A stretch of DNA of 64,000 nucleotides, taken from positions 1,536,477-1,600,476 of the forward strand of contig BCHH01000003.1 of NCBI GenBank assembly GCA_001599595.1, read 5' to 3'. The position numbers were made by a program, and so were the translations under genes. Positions 1 through 64,000 of the stretch are shown here, in pieces. Below the pieces are notes generated by a model. The model did no database searches and had not been told where the DNA came from. It saw only the letters and a list, made by a program, of their open reading frames with translations. Position 1 is the first letter of the stretch. Each line of letters starts with the position of its first letter. Source of the stretch: Beverwykella pulmonaria (lineage: Eukaryota > Ascomycota > Dothideomycetes > Pleosporales > Melanommataceae).

Positions 1-306
1 CCGGTTCACGCGCTTGTCGAGAGCCACTGCACACGCGACGACGCGATCCCCGACTTTAAAACGCGTGGCGTTCGCGCCCACCTCGACGATTTCTCCCGCA
101 ATGTCGGTGCCAAGGATGAAGGGGAGTTTGACCCATGACACGGCGAGATTGGGGGCTTCTTGGATAATCCAGTCGTAGGGGTTGACGGCGACAGCGGCGT
201 TTTTTACGACCATTTCATTTTCGCGAGGTGGTGTATATGCTGCGGATTGGAGTTTTAGGGGAGTTTGTTTGGCGAGCAGGACGGCGGCATTATTGGTAGG
301 TGCCAT
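1..306 (-). CDS. Medium-chain (zinc-type) alcohol dehydrogenase/enoyl-reductase-like protein, N-terminal part, cut by the window edge
   Basis: Reading leftwards from the ATG at 304-306 gives 102 uninterrupted codons to the window edge. The residues fit the GroES-like N-terminal fold of the MDR superfamily: a short beta-rich start, the segment VAVNPYDWIIQEA, then LPFILGTDIAGEIVEVG followed by FKVGDRV, which is the usual GxDxxGxVxxxG...GDRV pattern. Many fungal members are trans-acting enoyl reductases or quinone-oxidoreductase-like enzymes that use NADPH, but the cofactor domain lies outside the window, so the substrate cannot be inferred. The segment carries NPYDW where canonical zinc alcohol dehydrogenases have a Cys-His zinc site, which favours a zinc-free enoyl-reductase-like enzyme. 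Confidence 0.8.
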   Translation of the reverse strand, partial: MAPTNNAAVLLAKQTPLKLQSAAYTPPRENEMVVKNAAVAVNPYDWIIQEAPNLAVSWVKLPFILGTDIAGEIVEVGANATRFKVGDRVVACAVALDKRVNR

Positions 307-1590
307 TTTGTTTTTCTCGATGGAAAAGAGGAATGTGTGAGGTTATAGAGATGGAGTGATGGTGCATTGCGGCTGTTATTTATCGTTTTTTATGAGAGGT
401 CGGAATGGGTGTGTATACGACCTGGGGTTAGAACAGGAGAATTAGTCGGAGGGATACAATCTCGACCTCGTGGTGATTATGTCTAGGGCCTCGGAATTTA
501 GAGCTAAGATCCGGAGAAGCCTGTTCGCTTCCAACATGAGACGAATTTGATTGGCGCGAGTTAGGGCGAACAGGGGTGTTGTCGGTTCTATGGCGGCGTG
601 TTATTGAGCCGAAGACGGGTATTGATTTGTCTTGTCGTCATTGAATATTTAGAGAGTCAGCCTGCGTGTTACTGCACTGGATCCGAACTGGATAGTACAG
701 TTGGGATGTCTTATATAACCAAGGACAAGGTTAGAAGCGACCCACAAACAGTGCAATCAAGTCCACTTGATACGTGAAAAGCTGAGAATTGAAGATTGTT
801 CCTTCTAATACTACAACTACCTCCGATTCCCTCTGCGCTCTCTTCAACATCAACACCATCCCCTATCTACCTTCTATATCCCTCCCTAATCCTACCCCTA
901 CACCCAACACCTCACAATTAGTACATACACTACCAAAGTCACCTACACTCCCCTTGGACGCGGCACGAGCAACTCGCGCCTCTCCCCTTTCATCCCTTTC
1001 CTTGCGAATGATAAATCTGGCGCCCGCCTGGCCTCTCCAGGAGAAAAATCTATCCTATAATTCTCAAAACTTGAAAGAATATCGGCCAGGTACAAGAAAG
1101 TCTATCAGAAGTTATGATGGGCTTTGGGAAGAGAAAACTTTATTCTCCGAAATAGGAATATACACACAATTACGCAGGACAAAAAAAGACAAAAAAAGAT
1201 AAAAAGAGGGAAACAATGCATGCCCCATGCTAACGAAAAAGATCTGAGAACTGTTAAGATTCAGGTCTCGCCGCCTCCGATGTGCTTCTTCCTTCCTTCG
1301 AAACCTGCACCACCCGTGACTAATTCCCATGCATTCCCTCTGTGTCTCCTCGTCCTCAAGAGATGCCAAACACAATTTATTCCTAGAATCTGCGAAATCC
1401 AAAACGGAGAGTGGAAAACTCCGATATACTACGTGTTGAGCGATGTGTTATATAGACGATGGTAGGCGCTGCGCAGGACTCCGAGCGCTGTTTGAAGAGC
1501 CAGCCACATTGTAATATCGGCTGTGTTGATGAGTTGTCAGCGACGAAGAGTTGAGATGTGGGGACAAGGGACAGATGAGGAATTAAGGCT
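307..1590. other. Intergenic region with no convincing gene
   Basis: Upstream region of the oxidoreductase at 1-306. The open frames between about 790 and 1465 are Pro/Ser/Thr-rich low-complexity translations without a recognisable domain or splice pattern. I see nothing that supports a gene. It ends where the repeat array begins. Confidence 0.4.
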
Positions 1591-1599
1591 AATTAAAGT

Positions 1600-4500
1600 T
1601 TGATGAAAAGATCGAGGAGGGGCATGTTAGATAAACGCTGAGGTTGGAGCGTCCATGGATACAGTGAGTGTAAGGCCTGCTAGCATCATTATCGCTACTC
1701 ATCTCTGGAACCTCTGCTCTTCGATGGGATCTTCTGAAAATCGAGTGACCGAGCAGTAACGAGGAGTGTAGGAAGAGCCACCCGCGGTGTTTGATCATCT
1801 ATATTATACTAGTCAGCATCAACGGACCCATGGATTAGATACTAACCTACAAGAAACGCGAGATAACAGGGTGAAGTTAAATAGATACCGAAGTAGGAAC
1901 ATCCATGGAAACAGTGATCGTGTGCCCTCCCAGCATCCTTTTCATGAAATTCCTCACGTAGTATCTTGTGAGCTTCGATCAAAGGAATGCGAGCCGGTTT
2001 CTAAGACGCGTAGTCTTGATATATGGCTAGAGATGGTGGTGCCATCCACGGTGCTTGATGATCTTCATTCGCCTTATGAGCATCGATTGAATCGCACCGA
2101 ATAAAAAACTAGCACCCAAAGGAATGTAAAAGAAGATGGACATTAGAAATTTTGGTCGTCTGCATCAAGAGAAATATTGGAGCGAGGAATTGTAGAAGGA
2201 GCCGTTGCAATATGAAGCGGGACGTTAACAAGACCTGAACGTCGGTACATCCATATAAAGGGTAATGGTTCGTCCATGCGGCCGTATTAGTATCGCAAAA
2301 CGTCGCAAATAGGGTCTTCGCTTCGAGAATTCAAGAACCTCCCGTGGATTTTGGGCACACGCGGCCTCGATATACAATCGGATACGGTGGTTAAGCCATC
2401 CACGGTGATCGGTAATCTTCATGAGAGGTTAGTACACATTTGAAATCCTACAGAACATAGGAACAAGTCCAAAGAAAAAGAATCCAAATGGAGATAGCGC
2501 AGGAGCCCCACTGCAGTAGAAGTACAAAGGAAAGGGCCTGAAAGATTTGTAGAGCTATTCATGGCGATCGATGGCCTTGAAACAACTTATTGGAGTTGAT
2601 AAAGCTCTTTGGAAAGTAGAAACGCCGAAGAAGATCGCCCAGAGAAACTGTAGTGATAAAACTAGGCCGAGACAGGTATATCCATAAAAATAAACAGCGT
2701 TCTCCAACTCCTCCAAACAGTAAAATACTGATGACGATAGTACCCCCTTAGTGACGGACCACGAAATACTCTCTGGGAAGATAGCCGGTTAATGTTGTGC
2801 TAAGGTTGGGATATCCAGAATCATGCTAATGAATATCCCTCTCCAGCATCCTGCAGGCGGAGGACTGAGAAAAATTTGCCGCGTATAGTTTTCCCAATAA
2901 TTGAAAATTGGGCGGTTGTTTGTGGCCAGCCAACAACGCCAAGGCCAATAATGTATTTTTTGGACATAAAGATCAGTGACTAGCTAGACATGCGTCCGAA
3001 TTCGAACGCGACGAAGACAGAAGTGCATCACCGGTGAGGATCGGAAGGTAAATGAGAGTTTAGGTCGTTGAGATGGGAATATCCATGAAGACACACCCTC
3101 CGAAGTAGAATCTCCGAGGCCGATGGAATCCCTGTATGTGGTGTCGAGACCACGCAGTGACGAGTTCGCAAAAATCGCCATAGTGCCGAAGATCGTCGAA
3201 CTTCAAATCGCGGGCATAATTATAGTACCATCCGTCGTTCATTTGGAAGCACCACCCTCGATGCTGGATTTTCTGACAATCAAAGGATCAGCGACCGGTC
3301 TTCAAAAACTTTTGAAATTAATAATGAAGATTAGGACTGTGGCATGCAAGGCAGTAATGTCCGGACTTTGAGATAAGGGATGACAACGTCAAGCCCCCAT
3401 ACAACCTGCCAGTTGCCATGATATCCTTTGGATGCGACGTCGATAATAGCCAAGAGGAGCGATCCGGCGTGAAATGAAATCCCGCACGATTTCATCGAGC
3501 TGGCCGTGAGTAGAGGACCATTGGAAATCATGTCAATAAAACCAACTACGATGGCGGAATTTCTGAGGATAAAGATTAGCGGCTGGCAAGAGCTTGCCAG
3601 TACGAAACGAAAAGGTTTAAATTCTGGTTCGTTGTATAGAAGAGACTGGAATCACTTCCGGGTCGAGACAGGTATTGTGACAAACATATCGAATCCTAAC
3701 CCCATCTGCAAATTACTGTAGTATCTTTACAAGCCATGTTTATCGTATCCGTGAGGAATCCGGCGGAAAAAGATGCACTGAAAATCTCTATGCATGAAGA
3801 TGCGATAGGTTGGGGGCCAGCGGCAGCAGTATGAAAGACCCAGCCTTGTTGGGAAGCGATGTAGGAACAAGCATCAGCGCCAGACTCGAAAATTCCTCGC
3901 AGTACAAAAACCGGAGAGAGAGCCGAATCTCGAAGAGTTGCTGATGTGGGCAGCGAATCATATCTAGTCCGAAATAGGGACCTCCATAAAGACATAATGC
4001 ACTCTAGCAACTTGGAATCCACTCCAAATGCGCGTACGATCTAGATAATACCGAAAATGCGGATTGCGGTAGGAAGGTAAAGATGCGGTGTTGAAATTGA
4101 ATCAGCACCTTTCCTTCGAGATTGTTATATCCATCTTCAAAGGAAAAGAATTCCAAAGGTCAGAGCGTCCTTGAATACAATGGTAGTAATACCCGGTCGG
4201 GGATCCTGCCTCACTCCAACTCCATCGGAAACGATGGTCTGGTCTAGAAATAGGTGTGAACGCATAGGAAGGACAAAGAGGTCCTGCGTTCGGTGCTGGG
4301 GCAAAACGCCAATGTATGCGATGTAAAAGATGTGTAGGGAGATTACGCGAAAGGTCGCTGTTGTTTGGGAAGACATGGTCCATGCTCGCGTCGCCGGTAA
4401 TACCTAGGCACCAATGGAGACTGAAGAGATATGTCCAGCCAATATGACAGAGTTTCTGAAGAAAACGGATCAGATGTTTTTGTTGATCGAATATGAAGCT

Positions 4501-6900
4501 TGGCGAGATTATCGATTGTGTACAGGATACTCTCTTGCATATCGAAGAGTATTTTGTACCCAAGGGATATATTCTGAAGGATGACAGAAAGTTGTTATAA
4601 TTGTAACTATAACTTCTCCCGAACGATAGTTCCAACCTTTAACGGCCAATTTCCAAGAAATATTAATCAGAAGCTAGCCATTATAAGCTGTCTGTTACAT
4701 GCTCCTAATGGGAGAACGATGGGGTAAGATGGGTACATCTAGTTCCACGTCAAAAACATGCGTTGCCCCGAGGAATCCATTAGGGCCATGATAGCTGAGA
4801 TAGAGTAGAAAGCATCGAACCGGAGGGTCCCAATAGATATGTCCAGTATCATAGAGGCCGTCGCTTGCCAAATCGCCAATGCGGTCGAAATACCAGGATC
4901 AAGTAAGTAGCATAACGCCAATAGTGATCATCAAAATTCTGTTTGACATAAGATATCAGTGACAAGATCGAACATCTTCTCTCGTGTCGCCGAATATTCT
5001 CTTAGAAATACAGAACCAGAGATTGGCAAATGGTACGAGATGGTGTAAGTGTGGAATTGATGTAAAGAGGCACCATGAAGGCGAGGGGATATTAAAGCCC
5101 AGTCCATATCCAGTCACGGATGCCAAAAGGAGATATCCAGATCCAGATCCAGATCCAGATCCAGAGGCGTGATTAACACTCGGTAGGACGCGATACAGGG
5201 ATCCATGAGAGGACCGGCCGCTGGCCCTTCTCGTCAATCCCCAACCTACATTGCGCATAGTATCCCTTCACCAGCTTGCAATTCTCAACGCGATACCTGT
5301 CCATTCCAACGAACTTGGTACCGTGAGTAAGACATTTCTCTTCACCAAAGAATCCGAGCTAGGAAGACCTGGAAGCATCTAGTATAACTGAAAATCGTGT
5401 GTCGAGTCATATGTAGTACTAGCCCTGCTGCATCAGTTCCTTCGGAAAAACTCGGCGGACCCTTCCTCAATTTGCCGAAGTGAGGACAGAGGTGCCTATG
5501 AGGAAAGAGGGATCCATCTCACAAGCGTTAGCTGATGTTGGCTCTGGTACCCGAGGATGTGATGCGGAGCATAACCTCTTGCGAGTGAAGGCAAGAGCCG
5601 TGACGATGCAGTTATGCTATCTAGCATAATGCCGTGGGCGCCGATAAAACGTATGCCGTTTCTGTAGAACCAGCCGACGTGAACAAGACTCTTCACACAA
5701 TCCGTCAGCGAAGCCCAGAAATTTCGCAAGTCATTGATCCTGGTAGATCTTATACAGGGACAATATGGCAAACACCTAACGGGAAAGAAACAGCCACCTC
5801 ACAACTGCTTTTCGTCCCTGGTCCGTGTTCCCTGAGATATGGTGGAGAGTATATTTGTGAGCTAGATTGTTGGAGTTGGAGTTCCGAACCGCCGGAGTCA
5901 CTCAATCAAATTGATTTTGTGAGTGCTGACGGCAGGTGGTGTTCCCTAAGCGTAGAGCTAGCCGAGGTGAATGAGCTTTCTCAGGGAGAAGACAGCAGTA
6001 GAACCCCGCCATGTTTCCATACTCGAATCGACATAAAGGGATGCATCCAAAGTGCGTCAACCAGTCAGCAGGATCTCGGTAACCATATCATAGCCACATG
6101 CCGATATTGATTTTGGTACCCGTATATATGACGCGGGACATAATTGGGTGCCAAGGAATTTGAGTTCCAAACCGCCGGAGTGATCATCCTATTCATCTTA
6201 ACATGGTGAGTGGCGAAAGCAGTTCGCAGCCTGCGGACATAGAACCAGTAGAACCAGCCGACTTGGACGAGTTTCTTGGTGGGAAGGACGTTAGCGATGT
6301 CGAAATGGGGTAGTTTGTCGAAGAGAGGTGGGAGAGCCGCAGGAGCAAAATTAGTCGATTGGGAAGGGGGATTGGAGGTCGAGGTATGGCGAACATTTCA
6401 GATCCTAGGTTTGAAATATGGCCGGTGAAGGTACCTCGTATTATCGTTTCCAACCATTAAACAGACCAGGGTAATCTTCGAATAAGCGGGTACCCATTAT
6501 CCCCCGTATCGTAGGACAGAGGAAGCTTCATGCTACCGACTCCCTTGAACGGTCTCAGGACGCCTTCCCAAGTATCGATCGTGCACTCGGCATAACTGTA
6601 CGGTATTTGATTTGCTTCAACATCTTCTCGGTTGATGTAGTGGATGCTAATGTCATCCCTGGTAGCGTAGCAGAACCAGCCTTGTTGCACAACACTCTGA
6701 TTTGGAGACATCAGCGCCGGGCCATAAATTTCCAGCTTCATGTGTATAGAGCAAGGCCTCAACAAAATTGTACTTGTCCCAGAATGGTTCATTCTCGTCC
6801 AAGTTAATGCAGTGGATGCTGATGAATTCCCTTTGATCGGAGCAGGGCCAGCCTTGATTTTCGACAACCTGTTGCAGAGACGTTAGCGCTGTGGGTACAC
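1600..6900 (-). repeat. Degenerate tandem array of minus-strand coding-like units with a Gly-Trp motif and a C-x-x-G motif
   Basis: On the minus strand, short related peptides recur about every 150-600 bp. A GW motif is readable near 6850 (ENQGWPC), 6690 (QQGWFCY), 6265 (VQVGWFY), 5680 (VHVGWFY), 5245 (RNVGWGL), 4435 (CHIGWTY), 3850 (QQGWVFH), 3230 (NDGWYYN), 2400 (DHRGWLN), 2065 (KHRGWHH) and 1790 (KHRGWLF). A second motif follows each GW or lies between them: HCINLDE, HYINRED, HCIQGRSDL (4180), LCLYGGPYFGLD (3985), VCLHGYSHL (3080), VYFYGYTCLGL (2680), HYPLYGCTDV (2250), HCFHGCSYFGIYL (1900), HCIHGRSNLSVYL (1655). The units are in different frames and separated by stops, so they are either short exons of one gene or the remains of a tandemly duplicated small gene. 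The two units nearest 6.9 kb are best preserved and about 165 bp apart. I do not recognise the family and assign no function. Most units look decayed. Confidence 0.6.
5134..5165. repeat. Hexanucleotide microsatellite (ATCCAG)n
   Basis: Five tandem copies of the 6-mer ATCCAG lie inside the GW-repeat array. Read as codons they give Asp-Pro on the plus strand and Ser-Gly on the minus strand. The tract probably grew by slippage from the short TATCCAG stretch that belongs to the surrounding repeat unit. Confidence 0.85.
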
Positions 6901-7226
6901 GTAAAGGGGGATGGATCGGGAGTGAAAGATGAAAGGGTCATTACAGGGTAATAACAAGGCTGCATACTTGGAGGACCCATTGGAGAAGACTGTAGGTTTC
7001 ACGCCCACATACTGTCATTCCCTATTGCCAACCAGAGAAAATTTTCTTTTGGGGCCTATCACACGAAAAGAGAAGTAAATGCTTACATTTTGAGATACGG
7101 TTGGGGCAAACTGTCTTACAACCACGGACCTAGGACGCAGTCGTCGGTGTATCATGATATATCAAGGCTATTCCAGGACCATAACAAGCACAAAAGGAAA
7201 ACATAAGATCACCTGTTTCTTATCCT

Positions 7227-8486
7227 CTAAATAAGAGATTTAGCAATGCTTACCTGATTCCACTTAAGCGGAGAAATAACTAATTTATCCCCCTCCACAT
7301 GATCATAATCCCCCGTCATTGGATCCATCTGCCCTGGGACCACATTGTTTCCACCAGCCTCATTCTCGGCAGGTCTCTTGGTAACCCTCAACTCTTCAAG
7401 CTTCAACTTCAACCACTGTCCCTTGGGATCGCCATTCCTTATCCTCTCTTCACACCACTCGTCCAGCTGTTGGCACTTCCACCCATCTCCACGCAAACTC
7501 CAGGCCCGGGCTGCTGCCATGGTGTCCCAAACAATGGACCGATCACAGCCGCCTTCGAAGACGGCAAAGCGCACCATGTCGAGGTTCGGTGCTTTGCCGA
7601 GACGGCGGTTGTGGTTGAAGAGTTGCACGGCTTCCAGATTCTGGGCGAGAACGGCCTCTTTTTTCCCCTCGAGGGTAAGTTTCCGAGCTTCGGCATCACC
7701 CCAGTCGACCGTCATAGAAGTGATCCACAACAAGAAGCGCAGGAACTGAATTTTCTCAGGTGTCCAAGGCCCATGGAGCAGCTTGACGGGTATTCGGCAC
7801 TTGACGAACGAGAGAACTGGCAGATGACTTCTCGTGAACAACATCGTGGTTGTGTCTTCGAAGTTTGGCGGCCACTGCTTGTCAAAGCAACCTTCGTCCT
7901 CCGTCTTGCCACAGAGACAACCCTTGCCCTCCCAAGTCTTCAACACGAAGGCCTTGAAGTAGTCCCACGTCATCCATCGTGACGCAAATAGCCGTGTCTG
8001 GGTGCGGGACTGCTCGAGGCGAGAGTTGAGGTTCGTGGTGAAGTACTTGGTGCAAACGGCTCGGAAGCAGTACTCATGTGCGAGCTTCGCGGCGATGTGG
8101 TGCGAGGCGTCGACCAGAGCGAGGTTCAGGCCCGAGAGCAGGAAGATGGGCTGCAGGAGCTCGGTTGGGAGCAGTTCGATTGGGGCTAGTGACATCGTGA
8201 GGGGACTATGCTGGAGTGTGAGTGCGTTAGTGGTGCTGGTAGGATAACTTATGGCTAGAGCAGCAACGTTGAAGCCTGGAGCTGTGGGAAAGTTGCCTAG
8301 AGTTGACGCGTTCGATTGCGTAGTGAGGCGAGCAGATTGCGAAACACGAGGGACAAAACAAGAGCGTCGTAAGAGGTAGAAGCTCTCTCCCTTCATAAAG
8401 GTATTTGGTGGTGGCAGCTGAGGGTCTGAAGCTTGATGTCCGATCCCTCCGCTAGCTTTAGCGTGGTGGGGCAATACGAGCTTCAC
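7227..8486 (-). CDS. F-box-like domain protein
   Basis: A single open frame of 419 codons. The more likely start is the internal ATG at 8195, giving 322 residues that begin MSLAPIELLPTELLQPIF. This is the usual fungal F-box opening (Leu-Pro-x-Glu-Leu-Leu) followed by hydrophobic helices and LALVDASHHIAAKL. F-box proteins bind Skp1 through this segment and recruit substrates to SCF ubiquitin ligases; the partner and target here are unknown. The remainder is a Trp- and Cys-containing region (CLCGKTEDEGCFDKQW) seen in many lineage-expanded fungal F-box proteins. At the 3' end a good donor (CAG|GTAAGC) after LKWNQ suggests a last intron with an acceptor about 35 nt on, which would change only the final few residues. 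The N-terminal extension from 8486 to 8196 looks non-coding. Confidence 0.7.
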   Translation of the reverse strand: MKLVLPHHAKASGGIGHQASDPQLPPPNTFMKGESFYLLRRSCFVPRVSQSARLTTQSNASTLGNFPTAPGFNVAALAISYPTSTTNALTLQHSPLTMSLAPIELLPTELLQPIFLLSGLNLALVDASHHIAAKLAHEYCFRAVCTKYFTTNLNSRLEQSRTQTRLFASRWMTWDYFKAFVLKTWEGKGCLCGKTEDEGCFDKQWPPNFEDTTTMLFTRSHLPVLSFVKCRIPVKLLHGPWTPEKIQFLRFLLWITSMTVDWGDAEARKLTLEGKKEAVLAQNLEAVQLFNHNRRLGKAPNLDMVRFAVFEGGCDRSIVWDTMAAARAWSLRGDGWKCQQLDEWCEERIRNGDPKGQWLKLKLEELRVTKRPAENEAGGNNVVPGQMDPMTGDYDHVEGDKLVISPLKWNQVSIAKSLI

Positions 8487-9365
8487 GGCCTCGATACGAG
8501 GAGCACGACCTCTGCATTGACCAAGGCCGATATACTTTTGACATACTTAATGTGTTTTAATGTGTCTGTTGGCGAAGACATGCCTCTCCAATCTTGCGTA
8601 CAGTTCATACCCATCGCCAAAATAGTGTTTTTTTTTGGATCGGGTATGTGCCGGAGCTGCTCCATCTGCTACCGCTGCAGCGGCCCTGTTCATACGATAT
8701 GGCTATGCGTTCAAATTCTCCACTTGGATGGCCATATCCATAAAATGATCTTCGGGGCATGTTATGCATCACAAGCCCGTGTCGCTGTGCCAGCAATCTA
8801 AGGTCTGCTTCTATACCTGGAGAGTTAGTATCAACATGGGTACGCTAAATGTGATTGATATTTCTCCTTCAAGGCAGAGGTCGCGGAATATTGATACAAG
8901 GGCTATTCGGGATTGTAGACGCATGATTTTTGCGGCCGGTGTCGTGACCTCTGTTCTGCGCCATCATACCCAGTATGAGTGCATCTGTCGTTGACGTGGT
9001 ACATCGTTACGAATCGACCAAGGATTCGAGTTAGTAGCACCAGTGGCCAGGAGCCAAATTCAAGGTGAATGATGTATTTTGTGCATCAAGGTCGTCTAGA
9101 TATACCTACAAAATACAAAAAAAAACCTTCAGCAATAGCTCAGCAATCAGTTTGATGTCTATACGTGTCTTCTAACCTGAGACCTTAGCAAGTTCCGTTT
9201 CTAAAGGAGTGTGGAGACGTACGTTATCATTAATGGAGCTAAGAACGGCGTTGAGAATCTAGATTTATTGAGGCTCCATCGGGAGGCTCAACTTGTTTTG
9301 CCGATGGGAAGACTGCGAGTGCGATCGCGGATCTCAGTGTATTTCGCCAAGACAAGAAAGGTCGC

Positions 9366-10391
9366 TCACGATCGGAGTATTTTCCCCAGCATCCAATGGG
9401 CGAACAGGAGAGCAGGCATGACCGTCAAAGCAACAATCGCTGCAACATATCAGCATCTCATCGCTCTTATCATGAACGCGCTCTTACATGAAAATATTTC
9501 ATGCATCTTCCAAAGAAAGGTAGAAGCAATCTGATCGGAGTCCATCTCGGCAACATGCTCTCTGAGACGCGACGCCTTGTCCGGTAGCTCGAGGCCAAGG
9601 CCGAGGTAGAGGCCGACAATGATGTATTCCATGATAATCTGCATGCACAGCTGAGTCGTGACATCTCCGCTGATGACGTTGAATTTCTGGCTCCCCCACA
9701 GGCTCTCGAACGCAAAGCACATCATGTACACAACATCGACAAGGAAAAAGGGCATGCTCAGAACAACCGTTGTGAGAATCTGAACTTCTGTCGAATCCGC
9801 CAGGTAGAGTCGCGCCGAAATGACAGTCGTCGCCCATATTAGGACAACAAAGCAAGCGCAGTAGAGCGCGACGCCTGCCTTCGTCGATTCGGTTGCTGCG
9901 AAGGTTGGGCCGTCGTAAGAGTCCGGATCGATTCCGCCGGCAACGATGAGAATGAGTGATACGATAAGTGGAATGTGGAGAATCATAAGAATCCATTGCA
10001 TACGCCTGCCTTTGGGTCGAGTCGTGGTGTTGAGTAATGAAGTCGTGGCCATAAATAGGGGCGTCAGGCCCAGTTCTGTGAGTATCGCGACACCACTCTC
10101 CAGCGACGTGTTTGGTGCATCGCTAGGAAACAGTTCTGTTGCTGCTAAATCGATGGAGACCTGATGATGTTTAGATGGATTGTGAAGTATGCTTTGGGTC
10201 CACCATCAACAAACCTGAGTGAGTCGACACAGCGACAACACGATCAGACATATCCACGGATACGAGCGGCCCAGGCCGTGGCGCACAGAAACCCAAATGG
10301 CGACGCAGAGGTAGATGAAGTAGATGATGAGGGTGGCAATGTTAACAATGCCACCGTAGCTAACCACTGCACTGTGCCCGGGTATGGACAT
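9366..10391 (-). CDS. DUF7702-like fungal multi-pass membrane protein
   Basis: Three exons close in frame: 10391-10215, 10160-9488 and 9439-9366, giving 307 residues. Introns are 54 and 48 nt with good GT-AG ends. The protein opens with a hydrophobic segment (IATLIIYFIYLCVAIWVSV) followed by RHGLGRSYPWICLIVLSLCRL, a pattern I associate with the DUF7702 family of fungal integral membrane proteins. After that come SLESGVAILTELGLTPLF and further membrane spans near residues 110-130, 150-170, 190-210 and 225-245, with a last one encoded by exon 3 (LTVMPALLFAHWML). About seven spans are predicted by eye. Function is unknown for the family. A CACGTG-containing upstream region lies at 10.8-10.9 kb. 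Confidence 0.75.
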
Positions 10392-11121
10392 GAGGTTGGA
10401 GCTGAGCTGAAAATTGAGGTTCGAGTGTCACGCTTACCGGTACCCAAGTGCGACGTCATCTATACTTGGCAATTTCCATTTTCGATAAATCATCTTGAAT
10501 GTACTGCGCTTGCGGCACTATTATCAATGCAGATAGGTATCTGTATGTTGTCTCTTTGTGGCCGGCTCGATGCATACCTAGATTCTTGCAGCTTGATCGC
10601 GCTACCACGTGATTCGGGCCGGATCTGGACGGAACGAGACTAGTCCGGGTGCGAGCTATTATTCACAACTCCTAGGATGATATGTAGGATGATTAAAGTA
10701 ATAGAGACAGCAGGCAGAAAGATAACGACAACCCTCCCAAGTCTTACTTTATCTGCTAGCGTAAACTTTACAAACAATCCTGTTATTCTATCTAAAAGTG
10801 ATACGTGTTGAAAGGCAGCTGGCTAGCCGAGACTGGGACACGTGACATCCTCGTGACAGGCACATGATAGGCACGTGACCAAGATGGCTGGGCAGATGTC
10901 CGAGTATATAGCACCAGCCTGGTTCTACGTTGGCACCTCAAGCAATATTTTTCTGTCCCCTCCCACTCAGAGCTCTCACATTCTAACAATACGCAACCCT
11001 CTTACTAGTAGCCTTGGTGGCCGCACTGGTAATATACCAGAGAATCCATGAAACTAGCTTGTGCCAGCGCCTCTTACCAATGACGTAATATCCTACTGAG
11101 AAGGCAACAGAGGTCTTTTCT
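10392..11121. other. Intergenic region, probable promoter of the membrane protein
   Basis: No gene is seen. Between 10795 and 10885 there are repeated ACGTG cores (ACACGTGAC, GCACGTGACC and CTCGTGAC), and a CACGTG also lies at 10609. Clustered E-box-like sites suit a fungal promoter, but which gene they serve is unclear because the next gene (the esterase) is convergent in position and its 3' end faces this stretch. Confidence 0.3.
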
Positions 11122-12253
11122 TCAACATTTCTCCGGATGAGCTGTCAGCCATCCTAATACTATCTCGGCTATTGCCATATTGTTCTTCTCCATAAATAAC
11201 ATATGTCCATTACCTTTCACACCATCCTCTCCCAAGTCCGCGTACTTAACCTCAACACCAGCTTGTCTCAAATACTCCACCGTAGCCCAGTCATACGGAG
11301 CATGATAGCTCGCTTCCGCTGTAACCACCAGCACCGGTATCTTGGACAGATTCTTCAACCTCTTCGCAGGCTCGGCTTGCAGGATGCACTCTGTGTGCAT
11401 GTCATTTTTCGGCTTCACGGCCACCGTTCGAAGATTTTCAGCATTTGGTCCTGCAGAAGGCTCGTACTCGATTTCCATATCTGTTAGGCCCCATGTACGC
11501 TCTCTGCCTGAGAAAGGAGCTTGGTTTTTGAATGGGGGCCCAGAGGGCTCGAGTGCAACGATTCCTTTCACGACATCTGGCCTCGCATCGCCGGTCCGCC
11601 ATCCAAACGCTCCAGCCTGACTATGAGTGATTAGGTACGCTTCGCCAACTCGATCCATTAGTGCCGTGTACGCTTTCGCATTACTTTCTTCTGCTCTCAC
11701 GCGATCGGATTCGAATGGGACTTGCGAAGCGAAGAAGGCGTCGAAGATGGGATCACCGACTTTGCCCGTTCCGGGCCATTGCGTGTGGAGCTTTGACTGA
11801 GGCCAGAGGGAGTGCGTTGAAGTCGCCGTGAAGTATGTTTCAATATCCGAAGTGCTCATTGTCCCCATGGAATTGACGGACGGGTGCCATGCTGACCGGC
11901 CTCGCGCTGGTTGGTCGGTGAGATAGACAGTGTATCCGTGAGAAAGAAAGAAAGATGCCCATCCAGGACGGCCGTCGGGTGTTGTCATAAAGTTTGTTCC
12001 CGTCTGTCCTGCTCCGGCGATGAAGATGATAGGGTACGGTTGGGTGACGCGAGACGGTGTAAGTTTTTCGACATAGATTTGGTTGATCATGTATTTTTTG
12101 GTTTCTTTTCCGACCTAAAAGTGTGAGCGAGAAAATTGAAAAGGGGGGTTCCTTTCTTACCGTGATGTTTATATATTCGCCGCCCACATAGAAGTGCTCA
12201 CGCCTTGGTGAATCGTTTCCAGGATCAAGGGTCATATCGAGGTTACTAGCCAT
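11122..12253 (-). CDS. Alpha/beta-hydrolase, fungal esterase (Esterase_713-like)
   Basis: Two exons, 12253-12161 and 12114-11122, are joined in phase 0 across a 46-nt intron and give 361 residues. Visible are an oxyanion-loop segment (IIFIAGAGQTGTNF), the nucleophile elbow THSQAG with the catalytic Ser near residue 200, and a C-terminal GNGHMLFMEKNN whose His is the likely third triad member. The beginning (REHFYVGGEYINI) and the phrase LTDQPARGRSAWHP are typical of the fungal serine-hydrolase group annotated as Esterase_713-like. No signal peptide is visible, so it is probably intracellular. The natural substrate is unknown. The neighbours give no pathway context. Confidence 0.82.
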
Positions 12254-12905
12254 TTCCGAATGAGGGACTTGCGAGCAAACGGGGATATATCAAACTGTTC
12301 CTAGTAGTGAGAATCTGAGCGGGGCTGAGCGGGACTCAAAGTGAGAAGGTGAGGTGAGCAAGCCAGAATGCAGGGCAGACTTACTAAGTCATACGCTGCC
12401 CGCAGAACGTTACGCTAGTCTCTTAAGGTTGTAATGTACGACCACACAAATCTGTGCGCCAAACATTTGCAACAACTCTAACTAGGCTATTAAGCCGACA
12501 CAAACTGATGACCTGGTAGAATTCCTTAATCGCAAATCCAGTAAACAATTTCTGCGAAAGCTACGAAAAAGATTAGATCCAAACACACCGCAGCAGTTCT
12601 CATTCAGGCATATTGCCAAGAAATCGAACTTGAAGTTATTCGTTATTCGTTCTTTAGATACTCTAAGCGGGATGGTCTGAAGATGTGTGTGTATCCTGGT
12701 GTGATGTGTATGATGTATACAATGTACAGTTGATATATATATGATGCACAGACTGACTAGTAGTGGTGTTCTGGGGTTACAGATACTCTTGCCACTGTTA
12801 CACGGACCTTGTCGGAAATATATACTCTTGTATCCCGTCCGAATCAATCACTTTCCTCAACTGACGTTTTAGTTCATTCTTCGAAATCCATGCACTCACA
12901 CCTTG

Positions 12906-13440
12906 CTAGCCAAGGTAAAACAGGTCCTGTCCATCCAAACCACCTGTTCGTGTTGTGTCCCATTGTATCATGGTGAGATTAATTTTCGATACTGGGTAGT
13001 ACTTGCGGAAGATGATCTTGCCCGCATCGATCTTTTTTTGGAAGGAGACTGTAGATTTACTTTCGTGCCTTGTGGACAGTCCAGCGTCCTCCATCTCACT
13101 AATGAAATCATCCCAATACATAACCTTTTAGCGTTCTTCAGTAGTTTCCGGGAATTTGAATAGAATTACGTTAAAGGCACGCTTCGGTGCTGCGATGTTT
13201 GGGCTTGGCTGACTTGATACTGTCCCTTGGGTCAACGTTACTTCTGGTACTTGTAGTGTAGTGCTTTCTCCACGCGTTTTAGCTTTAACCTCAGTGCCTG
13301 GAGATAGTCCTTAGAATGAGTCTTGAGCGTAGAAGGTAATAGGAGAAAGGCATCATTTACCCTGCTGTGCCTTAGGGTTCAAGATAGTTGCAAGAATATC
13401 TTGTTTTGTTGATACGGGTCGGGATGAGTATTCGACATCC
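12906..13440 (-). pseudogene. Broken gene with a HicA/ipa-like C-terminal domain
   Basis: Minus-strand coding remnants can be read from 13440 (VEYSSRPVSTKQDILATIL) through KRAFNVILFKFPETTEER to YWDDFISEMEDAGLS, then KIIFRKYYPVSKI and a stop at 12906. The last part matches the pattern, known from fungal ipa-like proteins, of a small HicA-type fold (W-x-DF-x-x-AM...AGFS...IxFHxPHPxxKI). In-frame stops and a frame break just before YWDD mean that no intact protein is encoded, and the Gly-Arg-Arg-Leu-Asn-Lys segment expected after the PHP-like region is badly altered. The family call is from memory of the motif and is tentative. It could instead be a fast-evolving multi-exon gene. Confidence 0.45.
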
Positions 13441-14112
13441 TTCCAAAGAATTATACGCTATTGGTCCAAGCTATGTGGCTAGATTGAGTCTGAAGCATAA
13501 ATAGGCCTTCTGTCCCTACCCCTCTGTCTCTATGAATGAATCTGTCTCATTTACCATAAACACTATCCCTCTTCGCCTCCTGTGAACGCCGCGTTCAGTC
13601 TAACATATCATACTATCATTTGGCTCAACACATCGCTAAATGGAAAAGTGGATAGTATTGCACAAATCTATATGACTGAAGATTGTCAATTTAAAGTATC
13701 TTAGGGAATCTGTAGTTATAAGCAGGGGTGGTGTATGAAGATGTGTATTTTGTGTGTGTATGTGTGATATATGTGAGTGATCTGTCCTTAGTGAGGTACG
13801 ATCAGCTGAGCTAGATATATAGTACAGTAGATGAGTTAGTACTACAGCGGCATCCTGCTTACAGTATTGTCATATTGTGAACCTCTACTTCCTACTATTT
13901 GGGGGTCATACAGCACAATAATTTAGATATCTCTCGTATCCCCGCGCACTGGTCAGTATTGGATGGCTGTGCGATATTTTGTGTGACCTCGGTGGAGGCT
14001 GTGCAAGGTCATGCCTTCTTGGCGGAGAGGCGCGATATATTACTAGAGAACCTAGAGGCTAGCCTGAAGATTCCCTCCCGAAAGCGAGATCCTGAACGTG
14101 CGAGCAACCACC

Positions 14113-15854
14113 ATGGCGACTAGGACTATGACTGGATCGCAAACAGGGACGCAGACCCAGACAAGTACATACGAACCAATTGTGTTTCGTCGTGTACAAA
14201 CACAACCGAGTCGCAATCAGCAAGCCAACACAGCCCAAAGCACATTCGAAACGACATCTCAACGGGACGATGGTATCACGATCCAGGAACACACGGAGGC
14301 GAACGCTTATTTAGACAGGGTTGTAATGGCGGAGAGGGGCGAAACGGGTAGCTCTGGGCAACAAACACTGCGACAGCTCTTAAGAATGCGCACTCGGGAG
14401 ACATCGGTTGGAATTAACGTTTTGGTCCTCGAGATTGATGAAGGTCATCGGGTGCGAAGGTTTAAGACACTGGACGCACTTCGGGCGTACCTTCGTTCCA
14501 TATCTCGGACGCGCAGGGTATTCGTCGTCTCCGAAAAAAGCCTCAATGACAAGGTGGTAGGATTGCTAGGAAACCGGCTTGAGTTAAATCCGGATATGTT
14601 CGCGATCCACTTCCAGCAAGGAGAAGACCCTCTAGAGTTATCGCTCCCTTCAAGCGTGGTCAACCGCCAAAGTCTTCGATTCGAATATTGTCGTGGGGAG
14701 GGAAAGGGCACTAGGAACGAACGACTGTCTATATGTTTCTCGCAGAGAACCGAAAACACCTGGACCGGTAAGTTGACCTATTTTGCCTCCGTGTAAGGTA
14801 TGAACTGTCGACAATGAGCAGGGGTGATTCTGCTGAACGACTATGACCTTGAAGCCGAGATGGCAACAGCTCTAGACAATCGATTGAGAAGTCGGCAACT
14901 GAACCGGACGCCGGCACTCTCAGACGCAATTGTGCAGTCTATTCTTTCCTCGATTTACGTGGATGGCAAGGCATCTGGGTCTTTGGGAGCCGTATCTACT
15001 CGATCTTCCCGATCCTTGTATCGCAGTATGCCGCGATGGTCAATAGACGGAGCTTCCGACCGGGTGATGTAGCTGAGATGCGTAAAATACGGTGTCACAT
15101 TCAATCAATGCTTGGATTTCTCAAGGACTGCAAGATACTTCAAACCAGGGTTGACCCGCAAATGAAGGTTGATCTTGACCTCATCAATGGTGATATATCA
15201 TTCTTGGATGGCCATAGCCAGGCCGTTCAAAGACAAATCGAAGCCCCACAGTCCCGAAAATTTCTAGGCAATCCATTTAAGCCACAAGTCTCAGGGGCCA
15301 GACAGCACCAGGGATCTCAACAAAGTGGTTCACCTTCTCAAAATGCCTCATCCTCGCAACACGAACGACTGCTCGCATCTGGATCACAGGCATCGGAGTC
15401 TCGGGCCCCACAGCAGACCCCGCCAAATGACCCGTCACCCGAATACTTAGGTGACGGTGATGAAGCCGAGGATATTGAGTTAGGGAGAACTGACCGTTCC
15501 ATAATCGATGACAAAAGGTACCCTGTCACTGCTGGTGTCATGGCCCCAGGTGTTGCAAGTACTGTTCCTGGTCCCGGCCCGCCAGGAGATGGGAGATATG
15601 ATTACTTTGCACGACATATTGAGTCAAAAGTCGACCAGATCGCGTACATGACCAACATACTCTTTTCGCTGACGTTTATTGCCACAATTTACGGCATGAA
15701 TCTTGATATCTTCACCGATGGAGGCAAGGTGCGGTTGGTGAAGTTTCTGGCGACAGCAATTCCTTTTTCTTTTGCGGTTTTCTCTGTTACGTTTATTGTC
15801 CCCGAGATCTTCATGAGACGCCGTGGCCGCGAGGTCAAATTCAATCCCAATTGA
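14113..15854 (+). CDS. CorA-like divalent-cation transporter-type membrane protein
   Basis: A three-exon model closes in frame: 14113-14767, 14822-14958 and 15027-15854, 539 residues. Introns are 54 and 68 nt; the second donor (GTGGAT) is weak, so that junction is less certain. The N-terminal half is soluble (TWTGVILLNDYDLEAEMATAL). A charged coiled-coil-like stretch and a long Ser/Gln/Pro-rich linker follow, then two closely spaced C-terminal membrane helices. The first ends in Tyr-Gly-Met-Asn (the GMN signature that forms the ion-selectivity filter of CorA Mg2+ channels), and the second is FLATAIPFSFAVFSVTFIV. Fungi hold many CorA-like proteins with divergent N-termini and unproven transport. 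Conservation of GMN suggests a cation-channel fold. A transposase fragment lies directly beyond the 3' end on the opposite strand. Confidence 0.68.
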
Positions 15855-15869
15855 TGGACTTGAAGAGTA

Positions 15870-16303
15870 AGCTCGTTTATATAGCGTATGAGGTCCTCTG
15901 TGTCCTGTGCCTTCAACAAATGTTGTTTTTCGTAGCCCTCATGCCGGGAGCTAGTGATGCCCTTCTCTCGCCGCCACACAGTCGATTGATGAGACTTTAA
16001 CTTTAATAGTGGCTCATTTTGTTCGTCTAGTTGTAGCGAGAAAATGTCTTCAAAAAATCTTTGTCTATATTCATCGTGGTTGTTCAGTTATTACTTTTGA
16101 AGTTTCTGGTGTGACCACATTTTGTTGTTGCATAAGCGAGTCGGTTGCGTAAGCAGGTGGGCACCTCTACCCTGCACCCCTCGGTGACGGCGCGACAGCG
16201 TATTGCGCTCAACACCGTACTCTTTGGCAATTTTTGTATAATCAGGTTTTTCTCCAAGCCTAAGCGATTTTAATGACTCCAGGGCGAGCTTCATTGGGTC
16301 CAT
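15870..16303 (-). pseudogene. Fragment of a pogo/Fot-type DDE transposase (N-terminal HTH)
   Basis: The peptide starting at 16303 (MDPMKLALESLKSL...KIAKEYGVERNTLSRRHRGV) is the psq-type helix-turn-helix found at the N-terminus of fungal Fot/pogo-superfamily transposases. A second piece in another frame, EKQHLLKAQDTEDLIRYINEL near 15880-15940, is the next part of the DNA-binding region. Stops and frame changes lie between them and no DDE catalytic domain follows, so this is a dead remnant abutting the CorA-like gene. No terminal repeats were recognised. Confidence 0.7.
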
Positions 16304-16703
16304 ATTGGGTATTCTATGTGTAAATGGCTGGGCCCTGGTTATGTGGGATCCGAGGCGAGCCGAAGGCTGCTTCGACGCCTGCTGCCTTTTGTACCTTGCT
16401 ATTGGGATGGGTGGCGTTTAGCTAGGCCACAAAAGACGTAGTTGGCGTCCAAGCAAGCCTCTGCCGTCTGAGCCCGCTGAGACAACGTTAGGTGGGCCTG
16501 AGCATTAGCTGATTCAGGACGGTATAGGCTAGCTTACGTTTTCCTTTTTTTGAGTTGCTGTCTACAAAGTCCGAACCTTAATAACTCTTTCCCCGCATCG
16601 GTGAAGTCGCCGCCCACACGTCCATCCGCAGCTGCCTTTCATTTCCATCGCTTGAACACCAACCATACACAAAACCGCTTGTCTCTGACGCCGATTTCGC
16701 GAT

Positions 16704-17452
16704 ATGGCAGACGAAACCCTGTGCTGCGAGACTTGCAAAAAGACAGAATCCGAAGCGCCAGACCTCAAAGTCTGCGCAAAATGTAAAAGGGCCCGCTACT
16801 GCTCCCGCGAATGCCAGAAAGCAGGCTGGAAGACCCACAAGAAAATTTGTGCAAAAAATGCACAGGACGCTGCCAATCCCCCTCCGGAAGCCACCAACCG
16901 CAGCCCATTTACTCGTAGTACGAGCAACGAGATTCCTCACGTCAAGAATGTGGAAATGCAGATCCCAACCCATTCACCCGCCTCGACAACAACACATATC
17001 TCCACGACCGCCCGGAGAAGGACGTCTACAAGCTTCTCATAGACTCCTTCCGCTTGCGTCAAGCAGACGATCACAATATAGAAGGCGAAGCTGACTCCGA
17101 CGGCATCTATGGCGGAGCTCCGACTTCCCTCCCCGGATTTCGCAGATATGTGAAACTGGCGGCTAAACGACGGAACCTACTCCCTTCTTGGTGGAACAAT
17201 GAAAAAAAGAAAGAGTGCGAAGAATTTGGGTCTGATGCGAGCACTTGGTCGAGCTTGGCGGACAGTGTGGAGAAGCAGGATATCATCCAGCATTATGGAG
17301 ATAACAAGATGCCGATGCAATTGAGGATGCTGGCGGAGATAGTGTACAACAGGGGCCCTGGAGGCCAGGATGGGACGGGTATGAGGCGAGCAATGATGAA
17401 GATGGAATCTAACGATGGAGATGGGATGGTTATGTCGATGCTATCGCTGTGA
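16704..17452 (+). CDS. MYND zinc-finger protein
   Basis: Exons 16704-16914 and 16962-17452 join across a 47-nt intron and give 233 residues. The N-terminus carries a canonical MYND finger, with C-x2-C (CCETC), CAKC, a YCSREC pair, and H/C in KTHKKIC, at residues 7-50. MYND domains bind Pro-rich partners. The body (TYLHDRPEKDVYKLLIDSFRLR, then GFRRYVKLAAKRRNLLPSWW) is shared by a common group of fungal MYND proteins in the nucleus or cytoplasm with no settled role. Without the intron the frame shifts after SPFT, so splicing is needed. A GTGAGT at 17450 may start another intron that would replace the last residues with a short Gly-rich tail ending near 17548. Confidence 0.82.
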
Positions 17453-20120
17453 GTCTTCTTGAAAAGTCGAGATGGATATGTGTGCGTTCAGAAATTGTCT
17501 CAGAGAGGAAATCTCTGGAATGAACGAGGCGGGACAAGGCGGAGGAGTTTGATTCTGTGACGGCGTCGTAGGGGGAGTATTCGGTCGATGCCGAAGTCAT
17601 TGGCGTTGACTACTGTCATGAGTTTTGACAGGTCTTCGATGGGTTCTTACCGCCACGGCTTGAAGGCAGATGACGAGAGGCAGGAAGGGTTAACAGAGCG
17701 GAGACGAGAGCGACTAATACACCCTGGTTTTCTGTGTACGCGTTACAAGTTGCTCGATATCCTGACCAGTCCGGGTTACCTTCATTTCCCACCCTACCCA
17801 GCGCTTGCCAGGGAAACGAGCTTGTTAATGCAATCAAACGCCAGGTGCCATATGCATGTGGGTCCTAGTGGTGTGATTTGGGTATATGTGGTGAATCATT
17901 GTTGATGGGCGTTTCCTAGCCCATAAAGAGCCGGGCTGGGTCTAACACTACATCATTTGGAAGTTCAGGCACTGCGGTACTCTATGCTCGAAGCGTGGCA
18001 AGGTGTCATCAGTAAGTTAGTATCTTATGATATAATAACCTCCTTAAAACTTATCTTTTATCTACACAACAAAAGATGGCTCCCCTTACGCTGCGGAGGC
18101 GGAGTAATTTTGTGGTACTGATGAAGAGTAGGAGAAGGTGTTACCGCCTCTAGAAAGCACATGACTTGCAGCGGGCTCCAAAATGGTGCACATGTCGGGG
18201 GCCAGAGCAAGACCCGAGGAAGCGAAGATCAGGTACAACCAATACAGGGTGGCCCGAAATGGGCCCCAATGGCCAGTCATAACTGACCCTGGGCATATAC
18301 ACAACCGCCAAATCCCTCATCATCGATATAGTACCATCGAAAGCATACTCTCGTTAAACCCCTTTAGAGGCACTTTAGACCAGTAAATATGCATGCAATA
18401 GCTGCGTTAAGTCTTAGAAGAAGCCAAACTGTCCTTGAAAGTCATAACATTTGCTCTCATAAGTAGCAATGCACATAATAACTTAACACTAAGAGTATAA
18501 CACATAGCGAAGATATGAAGTCTTCCAGTCTGGAAGTTACTAAACCAGAGGTTATCAACGATACCCGTCTCCAGCTAAGTTTCCCCTCCCTCGTGGTGGC
18601 GTCGGGACAGCCGTCGCCCCAAACAGGCCGTCCGTTATCAATCGTCTCGGCATATCTACCACGGAAAGAAATCAGAAATTAGAGTTATATAGGAGACAAT
18701 GTTACAAGCTGCTCCAAGCAAGTAGATCGATCTCACTTCGCATCTATTCCACCAGCGCCTGTTCCACTATCTCATATCCATGTTCATCTGCATGGCTCTC
18801 ACGAAGTTGGATAACAACCTGGCGCATTAGAGCCTAGCATAGTTTGCAATATTTCCATCTGTCTCCTTCAAACAAGTGCTTGGCGCGAAAGAGGCACATC
18901 TCACTCTTAGCCTCACGAGGATATTCTAGCTTCACATTAAGGTCCAAATAGCTGTCACTGTCGCAAATATCTACCGCGGGGGCCGCATTTCCGGGGAGTA
19001 GCTGGCCGTGTCAGTACGGATGAGAGGCATGAGAGGCGCTTTTAAGGTGAAAGCTCTATGTTTTGCACCGCGTTCGTTTCTGTGATTGTTTACTACGTCA
19101 TACCTGAGCTGCGATTGAATGTCTAAGACGTGGGAGATATCCTAAGTCTTGTGAAGCCTTGTAAACATTTTGATGTGTACAAGTGTTGCAGGAGCACGAT
19201 TGGCGTTGCCAGGCCCAAACCATAGAAGCACCTGACATGACCTACTATATGGCCCCATGAGTTTTACTTGACGTCCATGCTCTTCAAATCATCTTGATTA
19301 ATACAAAGCAGATCGACTTCGGGGAATGGATAAACAAGTCCAGTTCGGCAAACCTCCGGTTCGCCTCTGCGAATTGTAATATATTTAGGAACCTACCATG
19401 GCATGCTTCATCGAACACAAGCGTGCGTATTGCTCTCAGGGGAAGCCTGCAATTCCAAAAGTCGTACTAGTCGAGAGTAAGGTTGTGACAAACATTAGAA
19501 ATACCTCAGAATTTAACTTGGTAGCGCTAGTAACTGATTCGCCGACAACTGGTAATTAGTGTAAGATAGTGGAAATCATATGGCTGAGCGAAAAATGAGA
19601 GAACGTATTAGGGTCGGCAATCAAAAAAACATTTCAAATCTAACCATGGAGATATACGCATTGATGTAGTAACTAACTATTAGGGGTGTTGTTGCGACTT
19701 GTTGTGGATTGTAAGACTTTCCTAACTAGGTAAGGTACTCGGCACTGGCTTTACTTCGCCTCATCAAATTACGAGTCGCCCACTATTCGATAATCTTCGC
19801 CTCATTGATGCACGGTGCTCGAACCATCAATGCCCTACGGCTAGCAGAAGAGACAGGCTAATTCTTAGTGTCGATATGTACCTACTCTTCATGATTATTC
19901 CAAATATTTGCTCAGTATCCAACACTAAGCTTAAGCACGGTCCCACCAAAGAAGAGATATAAAGGGGACTGATAACTGTCGTTAAACCTATATGTTCCTC
20001 TCTTCGTCTTCCAAACAAACATACTACCTTTCTATACGTCTTAGCTCTTTCTCTACGAAATAACTCCTCCTCAGTGGTATAAAAAGTCTAGTGACTTTTT
20101 CTTTACATTCAGCAACAACA
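17453..20120. other. Long intergenic region without supported genes
   Basis: About 2.7 kb in which every open frame is short, unlike known domains and without a consistent splice pattern. AT-rich stretches with many stops dominate 18.4-20.0 kb. Just before the cupin start the sequence has a TATA-like element (GGTATAAAAAG near 20075), which fits a promoter. Nothing else is supported. Confidence 0.4.
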
Positions 20121-20975
20121 ATGCCTTCTACAATCTCGAAAGCCCTCGTAGCCGCCTTGGCCTTCGGTGCCGCACACGCATTACCCAAACAGATGGCACC
20201 TAAACCACGCACGGCTGCACCGTCACCCCTCCCTAACCCTATGGGCAACGGCCCAACCGACAATACTGAACTACTTGGGAAGCTCATAACCGATCCAACA
20301 GCTATCATGCGCTTCCAGAGGCTACTCACTAACGGGGGACAACAACTGATTAGTGGCGAAGATCTTGTTAAAGCTACCGTTTTTGACTTCAACAAAGGCG
20401 GTTTCCCGGTCCCAGGCTCACAAGGAGGCACCGTCGCTACTGTAAGTGCTCAATGTATGTGCCTCGTTACGTTTCAACTAACGTCATTTTAGTCCAATAT
20501 TGAAACCTTTCCTATTCTCTTTGGTTCAGGCATCACTACGAACGTCGGATCCTTAGGCCCCTGCGGCGTGGTCGTCCCACACGTCCACCCCCGCGCCAAC
20601 GAGTTCTTTGTTGTGGTAGATGGTGAAGTTGACTTTGGCTATATGCTCGAGCTTGGACTTTTGAAAAATCAGGCCCCCAACCCGGAAATCACTGGCAAGT
20701 TGACCAAATACATGGGTACCTTATTCCCACAGGGTAGTATCCACTACCAGATCAACAATTCGCTCGACTGTAAGCCAGTGACTGTACTTGTTACTCTCAA
20801 CTCCGATGATCCTGGTACGACAAGTGTTTTGCAGGCGCCGTCAGGCGGTAATGCTACCGTCGTTCCAAGGCAGGTTGATGGAAAAGATTTCGATGTTCTT
20901 CGCCCGCTCCTTCCTCCTCAAATTGTCAGCACCGTTGACAAGTGTCTTGCGCGCTGCAACATTGCTAAAGTGTAG
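20121..20975 (+). CDS. Secreted cupin (spherulin/germin-like)
   Basis: Exons 20121-20441 and 20493-20975 join in phase 0 across a 51-nt intron and give 267 residues. The ATG at 20121 was chosen over one 30 nt upstream because it gives a clean signal peptide (PSTISKALVAALAFGAAHA). The germin-type cupin barrel shows motif 1 as PHVHPRANEFFVVVDGEVDFG (His, His and Glu metal ligands) and motif 2 as GTLFPQGSIHYQINN (last metal His). Such fungal proteins resemble spherulin-1A of Physarum and plant germins. They are extracellular manganese-binding proteins, but oxalate oxidase or other activity cannot be deduced. Two Cys near the C-terminus (CLARC) may form a disulfide. Confidence 0.88.
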
Positions 20976-21599
20976 ATGACGAGGGCGGTGGAAATAATTC
21001 GGTTGTTCAAGGGGAAACTGTGTAGACGAGTGCGTTTTCTATATTTTAAAACTGTCGTTACCGTAGTGTCGGCCCATTCATCAGTGTTGGGCCAGGCGTA
21101 AAGAGACTTGTGTAGTTCTGGGGTTGCCTAGCAATACATCGCAATTACATAAATGATCTTGTTTGATCTTTAGTCAGTATTCAAACCTGCGCGCAAATTT
21201 CCTGCAAACTCCTGTGTATTAACCTAATTCAAAGATATTTTCATATTCAAGGTTCCTGTGGACATTGCATTAGTTTTCATCTTCTACTTATGCGTTGAGT
21301 CTCCACAATCTAACTCCCTTACATGATTCCCCTTTCTACCCTGAAAGGTACTGGGCAACACTACTAGTGCAGCATTAAACATTTTCCATCACGCATCCTT
21401 GTTGTTATAGCAATAATCTCTACACATTGTGTGCCGTCTCTATTTTGATAGAAAATTGTATTATCTCTAGCGTGTCTAAACCATTTAGTTGGAAAGGGTT
21501 TCCAAATCCTCTAATTGCTGTTTGAGTCAATCTATATTAATAGTATTTAAAATACTTCATTATATAGTTTATTCTTCTATTACTCCTATAGTATTTTAG

Positions 21600-22040
21600 C
21601 TACACTAAGATAGAGAGAGAAGAGGTACAAAGAGGGATTGATTCTGTCGGGAGTATATAGAATGTGGGAATCACGTGTTGATGTATGGATCACGTGTGGA
21701 GGTACCAATCACGTGTGGACACGTGGGGCACTAGCCATACTCGGCTAGTGCACGCGACGGTGAGGTGGATGGTATTCCCTCTGCTGCACCGCTTCAAGAT
21801 AGACAGACACAACGATTTATTACCCCCTTTGAGAACACCCATTGCTATTGCAATAGCCCTGTGAGACCAACAGATTCTGTATACTGCGGGTTATAGTCCG
21901 GGCGCAGGCCAAGCTCTAGGCACCGCGCTATGCTATAGTTTGCATGCAAGCCGTGCACTCATTTAACTTACAACGAGCCTTACGAGCAGCACCGTTACAT
22001 TATACCCCTCTAAGTAAGGCTCGGTGTGAAGGGAACACTT
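21600..22040. repeat. Repeat family B, copy 1 (host of a nested solo LTR)
   Basis: The stretch before 21645 (GAAGAGGTACAAAGAGGGA) and the stretch after 21877 (GAGCAGCACCGTTACATTA, CCCCTCTAAGTAAGGCTC) match the corresponding parts of a second copy at 26.07-26.24 kb. The two halves are parted by the solo LTR at 21645-21872. The unit is probably itself an old LTR; its outer limits are not clear. Confidence 0.55.
21645..21872 (+). mobile_element. Solo LTR, family A, with 5-bp target duplication GATTC
   Basis: The 228-bp element begins TGTCGGGAGTATATAG and ends GAGACCAACA. It is flanked by GATTC at 21640-21644 and 21873-21877. It shares its start, CACGTG-rich body, the block CCATTGCTATTGCAATAGCC and its end with the elements at 59342-59516 and 63425-63621. 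The size, TG...CA ends and 5-bp duplication identify a solo LTR left by recombination of an LTR retrotransposon. Confidence 0.88.
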
Positions 22041-22074
22041 TCAGGGGATAGAGTGAATAGGTGAGCCAGGGATA

Positions 22075-22260
22075 AGTAGGCACAATTCATAGATAGAGGC
22101 AAGTCAAATCCTTGAGCATAGGGGGTTTGAAGAGACTATGTATGTGCTGTGTTGCGTGACGCGATGAGCAGCACACTATCTTTAAGCCGCAGAGGGACCT
22201 CCACAGGAGGCCCTTCGGAAAACAGAAGTATCTCTCACAGAAGTACTATAAACAATTACT
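22075..22260. repeat. Repeat family C, copy 1
   Basis: The string of phrases TCCTTGAGCATAGG, GGTTTGAAGAGACTATGTATG, GCGTGACGCGATGAGCAGCACAC and GGACCTCCACAGGAGGCCC recurs in degenerate form near 25.25-25.39, 30.75-30.91 and 58.15-58.41 kb. It is probably a degraded LTR. The ends were not found. Confidence 0.5.
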
Positions 22261-22995
22261 TTAAATACTCTAACTTATAAGAAGATTTTATAAATAAATG
22301 GATTGTTCTATTCATGGTTAGGCTGCCCAGCACCTTATCCACAAGACTTCTCGTGACGAGATATCTCAGCCTCATCACATCCACTTCATGTGAGCTCATC
22401 TCATCAAGCCTCTCACGCGACGCTTGATCGATGATTTGAATCACCCACACGCCGTCCCTTTCAGCGTTAATATTTTTTTTTTAAGATAGCATCTCCCAGC
22501 TTCGTCTCGGTCTCCGTTCAGGCGGACCAACACCTCACTGATTGATAGGCCTGTCTTGCCAAGCTCACGGCAAGCTTCAAGGCAAGCGCAACACTCATGG
22601 GGCCTATCACGAGCCTGAGTACGATCGGTCAATCACGTGAGGCGAGACGAGCTCTGGCCCCCAATACAAGCGTTCCAAAACCAAACTACCTACTTCCTGC
22701 AGGCCGGAGTGATCAATAGAATAGCAATAACATTCTACTAAATTATTATAATTCATAATTTTACCGTCATAGAGATGTTTAACATTATAATACTACATTT
22801 TAGATAAGTGTTGAAGGCTGCCGCTCGTTTGTGGAGTACGTTAGTACTGATGGTTGCCGTTCTTTGACAATTGTCAACCGTTGCTAGGACACTGTGCAAA
22901 ATACTAACATAGCTTGCATTTACCCATTAATAGTAAGTTCTGTTAAACCTAAACAAGTCTTGTAGAGGATCTTATCCTACGCAAACATTTGATGA

Positions 22996-23743
22996 CTAGC
23001 CCTGCCAGACCTGATCAACCAGCGGCATTTGTAAATGTACCGCAACAGCATTCGTATCAGGGGCATACGCAACGCCTGACACCGTGTTATCGCCCCTCGT
23101 ACATCTGTCCATGATTAAACCAGCAGCGCGGGCGATATTGTTGCTGCAAGCGTATTAGGAAGATATTCGCCATGGTTCAAAAATAACTACCATTCCACGT
23201 TCGAAACGAAAAAAAGAAGGAACAAGTGGAAAGTGAGTTTGAGGGGAAGGAAGGCTTACCACCAGGTAGAAGTGGATGAGCCAGAGGTCCCACGCACGGT
23301 CACGATTTGTGCTTGGTACCATGTGCATAGTGCCCATCCTGAGTATCCATTTGTGAGGGGGCAGTCTTTATTCTTGGCTGCCAGATAATTAATACACCAC
23401 ACGGCTGCAGGTACGTCTGCGGGATATTGCCCGAGTTGCTGACAGGAGCCAAACGTTTGGCGCTTCTCAACGTTCGTGCTTCCTAAATAGCGGATTAATT
23501 GGTGGGCTTGGATAAATGGGGGCAATTGGTGGGGGGGAGGGACGGACGGGTAGTGAGGGATGCGTTGAATGCTGCGACTGCTTGCTCGGGTGAGAGAGCA
23601 GTGGAAGGGTCCGCGATGATAGTTTCAACCCATTCTGCGAAGGAGAAGTCTGAGTGTATGATTTCTGAGTTCGGTTCTGGTGTGGGTGTTGCAAAGGTCA
23701 CGGCTACAAAGGCGAGTGTTGCAAGGATAGAGAGGGGCTTCAT
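22996..23743 (-). CDS. Small secreted six-cysteine protein with a propeptide and Kex2-type site
   Basis: Three exons close in frame: 23743-23548, 23482-23260 and 23143-22996, giving 188 residues. The protein starts with a clear signal peptide (MKPLSILATLAFVAVTFA). A Pro/Glu-rich propeptide follows (TPTPEPNSEIIHSDFSFAEW), then a Lys-Arg site (VEKR) near residue 70, which a Kex2 protease could cut. The mature part has six cysteines (GSC, VWC, KDC, ALC, TWC, DRC), enough for three disulfides. I do not recognise the family; the layout fits secreted antimicrobial or effector-type fungal proteins. The first intron uses a weak donor (GTCCGT) but is needed to keep frame. The second and third exons read cleanly to a stop. 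It sits in a repeat-rich region. Confidence 0.65.
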
Positions 23744-26070
23744 AGTGCTGAAGAAAGATGAGACGTTGATGATCAAGTAAGCGGCGGTGATAAGTGATAA
23801 TGGAGATATAAAGGTAACCCTTGAGCTACTTTATATACATTGTTGTGAACATATATCTAAGACTTTCAAATTCGGCGACTCCGTGTTCGTGTTCGCACGA
23901 CTATAAAGTCAATACCAATTTTGCGCAAATACGAGACACTGAATAAATGTCGTAAGCCTCATCATACCAATATCCTGATTGAGGCGTGGAAGCCTAGAAA
24001 GTTGCCTGTAAACATTTCAGTGTCCAACCTCATGTCTGCGGTAATGCACGTAGGATTGTGGGTCCGCAAGTAAGCTTACATTTAGCCCAAAAGGATCCGT
24101 CCTTTGCAAATGGGTATGCATTTTGGTCCGTTAATTCAGTTCAACCAAGAGTAACACCTTGTCGCATGACTACAACTGAAACCCAATCATATATCTCCTG
24201 GTATTTCTTCACTGTTTTGACTAGTTGTCAGACGCAGTGGGGGCGGAAGGAACGGGTACTTACCTTGTCTCTTACGATGCACAATCCTTGAAAACAAGCG
24301 TGCAGCAAAACCATCAGCTCAACGCAACAATAGAGCTCTCTACAGCCATTTTTAAACCTAATTCAGCTATAATTTTACGGTTTGACGATGCTGGAAACAC
24401 GTTAAAGATGCCATTTTTCAATTGCATGGGCTGCATTTCCTGTGGTTCTCGCTAATATTGCTTTTTCCAAGAATTGCGTATCATGAGAGTTCGTGTCAGA
24501 TCCATGTATTGTCTGTGGCATCCTTCTTTCCTGCGCCTAGAACAGACTAGGCATGATTTGGAACATCCAGGAACTTTAGCTATCTGGTGAGCAATGAGCG
24601 AGTGGCTCCGGTTATCTGAAACCAAACGAATAAAAGACTAAGAGATCACACTCTCCTACCCACAAATCACGGTACATAGTTCCTACAGGAGGCTCCGTAA
24701 TTATGTTTTTCTTTTGAGTAGGAACTGAGAGTTCTAGATCCCGCCGAGCAGCGGCTAGGATCCTAAAGCGGATCGCATAACTTTAGAATATTTTCTAAAA
24801 GAAGTACAGTTCTTGGCAAAGCATGTGGACCGTCAACATTAGCTTCCTCAGAAGGGAAGAGGTTAGTGATACGCATTTGTAGAATGGAAATCCATCAATA
24901 TTCGTGCATTCCAATAAGAGCGCTGCCCTGTGATTTGGCCCCCAAATCATACCACCAACCGCTGCCAACGTGCGATCCTCTTACACACTGCCCCAAATGT
25001 ATTTATAAGATGGTCAAGGGTGCTCCGTTTACTTGACGCTTAATGTGATAGCCTTGCTACAATTACTCACGATCCTTTGGGGGGTTTGACACAGCCTTAT
25101 GAGGCGTGCCCCAGACGTGGCTAGAATGCAGTACATCAGCAGAAACCCTTCAAGAATGCCTCTTGGGCATTTGGGCAGGGTTGGAGCGTCCATGTGCAGG
25201 ACAATGAGGGCTTTCGTTAGTAAGGAGCTTGAATGTAGGCGTACGATTGTATTGAGACGAGTCCTTGAGGTTGACTCAGGAACGTTGAGAAGACTATACA
25301 CTCCTATATAGTCACGTGATCCCGTCCTAGACCCGTGGCTGGCCCGTAGTCTGCCCGAAGGCCTTCCGGGGCTGGTGATGTATAATATCGTCGCAAGGAC
25401 TTTTGGTTCTACATCAGTACTCATCCCGCACTATTCATGGTACACGCGTTGGTTTTAGGCAAGATTTTGGGATTGCCGAGGTTGAAAATCATCCGCAAAA
25501 CTATGAAGGACAGACGAAATGTAAGGTCAGGTGTGATCGAGAGGGTTACAAGGATGTATCATGTGTTCTTATGTGTATAATATATGTAATATACACTATT
25601 GACATATATAGTGCTGCGGACTTGACGAGTTAGTGGCATATCCATGTGGCCGATAGTAGTCCTGGCCTTAGAGGAACAATTACAAGTGTAATAGTGGGCT
25701 TGATTGAAATAGTTCACTTGATTACAACAGGAAAGGTCAGGAAAGAGGAAATACGCCTACTTTACGCAACGGTTTGAACAGAACCATGATAACAGATGGT
25801 TTATTTCGGTCGCAGATTACCATATGTAAGATAGAGCGAGAGACAGATAGCCAATTAGAGAATAGGAGACAAGTTAATTGAAATCCATGAGTGAAGGCGA
25901 GAGCAGTCTAAATCTAGCAAGAAGAACATCTATAGAAATGCTAATTAACAGACACTTTATGTTAAAAACAGCAACAGCGTAATAAGTGTAATAACAAGTT
26001 TGGTCTGTACAATCATTAATGCAGGAATACTGTTGATAGAATCAGTTGGCTCTATTTCAGCGACACTGAG
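23744..26070. other. Repeat-rich region, no intact gene recognised
   Basis: A possible coding remnant lies on the plus strand at about 24222-24455 (SDAVGAEGTGTYLVSYDA, then AIILRFDDAGNTLK), resembling the beta-rich C-terminal end of a secreted hydrolase, but no start or catalytic part was found. Positions 25245-25390 hold another copy of repeat family C (GAGTCCTTGAGG, CTATATAGTCACGTGATCC). The rest is AT-rich with no supported feature. Confidence 0.35.
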
Positions 26071-26074
26071 ATGA

Positions 26075-26245
26075 AGAAAGAAGAGGTACAAAGAGGGATT
26101 TCCTTGAAATAGAGAGAGAGATGCCCTGGGCGCTGCGTTATGCCGTGGCTAGCCAATTCTGCAGCGCAACTATCTGGCTTGTAGCCGAGCTTAACAAGCA
26201 GCACCGTCGCATTACCCCCTCCAAAGGAGGCTCTTCTCTGAACCT
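26075..26245. repeat. Repeat family B, copy 2
   Basis: Shares GAAGAGGTACAAAGAGGGAT, GCAGCACCGTCGCATTA and CCCCCTCCAAAGGAGGCTC with the copy interrupted at 21.6-22.0 kb. This copy has no LTR inserted, so it shows the pre-insertion structure. Confidence 0.55.
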
Positions 26246-27865
26246 TGATTTCGTACCTTCTCGTCCTTAATCTTTACACTTTCTTACTGTTAAGAATTTT
26301 TTATTATGGCGTGCTTGACCGCATGACATGTGTGCTATTGCTTTTCTGATAGAGCTGAATTAGTAGACTTGTTAATACTCCCTCACGAATTATACTACAG
26401 TGTCTTGAGATTCAGAGGCTTGTTGAGCAAGAATGGGTAAACACTAGAGTGGTATAAATAATGTTGTACAGAATACAGAGCGTCTTTGTTATCTTTTTAT
26501 TCTAAACACGTTAATCTGTTCAAAATTTGTAAGGTTTTAGCTTTACCAGAATGATTATAACCAATGATGTTAGCCAAAACGGCTACTTCGTGACGTTTTG
26601 GATCAGTGCTGTTCTATCTCTCACGCATCATCATCAGGGAAGTAGGTGTTTATCTTGTTTGTAACGCTTGATTTGGGGGCGTAAGCTCAGGGGCAGCTCC
26701 CGTAGTTGAGTCTCGTGTGAGAACTCTCATGGCCCAGTCACGTGCGAGCGATGAGATACCCTCCGAGGGTACTCAGGGGCCTACAGATATTGGAGAGTAC
26801 GTAGTACGTAGTACTCTGAGTGGGAGCTGGCCACCCGGCTTCGGACTATATACGGAAAAGCAAAGAATCAAAATAAATGCAAAAAACAACGCAAGTGGTT
26901 TGGGTTCGTGTCGAACTTGTTGGGATGGTGGGTGGTGATAGAAATCGAGCCATATTAGCCTATTGAGCGTACAATGAGGCTGTTGATGATGGCTGAGGAG
27001 AGATGGACAAGGTGGAGGAGAAGGACGAGGAAGTTCTGCCCTGAGGCACCAAGGCCCGTGTCGGGACTTGGCATCAACCACGTGATATAGAAACAACAAT
27101 TATATATGCTCGCTGTCACTGAATTGCTAGTAATAACCAGCTCCTTCCATTCTGTTGCTTCTCCATATATAAAGTTAAAGTGTTTGACAAGAGAGTAACC
27201 AGGGCAAAGTTTGACTGTGAATTTGTCTTTAATCAGCGGTTCAAGGGGCCCTTGGTTTTAATAAAAGAGGCAAGGAGTTGATCGCTTTCGATTTGATAAG
27301 GCGCTGCTTTGTGTCGCTCTGAAGGCGGCAAGATAAATAATCGCCCTCATGGCGAGCAAAGAAGTAATCTGAGAATATGAATTACCAAAGCAATTTTGGA
27401 TGAAGATGGGTTGATTGAATGTCAGGCAGTAAAGAGCAGTAGGAAAGCTTCCTCAATCTTTATACCACCTTTAGCTCTGATTAAATGGCGACAGCACACT
27501 ACGTTCCAGGTTTTAGACCATAAGTATGGCGAGTTGAGGCACTGCTGTTTACTTTCGACCTGTGTCTCAGCATCATTTGCTCGAGCAAATATGTGCCCTC
27601 CAACGGGGCGAGGGTGAGGACTTTTGGAGAGAAGAGTCTGAGTCACAGAGCATCTTAATAACTGCAACAGCTGTGTGATATTAGGCAAGAGACTACCAAG
27701 CAACCAGATTTGGAGACAAGCGCGACGAAACATTCCCTATTTCACAATTGCAAGCTACTAAGGGAATAGTCAACGTATAGCAAGGCCAAAAGACCAGCGA
27801 GGTATTCGTATATGAAGTGATAAAGTTGGCAGGCCGGAATTTGCAATACAAAATATTTAGATATA

Positions 27866-29717
27866 ACGTGTTTCACCACCGAGCGAGCCACACCACCGAG
27901 CGAGCCACCCCACCAAAATCTAACAGAACAAATCACAATATATTAACAACCACAAATCGCACAGTAGTGTAGACTATATTATTCAGTATTAGGAGAAGCA
28001 GAAGCAACCTCTCTACATGTCCGCATATTGTGCCCTAGCTTGCTGCAGCGCCCACAGCGCCTTTGTTGCGGCGCTGCACCTGCTGCGTGACTACCCCTCA
28101 AAGACTCTCCACCTATTTCCTGCCCACTACTACCCTTATTAGCAGCTAACTGGGCTCCTTTCTCTATTGTTAATGTTCCCTAAGTCTGTATATACTTCTG
28201 TTTACACCGTTTGCGCCTTGTTTGGGCCTTAATTGTCTTGCGAAGCTGAGCAATCTCATCTACTATTAGTTTGTGTCTGTGGGCTGTTGCCAGCGCCCCT
28301 TTCTTAAGCTTCTAGAGTAACTTAACAATAGAGGTTGGCGATAAGTTAGTGTGCAATCTAATCTTATTACAAATTAGAGTAGATTGAGCCTTAAATTCGC
28401 GCACATTGCTTAGTGTTTTCAACTCCTAGTTAGTAGGGTCCTTAGGTGGCTGATTAGGTGTATGCAGGCGCACGTCAAGCCTTAATAATACAACATCTAG
28501 ATTGTATAGAACAAGCCTAGCGCCTCTAAAGGCTCCTTTAATAGTCCCTTTAGTAAACGTCTTTGTATAGGCTGTTTTAAACGCTTAGAGGAAGTCTATT
28601 TTAGCAATATAGGTGACAGAGCGACGCGCCAAGGCTATAATCTTAGCACTGTATGCGCGCTTTAACAGCGAGAAGCAACCAACGTCAAGAGGTTGTAGTA
28701 GGTGCAATAAGTGTAAGGGCATACACATAGTAATAATCTTGTGTTAAATACAGATATCCTTAAATTTGGTGGACTGGTAACTCTTGTGGCCGTCAATAAT
28801 TAGCAGCCTGTACGCTCCTGTAGTACGCTCCTTTGTATGCGCGTTAAAGTGCTCCAACTACTTAACTCTAAGGTTATTGTTTGTCTAGCTGTTATTACTA
28901 ACAGTAATAACCTAGTTGTGAGGTATAGTCTTGTCCTTGTACTACGTAGAGATGTAGACTTTGCCTGCGTATATAATAAAGNGCGGGAGAGCCNACCNAG
29001 CAGCGCATATACTCCNAATAACAGTAACCNACTTGNNATTGCCTAGCTNAACTAGCTTAGGCTTCTCTCTTCTTTCTAAACTTGTAATTACAAGTTGGGA
29101 TCCTATAACACCTATTATAAAGCTAGACTTGTCAAAGTTGTAGGTGTCTTTGTCTAGTATGCCGTACTTTGCTTTAATATTAGCTACAGCCTAGAACTAC
29201 GTGTTGATAGCTATAGGATCTTCTTGTTTCTTCCTCTAGTTATTGTATGACTGAGTCCAACGCGTCTAGAGCTCCTCCTGTTGTTTAATGAAGTGGTCTG
29301 GCTAGTAAATGCCAACTGGCTTTAGCCCTTGGTGGGCGCGCAAGTTATTGGCCATATCTCATAGTAGGCTCTTTAATGGAGGGAACCCTCTTGAATCAAG
29401 GTTGAGTATATACTCTACTATAGTCTGCTCTTCAAGTAGCGTAAGGTTTAGGCTGTTGGGCGCGCAATCGCGTCGTGAGGGTCGTCCGCGGCTTTGATGG
29501 CTGAGGGTCGTCCGAGGCACCGCATAGGCGCGCGCAGCAGCTCGTTGGGATAATGGCGCGTCAGATGTCGTAGCTTGGATAGCAATAATAATCCTGGCTT
29601 CGTTTGAAGTTGATACAACGAGTGGTGGTTGTGCCATTGTATTTTTTCGGTCGCTCACAGTAGATTTTGGTGGGGTGGCTCGCTCGGTGGTGTGGCTCGC
29701 TCGGTGGTGAAACACGT
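27866..29717 (-). mobile_element. Complete but dead Fot/pogo-type DNA transposon with long terminal inverted repeats and TA duplication
   Basis: The first and last roughly 55 bp are inverted copies of each other: the left end starts ACGTGTTTCACCACCGAGCG and the right end finishes CGCTCGGTGGTGAAACACGT. Inside each end a short block (CACCGAGCGAGCCACACCAC, and its complement) is present twice. The element is bounded by TA on both sides (27864-27865 and 29718-29719), the usual Tc1/mariner/pogo target duplication. Total length is 1852 bp, which fits the Fot family. Scattered ambiguous bases (N) lie at 28982-29049. Confidence 0.9.
27979..29637 (-). pseudogene. Fot/pogo transposase pseudogene inside the 27.9-29.7 kb element
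   Basis: The start (MAQPPLVVSTSNEARI) and N-terminal DNA-binding part (QRAAARAYAVPRTTLSHQSRGR, then LLEEQTIVEYILNLDSRGFPP) are intact to about 29359. After that the frame is broken by many stops. The C-terminus can still be read as a zinc knuckle (RRCGRCSKLGHNMRTC) before a stop at 27979, a tail common in this transposase family. The stops lie mostly in TA-rich codons (CAG/CAA to TAG/TAA, TGG to TAG), consistent with RIP. No active protein is expected. Confidence 0.85.
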
Positions 29718-29817
29718 TATTTCTTAAGAAGAGAGAGGTCGGGATCGATAATGATGTTTCCTCTAGTGGGTGTATAAAATCGCTTAGTCCTAAAATATTC
29801 GCGATAAATACTTATTA

Positions 29818-30241
29818 TTACTTCTTAAGATGTTCAGGCTTTGGCAGATTCTCAGTGGAACAGTAAACCTCCTTCACACTAGTATCTGTCCTGCTGTGAA
29901 CCAAGGCCTCATCTGGGGCCCCATTATAGATGTATCCCACTACTTCCGGAAACACACGGTCCAGAATGCCCATGAGATAATCATTCATACCCCTCCCAAT
30001 ATTGTAACAGTGGTCTTCGAAAGAGTAGCCTGGAGAAAGTTCGACCATGTAATGTCCCTTTTTGATATTGCTGCATGATCCATCGCCAATGTCGCAGCGG
30101 GGCTTGGTAGGTCCTCCTGGAAACTTCTAGGCATGTCATAGCTAGTTGCTGATGAGGATTCGTGGAAGAGGATATTGATGCCGTTGTAATGACCGCGCCT
30201 AAGCAAAGCGCTATTAAGTGAAGCTGAAGTAGGAAGAACAT
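29818..30241 (-). CDS. Putative small secreted cysteine-containing protein
   Basis: The exon 30126-29818 reads openly for 102 codons, with RCDIGDGSCSNIKKGHYMVE, then FEDHCYNIGRGMNDYLMGIL, then KEVYCSTENLPKPEHLKK. A candidate first exon, 30241-30194, encodes MFFLLQLHLIALCLGA, a signal-peptide-like sequence, and joins in phase 0 across a 67-nt intron ending CCTAG. This gives 118 residues with four Cys in the mature part. I do not recognise the family. The gene is 100 bp from the Fot-type element, a common setting for fungal effector candidates. The first exon is the weak part of the model: other frames also give plausible starts (30292 and 30296). Confidence 0.5.
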
Positions 30242-30299
30242 GCCCACCACGATCAAATTTTCGTTGAGCAATAGCATGTAAGAATGTGGCAAACATGAA

Positions 30300-31129
30300 A
30301 CCGCGTGAAAAGTATATCCGGATGTACTACCCGAGTGCTAGATGATATGTCGTGCTGTGGGGGTAACCGGTCGTATGCGGTGTAGTTGAAAGGTTGATGG
30401 CTGTGGTACGCCATAACTTATTTCACGCTTTGCTCGAGTGGCATTGCGTCTTACCTCGGAGGCTCATCCCAAAAAGAAGAACAACTACAATACACGAGCC
30501 AAGGCGCGGGTCTCTAGGCAGCTTTGTTTCTACGCACACTTAATAAAACAACTCTGCGCGCTTGATTAACTACTGTTCGCGAGCGTTTGTTCAGAGAATC
30601 AGCGCCTGAGATCTCTAGTTTTAACATGCACAGAATTTGAGGAATACTTGGTAGATGATTGAACTTTACGGCGGATTTAAAGCAGGTGAGGGGTCAAAAC
30701 TAAATCCGCGTGGGAAACATTGACAAGGAACAAAGTGATCAGGTGAGTTAGGGGTTAATAGGTTCGATTCATAGATCAATAAGAGGGAGAGATGAATCTT
30801 CCAGAATAACCAGGAGGTTTGGAGAGACTATATACGCGGTGCGTCGCGTGGCGTGATGAGTAAGCACACTGCCCGATAGCCCTCTGAGGGCAAGCACAGC
30901 TCCAAGCCTTACTTTCGCTTAATACGCCTTTCTCCCAAGTTTGGGGGCCCGATAGTCGCGAGAGGATGTTTCGAGAACCCGGAGGCGAATGCCGGGGACC
31001 TTGATATTGATGGTTATTCTATACTGAAGATGTTGTTTATTTAGACTCGAAGACGGAGCTCGTGTTTGTACATTTTATCATATGAAGCTCTTTACTCGCT
31101 AAAATCGCAATAAACTCACCCTAACGTCG
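30300..31129. other. Intergenic region with repeat family C, copy 3
   Basis: Positions 30745-30910 carry the family C phrases (GGAGGTTTGGAGAGACTATA, GCGTGATGAGTAAGCACACT, GCCCGATAGCCCTCTGAGGG). No gene was recognised in the remainder. Confidence 0.4.
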
Positions 31130-31393
31130 GCAGGAAATCATAAAAACCTGCAATTCCAAAACCCACCTCCTGAACTCGAAGCCGTCCTTCTCTCCCACCC
31201 CTCTATTATCGGCGCAGTCGTCATTGGAGTCCCGGAGGCCGCCTCATCCTACGACGGCGTGCTTCTGCGCGCATATGTAATACAACGACCAGGCTCTACA
31301 AAGCTCTCTGATGACAATGTCACCAAGCATGCTGCTGAAAAGCTTTCAAATTCCAAGAAATTGGATGACGATGTCAAGTTGACGTTGGATTAA
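31130..31393 (+). pseudogene. C-terminal remnant of an adenylate-forming (4-coumarate-CoA-ligase-like) enzyme
   Basis: The readable peptide NPPPELEAVLLSHPSIIGAVV followed by GVPEAASSYDGVLLRAYVI is the C-terminal-domain hinge region of ANL-superfamily ligases (pattern VPPAELEAVLLxHPxIxDAAVIGVPD). Just before it GAAATCATAAAA reads Glu-Ile-Ile-Lys, the conserved start of that region, but in a different frame, so a frameshift separates the two. The expected final catalytic Lys segment (PRTxSGKI) is absent: the frame ends DDDVKLTLD then stop. No N-terminal domain is present upstream. It is a pseudogene fragment. Confidence 0.7.
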
Positions 31394-31740
31394 CTCAATA
31401 CATTAACTATTACTGAGAGAGACATGCACAAACCCATATGGGCATCTCTTGGTTTCTACGTTGGTCAGAACTAGAGCGGGAATTTGCAATGTTGAAAGAA
31501 GATTGGAGCTTGGACTCGATATACCGATTGTTGTTAGAAACGTCTTGAATCTGATAATAAGAACAGCCTCACCTCTCTTTCTAATAAAACCCAACCAACT
31601 ATCGTTGCATGTTACACAAAGGACGAAGTTTCTCATAGAGAAATCGCAAGTAAAGGAATGAGTATCTATTATACTGCACAACTTAGTGCTGTTTATGAAC
31701 ACTATTTTCCCTTGGCCTTATTCTTTTTGCCATTCCTTCT

Positions 31741-33814
31741 CTACTTTCTATTCTTCAACCCTGCATCCGGCTGGTCAACAACATTCCTACTAGCATACGC
31801 ATTCCATTGCACACACGTATTTTCCACGGTGTCCGGAATATCTAAATCCTGGACATCATCCGGCCTCTCTAAAACATTAATATAAAACCCTAAACTAAGG
31901 TGCGAGAAAATATGGCAATGAAATGCCCACACGCCCGGATTATCCTGTAGCCACTCAATCACCGCATACCCGGGCCTATTTTCTGCATCCATGGGCAACA
32001 ACTGGTGCGTATCGCGTCGAATCGGATTACCCGCATTCACAATCTTTCCATCCCAGTCTCCATGACCTTCAGCTAGAACCCAGAAGTCGTGGCCGTGCAA
32101 ATGCATCGGGTGTGGGGAGATATGGTAGTTGCGCATCAGCATGCGGATTGAGCTGTTGGAGCCGAAGTTCCAGACATTCCATTCTGGGACGCTGAAGTAT
32201 TCGGTATCGTTGTTGACGGCGGAAAGGAGAGCTAAATTCATATCGGCGCGGAAGGTCACGTTGTTCATGTACCATTGGAGGAATCCTGTTTGGTTGAAAC
32301 CAAGGGTGATATCGAGGTCCTTCCGGGTTGCCGGGTTTGCGGGAGGCGTGATGGGGTACAGGGGGACAGTGCTTGCGAGAGGGTCGGTGCCACAGCCAGT
32401 AGCTGTGTACGGTGTTGCACTTGTATTTGGAGCTTTGGTTACATCGGCATTCTCGTAGTAGATTTGTGCGAGAGCGTGTGGTTGGGATGGGGCGGCGCAG
32501 ACGGCATCGATATCGGACCGCATCCAGTAGCTAGAAGTCGGTTTGCCGATACCCTTGACGAGGATATTGGCACGTTGACCTGGGGAGAGGCTGATCTTGT
32601 TTGTGGTGAACGGTTTGATGGGGACGAAGTCGAGCTCTATGACCTGAAAGCTGTGGCCGTCAATTGTGAAGTGCTGGAGACCTTCGGCAGAGGTGTTGAT
32701 TAAGCGGAGGAGATGCGTTTTTCCAGACTTGAAACGGAACTTGGAGTAGCCAGCATTGGGTGTACAGGTTCGGTTGGTCTTGGAGCAGTTAAACTGCCTG
32801 TGAGTGGCTTAGCTTTGGTGCAAAAGGGTTAGAATGATGTGATTACCCTTTTCCGTTGATTAAATTATCATCACTAAAGATTAGGTTTAGTGGAACACTC
32901 AAATATCCTTGAAGTAACTCGCGGTAGTCGATAAAGTAGTGATCACTCTATAGGGGATTAGTATGAACAGTTCGCATACTGCTCTGCCAGGTCGTTCTGA
33001 CTCACCAACATGATAGGTCCGAGGTCATAATTGTATGTCACACCAGCTGGAATGGGCCTATCGCAGTCAGTTTCATACTTCCTTTCCCTTATTTTGCATA
33101 ACCCAGGCACCATAGTATATGGGGTTTGCCAGATCTTACCCATGAATTATCATCGCGCCATGCAATCCACCTGCAGTCTGAGCAGCATAATGGGAATGCC
33201 ACCAACTTGTACCTGGACGATCTGCCTTAAATGTATACGTAAAGCTCTGCCCTGGCGCAATTGGGCATTGTGTCACTGACGGCACTCCGTCCATCCACGG
33301 TGTTTCATGCTGCAGAAGGCCATGCCAATGCAAACTTGTTCCCGCTTCCGGGCCCTGAATCTTGTTGTTCACCGTGATTTGGAATGTATCACCTGGAACA
33401 ATTGATTAACGTCTATTCCCCTCAGGGCATTGTGATGTGCATACCCCAATTCGCTTCAATGGTCGGCCCCGGAAACGCGCCATTGACAAGAATAAGCGAT
33501 GCGTTCACGCCATCTGGAGCTAGAGAACCCCGCGAGATATCGAAGTTGTATTTCCTTAGTTTGCCTGTTTTTGGTGAGTCCTTATAGACGTTGGTTCCCT
33601 CGAGGGTCTTGTCTCCCCAGGATGATCCAGGTAATGCTGATAGCACTGGAGCGTCGAAGGTTCCGAGCAACGAGTTTCCTACGATAGTATTTAGTCTTGG
33701 TCAGATTTTCTATTAGGAAGACTACGAAGGTATACCATTGGTTTCCGTCTGGTCAAGCCCCGCAGCATTCACAAGCCCTATGGCTCCAATTAAGCTCTTG
33801 ATTAAGTTTTTCAT
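31741..33814 (-). CDS. Laccase-like multicopper oxidase, secreted
   Basis: Six exons close in frame: 33814-33736, 33678-33445, 33392-33140, 33057-33006, 32947-32847 and 32797-31741, giving 591 residues. A signal peptide ([19 protein letters not shown]) is present. All four copper-binding motifs are seen: [24 protein letters not shown] and [12 protein letters not shown]. The residue ten after the T1 Cys is Phe, a position linked in known laccases to higher redox potential. The C-terminus ends DAGLKNRK, similar to the DSG(L/I/V) tail of ascomycete laccases, with four extra residues. Laccase-type enzymes oxidise phenols with O2; here the substrate is unknown. It lies tail-on to an adenylation relic and 630 bp from a P450 on the same strand. 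Confidence 0.92.
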
Positions 33815-34445
33815 CTTCGCTCCGACTCCCTGGGCCTCGAAACAAGAGCAATGCTAAGGAAGAGAAGCGGAGAAAGAAAATAGAAAGTCAAAAAGACAAG
33901 ACACCCTGGCTATATGCATCCAGCCTCGCTCAATCTGACCTCAATGACGGGAAAATTCTCAAAGATACCCCCTGCCTGGCACGTTTTTCATGCACAAGAG
34001 AACGTGGGCGTAGGCCGAGTCGGTAGATTGAGGCGTGATGGAAATGCATCCACAGGTCTCTAGAAGGTCTGATTGCGGCCTGACTAGAATGCAATATCCA
34101 TCTGGTCTGACATGCATGCATGACCTGTGCTCGCTTGACAGCCCAAGAAAGGATGGTACGCACGTTTAGCCAATGAAATTAAGGACAAGACTTCGGAGTC
34201 CGAGGTGATATAGTCGGATAAGTGGGTCAATACGATGAACGCGATTAAGCGAGTGCCATTTGAACAACCTTAGTCGTCACATGCAACCTGGGACGAACCG
34301 ATATTGTGGAGCATTGGAAGTTGATTTGGGGTTTCCACGTGGGAAATACGATGCGGCTAGCTAGTTTATAGCAAGTACGAACAAGAGGGTTGTTGTGCTG
34401 AACAGCTTCAAGGGTTGAACAGTTTCATACCCCACAAAGAGGATT
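33815..34445. other. Intergenic region between P450 and multicopper oxidase
   Basis: This is the 3' flank of the P450 at 34446 and the promoter side of the multicopper oxidase. No gene is supported. A pyrimidine-rich tract precedes the oxidase start on its own strand (33830-33900), as is common upstream of fungal start codons. Confidence 0.35.
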
Positions 34446-36432
34446 CTACACCTGCGAACTCACTAAATCCGTATCAATCCATCTCTCCTTCCCTCGCTGG
34501 ACAAAGTTCAGCAGCACATCGGCCTTGAGTTCCAACGCCAGCGTGATACCCACGTTCTGGGATAGCTTCCTTGCAGCCTCGCCTCTTGCTTGCATCCACT
34601 GCTCTTGATCTCCATCAACCGCCAACTCAACGCTGCAGTCTTTCATAAGTCGTGCAAGAATAGCACATAACTCCGTTTGCGCAAACCGCTTTCCGATACA
34701 GGCGCGAGCACCGTCGGAAAACGGGATATATGCGCCAGGCTGCCAGCCAGATGTGATCAGGGATGTGAGCTCGGTATCATCGCTTTCGAGCTCTGCGGCA
34801 GAAGTCTTCTGATTGGTTTTCCTCAGCCACCGCCAGGGGTTCCAGCCCGAGGCCGCGAAAGGCTCCCCTTCACCCGCGATTGCGTTCTGAGCTTGAGGCC
34901 AGTGGGCTGGGTTGCGGTGGACGGCGCTAGTGTTTACTAGGGTTAACGTATGCGGCGGTATGACAGCTTGATACTGGGATCCATCTGGTCGGTCGACCAT
35001 CAACGGGGTTGGCACATCGCCTGTTGTTTTGGGAATCCAGGGCAGGACTCCAAAGCATCGCAGGGTTTCGGCGACGACAGCCCCAACGTGACTGTTCAGG
35101 AAGGCGGGAAAGTCGACGGCGTGCGACCATGTGCTTGGGTCGCGGTCTTTTGAGAGTGCGTCGATCGATTGCTGGAGGGTGCGTTGGACCGAAGGATAGA
35201 TGGCGAGGAGGACCAAGATGAAGTGGAGTGTATTTGCCGAAGTGTGGAAACCGCCCAGCACGAAGACCCAAATGTTGCCCATCACTGCTTCGTGCTCTAA
35301 CTTCACCTTCGGATCGATGCTTGCAGAGTAAAGTGAGTCTAGAGCACCGTTGTCAGCCTACACGAAACTTGTGTGTAAAGGAAACCTACGTACCCAGCAA
35401 ATTTGGATTCTTGGGCAAAACGCCAGCCTCCCTTTCCAACTTCTTTTCTGCAATCATATCCTCCATATAGCTGGACCACTCTTCATTACTCGTATTTGCA
35501 ATCTTATGCATCTCAAATGGACTCCGTTTGAGAACTGCTTTCGGCGTCATATAAGTAACACCCATAAAATCCGCGCTGATGGCAAAGCTCTCCCAATAGC
35601 TCATTCTGCCTTTATGTGGCGTATGTCGCTGCAGTGCCATATCTCCATCCGGTGTAGCCTTGATCCCAAAACAAGTCTCGGATACTACGGCAAATGTAAC
35701 GAGCTCAAGCTCCTTCTTTACACGTCCAGGATACTCAGCGGAAGAAACGAGGCGCTCGGTGAGTATGCCGGCTCGTTCAACCCCCTCATTCCATGCGCCC
35801 TCAAACATGTGATGTCCAAAACACGAGGTTGTTACCTTGCGGTAGCGTCGCCCTTGCTCACCGTCGCTACTGGTTACAGTAGGGCCGTGCACGTTCAGTA
35901 GCGCAAGCTCGTCTACTGGTTTGAAGATGTCGTTTCGGCGTCGCGACAAGTCGACTACGGCAGTTGGGCTACATGTCCAAAGCACTCTTCTGAATGGGGA
36001 AACTACAAGGATGGTGGTCGACTGGTGGTATTCAAATGGCGCGTATCCATGTCTCCAGATTTGGTCGTATACTGAGAGACTGTGAATTGGTCAAAAATTT
36101 GTAAAACTGCAGATTTCCGGAATAGACTGACGGTAGCCAGCTCTGCGTCATCCATTGAGGCGCCCGGTTAAGATATGGTAAAAGTAATTTCTGCAATCCC
36201 AACCAAAATTTGTTGGAAACATGAACACTATACTCAAGGTATTAGTTATTGACTTCATAGTTCACAAATGCCGACCGGACACATACGGCGCAATTGTATA
36301 TGCTATTCCTGTCTTTTTGGCTGCCTGAACATTTCGAAAGAGCGAGAAGAGCGCGTAGAGAAAGTACGAGCCAACGAGAACAATAAAGGTGGATGCGAGG
36401 GTTGCGAATGTGGGCGTTGATGAGGCAAACAT
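34446..36432 (-). CDS. Cytochrome P450 with an atypical I-helix and an inserted region before the heme loop
   Basis: Four exons close in frame: 36432-36287, 36227-36132, 36079-35394 and 35338-34446, giving 606 residues, longer than the usual 500-530. The N-terminus has a membrane anchor (FATLASTFIVLVGSYFLYALF) followed by APVHVSNKFWLGLQ. The K-helix ExxR motif is ETLR and the heme loop is FSDGARACIGKRFAQTE with the Cys ligand. The I-helix reads GGFHTSAN, with His where most P450s have the acid of AGxD/ET, which suggests altered proton delivery. Extra length sits between the meander GWNPWRWLRKTN and the heme loop. The substrate is unknown. The same strand carries the multicopper oxidase and 7TM genes. 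Membership of the diterpene cluster is possible but 3-20 kb away. Confidence 0.88.
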
Positions 36433-36741
36433 GGCGACGAAGTGGAGAGGAAAATAGAAAAACGGGAACTGTAGGGATCCGGCTGCCTTTAAATATCTAC
36501 CTAGACAAACTTGGGGGCGTGGCTGATTGAACGGGGCTTATGGGAATTTAGGGACGCAAAGCTCTCTCTGTAAGTGTGTTGAACGTGCTGAAAGAAGTAT
36601 GGTGTAGGACTACTCACGAGCGTGCATTTGTGGGTCTCGCGATATCAGAGAAAAAAAAAAAGCGGCGCTCCATTAGGTGCAGATAATTTTACGGAACTAA
36701 GCTAAGACCAACTCCTCAATTCCCAGTTCCACTCCAACAGC

Positions 36742-38029
36742 TTAGACAGCGCTAATCTCCCGCTTCATATTGACAAGGCCAATTTCCTCATTATGACTAT
36801 GCGAACTAGGCCCCCGACTAACATCACTAACATGTGCCGACCAGTCCTTCTTGACCTCAATATGTCCGGGCGCCTTGGAGGTCGAATCCGAGTCCGAGAG
36901 CTTGCTCTGACCACGGCTGGATCCCCTGGTTGACATGCCCGAGAATAATGAGCGGAGGTAGCTGAAACCGAGTTCGGCTGCGATCGCCTTGCGCCAGACG
37001 GGCGCGAGTGCAGGCATGCAAATACAGATGATGCCGACGTTGAGCTCAACAGTGAGCCAGACGACTTCGTCGGTGACGACCCAGGGCTGATCGATTTCCT
37101 TGTTCGTCCGGACAACGATCACCTCACGGACAATAGTCGTGATACAAATCCTGAGAACGGGATTAGCCGTGGACATGTATTGAGTGCTGCAAGGGAACTC
37201 ACAAAGCGCCAGTGCCAAACACAACTAGGAGACCGGCCTTTTGCGTCTTGCCGAGCTGCAACTGCCACACCAGCGGAAGCGGCATGATCATGATAATGAG
37301 GTCGGTGAAAATGTTGATGGCGCCGATGGCCACGTTGACCTGGGTAATCTCGATGCAGTGAAAGTGGTCCACGCTGAAATGCCACGTGTAATACACAGGA
37401 CTGCAGTCAAAAGCATAGATGAAGAAGAAAACAATGCAGTTAACAACGACAAAGCCCATCATAACGTAGCAGAGCAAGCGGAAGCGGCGTCGGATGTGGA
37501 AGACTTTGACGTAGAGACACAGGATGGATAGCTTTGCGAACATGATTCCAACGAGGTAGATCATGTCCATGATAAACTGGCACTGCAAAGCGTCAGAATG
37601 CTGTAGGGACGAGCCAAGCGCATGAGCGACTCACGTTCTTCACTGACGCATAGTTCCAGGGCTCGAGATCCCAAACGTGTCGACCCAGATGCCAAATGTA
37701 GACTGCCATGCAGTTGACGACGGTGCGAGCAATCGCCATGATCTGCGACAGTGGTTAGCATCAGAAATGGGCAGCAGGAACGGTGCGCTTACAATAGCGC
37801 CAATAGCGAACCAGTCGCTCCAATCGAAGCTCTTGGTGATGAAGGTCTTGGTGTAGATTCTCCCAAGCACCACTATCAGCGCGAGCGAAGTCAAAGCAAT
37901 GCTGGGCGCCACCATCTGGGTGGCTCTGGTGGGAGGGTTGACATAGTTGATCACCGTGCCCGGCGGTGCGCCCAGCAGTGTGACATCTGCTCGGCGCAAC
38001 AAGTTTCTTGCACTGAAGACTCTCGACAT
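36742..38029 (-). CDS. Fungal rhodopsin-domain (Pth11-like) seven-helix membrane protein
   Basis: Four exons close in frame: 38029-37793, 37742-37635, 37582-37203 and 37150-36742, giving 377 residues. Hydrophobic helices are seen near residues 38-58, 75-100, 116-138, 145-166, 190-212, 222-236 and 255-275, with the fungal signature YIWHLGRHVWDLEP, then CQFIMDMIYLVGIMFAKLSIL and DCSPVYYTW. The C-terminal tail is long, Ser-rich and polar (GMSTRGSSRGQSKLSDSDST). The family comprises fungal plasma-membrane proteins sometimes acting as receptors (Pth11 in Magnaporthe); the ligand is unknown. It is divergent from the glutathione transferase gene across about 1 kb. Confidence 0.87.
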
Positions 38030-39080
38030 GATGAGGAAAAAAAAAGTATGTGGAGTCTAGAGATGGGCTTCGGGTCGTGGACAGATGGACGAAACTCATC
38101 AGCTTTAATTTGGTCTGCGAACTTCACCTGCACGTGTGGGGAAGCGCTGCCCTGCACTCATTCGTCGGCCTTGCCAAGGAGATTCTCCCAGACAATGACC
38201 GACGGACAAGGCAATGAATGAGGGTGGGAGAGCTGTGCATATGATGCCAGGGTGCTCTGTGAGTTACGGACTACGAAGGGCCATTCATATCGTTTGCCGG
38301 GACCCAAGAGAACCGGCGAATGTCACACAACGTGGACGGATCCACTCGTGTCAATCACAGATAAATGGCTGACTACAGAAAAGCCCTTGCAACGCTGAGG
38401 ATAAAAATGGGAAGGGTTCATAAGGGTGGTGTGGGGCATCGCGCGAATGCTGCTGCGGCATGGGGTTGCGTCCTCCTGTTGGCGCTGGCCAACCCCGCCA
38501 ACGTTGTTCAGGCGCTACGGGCCCAAAAATCCCAGGGATTTGGTCGCGTAACATGGGTTCAGCTACTTAATTTGAGGATAGATAGTGTTTGGCCGGAGCG
38601 CACGACATTCTAGCCCGGGCCTCTTGCGAGCTTCCTGATTGGGCGTCCGCCTTGTTGCGAAAAGGCCAGAAATGGAATGTGACAGTACGGTAACAATACA
38701 TCATGTACACAAACAGCTCCGCCTCGGGCTCCGCCTGCCTGCCGTTGCATGGGAGGTTCCGCAATCCTTGGAGGCGAAAATGAATCTGAATGGTCTGGAT
38801 TCGTTGGCGGCAGGCCCTGTCACTTGGGCCCTGCCTGCCTGCTGTGTACCTCTCCGTTTTTCCATTCTTGACAAACGGCAATCAATTACTTGCGCGACGT
38901 GCCTCAAGTTCTTCGATCCTTGATGACGGCAATCTATCACCAACGTTTGCCTCCGCAGCTGTGTCTGCCTTGGTACCCTGGACAGCGCAAGACTCGGCTT
39001 TAAACCCTTGAGTGCATCCTACTCCTGCTCTCTCTAGCATCCTCTAGCATCCTCCATTGTTTGTGCAAACACCACGAATT
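38030..39080. promoter_or_regulatory. Divergent intergenic region between 7TM and GST genes
   Basis: No gene is supported here. The region holds the 5' flanks of both genes. Short open frames in it have no domain similarity. CT-rich tracts precede the GST start at 39081. Confidence 0.35.
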
Positions 39081-39878
39081 ATGGCTCCCTCCGACTTGAA
39101 GCCCATCACCGTCTACTGGCGTCGTAAGTGCCCGCTTACTCCATTCCACCCCCACCCCCACCTCACAGCACTGACGGCATCCCGCAGCCCAGGTCCCCAA
39201 TCCCACCAAGGTAAGAAAATGATGTCGTCTCCCACCACCACCACAGTCGTCAATTGACATGACTAGGTGGTCATTATCCTCGAAGAGCTCGGCGTCCCGT
39301 ACAAGGGTGAATTTATCGAGCATGCCGACCTCAAGCAGCCAGCGTTCGAGAGCGTCAACCCGAACGGCCGTGTCCCGGCTATCCACGACCCCAATACCGA
39401 TATCACACTTTGGGAGTCTGGCGCCATCGTGACCTACCTCATCGACCAGTACGACACGGAGAAAAAGCTCACCTACGACACCTTCCCCGAGAAATACCAT
39501 CTCATCCAGTGGCAACATTTCCAAGCCTCAGGTCACGGACCCTACCTCGGCCAAGCTGCCTGGTTTCTCATGTTCCATCATGAGCAGCTGGACTCGGCCA
39601 AGGAGCGCTATATCAAGGAGACGCAGCGCGTAGTCAAGGTCCTCGACAAGTGGCTTGACGGTAAGGACTGGCTTGTAGGTGCCAAGGTCACATATGCGGA
39701 TTTAAGCTTTGTGGCGTGGAATGCGGCGATTAATTTCTTCATGAATGGTCGTCCCAAGGAGGAGTGGGATCCCGAGACCCAGTACCCCAACTTCTTCCGC
39801 TGGCAGAGTAGCATGCTTGCAAGGCCATCGGTGCAGAAGGCATCAAGCTTAGCCAAGGTGGAGGATGTACACCTCTGA
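39081..39878 (+). CDS. Glutathione S-transferase, Ure2p/GTT-like
   Basis: Exons 39081-39123, 39188-39210 (only 23 nt) and 39267-39878 join in frame and give 225 residues. The N-terminal thioredoxin-like domain starts PITVYWRPQVPNPTKVVIIL, then EELGVPYKGEF, NPNGRVPAIHDP (cis-Pro) and the Glu-Ser-Gly-Ala glutathione-binding motif in LWESGAIVTYL. The C-terminal helical domain contains DWLVGAKVTYADLSFVAW with the conserved folding-motif Asp. Such enzymes conjugate or transfer glutathione and are often found in fungal secondary-metabolite clusters for detoxification or C-S bond formation. It is convergent with the P450 at 40080, 200 bp apart, at the left border of the proposed diterpenoid cluster. 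Confidence 0.9.
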
Positions 39879-40079
39879 GCATTTTATCTCGTAAACAAAA
39901 CAAGCGTAAGCCATGTGCTTTGAAAGGGCTTTATATGGGTTGTATCAACTAGGAAATACAGTGTATTGGAAGTGAATTGCAAACTGTAGATCAATGTGAA
40001 TATTGAGATGACCATATCACTCTACCCTTACTCTATCTTCCTCCATTTCAATGTAAACCTTCAAGCCGTATCGGGCCAC

Positions 40080-41604
40080 TCAAAGTTTTGCATGACTGAT
40101 TTCCACCTTTAAGGGGTGCTTCTCCCACGTCCAATATATCTTCTGATCCGTCCACTTTTTCAAGGGCTCATCCTTTGGTACCCCCACATCGTAGTTATAC
40201 AGGAACAAGGCCAACAACAGCCTCATCTCGAGCCTCGCGAGCGGTTGTCCCGGGCAATTGTGCGAGCCCAATGCGAAGGGATAGTAGGCCGGATATTCCT
40301 TTCCTTGCATCCAGCGCTCTGGCTCGAAGGCCTCGGGATTCTCGAAATGGTCAGCCGACTTGAACATGCTGTAGCAGGAGACAGACACGGTGGTGCCTGC
40401 TGGGATGACCCGGCCTGCAATGTTCGCGTTGTTGTCGGAGCTGGGAACCACACGACGAAGGGCATCGGGTAGGGGAGGGCAGATGCGCAGGGTTTCGTCA
40501 ATCACTGCGTTTAGGTAGGGGAGCTTGGCTGCTCCAGAGGCTGTAATTTCGGATGCAGAAGAGAAGGAGGAGCGCACTTCGTTGACGAGCTTGGCGAGCT
40601 TTGCAGGGTCGGCCAGGAGATAATGGAAGACGCCAGAGAAGGTGGTAGTAAGTGTTTCGGACCCACCAACGATTATGGCAAGCACGTTTTGCTCGATCTC
40701 GGCATCTGACAGTTTGCTGCTGGCGTCGGCCTTTTCGTTATGCTCCTTGATGTATCCGAGGAGATCTGGGTGCGATGTCTTGTCTACGTTCATGCGTGCC
40801 TCCAGGCGCTGGTGGCCGTCTTGAAAGATGTTCTCCAAAAGCTGGAAGGCGGACTTGGGCGTGATTTTGGCCAAGAGGAGGTCGAGCCAGGGGTAGTATT
40901 TGACCGTAGCCCCAATCAATGCGGCCTGGAAGTGAAGAAGCACGCCCATAAAGGCGTGGCCCGCACCAGTCTCCAGGCAGTCGTATCCCCTGCTCCATGC
41001 CAGCTCGCCGATGATGTCGAAGGTTGTGAAGTTGATCCAATCGACAATGTCGACGACGGCGCTCCTACCGCCCTTGGCGATGGCCTCGTCCAGACGCGTG
41101 ACGAGCTTGTCGAGATAGGTGCGGACAATGGGCTCGTACTCTCGTGTCGCCTTTTCAGAAAAGGCGGGATTAATTGCTTTACGGAATCTCGAATGGTCCG
41201 ACGCCGACGCGGAAATGACATTGTAGGCTTCAACGCCCGGCGGGCGGGCGCCCCATTGTGGTGGACGCAGCATGTCCTTGCGGTTGAAGATGTCCTTCCA
41301 GGCGCGTGCATCGTTGATGGAGAGCTCGTCGGCGGACAGGCGAACGACGGGTCCATATTCATCGTGGAGCTCCTTGATCTTGAAGGGCAAACGGCCGGAG
41401 TTCATGCACACGAGGTATGGGATGCGGGAAACGATCCATGGCTTGGGGCCTGGATACTTGGAGAGCGGGTGGAAGTAGAGATTGTAGATGGCCTTTGTGA
41501 TGTAGTACTGCGAGTTGAAGCTGTTAGCCTGGCGCGACAACAATAAGGGCTATTGCCTCACTCACCAAGACGAGCCCGCCAAGGGCCTTGAAGAAGAGGC
41601 CCAT
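40080..41604 (-). CDS. Cytochrome P450 (CYP58/CYP65-like)
   Basis: Exons 41604-41566 and 41507-40080 join in phase 0 across a 58-nt intron with a clear branch site (GCTAAC) and give 488 residues. Exon 1 encodes only the start of the anchor (MGLFFKALGGLVL). The next part, ITKAIYNLYFHPLSKYPGPK, is the proline-rich hinge typical of trichothecene-type fungal P450s. The I-helix is IVGGSETLTTT, ExxR is DETLR, the meander is PERW, and the heme loop is FALGSHNCPGQPLARLE. It is a class II microsomal monooxygenase, expected to use the common P450 reductase. It is divergent from the CYP503-like gene at 43296 and probably hydroxylates a cluster intermediate, by inference from position. Confidence 0.88.
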
Positions 41605-43295
41605 TTGGTGTGGTTGGGGGTGCAAGAAGGCGTGGAAGGAACCAGGCTGTATGCGCAAAGCGTGCGTTGTTGTTTGCGGCGTCCGTGGTGTTGATGGATT
41701 ACAGTGTGGGGGATCATCCACAGGCGTCAGGGAGGCGTCAGGGAGGCGTTAGGGAGGCGTTAGGGAGGCGTCAGAGAGGCGTCCGGGCGGCGGGCGGCGT
41801 ATGTGGCGTACACCCGCAACGGCCGCGCAGCAGATGGCGGCACATGCCGGCCAGCAACAGATGGCCGTGGGGGCTCAAAGTACGGGCGTCTGCAGTCTCC
41901 TCACCGGCTCGGGTATCTAGCGCTCAAGGCTGGCATGTCCCTGGTATGGCGCCTTTTACCAAAACAATTTAATGGCTCACCAGATATCCAAGCTGGGAAC
42001 TGTACCCAAGCCGGCCTATTGGGTACCGGTCGGCATTTGTTTAGGCGGTCAGCAGTACATAATTGCTGCAGGGTCCCTGGAGGTTCAATGCCCTTGCGCG
42101 CAGCCCATTCCCTTGTCGATCTCTAAAACGGGAATATGTGTGGATCAGCAGTTTGGCTTCGGCACAACGGGCATCAAAGTGCATTGAATATTCTTTGCAC
42201 GAATAGTAAACTGTATATACCTCTTGAACTCCAAATAACTAACAATGCTCTTAGTAATTATAATTACGGTTCCCGAAACTCCTTAATGCTAGCTTACATG
42301 TGCTAAGCGCGCCTCGATCTAGGCAAAGATTGAGGCTGATATATAAAAGTACGAACCAAATATAATATTCATGCAATAAAATCAGGGGGTAGTCCAATGC
42401 CTTACTAAGCTATCTAGACGTCTAGATTTGTATGTAAAATACACTGTAGTTAAGATAGATTTGATGCGCTTGAATAGCCCGTGAGTCTAACCCCTACTAT
42501 TCATCTACTGAACAGCAATCACACCTCAGCGCTACCCCGTGTGCCAAGTGCAGCATACAATCTCTCCGCCACTCCCTAGCCGCCGAATACGAGCCCACTG
42601 CATCAAGGGCAGCAATCACGCCTCGGCACTGTCCCATGTAACAAGTACAGCATACGGGACCTTATCTCTCCGAGCCGTTTCTGGCTAGTCACCGTATATC
42701 AAACATTCGTATCGAGTATAAATGTCCGAATTTTGGGATGCACAGGGGATGGTAAGGCCCGAGTTTTAACGTCTCTCATGGAACTCAGCCTCTTAACCTT
42801 AATGGAAACAGGGGAGGTGATGCTGACAACTCATCTGTGACCTCGTTCCACTCAATAAACCAGAACCAGCTTGGCTGGCCAACATCAGATCATTCATGTC
42901 ACACCTAGCTTCCGGAATTTAAGACATACAGGGAGTACATCAGCTCAGCCCGGGCCTATGACCTGGTTTGGTTCGATGAAGCTACGCTAGGCCGGCCGGT
43001 GAATATCAATCCTCTCGAATCGATGTCAACCTTGAAACTTTCGGACATCGACAAACCATGTTGCAAGATATGCCAAATGCGCGCTAATAACAGTGTGATA
43101 TGCGTCTTCGCAATTTGGACTCAATCACTGCGGGAGCAGCCGAATACCCCCTTTTGATCATTCTCCCTACCAGTCAGTCTAAGCCTCCATACGATGGTGG
43201 GTTCATAGTTAAACCGGTACTGGTGTCACTCTCCTCCCTTCTATCCACACGCCTGGTTTTCCAATTCCCGAATACCTGTCTTGATCATTCTCACG
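41605..43295. promoter_or_regulatory. Divergent intergenic region between two P450 genes
   Basis: Holds the 5' flanks of the P450s at 40080-41604 and 43296-45008, an 11-bp tandem repeat at 41722-41787, and an imperfect direct repeat. The latter is AGCAATCACACCTCAGCGCT near 42514 and AGCAATCACGCCTCGGCACT near 42611, about 97 bp apart. No gene is supported. Confidence 0.45.
41722..41787. repeat. Six tandem copies of an 11-bp unit (AGGCGTCAGGG)
   Basis: Successive units read AGGCGTCAGGG twice, AGGCGTTAGGG twice, AGGCGTCAGAG and AGGCGTCCGGG. The tract starts 118 bp upstream of the P450 start codon at 41604, in the promoter region of that gene. Confidence 0.9.
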
Positions 43296-45008
43296 ATGGA
43301 GGTCCTCAACAACATCTCTTCGTTCGTTACCATGAATATGTCTTCTATGCCAACATTCCCAATGGGAGTGTCCGGCTTTACGGCTACTAAGATGCACCAA
43401 GTGGAGCTGGCTATGGCCGCCGTACCAACCGTGTCCCTTTCGTACACATTGTTGGCACTGGCTCTTTCGTTCTACGTTATCTCTCAATTGAACGTGCACT
43501 TTGGTGGCCATAAGGTGCCGCTCGTTGGCATGAGATCCGTATTTGAGACGCGATATACGGCAAACTGGAACTTCTTTCGCAACGCTAACTCTGTTCTTAA
43601 TGATGGCTATTCCAAAGTACTTTCTCCCAAATACCCATTAAACACACCACTCAGCTAATACAACCTCCAGTTCTCCAACTCGGCATGGCGCTTCGCACGT
43701 GCAGACACGGACATGCTCATTTTGCCCTCAAAATATGTCCCAGAGCTTCAATCGCTGTCCCCGCAGACTGCGAGTCCAACCGCTGCCCACGCATTCAATC
43801 TGTCCGGCCACTGGACGAACATGAATATCATCCTGAAGAACAACTTGCACTTTCGGACTCTCCAGGAAAAGCTCACTCCTAATCTCAACTTCTTAACTCC
43901 ACCGATGCAAGACGAGCTCAACTATGCCGTGGAGAAGGATCTTCCAGAGTGTGACGACTGGGTAGCCATCAAGCCTTATCACTCCATCCTCCGCCTCGTT
44001 TCCCGCATCTCCGCCCGCATCTTCCTCGGCAAGCCGTTCTGCCGCGATGACCGCTGGTTAGAGATCTCTACCGAGTTTACCGAGAATGTCTTCGTCTCCT
44101 TAGTCGTTCTACGTTTGTTCCCTCGTTTCATGCATGGCCCGCTTTCGTACTTTTTGCCCTCCACCTGGATTGGCTGCAACTACATCCGCCGTGCAAAGAA
44201 GCTTCTCGTGCCCGAAATCAAGCGCAGACAGGCCGCCAAGGCTGCTGGTCAACCCACCAGCGATGAAGAAGGCGGTGAATTGAATTTACTCAACTGGATG
44301 CTTGAAATCGCGGGTCCCCACGAGCGCAAGCCATCTGATCTCGCTCATCTTGAAGTCGTCATGTCGCTTGCCTCGATCCATACTTCGCAAATGAATGCTG
44401 TGCATGTGCTCTATGATCTCGCCGCCCATCCACAGTACGTCGAGGAGCTGCGAGAAGAGATTCGCGAAGTCTTGAAGGAGGACGGCAAGTGGAACTCATG
44501 GAAGAAGACGTCTTTTTACAAGCTCAAAAAGCTGGACTCGTTCATGCGCGAGTCGCAGCGTTTGAACCCGCCCTCCCTGCTCTCGTACCACCGCATCATG
44601 ATGCGTGACCACGTCCTGGCAGACGGCACGGTGCTCCCCAAAGGTGCTCACATCGCGATGCCGGTCAACGCCATTCAGAACATGCACACCCCCGATGCCA
44701 AAACATTCGACCCTCTCCGTTATTACAGACTGCGACAGCAGGAAGGCGAGATGCATCTACACCAATTTGCTACCACAGAAACCAACGTGCTCAATTTTGG
44801 CCATGGCAAGTATGCTTGTCCAGGGCGATTCTTCGCTGCGCTGGAGATTAAGAATATTCTCGTCCGCCTGATCATGGACTATGATTGGAAGTTACCAGAG
44901 GGCCAAGGAAGGCCAGATAACCTCCGAGCCCATGAATTCATCTTCCCCAACCAGGAAGGCCTTTTGTATATGAAGGCGCGACCGAAAGAGGAAAGACTTG
45001 AGTTGTAA
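43296..45008 (+). CDS. Cytochrome P450, CYP503-like (ent-kaurene-oxidase family)
   Basis: Exons 43296-43616 and 43671-45008 join in phase 0 across a 54-nt intron and give 552 residues. The ATG at 43296 precedes an N-terminal anchor (VSLSYTLLALALSFYVISQL). The protein then runs through VPLVGMRSVFETRYTANWNF, LILPSKYVPELQSL and RISARIFLGKPFCRDDRWLE, an arrangement known from the P450-4/CYP503 family that oxidises ent-kaurene to kaurenoic acid in Fusarium gibberellin synthesis. The I-helix is ASIHTSQMN (the family lacks the usual acid), ExxR is ESQR, and the heme loop is FGHGKYACPGRFFA. It most probably oxidises the hydrocarbon made by the cyclase at 53.8 kb. It is separated from its paralogue at 47911 by a dead transposase. 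Confidence 0.9.
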
Positions 45009-45794
45009 AAGCTGTGCTGAGAAAACTCTGATTTCTCGTTTCTGAGAAGCCTTCTCGCGAAACATGAAGTTGTATAACTGTATATTTCCTTTCTCTAGGT
45101 TATGATATTTAGCGTGGGCCTCTTTTAGTCCTCTTCTGATTTTCATGTCAGTCAGCAGCACCCTTAATAGGTTCAATTTTTGAATGAATATTTTATTATA
45201 TTCGATGAGAGAATGGTTTATGATAGCATCAATGAGAATTATTCTTCACTTTACATCCAGCGCCTCGCAGTCTATCTGTGCGGATACCCAGTATGCCAAA
45301 AGTGCTGAGAATGTGATGTTACAGAATGTTTGATCATTGACTTCGCACCAAGCGTCTACCTTGGGAAAATCCATGCTGGTAAGATTTTATCGTCTGCTGT
45401 GTAACTAAGCAATTCAGTTACGGGAAAATTTGCGACTCAGCTCTGCACCCATTACCGGGGATTGCTTACTCGTAATCTAGCGTACGACATGTTTAGGCAT
45501 CTAGTATGCAGGCCCAGGGTACCCCTCGTTGAGAACTGCACCTCTTTCAGCCCGGTGCAACATACCCCGCGAATACGAGATGTCAATCTCTATCCCGGCA
45601 ACGATTGCCGCTCCCAAGTTTAGAAGTGGTACAGCATATACACCAGAACCTTGTTTTTTACGGTCCTTAATTGGGCGATAATATCGCTCTACTAAAACAC
45701 CTACTCTAGCCGCTTCTATGGCACCCTAATGAACCATTTCTGAGGCTGAGAGGCAAGCAATATGTCTCTTTGTCCTCAATTAGAGGCCGTGCCC

Positions 45795-47263
45795 TAAGCC
45801 GCAGGATGTGATTACCTTGTTCGAGGTCATGTTTGGTCGCAAGCTCTGGCAGGGCACAATCTCCGACTCGCTCCACCACCGTTACAAGGACTTCGACAAG
45901 ACTTCTGCCACCGCCTATCGCCAGCGAGAGAGCAAGTGACCAGTTCTAAAGAATGTTCTGCTCTTCTAGCAGCAACAGATCGAGGTTCGCAGCCTTACTG
46001 TCCTTGGTGAGCTGCTTTTCGAGAAAGCGAGCGAGATCTGGCTTACACTGCCAGAGTACAACTCCAAAGCTCCACCTGATTTCTCACACGACTGGTTGGG
46101 TAAATTCAAACCGCGTCACGGGATTAAGCAATGCTATGCTCGCGGTGAGATTGCTTCGGTTCCTGCTGTTACTGAAGCTGAGATGGAGTTCCTCCGCAAA
46201 ATCGCTGCGGACTGTCTCGCGCGCTACCTCTACAATATGGACGAGACTAACCGATACTGGCGATATGCAATCTCCAGGAGTCTTACGGCTGCTTCTATAC
46301 CCGGCTCAAATGAGGAAAAATCAAGAATCTCGTTCGCGCTCTACAGTAATAGCACCGGTGCTGACAAGATAGCTCCATGGCTTACTGGCAAATAAACGAT
46401 TCCTTGCGTTCTCCGAAGCCTCAACACTAGCGCACTTGGAGTATTTTGGAAGTCGTCGACTTTGGCCTAAATGAATGGAGACATCATGGCCAAGTGACTG
46501 AAGGCCTTCTATCGCCAGGTCAGCGATATTGAGGTTATACTACTAATAGATAACTGTAAGGCCGATGTCGCTGCAATTGAGATTGTTTCCCCTCCAAGAA
46601 CGTACACATGGAGTTCCTCTCTAAAAGCAGCACTTCCAGGACCTATCGATCAAGGCACAATCGGAAACTTCAAGACGGCCTATCGGAGGCATTGGCTGTG
46701 TTACTCAATCGCGGCGGTATGGCAAAGACGATAACACTGTCATGACTGTAACGCTGTGCGACACATTAACATGAACTGCAAAAACCATGGCGAGATGAGG
46801 TTACACTAACATCAATTCGCAATTTCTGGGTAAAGTCTTCTTTCACGAAGGTAGAAAATCAGGATGGCTCTGAAATTCCGGCAGATATATCAGAGTTACT
46901 GCGCAATGCCGTGAAAATTTTAAGAATTGAAGAAGGCGCTAGGGGTCTCAAGGCCTTCCTTGTGCTAGAAGATGCGAACGAGAGGGTCTGAAGATCTATT
47001 GAGGTCCAAAATATCATTAGTTTCTACACCGATAAATAGGGCCTTGAGGTTGTTGAAGAGGAAGCTGAAGAGCCTTCACTACCTCCGTATCTCTTACAAG
47101 CCCTTGTTGCAAACGAAACTCTATAAGCCTAGGTGGAGACGCTGGAAGCTGCCAATATTGCTTGTATGAACGCCCTCAACAGTCTCGAGCGCAAACTCAA
47201 CCTTACCTGCATCAAATCGCACAAACAGACTACTCTCGAGCACTATTTTGGCTCAAAATAGGC
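45795..47263 (+). pseudogene. Dead Tigger/CENP-B-type (pogo superfamily) transposase
   Basis: The plus strand reads, in pieces, a CENP-B-type HTH (PQDVITLFEVMFGRKLWQGT), a second DNA-binding part (DFSHDWLGKFKPRHGIKQCY) and the first catalytic Asp region (LYNMDETNRYW). After those come KAFYRQVSDIEVILLIDNCK with the second catalytic Asp, a damaged PLDQG-like segment (LPGPIDQGTIGNFK) and a C-terminal TLEHYFGSK before a stop at 47261-47263. In-frame stops and frame changes occur throughout. No terminal inverted repeats were recognised. It occupies the gap between the two CYP503-like genes. Confidence 0.8.
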
Positions 47264-47910
47264 TTCTTGGGATAGCGGAGTAGGTGTTAGTCAACAGCAC
47301 GGTTGAGCGATAATTTAATACAACGATCGATTCCGTCTAGAAAATGTATCGTTCTGTTGAGGTTCTACTGTATTACGAAATGGTGTCTTGGCGCTCGGGA
47401 CTCTCACTTTTCACATGTTGATCAACATATTCGTTTTTCGTCGGAGTCCGAAGCGATAGTGACATGCAACCCGGCAATACAACGTCTTCAGATAAAGAAT
47501 AAGTAGTCCGTCAGCTCAGCCCCAGCTGTAGGATATTATCCATGGGTGAGAGGCGAATACACCAATGAGATCCCAGTCAGCCCCCACATGCAGGTCGCGC
47601 CAGGGCTATACATGCGGTATCGGAGTGAGTACTGAATTAGGTAGCGCATGTGTGGATATGCAAACGTCTGTCGATGAATTGCCTCCAGCGTCCCAGGACC
47701 CCGGAATGTGAAGCAAACACGAGTGTGATGCACCAGACTCGGAAATTTCCATGGTTCAAATTCCCAGTCATTTTGACGGACTCCTGTAGGATGATTATTT
47801 GTAAGTATTTTCATGTTGTGTTACCGTAATGGTAAAGGAAGCATATCCGCTGCCTTTGGTCGCCTTCTCCCATCTAATCGAATTTTGCCATCAACCAACC
47901 TTTTCCTACC

Positions 47911-49546
47911 ATGGCAAATGTGAGTGCTCTGTATGCGCTGCTGCATAACGCAGAATTCCAACTTCCACTCTTCGCCGTCGGAATCGCTGTCCTTGCCGTC
48001 ATTGTCCTTGCAACAACATCTTCATCCAATGCCAATGGCAAAATCAAAGCACCGTATATCGGCTCCAAAAACCGATTGTTCACGCGATTTCAGTTCCTGA
48101 ATAGAGGTTGGGAGCTAGCCTACGCTGGGCACGTTCAAGTAAGATTTACCAATTTGAGAAGGGTGGCTTGACTAACGGAACAATAGTTCCAAAACCAGAT
48201 ATACAAAGTCATCGGCGGTGACATTGTAATTCTGCCAACCCCTTTCGTCGAAGAGTTGCATAATCTTCCAGACGAAAAGATCTCCTCGATCAAGGCAAAC
48301 GTGAAAAACTTTCAAGGGCGATTAGCTGGCGCGAGTATTCTCCTAGAAGGCAATCTCCATACGCGAATTCTGCAAACCAAAGTCACGCCACAGCTCGCTT
48401 CGTTTATCCCGCGGATCCAAGACGAGCTGAAGCTAGCGTTGAAAAACGTCATCGGAAGTTGTGCAGATGGGCCAGTAGAGTTGACCGGATACGCCACGGT
48501 CCTTGCTCACGTCTCCCGCATCTCTGCAAGAGTCTTTGTTGGGGATTCACTCTGCCGAAATCAAAAATGGCTGGACACATCTCTCAATTACGTCAACAAC
48601 GCGCTGGGGACAATGTTTGTCCTCCGATGCTTTCCCGACGCTATAAAGCCAGCTTTGACATGGGTAATACCGAGCTCATGGCGAACGTCCGCCGCGATTC
48701 GGGATGCAATCAAAGTCATTGGCATCGAGGTTCGCACTCGCCGTGAAGAGCAAGCGAAGAATCCGAAGGCGGAGAAGCCGTTCGACTTCCTCCAGTTCAT
48801 GATGGATAATGCGTCTGAATTTGATGGGCAGCCTCATAAGCTCGCGCATCGACAGTTGATATTAAGTTTAGGCTCCATCCATGTGACTTCGGTGTCCCTA
48901 TGCCAGATATGGTTTGATATCGTGGCGCGCCCAGAATATGTGCCTGAGCTAAGGGAGGAGCTAGAGGCGGTATTGAAAGAGTGCGGCGGGTGGAACAAGG
49001 AAGCCCTCGGTCGACTTAGGAAGCTGGACAGCTTCATGCGAGAGGCACTGAGCTTAAGTCCACCTAGCATTTGTAAGTACCTATCCACCTTGAGAGCATT
49101 TCAAAGAGGGCGCCCGCTGACGAATATTAGTGGGTTTTAAACGCATCGTTCAACAGCCTGTAACGCTGTCGGATGGTACTGTTCTGCCCAAAGACGCAGA
49201 TATCATGGTCGTGGTAGCACCTATTTCTAAAGAGGTTGCTACACTGCCGAATCAGGCGCCTTTTGACGGATTTCGCCACTATCGAACGTGGAAAGAATCG
49301 GGAGGAAAGCTGAACAATTCGTTCGCAACGACCTCCCTTGACAACCTGCATTTCGGCCACGGGCGATATGCCTGCCCTGGCCGTTTTCTTGCCTCAGATG
49401 CAATAAAAATGATCTTGGGAGAGTGGATGCTCAACTATGATATGGAATTCGTCGGTGATAAAAGCAGACCTGTTAGCACACCGTGGCACGAAGTCATGTT
49501 TCCTGACCTGAAGAAGAAAGTTCGGTTTACAAAGCGAAAATCATAG
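47911..49546 (+). CDS. Cytochrome P450, second CYP503-like paralogue
   Basis: Exons 47911-48138, 48187-49072 and 49131-49546 close in frame and give 509 residues. The N-terminal anchor is LPLFAVGIAVLAVIVLA. The order of motifs follows the CYP503-like gene at 43296: a shared RISARVFVGDSLCRNQKWLD segment, an I-helix-like LSLGSIHVTSVSL, ExxR as MREALSLSPPS (Glu-Ala-Leu-Ser, so the Arg is replaced by Ser), and the heme loop FGHGRYACPGRFLA. The altered ExxR is a notable deviation. The next exon continues LGFKRIVQQPVTLSDGTVLP normally. It is likely to act on a later intermediate or in a changed way compared with its paralogue. It is convergent with the O-methyltransferase, 94 bp apart. Confidence 0.88.
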
Positions 49547-49640
49547 CGAGTTATATAGAAGCTGGCATGGTTGAATCAATGAAAAATCTGGAAACTTGAT
49601 ATAAATTAAATTTAAAACCAATAACAATAAGTGCGCTATC

Positions 49641-51025
49641 TTACGGGCTCCATTCAGCCTCGATGAACGAAAGTGCTGATTTCGCAGGTGTGGTCACTGC
49701 CAGAAACTTAAACCGAGAATCCGCCTTCTTGAAAAGCGCCCGCCAATCCTCCTCCGCCCTCTCTCTTGCGTTCGAAAAACACTTCACGGTAAGATCGACG
49801 GCCTGCAGTCTACGAGCTTGGTACGGAGATGCTACGCCCCATGGAGGGACACAGGCGTCATTGATCAATATTCTGCTTCCGGGTTTCAGTGCTGGGGCGA
49901 GCTGTCGAAGAATCCGGCAACAGTACTCGTCAGACCAATCGTGGAAGACGAGACGGAAGTAGTACATGTCTGCGCCTTCTACAGGCTGTGTAGACCAGAA
50001 GTCGTGTGCCATGAATGAGACACGGTCACGGACATCTTCTGGAGGAAAGCCTTGTGCCTCGGCGGACTTGATAGTTGCTGGGAGGTCCTGCACAGTGATT
50101 TTAAGGTGGGGATGTTGACGGGCAAGCGCAATGCTGATGAACCCATGCGAGCCACCGACGTCGATGAAGGAATTAATTTCGCTAAAGTCGTAGGTCGTCG
50201 CGAGGATCTCGGGCTCAAATCCAGGACTATTTTTCCAATACGACATGCCGTCCCCCATGCGCGCAGCACGCACAGGGTCTTGCTCCCAGAGCTGGAATCC
50301 GGTCAAGGTAGTGTTGTGAACAAGACTGTACGCCTGGTGGCACGAATATTAACACTGAAACCAGTAGTGGGGAGGATATGTACCGTTTGGTTGGCTTCCT
50401 GTGAGCCAGGATATTTTGTGACTGAATCGACTAGTTTGGAGTAACAGGGCCACAGTTCTTGCACGATCATATCCAGCCAAGCGGCCAATAGCGTGTCATC
50501 TGCAAGCGCCTGAGATGCCGCTGTATGAGCCACAACTCCGGGTTGGGGTTCCTGGAATATATGCTCGGCCATACCCATGCGCAACAAGCGTCTCGTGTCG
50601 AGTGCATCTAGATTGCACTTCAGTGCGATTTCTTCAAAAGTCATTGTTTCGCCTGGGCTGAACAGTTTGTGGATCTTGAATCGGAGGATGAACTGAAGAC
50701 TGAGTGCTTTGAGCTGCAGGTATATAGTCAACAAATCATAATTTCCTCAAGATGAATTTTCATAAGGAGAGAGTCTAGTACCTACTTCAGAAGAAGCATC
50801 TAGCATGGAAGCCGCTGGACCCATCAGCAAACTTCGAAGCTCATAGCTATCCTCAATGGCAGTGGATTGAGCGGTAGCCACCTCATCTGGCAACTGCTCA
50901 ACGAGGGGATTTTGGCCGGATTGAACTTCGTGAGAGGGCATTGGAAGGTCATTTTTCCTGAGGTGGTCCTGGTAGATGCGTGTGTTAGCTTCGATGCGCG
51001 CGGCAAGTTCTCCAATATCGGACAT
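49641..51025 (-). CDS. SAM-dependent O-methyltransferase (COMT type)
   Basis: Exons 51025-50786, 50713-50384 and 50333-49641 join in phase 0 at both introns (72 and 50 nt) and give 420 residues. The N-terminal dimerisation/winged-helix part contains LKALSLQFILRFKIHKLF and ALDTRRLLRMGMAEHIF. The catalytic domain has the SAM-binding loop FIDVGGSHGFISIALA, then TVQDLPATI, and the catalytic-base region YYFRLVFHDWSDEYCCRIL with the His of FHDW, and GSRILINDACVPPWG. Fungal members of this class methylate hydroxyls of polyketides, terpenoids and other metabolites. In this cluster it would methylate an oxidised diterpenoid; that is inferred from position. It is divergent from the P450 at 51303. Confidence 0.9.
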
Positions 51026-51302
51026 GATTGCTGCCGATGTAGGTCCTCAAAACAACTGCCTTGAAAGAAGAGAAAAAAAAAAGACCTTGAACGCAGAGGT
51101 GCTTTTATTGAGCAGGTAGCAACCGAAGACCAGGCTGATATAGGGTGGCCTGTATGAAACTTAGTCATCGCCGACAAGCAAGCGAAAACCCTGCAAAAAC
51201 CCATAGTATTAGGTCCGCACAATCCATGCATCTCGGATCCATTCCCACAACGCTATAAATCACCCTCCACTCCAATTGTTTTTCTGACAGTCAGCCTTCA
51301 CA
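51026..51302. promoter_or_regulatory. Shared bidirectional promoter of the O-methyltransferase and a P450
   Basis: Only 277 bp lie between the two divergent start codons (51025 on minus, 51303 on plus). No gene fits here, so both transcripts must start inside it. A CCTATATCAGCC (TATA-like on the minus strand, near 51137-51148) is present, and GCTATAAATCAC at 51252 is a TATA-like element for the P450. Confidence 0.55.
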
Positions 51303-52963
51303 ATGCTCGAGCAATTGGTTCCCAAAGGCAGCATCTCAGTCCTAGCACTTTTTTCGGCAATTCTGCTGGTATGAATACGTCCTTACTGTATAGTTAAAAA
51401 GGACCACCATCTAACACGTGATTGGTTTGTAGCTCCCTGTCGTAATTGCCATTCGCAACATCTATTTCCATCCCCTCTCCCGTTACCCCGGACCAAAGAC
51501 ATGGGCAGCCTTTCGCCTTCGCTACTGCTACTCGCTCTGGAAAGGGGATCTTGTGCTGGATATCCATGAAATCCACAAGAAATACGGGAGTTTTGTCCGA
51601 GTCTCCCCAAACGAGATATCTGTGGCGCATAAAGATGGCTGGGAGGACATATACTGTCGACGTCCGGGACATCTTCCCTTCCCCAAAAACCCCGTCTGGT
51701 GGGGCGAGTTGCCAGGTCGCGCTCCGTCAATTGTCAGCGCACCGACTTTGAAGGACCATAGACGTATGCGAGATCTTATAAGTTTCTGCTTTACGCCTAC
51801 CGCTCTACAAGCGCAGGAGCCGACCATTAGCCTCTACGTTAACAAAATGATTGACCAACTACGAGAACGATGTCTGAAGACAAGTAATAAGACAGCAATA
51901 ATCAATATCGTTGATTGGTTCAGTTTCGTTACATTTGATATCGCTGGCGACCTTGGATTTGCCGAGTCATTCCATTGTTTGGATGGCAGCACAATGCACC
52001 CGTGGCTCGCCGAGCTCTTCTCTTATGGCAAGATCGGCGCTCTCGTTGCCGCATTGCGACACTACATGTTCTTCTTCAGGCTCTTTATGAGATCCATTCC
52101 CAAGAAGACTATGGAAGCATCACAGGCAAATTACAACTGGGGTGTGGAGAAGACGCATCGTCGACTGAACCTGGAAGTCCAACGTGAAGACTGGATGAAG
52201 CACATCCTACACAACAGTGATGAAGAACACGGCCAGAGTTTGAGCATCGAAGAGCTAGAGTCGAATATGTACCTCATGAACTTTGCGGGAAGCGACACGT
52301 GCGCAACCGTCCTCTCCGGAACAGCAAACCATCTGATCAAAGCACCACACGCCCTGGAAGCGCTGGTCAAGGAAGTCCGCTCAACCTACACTAGCTCGCT
52401 GGAGATGACTTTCAATAGTCTGCAGCAACTTCCATATCTGAACGCCGTGGTCCAAGAAGGACTTCGGATGTGTCCACCGAATCCTTCCGGCTTGCAGCAT
52501 ATCGTTCCTGAAGGAGGAGACACAGTCCTTGGTAATTGGCTTCCAGCTGGGGTAAGTTTCCAAGGATTTTGCATGACTATCGTAAAGGAATGCACCCACT
52601 AACCTTTATTAGACCCATGTTGCCGTCCATCAGCAATCCCTGTATCGTTCCCCTCGAGATTTTCACAAACCCGATGAGTTTTGTCCGGAAAGATGGCTTG
52701 CATTCGTCAAGGATGATCCCAAATCGCCATTCCACAACGACAGCCTTGATGCCGTGCAGAGCTTTGGAACTGGATCCTGGAGCTGTATAGGAAAACCCCT
52801 CGGAATGGCCGAGCTCCGGAGTGTAATTGCGAAACTAGTGTGGCATTTCGATATCAGTTCAGCCCCCGGAGGCCGAGATGTCGCATGGTTGTCCCAAAAG
52901 AGCTATGCAATGATGGAGAAACAGCCCCTAGATGTCCAACTTGTGTACGTTCGATCTGAGTAA
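51303..52963 (+). CDS. Cytochrome P450 (CYP65-like)
   Basis: Exons 51303-51368, 51433-52551 and 52613-52963 join in phase 0 and give 511 residues. After a short anchor (ISVLALFSAILLLPVVIA) comes IRNIYFHPLSRYPGPKTWAA, the hinge seen in trichothecene-type P450s. The I-helix is NFAGSDTCATVL (AGxDT), ExxR reads EGLR, the meander is PERW, and the heme loop is FGTGSWSCIGKPLGMAELR with the Cys ligand. It is a microsomal monooxygenase. It shares a 277-bp promoter region with the O-methyltransferase, so the two are probably co-expressed. The hydroxyl it would introduce could be the one methylated, by inference. Confidence 0.9.
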
Positions 52964-53846
52964 TCGGGTAATTTTCATGGACCTGTTTTAAATATTATTT
53001 ACATATTACGGAACCGATACTCATATAATGTCCCCAAAAAGGAAAATATAAGCAAGCTATGTTTGGCCCATGCCCCTGCCGATAGTCTCCATGCTAGTCG
53101 TATACAAAGATCTCGTTGTTTTTGGCTAATGTTAGGTGCTGTACAAGGTGCAAAATAAATTCATTACAGCTTATAGTCTTAAACTTGATCGTTTTCTTGA
53201 CTTATCTTCAAAAATTAAAAATAGTCTCTATCTTTATTACAGTGTGCAGTTCCTGGGCGCGAAGTGAGTTCATGCGAGGTATGACTCGGAGAATACAGGC
53301 CCACTAGTGCTTTGTAACGGCTGTACAGATGTGGGGGTTTCGGTCACCGAAATTCATATTGCATCACACTGCATGCAGGTGGCGCAGCTGGTAATTCATC
53401 GACATAGTTGCCGTAAATGCGGTAGCTCGATATTCTAGTTGACTTCGCCTGGTTTATCTGCAACACCTGGCATGCACGGATGACCTAGGGGGTTTCCTTT
53501 TCTGTTACTGCCTAGATTCACCGGGCTGCTGAACGATTTCCGATTGATTGATGTGTAGTATCCGTAGCTTGTTAACAAGGGCACCTGTAGCGCACCGAAA
53601 ATGAATAATAGCTCGGCGTGATACTACAGTAAGACACTGCTAAGTACGATACGGGGGCAAATACCAAGTTGAACTCTGCTCCGAGGTTACCGGCTTATTC
53701 TAGTGCTATGGGGCCAAACCAGACTGCTTAAACATAATGATTATCGCTATGGCATAATTGATGTTAGGATTCTTGGGTTATTCCTTGCCCAGTCTCGCCG
53801 CTCGTTGTCAAACTCAAGATTTATCTTCATCTTTGCTGAGTACTTT
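52964..53846. other. Intergenic region upstream of the diterpene cyclase
   Basis: The 3' flank of the P450 and the 5' region of the cyclase. No gene is supported. The reading frame of the cyclase extends upstream without a stop to 53703, but the first in-frame ATG is at 53847. Confidence 0.4.
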
Positions 53847-56800
53847 ATGCTTACCCAAGTTCAGGATAACGTGGATATGGAACTGCAATACATTTGTAAG
53901 GAGGCTGCCGGCATCGTTCAACAGTATGCGAGCAAAATTAGTACCGGAACTCCAATTGGGGCGATGTCTACAAGCATTTACGACACCGCATGGGCGTCAA
54001 TGGTGCTCAAGGAAGTCGATGGACATCATTTATGGTTGTTTCCAAGGTCCTTTCAATTACTAATCGATAGCCAGCTCCCAGACAGTGGATGGGAATCCGA
54101 TGGAACAGATATCGACGCGATCTTGAACACTATGGCAGCACTTCTCGCTATCCTAAGACATCGCAAAGAGACGCGTGCCACCAATGAGCCACCACACCCA
54201 GAAGACTTTGATGTACGTCAACTAAGAGCTATGGACTACTTACAAAGGAAGTTGCAAACTTGGGATGTCTCATCCACTGATCATGTCGGGTTCGAGATGC
54301 TGGTCCCAATGCATTTACGACTTCTTGAAGAACACGGACACACGTACGACTTCCCGGGGCGACAGCTCCTGACAGCATTTTATAACAAGAAAATGGCGAG
54401 ATTTGATCCCCAGTTCTTGTATAGCGGAAAGCAAACAACCTTCACTCATTCCCTCGAAGTATTCTCCGGCCAGATGGACTTTGCCAAAGCCAAAACACAA
54501 CTTTCAAACGGGAGCATGATGGCTTCTCCATCGGCGACTGCTGCATACCTCATTGAATCGCCGACTTGGGATGACGAAGCGGAAGCGTACTTGAGAACAG
54601 TATTCGAGCACGGAGCAGGTCAAGGTGACGGCGGATTTCCATCAGCGTTTCCTAACGAGGCTTTTGAGCTTTCTTGGGTAGGTTTGATTTGATTTCAATA
54701 TGAGGGACCTTACTAACGAGCCTCAGGTCATGTCCACGTTACTAGAAGCTGGGCTTACAGCTAATATGCTCGGTGAGGGAGCGGTAAATGCTCTAGGCGA
54801 CTACCTTGAACACTGCTTACAGAAACATGGTGGTGTAACTGGATTCTGTAAAAACATGTCTTTCCTCTCATTGCACCTCAAAACTAACGTTCAGGTAGCT
54901 GACGGCCTTCTACCGGATGCAGATGACACAGCAAAAATCATCTCCGTTCTAAACTTCCTTGAGAGAAATACGTTCACTGCTGAGAAGCTTATCGATCACT
55001 TCTGGACAGGAAGCTTTTTCCGGACGTACGCTTCTGAGCGGAATCCTAGCTTGAGCGCCAATTGCAATGCTCTAAAAGCACTCCTTGCTCTCCCAGATGC
55101 CGAACTCTACTCTTCATACATTTCCAGGACTGTCAGTTTCCTCTGTGATATGTGGGAAAATAGTGAGATTAAAGACAAATGGGTGCGTGATGATGATTCT
55201 ATCGAGGACCAAAACGAACTATACTTGGGTATTGACGTCTCTCAGAACCATTCGTCAGAATACTCGACTATGCTTCTTGTGCAGGGACTCATGAAACTAC
55301 TCCAAAAATGGGATGCCGGAGAGATGGACGAGATTCCGGAAGATCTCATACACCATCGAGTTGCAATCGTTCTCGCTCAGGCACTCTCTCGAAGCATTCA
55401 AGGCCAATTGCCCGATGGAAGCTGGGGCGCCGGGTCTTGCGAGGTCACCGCTTACGCCGTTTCAACCCTCGTTGAATTGTCTACTTCACCATGGGCAGGT
55501 GCCTCTAGCGAACTCATCACTTCTACCATTACTCGGGGCCGCGAATTCCTTATTTCTAATCGCAACAACTGGGAAACTGGGCCCAAGCTCTGGATCGAAA
55601 AGGTCACCTATAAGATCCCTGTCTTGGCGCGTACATATTGCGTTGCTGCTCTCCATGCTTCCATGCCTTTATATACCTGGAAGCGAATCCCATGTGGACC
55701 GCACAAGAAGACAGTACAGATGCTCCCGAAATTCTTTTCCAAGCTTCCAATTTTCCGCAAGCATACAAACGCCGAATTCAAGCTCAAGGCGGCCATGGTG
55801 GAATCTTTCCCTTTCCTGCAGTACCTTCGAAGCATCAAATCTGATATCTTCCCCCAGGACAAAACCAAAACAAAAGAAGATCGATATCTCGAGTACATCC
55901 CCTTCACATGGACGGCCTGTAACGCGTTCGGTAAATCTATGCCAACACCGTTATTAAAGGACATGATGGTTCTCAGCATGCTGAACTACCAGGTGGATGA
56001 GTACATGGAAGACTTTGTGGGCAAAAATTTCGCCAATGATCTCCATGCTGTTGAGACGCTTATCGATGAAATATGCGGTCTAAGCAAGAACGAATTCGGA
56101 CTCGAGGAGACTAGAATATCACTCAGCAGGTCTTTGTCGACTAACACGAAACGGAGGAGATTATCTGACCCAGATGAACTCCCGTCTAAGAGTCGCCGCA
56201 CCTCCACTGCTAAGGAATCGACGCTCTCTGAACTCAGGGCAACTCTCACAAGCTACACATCGCACATTCTGCAGCATCCCTCTGTTCTCCACACACCATC
56301 ATCCATACAATCCCACCTCGCGCACGACCTCTGTCAATTCCTAAAAGCTCACGTCCAGCAAATTAGCGACAACATTCGCTTCAAGTCTCCTTCCGGTATC
56401 AACTACACTGGCGCTGAGACATTCCACAGCTGGGTTCACGGCACGGGGGCTCGTCATACGAGCTGTAGTATGTCTTGGACGTTCTTCTGCTGCCTTATAA
56501 GCAGGGAGGGAAAGTTTTGCTTCGAAAACGCAAGGGAGGAGTATTTAGGGAATGATGTAAGATTGCACCTTGCGGCTATGTGTCGGATATACAATGACTT
56601 GGGATCTATACGCCGTGATAAGGAAGAAGGAAATCTCAATTCTGCGGACTTCCCGGGCTTCAACCCTACTCCTATCCTTGACACTGATCAGGGTGGTGAT
56701 GTTAATATAGACACCGAAACAAACGACATCAAGAGAAAGACGAAGGAGTTACTCGAGATTGGGGAATATGAGCGTGAGGTTATGATTTCCGCTTTTGCGA

Positions 56801-56925
56801 AACTCAAAAAAAGCTTGAAAGAGGAAACAAAGAGGAGCTTGGAGCTTCTGGTTGATGTGACTGATTTGTATGGACAGATTTATGTAGCGAGGGACATTGG
56901 AGTTGCGACAGGGAAGCAGACTTGA
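53847..56925 (+). CDS. Bifunctional diterpene cyclase (ent-copalyl diphosphate/kaurene synthase type)
   Basis: Exons 53847-54677 and 54727-56925 join in phase 0 across a 49-nt intron and give 1009 residues, slightly longer than the roughly 950 of known fungal CPS/KS. The start may instead be Met at 53877 (MELQYICKEAAGI). Visible are STSIYDTAWASMVLK, the class II protonation motif D-A-D-D (residues about 341-344, in LLPDADDTAKII), and QLPDGSWGAGSCEVTAYAV. In the class I domain are D-E-Y-M-E-D (about 701-706), standing for DDxxD/DExxxD, and NDLGSIRRD (about 900-908), an NSE/DTE-type Mg2+ site. Both active sites look intact, so GGPP would be cyclised to copalyl diphosphate and then to a tetracyclic or tricyclic hydrocarbon. 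The exact product cannot be read from the sequence. It is the right-hand core gene of the cluster. Confidence 0.93.
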
Positions 56926-57344
56926 CTAACTAGGAGCTGAGCAGCTAGAGTTTGTATAGAAATTATCATTATAAGATACATCACTGGCTATGTAAACATC
57001 ATGGGAGATGGATAGTGACAATCAATAAGAATGCTGAATGTGTCTATGAGCCTTGTTCGTGAGTGCAAATTGGTCAAACAACTGAAAAGATATTCGTGAA
57101 CTGTGGAGGCCCATTACTATTATTACAATTGTGGAGAATAAATATATAGGCCCTCCTGTTTGTATGTGAAGGTATCGGAGTGCGCGGTCACGTAATATGG
57201 ACGAGATAAATCAGGGACTGAGTTGATTTAGAAGCTATGGAAATCGACGAGCATATCACGGGTGTGCAAGAATTGAGCGCGCAGGGGCCACCACCAATCG
57301 CAAAAATCGAGTATATTCAAATTATTACCACAATGCGCTTTTGA

Positions 57345-57975
57345 TTCGCACCTGCGGTTGTTCCTGAACTAATTTACAGCGATGGGGCATCTCCCTAATA
57401 CGATCTCGAATTTCCTTGAGTGTTATCTTATCCCATTCTGCCTGGATATTGGCCTTAAATTGAGCTACAGTTGACCACCTCTGACCAGCTAATCTACCCT
57501 TTATAATATTCCAGCATGCCTTAATAGGGTTAAGATTAGGTGATTAAGGAGGATGGACAAGTATGAGCAGGCCTGCGTCCTGTTTTAGGTGTGCTGGCAC
57601 GCTGTTTGGCGACTTGATTCCGTGGCTTGGATCACCATCCTCCTGCAGGTGGTATTTGACGCCGTGACAGGCTTCCAAAGCCTAGATCTGCTTAATGTGT
57701 TCTGGCAGTATCTTTTGAGCGTAAAACACCTGCGTTATACAGTTGCCTTTTGGTGTTGCGTCCTCCTTTGCCTTAGTATCTTTATATACTTTGACACGTT
57801 CCTGAAAGGCAGTATCAAGCTTGTATTTCATCTGCTTAGGCTTAGGTTGTTTGCGCTGCTTTTCTAAAGGCTCTACAGGGTCCTTATAAAAAATAAGTCT
57901 ACCCTTGTGGTTGTATAAGACGCCAGCCGCAACGTGAACAGTAACATCAGAGTTGGCAACAATCAATTCAATCAA
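57345..57975 (-). pseudogene. C-terminal part of a Tc1-type DDE transposase
   Basis: Reads SDVTVHVAAGVLYNHKGRLI, then GNCITQVFYAQKILPEHI, HLQEDGDPSHGIKS (catalytic Asp region), PAHLKQDAGLLILVHPP, a stop codon, SPNLNPIKACWNII and a C-terminus RIKSALW. In active relatives the last motif is SPDLNPIE: here Glu is Lys and a Gln codon is TAA, both G-to-A or C-to-T changes expected from RIP. It is inactive. Confidence 0.85.
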
Positions 57976-58139
57976 CTATTCCTTATCCAATTGATTTGAT
58001 TGATGAAGCTGCCCGTAGCAGATTGATTTGATTGACTTGATAGGGTAGAGGAGGGTGAATTGAATTGGAAATTGATTGGTAATTGATGATCGATTATCAA
58101 ATCCGTATCTGATTTGTATGGGGGTTTGTGAGAGCAGTA

Positions 58140-58420
58140 CTAGCAGGGAACGGAACGAAGAGATGGATCAGAGGTAAACAAGCTTGATTCATCAGAGTCG
58201 AGACGAATCCTTGAGGATACTCGGAGGATTTGAAGAAAGCTATATATGGTATGTCACGTGATCCACTGACACACGGACCTCTGATGATGTGTCACGTGAC
58301 TTGTCGACCCAGATGCCTCCAAAGATACGTCACGTGATCTTTAAGCACACGGCCCGATAGGCCTCCAAGGGGCCTCTGCAGGAGACCCTCTAGGAACAGA
58401 ATGTTATATAAGGTGAACAC
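58140..58420. repeat. Repeat family C, copy 4, inserted in the Tc1-type element
   Basis: Contains GACGAATCCTTGAGGATACT, CGGAGGATTTGAAGAAAGCT, three GTCACGTGA sites and GGCCCGATAGGCCTCC. It separates the two transposase pieces of the surrounding element. It is probably a solo LTR, with ends hidden by the assembly gap at 58560. Confidence 0.5.
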
Positions 58421-58559
58421 TTACTAGGTCTGGTCTATACTAAGGTGGAGCGTAAGCGTAGGTGTCGTAGGATTATTCTGTGAGGTTTGAAGATGATAAT
58501 ATAAGACAGAGGGGTGGTAAATCTAATTAATAAATTGACTAACTAACTTGCTATATCAA

Positions 58560-58624
58560 NNNNNNNNNNNNNNNNNNNNNNNNNNNNNNNNNNNNNNNNN
58601 NNNNNNNNNNNNNNNNNNNNNNNN
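58560..58624. other. Assembly gap (65 N)
   Basis: An unbroken run of N. The missing bases lie between the N-terminal and C-terminal transposase pieces, so the true gap may be larger than drawn. Confidence 0.98.
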
Positions 58625-58807
58625 TTTTGCGATCCAGGTGCGCGCGGTAGAGGGAGGTATATTGATAGCTGGAAGTCGTGCGATATCGCCAGTTGTTTGG
58701 TCATTTCGCCTCGAATCAAAGGCGTCGAAGAATCTATTACGTTTAATAGTATCGTGCTCGCGTCGATCAGTCTTTTTATCGCGTTTTTTAGGTGTGGTTG
58801 GAGCCAT
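58625..58807 (-). pseudogene. N-terminal HTH part of the Tc1-type transposase
   Basis: From the ATG at 58805-58807 the frame reads MAPTTPKKRDKKTDRREHDT, then RNRFFDAFDSR and IPPSTARTWIAK, the usual DNA-binding start of this transposase group. It runs into the N gap and continues, if at all, beyond it. Confidence 0.8.
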
Positions 58808-58895
58808 GTGTGGTGTTGAAGTCGGTATGAGGGCTTTGTTTTGAAGTTCTGATCGAAAGCGGGGCCCCTGCGCGCTCAATTCTTGCACACCCGTG

Positions 58896-59341
58896 TATAT
58901 ATCCAGCCATGACTAATCGGGACATGTGACTAAGCGTACAGTACACGTGATATCCAAGATCATATGATGCACGTGATATTCACGTGATATACCGTGATAG
59001 AAGGTTATCTTTGCGTTGATGCTTTGCTGCTTTGCAGTAACTGTAAATTTTTTTTAAATCTGACTCAACCTTTTTCTTTGCTGCTGCAATTGCAACAGCA
59101 CTCTTTAATAGATTTTTAATCCTGTTGTTAAGTATCCACTATTCGCTGGTCTCTTGACCAATACCATATAAATGTTTGTGTGCATAAATAGCTTAACTTG
59201 TAGTGCGATAATAGTAGCGGGTGGAAATATTAGCGTAATCTTATCCGGTATGGTGATGAATAGGCGCATAGTTTGAGGTTCAAAATCTTCATGCCAGGGT
59301 GTGGCGGGTACGCTAAGGATACAAATTCCCAACAGTGTAGG
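58896..59341. other. Non-coding stretch rich in CACGTGAT
   Basis: Contains ACACGTGAT, GCACGTGAT and TCACGTGAT within about 50 bp (58944-58991). No gene is recognised. Confidence 0.4.
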
Positions 59342-59516
59342 TGTTGGGAGTATACAGAACGAAGGGATCACGTGGTAATCACGTGAGACACTAGCCATGA
59401 TTGGCGGCAGAGGGGTGGGATGATTCCCTCAGCCGCACCTCGAATAGGGGTATACGTGAATCAACAAGTCGTTTAGAACCCCCCATTGCAATTGCAATAG
59501 CCTTGTGATGCGAACA
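59342..59516 (+). mobile_element. Solo LTR, family A, with target duplication GTAGG
   Basis: The 175-bp element starts TGTTGGGAGTATACAG and ends TGATGCGAACA, with GTAGG at 59337-59341 and 59517-59521. It shares CACTAGCCATGATTGGCGG-like and CCATTGCAATTGCAATAGCC blocks with the solo LTR at 21645. Confidence 0.88.
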
Positions 59517-59521
59517 GTAGG

Positions 59522-60957
59522 CTCATATACCAATTATGTACATTATTATATACATCCGAGGTGTGGATGAAAGAGTATCAAGATGTATATTGTGTGTGAA
59601 ATATGTGCAGCTAATCTATCTCACGGACCGACTGGAGGCGCAGGGCACGGAGTAGGTGTAAAGCAGGCTTGTATTTGGGGCATAAACTCATCGTTAGCTC
59701 ACGCGATAGGTGATACCCCCATTTGGCGCTCTGTATCGGTATCAGGTGAGCTGCCGGGTCAGCCTGAGCGCTAGCGAATCTATCTAAACTCCTTTCTTGA
59801 AGGCAATCTTCCAAACCCTAGTCCTTAAAGCAACTAAATAACAAAAGTAAACTCAGTGCAGCTTAATTAAATAGGATGGTGGGTGAGGATGAAAAAGCAA
59901 TCGGATAAGTGGGCCGATTGACGGTACAGCGAGTGCGTGATGATGAGATGTATCTAACCAGAGATAGAACAAACTATTAATTCTAAAATAGGCTGAGCTC
60001 TGCAAGCTTCTTTAAGGTGCTACTTGTCCCAAAACTATGAGAATTTTTGATGGCCTAGCATGATATAGAACATATCATGTGGAATAGGTACCCAGTCCTG
60101 AGATGTTGGGGCAATTCGTTTCAAGAAGTAGCTTCGCACCATTGAGCAGAAATATCCAAATTGCTTCAGATCAAATCGAATTTACCCATAACTCGATCAT
60201 TGGTGCTCTTGTACGTTAAAATTTTCCTCGCGTACCCTGATTATGAGGATGTAGCAGAGGTGAATAGAAATTAGAATAAAATTAAATTTCTTTCAAATTC
60301 GAGATATTTAACTTGGGCGTTATTCATACTTCTTCTATTAAACTTGTTTCAGCATAATTTATCTAGCGTCTATACAATCTCATCGGCTTGAGCAAGGTGT
60401 GGTAGTTGGTTTTTTGGAGAAAAAAAAACAAGGCTATATTTGGGGGCGTAGGCTCGAAGTGGGTTCACGTGACTGTATCTTGATGAGGTTCTTAAGCTGC
60501 CGTGAGCGTCAATACCTGATCCTGAATCTCATTCAGCGCGTCAATCATGAGCCAGCTGTTTGGCCGAGCGCGAGCGTGATAACTATCTACAAACAAGCAA
60601 AAACAGAGAACTATGGGATGGTGGGCAGGGTCGCAGAATTGTACAATCTGGAGCCGAATTGATTGCTTGATGAGGTTGCTGATAGTTGACGGTTGAGGCT
60701 CCGAGGCATCCTGAGACCGACTCAGGGACTCTGCTGAGAAGCTTGGCGGCCTAACCAAGTATAGAACAAAACAAATGCCGATAATTTGTCTAGTGAATGC
60801 CGATAATTTATCTAGCGAATGTTGAGATATGCATAATTTAGCCTTTGGTCATCCCTGGGTTTGTGAAGCTTGGGTAGCTTGAGATCAAGTATTCCTGTAC
60901 AAAGTACAAGTCAATAGTACCTTGCACACGGAAACAGTATTATTTCCCAATATCGCA
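59522..60957. other. Intergenic region without supported genes
   Basis: AT-rich, with only short unsupported frames. The final part (60780-60957) is the likely promoter and 5' UTR of the sialidase-fold gene; it includes a duplicated phrase GAATGCCGATAATTTATCTAG/GCCGATAATTTGTCTAG near 60776-60818. Confidence 0.4.
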
Positions 60958-62193
60958 ATGCTGTTCCTTTCACTCCTTGTCGTTTTGGCTGATCTTTCTG
61001 CTGCCTTCTCACTTGTTCGAGATACCAATCCGTACGACACGTTTGATAATGTGACGGTCTATACAGCGCCAGCTCATTGGAAAAACCGCGGGACCTTATA
61101 CGGGAGAGTTGTGCTCCTGAACCAGAACTGTGAACAAGACAATGTCTTGCTCTCAACTTGGACTGTGAGCGCTCCAAATAAAACATACTTGCCAATCTAT
61201 AAGTCACTGGACCTTGGTCGTACGTGGGACCCACTATCAAAAGTGTACTTCAAGACACCTGATTATACCGGCATCGCGCAGCCCTTTCTCTATGAACTTG
61301 AGCAAAACTTCGGCGATTATCCTGCAGGAACAATTCTCCTCTCTGGTAACACCTTCTCAAAATCAGGCACAGCCATTGAGTTACACGCAAGCTTTGATAA
61401 AGGGTATGTAACAACATTATACTTCATGCATTCTCTCTACTACTAAATTCTTTCCAGTCAAACATTCGAATACGTGTCGACCATTGCGACCGGTGGTCCT
61501 CCCAACACCAATGATGGAGGAACCTCAGTCTGGGAACCTTTTATACTAGCACATGACAACAAGCTCGGCTTGTTCTACTCTGACTCCAGGGACCCGCTAC
61601 ACTCTCAGAAGCTTTCGCACCAAACAAGCACCGATCTCCTGACCTGGAGCACAGCAGTAAATGACGCCGCATCGCAAAACTACACGCTCCGTCCAGGAAT
61701 GACGACAATCGCGAAAATGGGCAATGGGAAATTCATTTTCTCTTACGAACTTGATAAAGCAGCTGGATTCCCTTCATATGCAAAGCAACCAATCCATTAC
61801 CGTATCGCAGACTCTCCATTTGAATTCGATAGCGCAATAGAACTCCCACTAGTAGCTACGGATGGCACTGTCGCCAGCTCAGCACCACAGACGATATGGA
61901 CACCTGCTGGGGGCCCGAATGGGACGATTCTTACTAGTGCTAGCCATGCAGAGGATTTCTTCATTAATACTGCGTACGGTGATCCGGCCGCTTGGGTTAG
62001 GGTTGTTAGCGGACATGGCGTTGGGTATTCTAGAGCGTTGCAGATCATTCCAAATACTGATGGGAAGGTCATTCTAGTGTTTAATGGGGGAACTTGGCAA
62101 GCTGGACCGAAGGAAGTTACTGCTGGTGACTTTCTGATTACTGGTACGGGGTCGAGCTTTGATAGTAGTTCAAGTTGCCAGTCCTCCGATTAA
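60958..62193 (+). CDS. Secreted sialidase-superfamily (BNR/Asp-box) protein, putative glycosidase
   Basis: Exons 60958-61403 and 61458-62193 join across a 54-nt intron and give 393 residues. The signal peptide is MLFLSLLVVLADLSAAFS; the in-frame leader from 60922 is less likely to be used. An Asp-box (SLDLGRTWDPLSKV, pattern S-x-D-x-G-x-T-W) lies near residue 85, and a weaker one (TSTDLLTWSTAV) near residue 200. This fits a six-bladed beta-propeller of the sialidase fold. Related fungal secreted proteins include GH93 exo-arabinanases and BNR-repeat neuraminidase-like proteins. The specific activity is not decidable here. The C-terminal Ser-rich end (GTGSSFDSSSSCQSSD) is short. No neighbour suggests a role. 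Confidence 0.85.
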
Positions 62194-63424
62194 GAAGAGA
62201 TCGATGCCTAGCAATTAGGAAAGAGCGATGTCCCGTTTCGTAAGGACAATCTTCTTCATCACTCTTCTTTTCTAGGGAGCAGTGAAGGGAGGTTATAAGA
62301 CTTTCATCTTTCCGAGAATTATTTGATTTATCTCTTTCTCCATTATTATTGTTGGGATTCAATTGCCATTGTGCATTTCAATCCGTTGTGAACATGGTTT
62401 AGGCGTCTGAGGTGCTTGCGCCAGAGTGACTAACGGCTGAATGACCCACCAAAGACATCTGGAAGTCTAGAAGTGTCCGAGTTTGTCCAGCAGTCACTCT
62501 CTACGAGGACCGTGCACAGCGTACTTACCACACCCTGACAAGGCGCCTTTAACGGCCCTTTCCTTGACGTTTAACCCCAGAACCCAGTATGCTTGGGTGG
62601 GAAAAGCAAGGATTTTGCCGAGTTTAGATCGGAAATATTAACGAGACCCCGCATTATGCTCAACATCCTCCTGAGACACCGGCAAGGCCAGACGGTAGAT
62701 TCCAGAAACGCCTGGGACCGCGGTCATAGGCTGGAATGGGTGTCCTAGATCGGGAACTTGCTCCGTATTGAATCTATTTGATTGAGCCCAATTTTGGTTG
62801 AACAGATGTTACCATGGCTCGGGTTTCCCCCTAACCAAGATATCGCCGAGACGGGCCAGCCGGGTCTGTCGCCTTCACCCCCATGTGTGCATTTCTGTGA
62901 TCAATTGTACCGCCCCTTGCAGCGCATCAAAGGCCCGAGATCAAGAATCTGACGACATGATCTGCTGCTTTGATTATCGTACAGATATTAACATGCATAG
63001 TAGCAGTAAGTATGAATGACGGCTATGAAACGGCGCTTGTTTCGTGGAGTACCAGGTGCGAATGACTGGGCATTAACTTTGACTTTCTACAGCTGACCTT
63101 ACGAAACACAAAAACAATAGGTAGCTTTCGGCTTCGGAAGGCAAAAGGGTGTCGTACAACAAGAAGCGTCCCAAAGTCCTACAAGCTAGTCGACCACATG
63201 CATTTGCGGCAGCACTTGGGAGGATATGTAAGACGCTCTGGCTCGGCATTCCAGTGTCATATCGCGGATGGGCTTGTCGGCTGCAGTATCCACATCATTG
63301 GTTCGTGCAAACTCTATAAGAGAGCAAGAAAAAGGCAAGGGAGACTGTGGCGTTACCTACGAAGGAACTGCAGGGTCTTATCACACAGGCCCTGGTTGAA
63401 TCGGTGCAGGCGAAGCAAGGCCCT
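62194..63424. other. Intergenic region without supported genes
   Basis: Holds the 3' flank of the sialidase-fold gene and non-coding sequence up to the solo LTR. Open frames are short and without recognisable domains. Confidence 0.4.
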
Positions 63425-63621
63425 TGTTGGTTTCACAGGGCTATTGCAATAGCAATGGGGGGTTCTAAGCAAAGTATTGATTCGTGTATGTGTCTCTCTG
63501 AGGTGAGGCTCAGGAGGTTGTATCATCCCTTTGCCGCCAAGCGTCGCTAGTGTCTCATGTGATAAACACGTGATCACAACATCACCACGTGATCACCACG
63601 TTCGATATATATATTCCAACA
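63425..63621 (-). mobile_element. Solo LTR, family A, reverse orientation, with target duplication GCCCT
   Basis: The 197-bp element reads on the minus strand from TGTTGGAATATATATATCG to GTGAAACCAACA, flanked by GCCCT at 63420-63424 and 63622-63626. It carries the CCATTGCTATTGCAATAGCC block and several CACGTGATC sites found in the other two copies. Confidence 0.9.
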
Positions 63622-63626
63622 GCCCT

Positions 63627-64000
63627 TAAGCCCTTAATTTTGATCTGCCTGCTTCGGCTACCGAATTTGGGGAGGCAGGGAAATTCGGGGAGGCGTCTCG
63701 CCCATTGTCGCTAGACACACCCTGTCTATTCCTAATGACATGGGGTTGAGGGAATAATAGGCGACCCAGTATTAGCTTCTATCGATAACCTGATTCGATC
63801 GAGAGATAGATATTTTGCCTGTGCATGTTCCAAGAGACTTACCCAGCACCTACAGAATTGGCGGAGATTCTCTTAACTCTTATCCAAATATTCAAGGAGA
63901 TGGAGTGTCTGGCACGAAACCCAAACTGCCTGCAGAATCTTCCAAGTGAAACAGTTGAATGACTATATTTAATAACAGCATTTATATTGCTCTCCTATGT
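63627..64000 (+). other. Window end, possible coding fragment
   Basis: A plus-strand frame at about 63834-63961 (ETYPAPTELAEILLTLIQIF, then KEMECLARNPNCLQNLPSE) has a coding-like composition and ends in a stop. No start, partner exon or family was recognised, so it is not called as a gene. Confidence 0.25.

Follow-up and report, generated by a model that had tools for sequence, protein, structure and literature searches.

What does the group of genes around a bifunctional diterpene cyclase in Beverwykella pulmonaria make, and is it related to the gibberellin cluster? The question is raised by a stretch of 64,000 nucleotides, here called the window, from a genome of 45.6 Mb assembled in 31 contigs. 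The introns, the genes present and the nearest relatives suggest an ascomycete, probably one of the Pleosporales. An earlier note on this DNA had described seven of its genes as a cluster for an oxidised, O-methylated ent-kaurane or related diterpenoid, with the gibberellin cluster of Fusarium as its model; our analysis retains the cluster and the methylated diterpenoid and gives up both the ent-kaurane lead and the model. We consider it likely that the cluster makes an oxidised, O-methylated labdane-related diterpenoid. This explanation rests on intact genes and motifs, on the fold of the class I half of the cyclase, and on the conservation elsewhere of the cyclase with the O-methyltransferase and with P450s of one type.

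Gene content and extent of the cluster

The seven genes (a glutathione S-transferase, four P450s, an O-methyltransferase and the diterpene synthase) lie at 39.1-56.9 kb as had been described. They have open spliced frames with GT-AG introns, and all but the diterpene synthase are recognised by Pfam. The features of the region are as follows.

36742..38029 (approximate limits), minus strand: PTH11-like membrane protein with fungal rhodopsin domain (PF20684, E 1.8e-35 in the ORF 37199-37588); possible member
39081..39878, plus strand: glutathione S-transferase (GST), 225 aa, Pfam GST domains; possible member
40080..41604, minus strand: P450A, 488 aa; possible member
43296..45008, plus strand: P450B, 552 aa, exons 43296-43616 and 43671-45008; ESQR and heme-Cys motifs intact
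45784..46988, plus strand: Tc5/pogo-like DNA transposon remnant, not a cluster gene (HTH_Tnp_Tc5 1e-07, HTH_ABP1_N 3.7e-06, DDE_1 0.0038, the last below cut-off)
47911..49546, plus strand: P450C, 509 aa, exons 47911-48138, 48187-49072 and 49131-49546; heme-Cys motif intact, EALS at the ExxR position (49042-49053)
49641..51025, minus strand: O-methyltransferase (OMT), 420 aa, exons 50786-51025, 50384-50713 and 49641-50333; DVGGSHG and HDW motifs
51303..52963, plus strand: P450D, 511 aa, exons 51303-51368, 51433-52551 and 52613-52963; ExxR (EGLR) and heme-Cys motifs present
53847..56925, plus strand: bifunctional class II/class I diterpene synthase (diTPS), 971 aa, exons 53847-54677, 54727-54847, 54899-55182 and 55246-56925
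54916..54927, plus strand: class II motif DADD of diTPS (sequence, alignment)
55996..56013, plus strand: class I metal motif DEYMED of diTPS (sequence, alignment)
56593..56619, plus strand: second class I metal motif NDLGSIRRD of diTPS, followed by KEE (sequence, alignment)

Pfam p450 is found in all four P450s (E 8.9e-69, 1.7e-35, 2e-24 and 3.4e-51). The neighbourhood as first counted was incomplete: it also includes the PTH11-like gene (about 36.7-38.0 kb) and, some 3 kb left of the GST, a fifth P450 (about 34.4-36.1 kb; 34446-36090), which has a Pfam match of E 2e-29 in its C-terminal half. Beyond diTPS, a weak DDE_3 remnant (below the Pfam cut-off, probably Tc1/mariner-like) is found 0.4 kb away at 57328-57543, followed by a run of N at 58560-58624 and, at 64.2-66.8 kb, a GH95 gene. 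RIP indices gave nothing usable.

We define the core cluster as P450B, P450C, OMT, P450D and diTPS (43.3-56.9 kb). That the cluster is a larger block, to which the PTH11-like gene, the GST and P450A belong and the fifth P450 perhaps as well, is quite possible but somewhat doubtful. It would fit the legend of Fig. 3 in Fischer et al. 2015, which lists GST, PTH11-like, P450 and SAM-methyltransferase genes, collectively, as syntenic in fungal diTPS clusters (PMC4617483). It would also fit two observations elsewhere in the genome: within 5 kb of the third diTPS there are a P450 and a gene with a fungal rhodopsin domain, and on contigs C18 and C7 GST homologues of 59-63% have OMT- or P450-like genes in their vicinity. 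Against it stands the GC3 of GST (0.74) and P450A (0.72), compared with 0.54 in P450C, 0.56 in OMT, 0.55 in P450D and 0.52 in diTPS; both left-hand genes are present, but their membership is doubtful on this count. The C18 locus (C18:33818-37938) may be another metabolite cluster: a gene like the GST of the window (up to 59%) adjoins an OMT-like gene and a P450 there.

The diterpene cyclase

The initial one-intron model of diTPS had 1009 aa. Its frame 54700-56925 holds two further in-frame GT-AG introns, at 54848-54898 (51 nt) and 55183-55245 (63 nt), which we accepted because their splicing restores the length and alignment of the relatives and because the second diTPS of the same genome has introns at both positions. 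The two stretches stand out as extra in the alignment and are absent from P0001 and P0002. The corrected model has 971 aa, and the second Met (53877) is the start used by relatives. The diTPS tree and the homologue, PDB-chain and genome searches used the 1009-aa model, with these two introns unspliced. The protein database search returned 338 homologues at E <= 0.001, the best 120 of which were listed; identities of the 971-aa model are 79% to P0001 (Melanomma pulvis-pyrius CBS 109.77) and 60% to P0002.

The class II and class I motifs are intact in both sequence and alignment, in agreement with the earlier note. The class II half of a fungal bifunctional labdane-related diterpene synthase is recognised by DxDD (here DADD) and by the CPS-like region up to about residue 590, for which two chains in the PDB, both bearing the name copalyl diphosphate synthase, are matches (E 1.8e-96 and 5e-96). 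The class I half is recognised by DExxE and NSE-type motifs (DEYMED and NDLGSIRRD) and by the alpha-helical terpene synthase fold, supported by a structural model and fold comparison. No Pfam model scores on diTPS, and Foldseek gave nothing at E <= 0.001 (best 1.5e-03, with 188 at E <= 10). Support for the fold therefore comes from a second look at the class I half with VIA-align, in which 989 of 1000 chains aligned and which named no product.

The genome holds other diTPS loci. The second (C12:667532-670803) has an open frame of 1036 aa with DAYME in place of the class I motif DExxE, groups in the diTPS tree with Lindgomyces, Corynespora and Parastagonospora nodorum, and has a P450B-like P450 nearby (C12:664373-665683). 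The third (C12:897277-901118), near the fungal-rhodopsin-domain gene and P450 mentioned above, has its class I half broken right after VDEYMES by about 0.8 kb rich in stops, either an insertion or an unusual intron. A diTPS fragment with two internal stops is found at C9:1608407-1608838.

Linkage in relatives

Protein-database homologue searches covered diTPS, P450B together with P450C, and OMT. As a proxy for linkage we used equal size of the longest contig listed for each match, which stands for the same contig; no size was repeated within one list. The best matches of diTPS and of OMT are both from Melanomma pulvis-pyrius and both carry a contig size of 63,447. OMT has the features of a winged-helix O-methyltransferase, with a Methyltransf_2 domain (PF00891, E 2e-27), the SAM site DVGGSHG and HDW, the last present in only 56 of 120 listed homologues. 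Its match to Melanomma P0241 stands at 90%, followed by matches at 44-49%. Since the best matches of diTPS and OMT agree in species and in size of contig, OMT very probably belongs to the diterpenoid cluster, as had been proposed from the gene set.

A wider pattern is seen for the P450s: 24 of the 119 listed P450B/C homologues with a contig size (119 of 120) share it with a listed diTPS homologue, and the locus tags of several diTPS-P450 pairs are neighbouring or close. One P450-OMT pair also agrees in contig size (12,118), its two members coming from different sources. In the P450 tree, 13 of the 24 fall in the P450B half, 4 in the P450C group and 7 between. This looks like a history in which P450B is an older partner of diTPSs and OMT an addition common to Melanomma and this fungus. 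By the equal-contig proxy, clustering of the genes is supported.

Several observations weigh against the favoured explanation. The contig match between OMT and diTPS holds for only one of the 120 listed OMT matches (against the best 120 of 338 diTPS homologues). There is no Melanomma homologue of P450B or P450C among the 120 listed P450 matches, and proteins close to P450B (73-76%) in Massariosphaeria, Delitschia and Massarina have contig sizes that match no listed diTPS. P450B itself has a GC3 of 0.65, between the core and the left genes, and is separated from P450C by the Tc5/pogo-like remnant.

P450C and the possibility of decay

The earlier note had counted two CYP503-like P450s, a label that is the note's own. 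Both genes are present, but one of them, P450C, departs from the canonical P450 pattern. While its heme-binding stretch FGHGRYACPG follows FxxGxxxCxG and its frame has no stop, helix K reads E-A-L-S in place of ExxR; all 120 listed P450 homologues keep the E and R of this motif. At 1.46 changes per column, the end branch of P450C is far longer than the median (0.16) and than the branch of P450B (0.036); the placement of P450C in this quick tree, with SH-aLRT as support, is unsure because of the long branch. In the part of a fungal P450 survey that we draw on, the E and R of ExxR are conserved with few exceptions, their mutation gives inactive, misfolded protein in most P450s, and two Streptomyces P450s without ExxR are functional (PMC3990721). 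P450C is thus probably inactive or non-standard and may not be an ordinary oxidase; loss of function seems likelier than a non-standard role, and an assembly error may also account for the change. The gene gives an opportunity to test what a fungal P450 does when the ExxR arginine is missing.

P450C also bears on the idea that the cluster is decaying, with a working diTPS in a pathway that is being lost. The missing arginine and long branch of P450C would suit this idea, as would the transposon remnants on both sides (45.8-47.0 and 57.3-57.5 kb) and the presence in the same genome of an interrupted third diTPS and a diTPS fragment. Yet the remaining frames, splice sites and motifs are all intact, P450C itself is stop-free with its heme-Cys motif kept, and OMT is 90% conserved with Melanomma, all of which leaves decay a slim chance. 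The production of a methylated labdane-related diterpenoid by a functional cluster remains our preferred reading.

Cyclase group and the gibberellin comparison

Fischer et al. 2015 give motif stretches of 57 fungal diTPS rows, in which the gibberellin fungi have NHIGVE and DVDD (PMC4617483); diTPS here reads TDHVGFE and DADD. We compared 57 motif residues with 33 of these 57 rows (PMC4617483). The closest are N. crassa (37 identical), T. reesei (36) and C. globosum (35), while the 8 NHIG rows share 17 to 24 residues with diTPS and all fall within the 9 lowest of the 33. NHIG[VI]E is absent from the cyclase itself and from all 120 listed homologues (best 120 of 338); gibberellin enzymes may be among the 218 weaker ones.

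Trees of the kind that the earlier note had proposed were built for diTPS and for P450B/C. A quick maximum-likelihood analysis of 122 rows, with SH-aLRT as its support, makes Melanomma the nearest neighbour of the cyclase (100); P0002 attaches next (100), and after it Halenospora and Tricladium (99). We know of no characterised enzyme in this set. The characterised-type rows nearest to diTPS sit far off, which counts against the favoured explanation. The pbcA-like rows P0044 and P0052 (assigned by motif) belong to another clade, with diTPS outside it, and membership in a pbcA cluster was ruled out by this tree. Reading the stereochemistry of the copalyl-type intermediate (CPP) from base residues was given up, since HSLE and PSAFP, the stretches in question, hardly vary in the consensus.

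Genome-wide profile searches found no match to PF00348 (GGPP synthase) or PF03171 (2-oxoglutarate oxygenase, GA4 desaturase) in the window, as the earlier note had read it. All seven PF00348 loci of the genome lie outside, the nearest on the same contig about 1 Mb away. The GA4 desaturase is not needed by every gibberellin producer. A clustered GGPP synthase occurs in 19 of the 56 diTPS regions of Fischer's survey, so that its absence is common (PMC4617483).

An ent-kaurane cluster, that is a truncated or modified gibberellin-type cluster, would account for a bifunctional diTPS next to P450s whose relatives P0139 and P0159 are auto-named ent-kaurene oxidase (names by transfer, not by test), but the missing NHIG[VI]E, the low rank of the NHIG rows and the lack of PF00348 and PF03171 matches in the window make it very unlikely. 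NHIG is not itself required for an ent product, as the row of the A. nidulans ent-pimaradiene synthase reads HVGFE (PMC4617483, PMC3323652, in the parts concerned). The same evidence upholds the view that this diterpenoid cluster is other than a gibberellin one, and, together with the grouping with Melanomma, P0002, Halenospora and Tricladium, leaves the gibberellin cluster unsupported as its closest model.

Proposed pathway

For the methylated labdane-related diterpenoid that we favour, the steps from GGPP on are derived from enzyme families. GGPP would be supplied by a GGPP synthase coded outside the cluster, and protonated at the class II site (DADD) to a copalyl-type diphosphate, which the class I site (DEYMED, NDLGSIRRDKEE) would ionise to a hydrocarbon or alcohol. 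P450B, as the conserved partner, would carry out the first oxidation of the skeleton, P450D and perhaps P450A would add hydroxyls, and OMT would methylate one of them. From the absence of NHIG and the distant relatives we tentatively prefer a tricyclic skeleton, most likely pimarane-type, though with less than even confidence; one that is neither tricyclic nor tetracyclic is possible but on balance doubtful, and a tetracyclic one is unlikely. There is a small chance that the cyclase subgroup of Melanomma, Halenospora, Tricladium and this fungus makes a skeleton new for fungal bifunctional cyclases, which OMT would turn into a methyl ether, with the ExxR-less P450C serving the pathway as a non-standard heme enzyme or as a binding partner of P450B.

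Comparison with known systems

In our literature search, with most subscription journals outside it, neither this cluster nor its Melanomma counterpart was found to have been described before, and no published function for the Melanomma cyclase or OMT was found. A paper on Aspergillus wentii offered no closer cluster. SonD (P0238), a Paraconiothyrium archidendri P450 at 37% to P450B, was considered as a pointer to a named cluster; no paper on it was found, and the guess that its name stands for sonomolide-type dilactones was dropped as unsupported. To our knowledge, the products of most bifunctional diterpene cyclases of fungi have yet to be established. The compact, nearly self-contained set found here (cyclase, two or three P450s and one OMT), with its orthologous cyclase-OMT pair in a second species, is a convenient unit for heterologous expression, which would give a product to a cyclase clade so far without one.

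The nearest counterpart is that pair, cyclase P0001 and OMT P0241 of Melanomma pulvis-pyrius CBS 109.77, alike in sequence (79% for diTPS, 90% for OMT) and of equal contig size, but unlike in that the listed matches hold no Melanomma homologue of P450B or P450C. Fungal diterpene clusters with P450s and methyltransferases are already known, as described in parts of the papers on A. nidulans (PMC3323652), Talaromyces labd (PMC10744899) and Magnaporthe (PMC10512213). The non-gibberellin clusters of Fischer et al. 2015 (T. reesei, A. niger, C. globosum and A. nidulans_a) share the HVGFE and DADD cyclase motifs and, in the sections used, are credited with syntenic genes for P450s, GST, PTH11-like proteins and methyltransferases (PMC4617483), whereas the cyclase here has only about 36% identity with T. 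reesei P0111 and falls in a separate clade. The A. nidulans pimaradiene cluster (PbcA, AN1594), in its partial description, likewise has a bifunctional DADD cyclase, a P450 and a methyltransferase-like gene, but differs by its GGPP synthase, HMG-CoA reductase, SDR and Zn2Cys6 factor (PMC3323652). A general Pfam scan of ORFs in the window showed none of the last three. The Talaromyces labd cluster, of the prenyltransferase-CPS type, has in common a CPS-type class II half, P450s and methylation; as far as the cited text goes, its cyclase lacks a class I cyclase part and includes a prenyltransferase domain, whereas the C-terminal half here has class I motifs and fold (PMC10744899). The Fusarium fujikuroi gibberellin cluster shares a bifunctional cyclase and P450s, but its NHIG motif, GGPP synthase and desaturase are all absent here. 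Overall, the cluster is a further example of a known pathway type and no relative of the gibberellin cluster.
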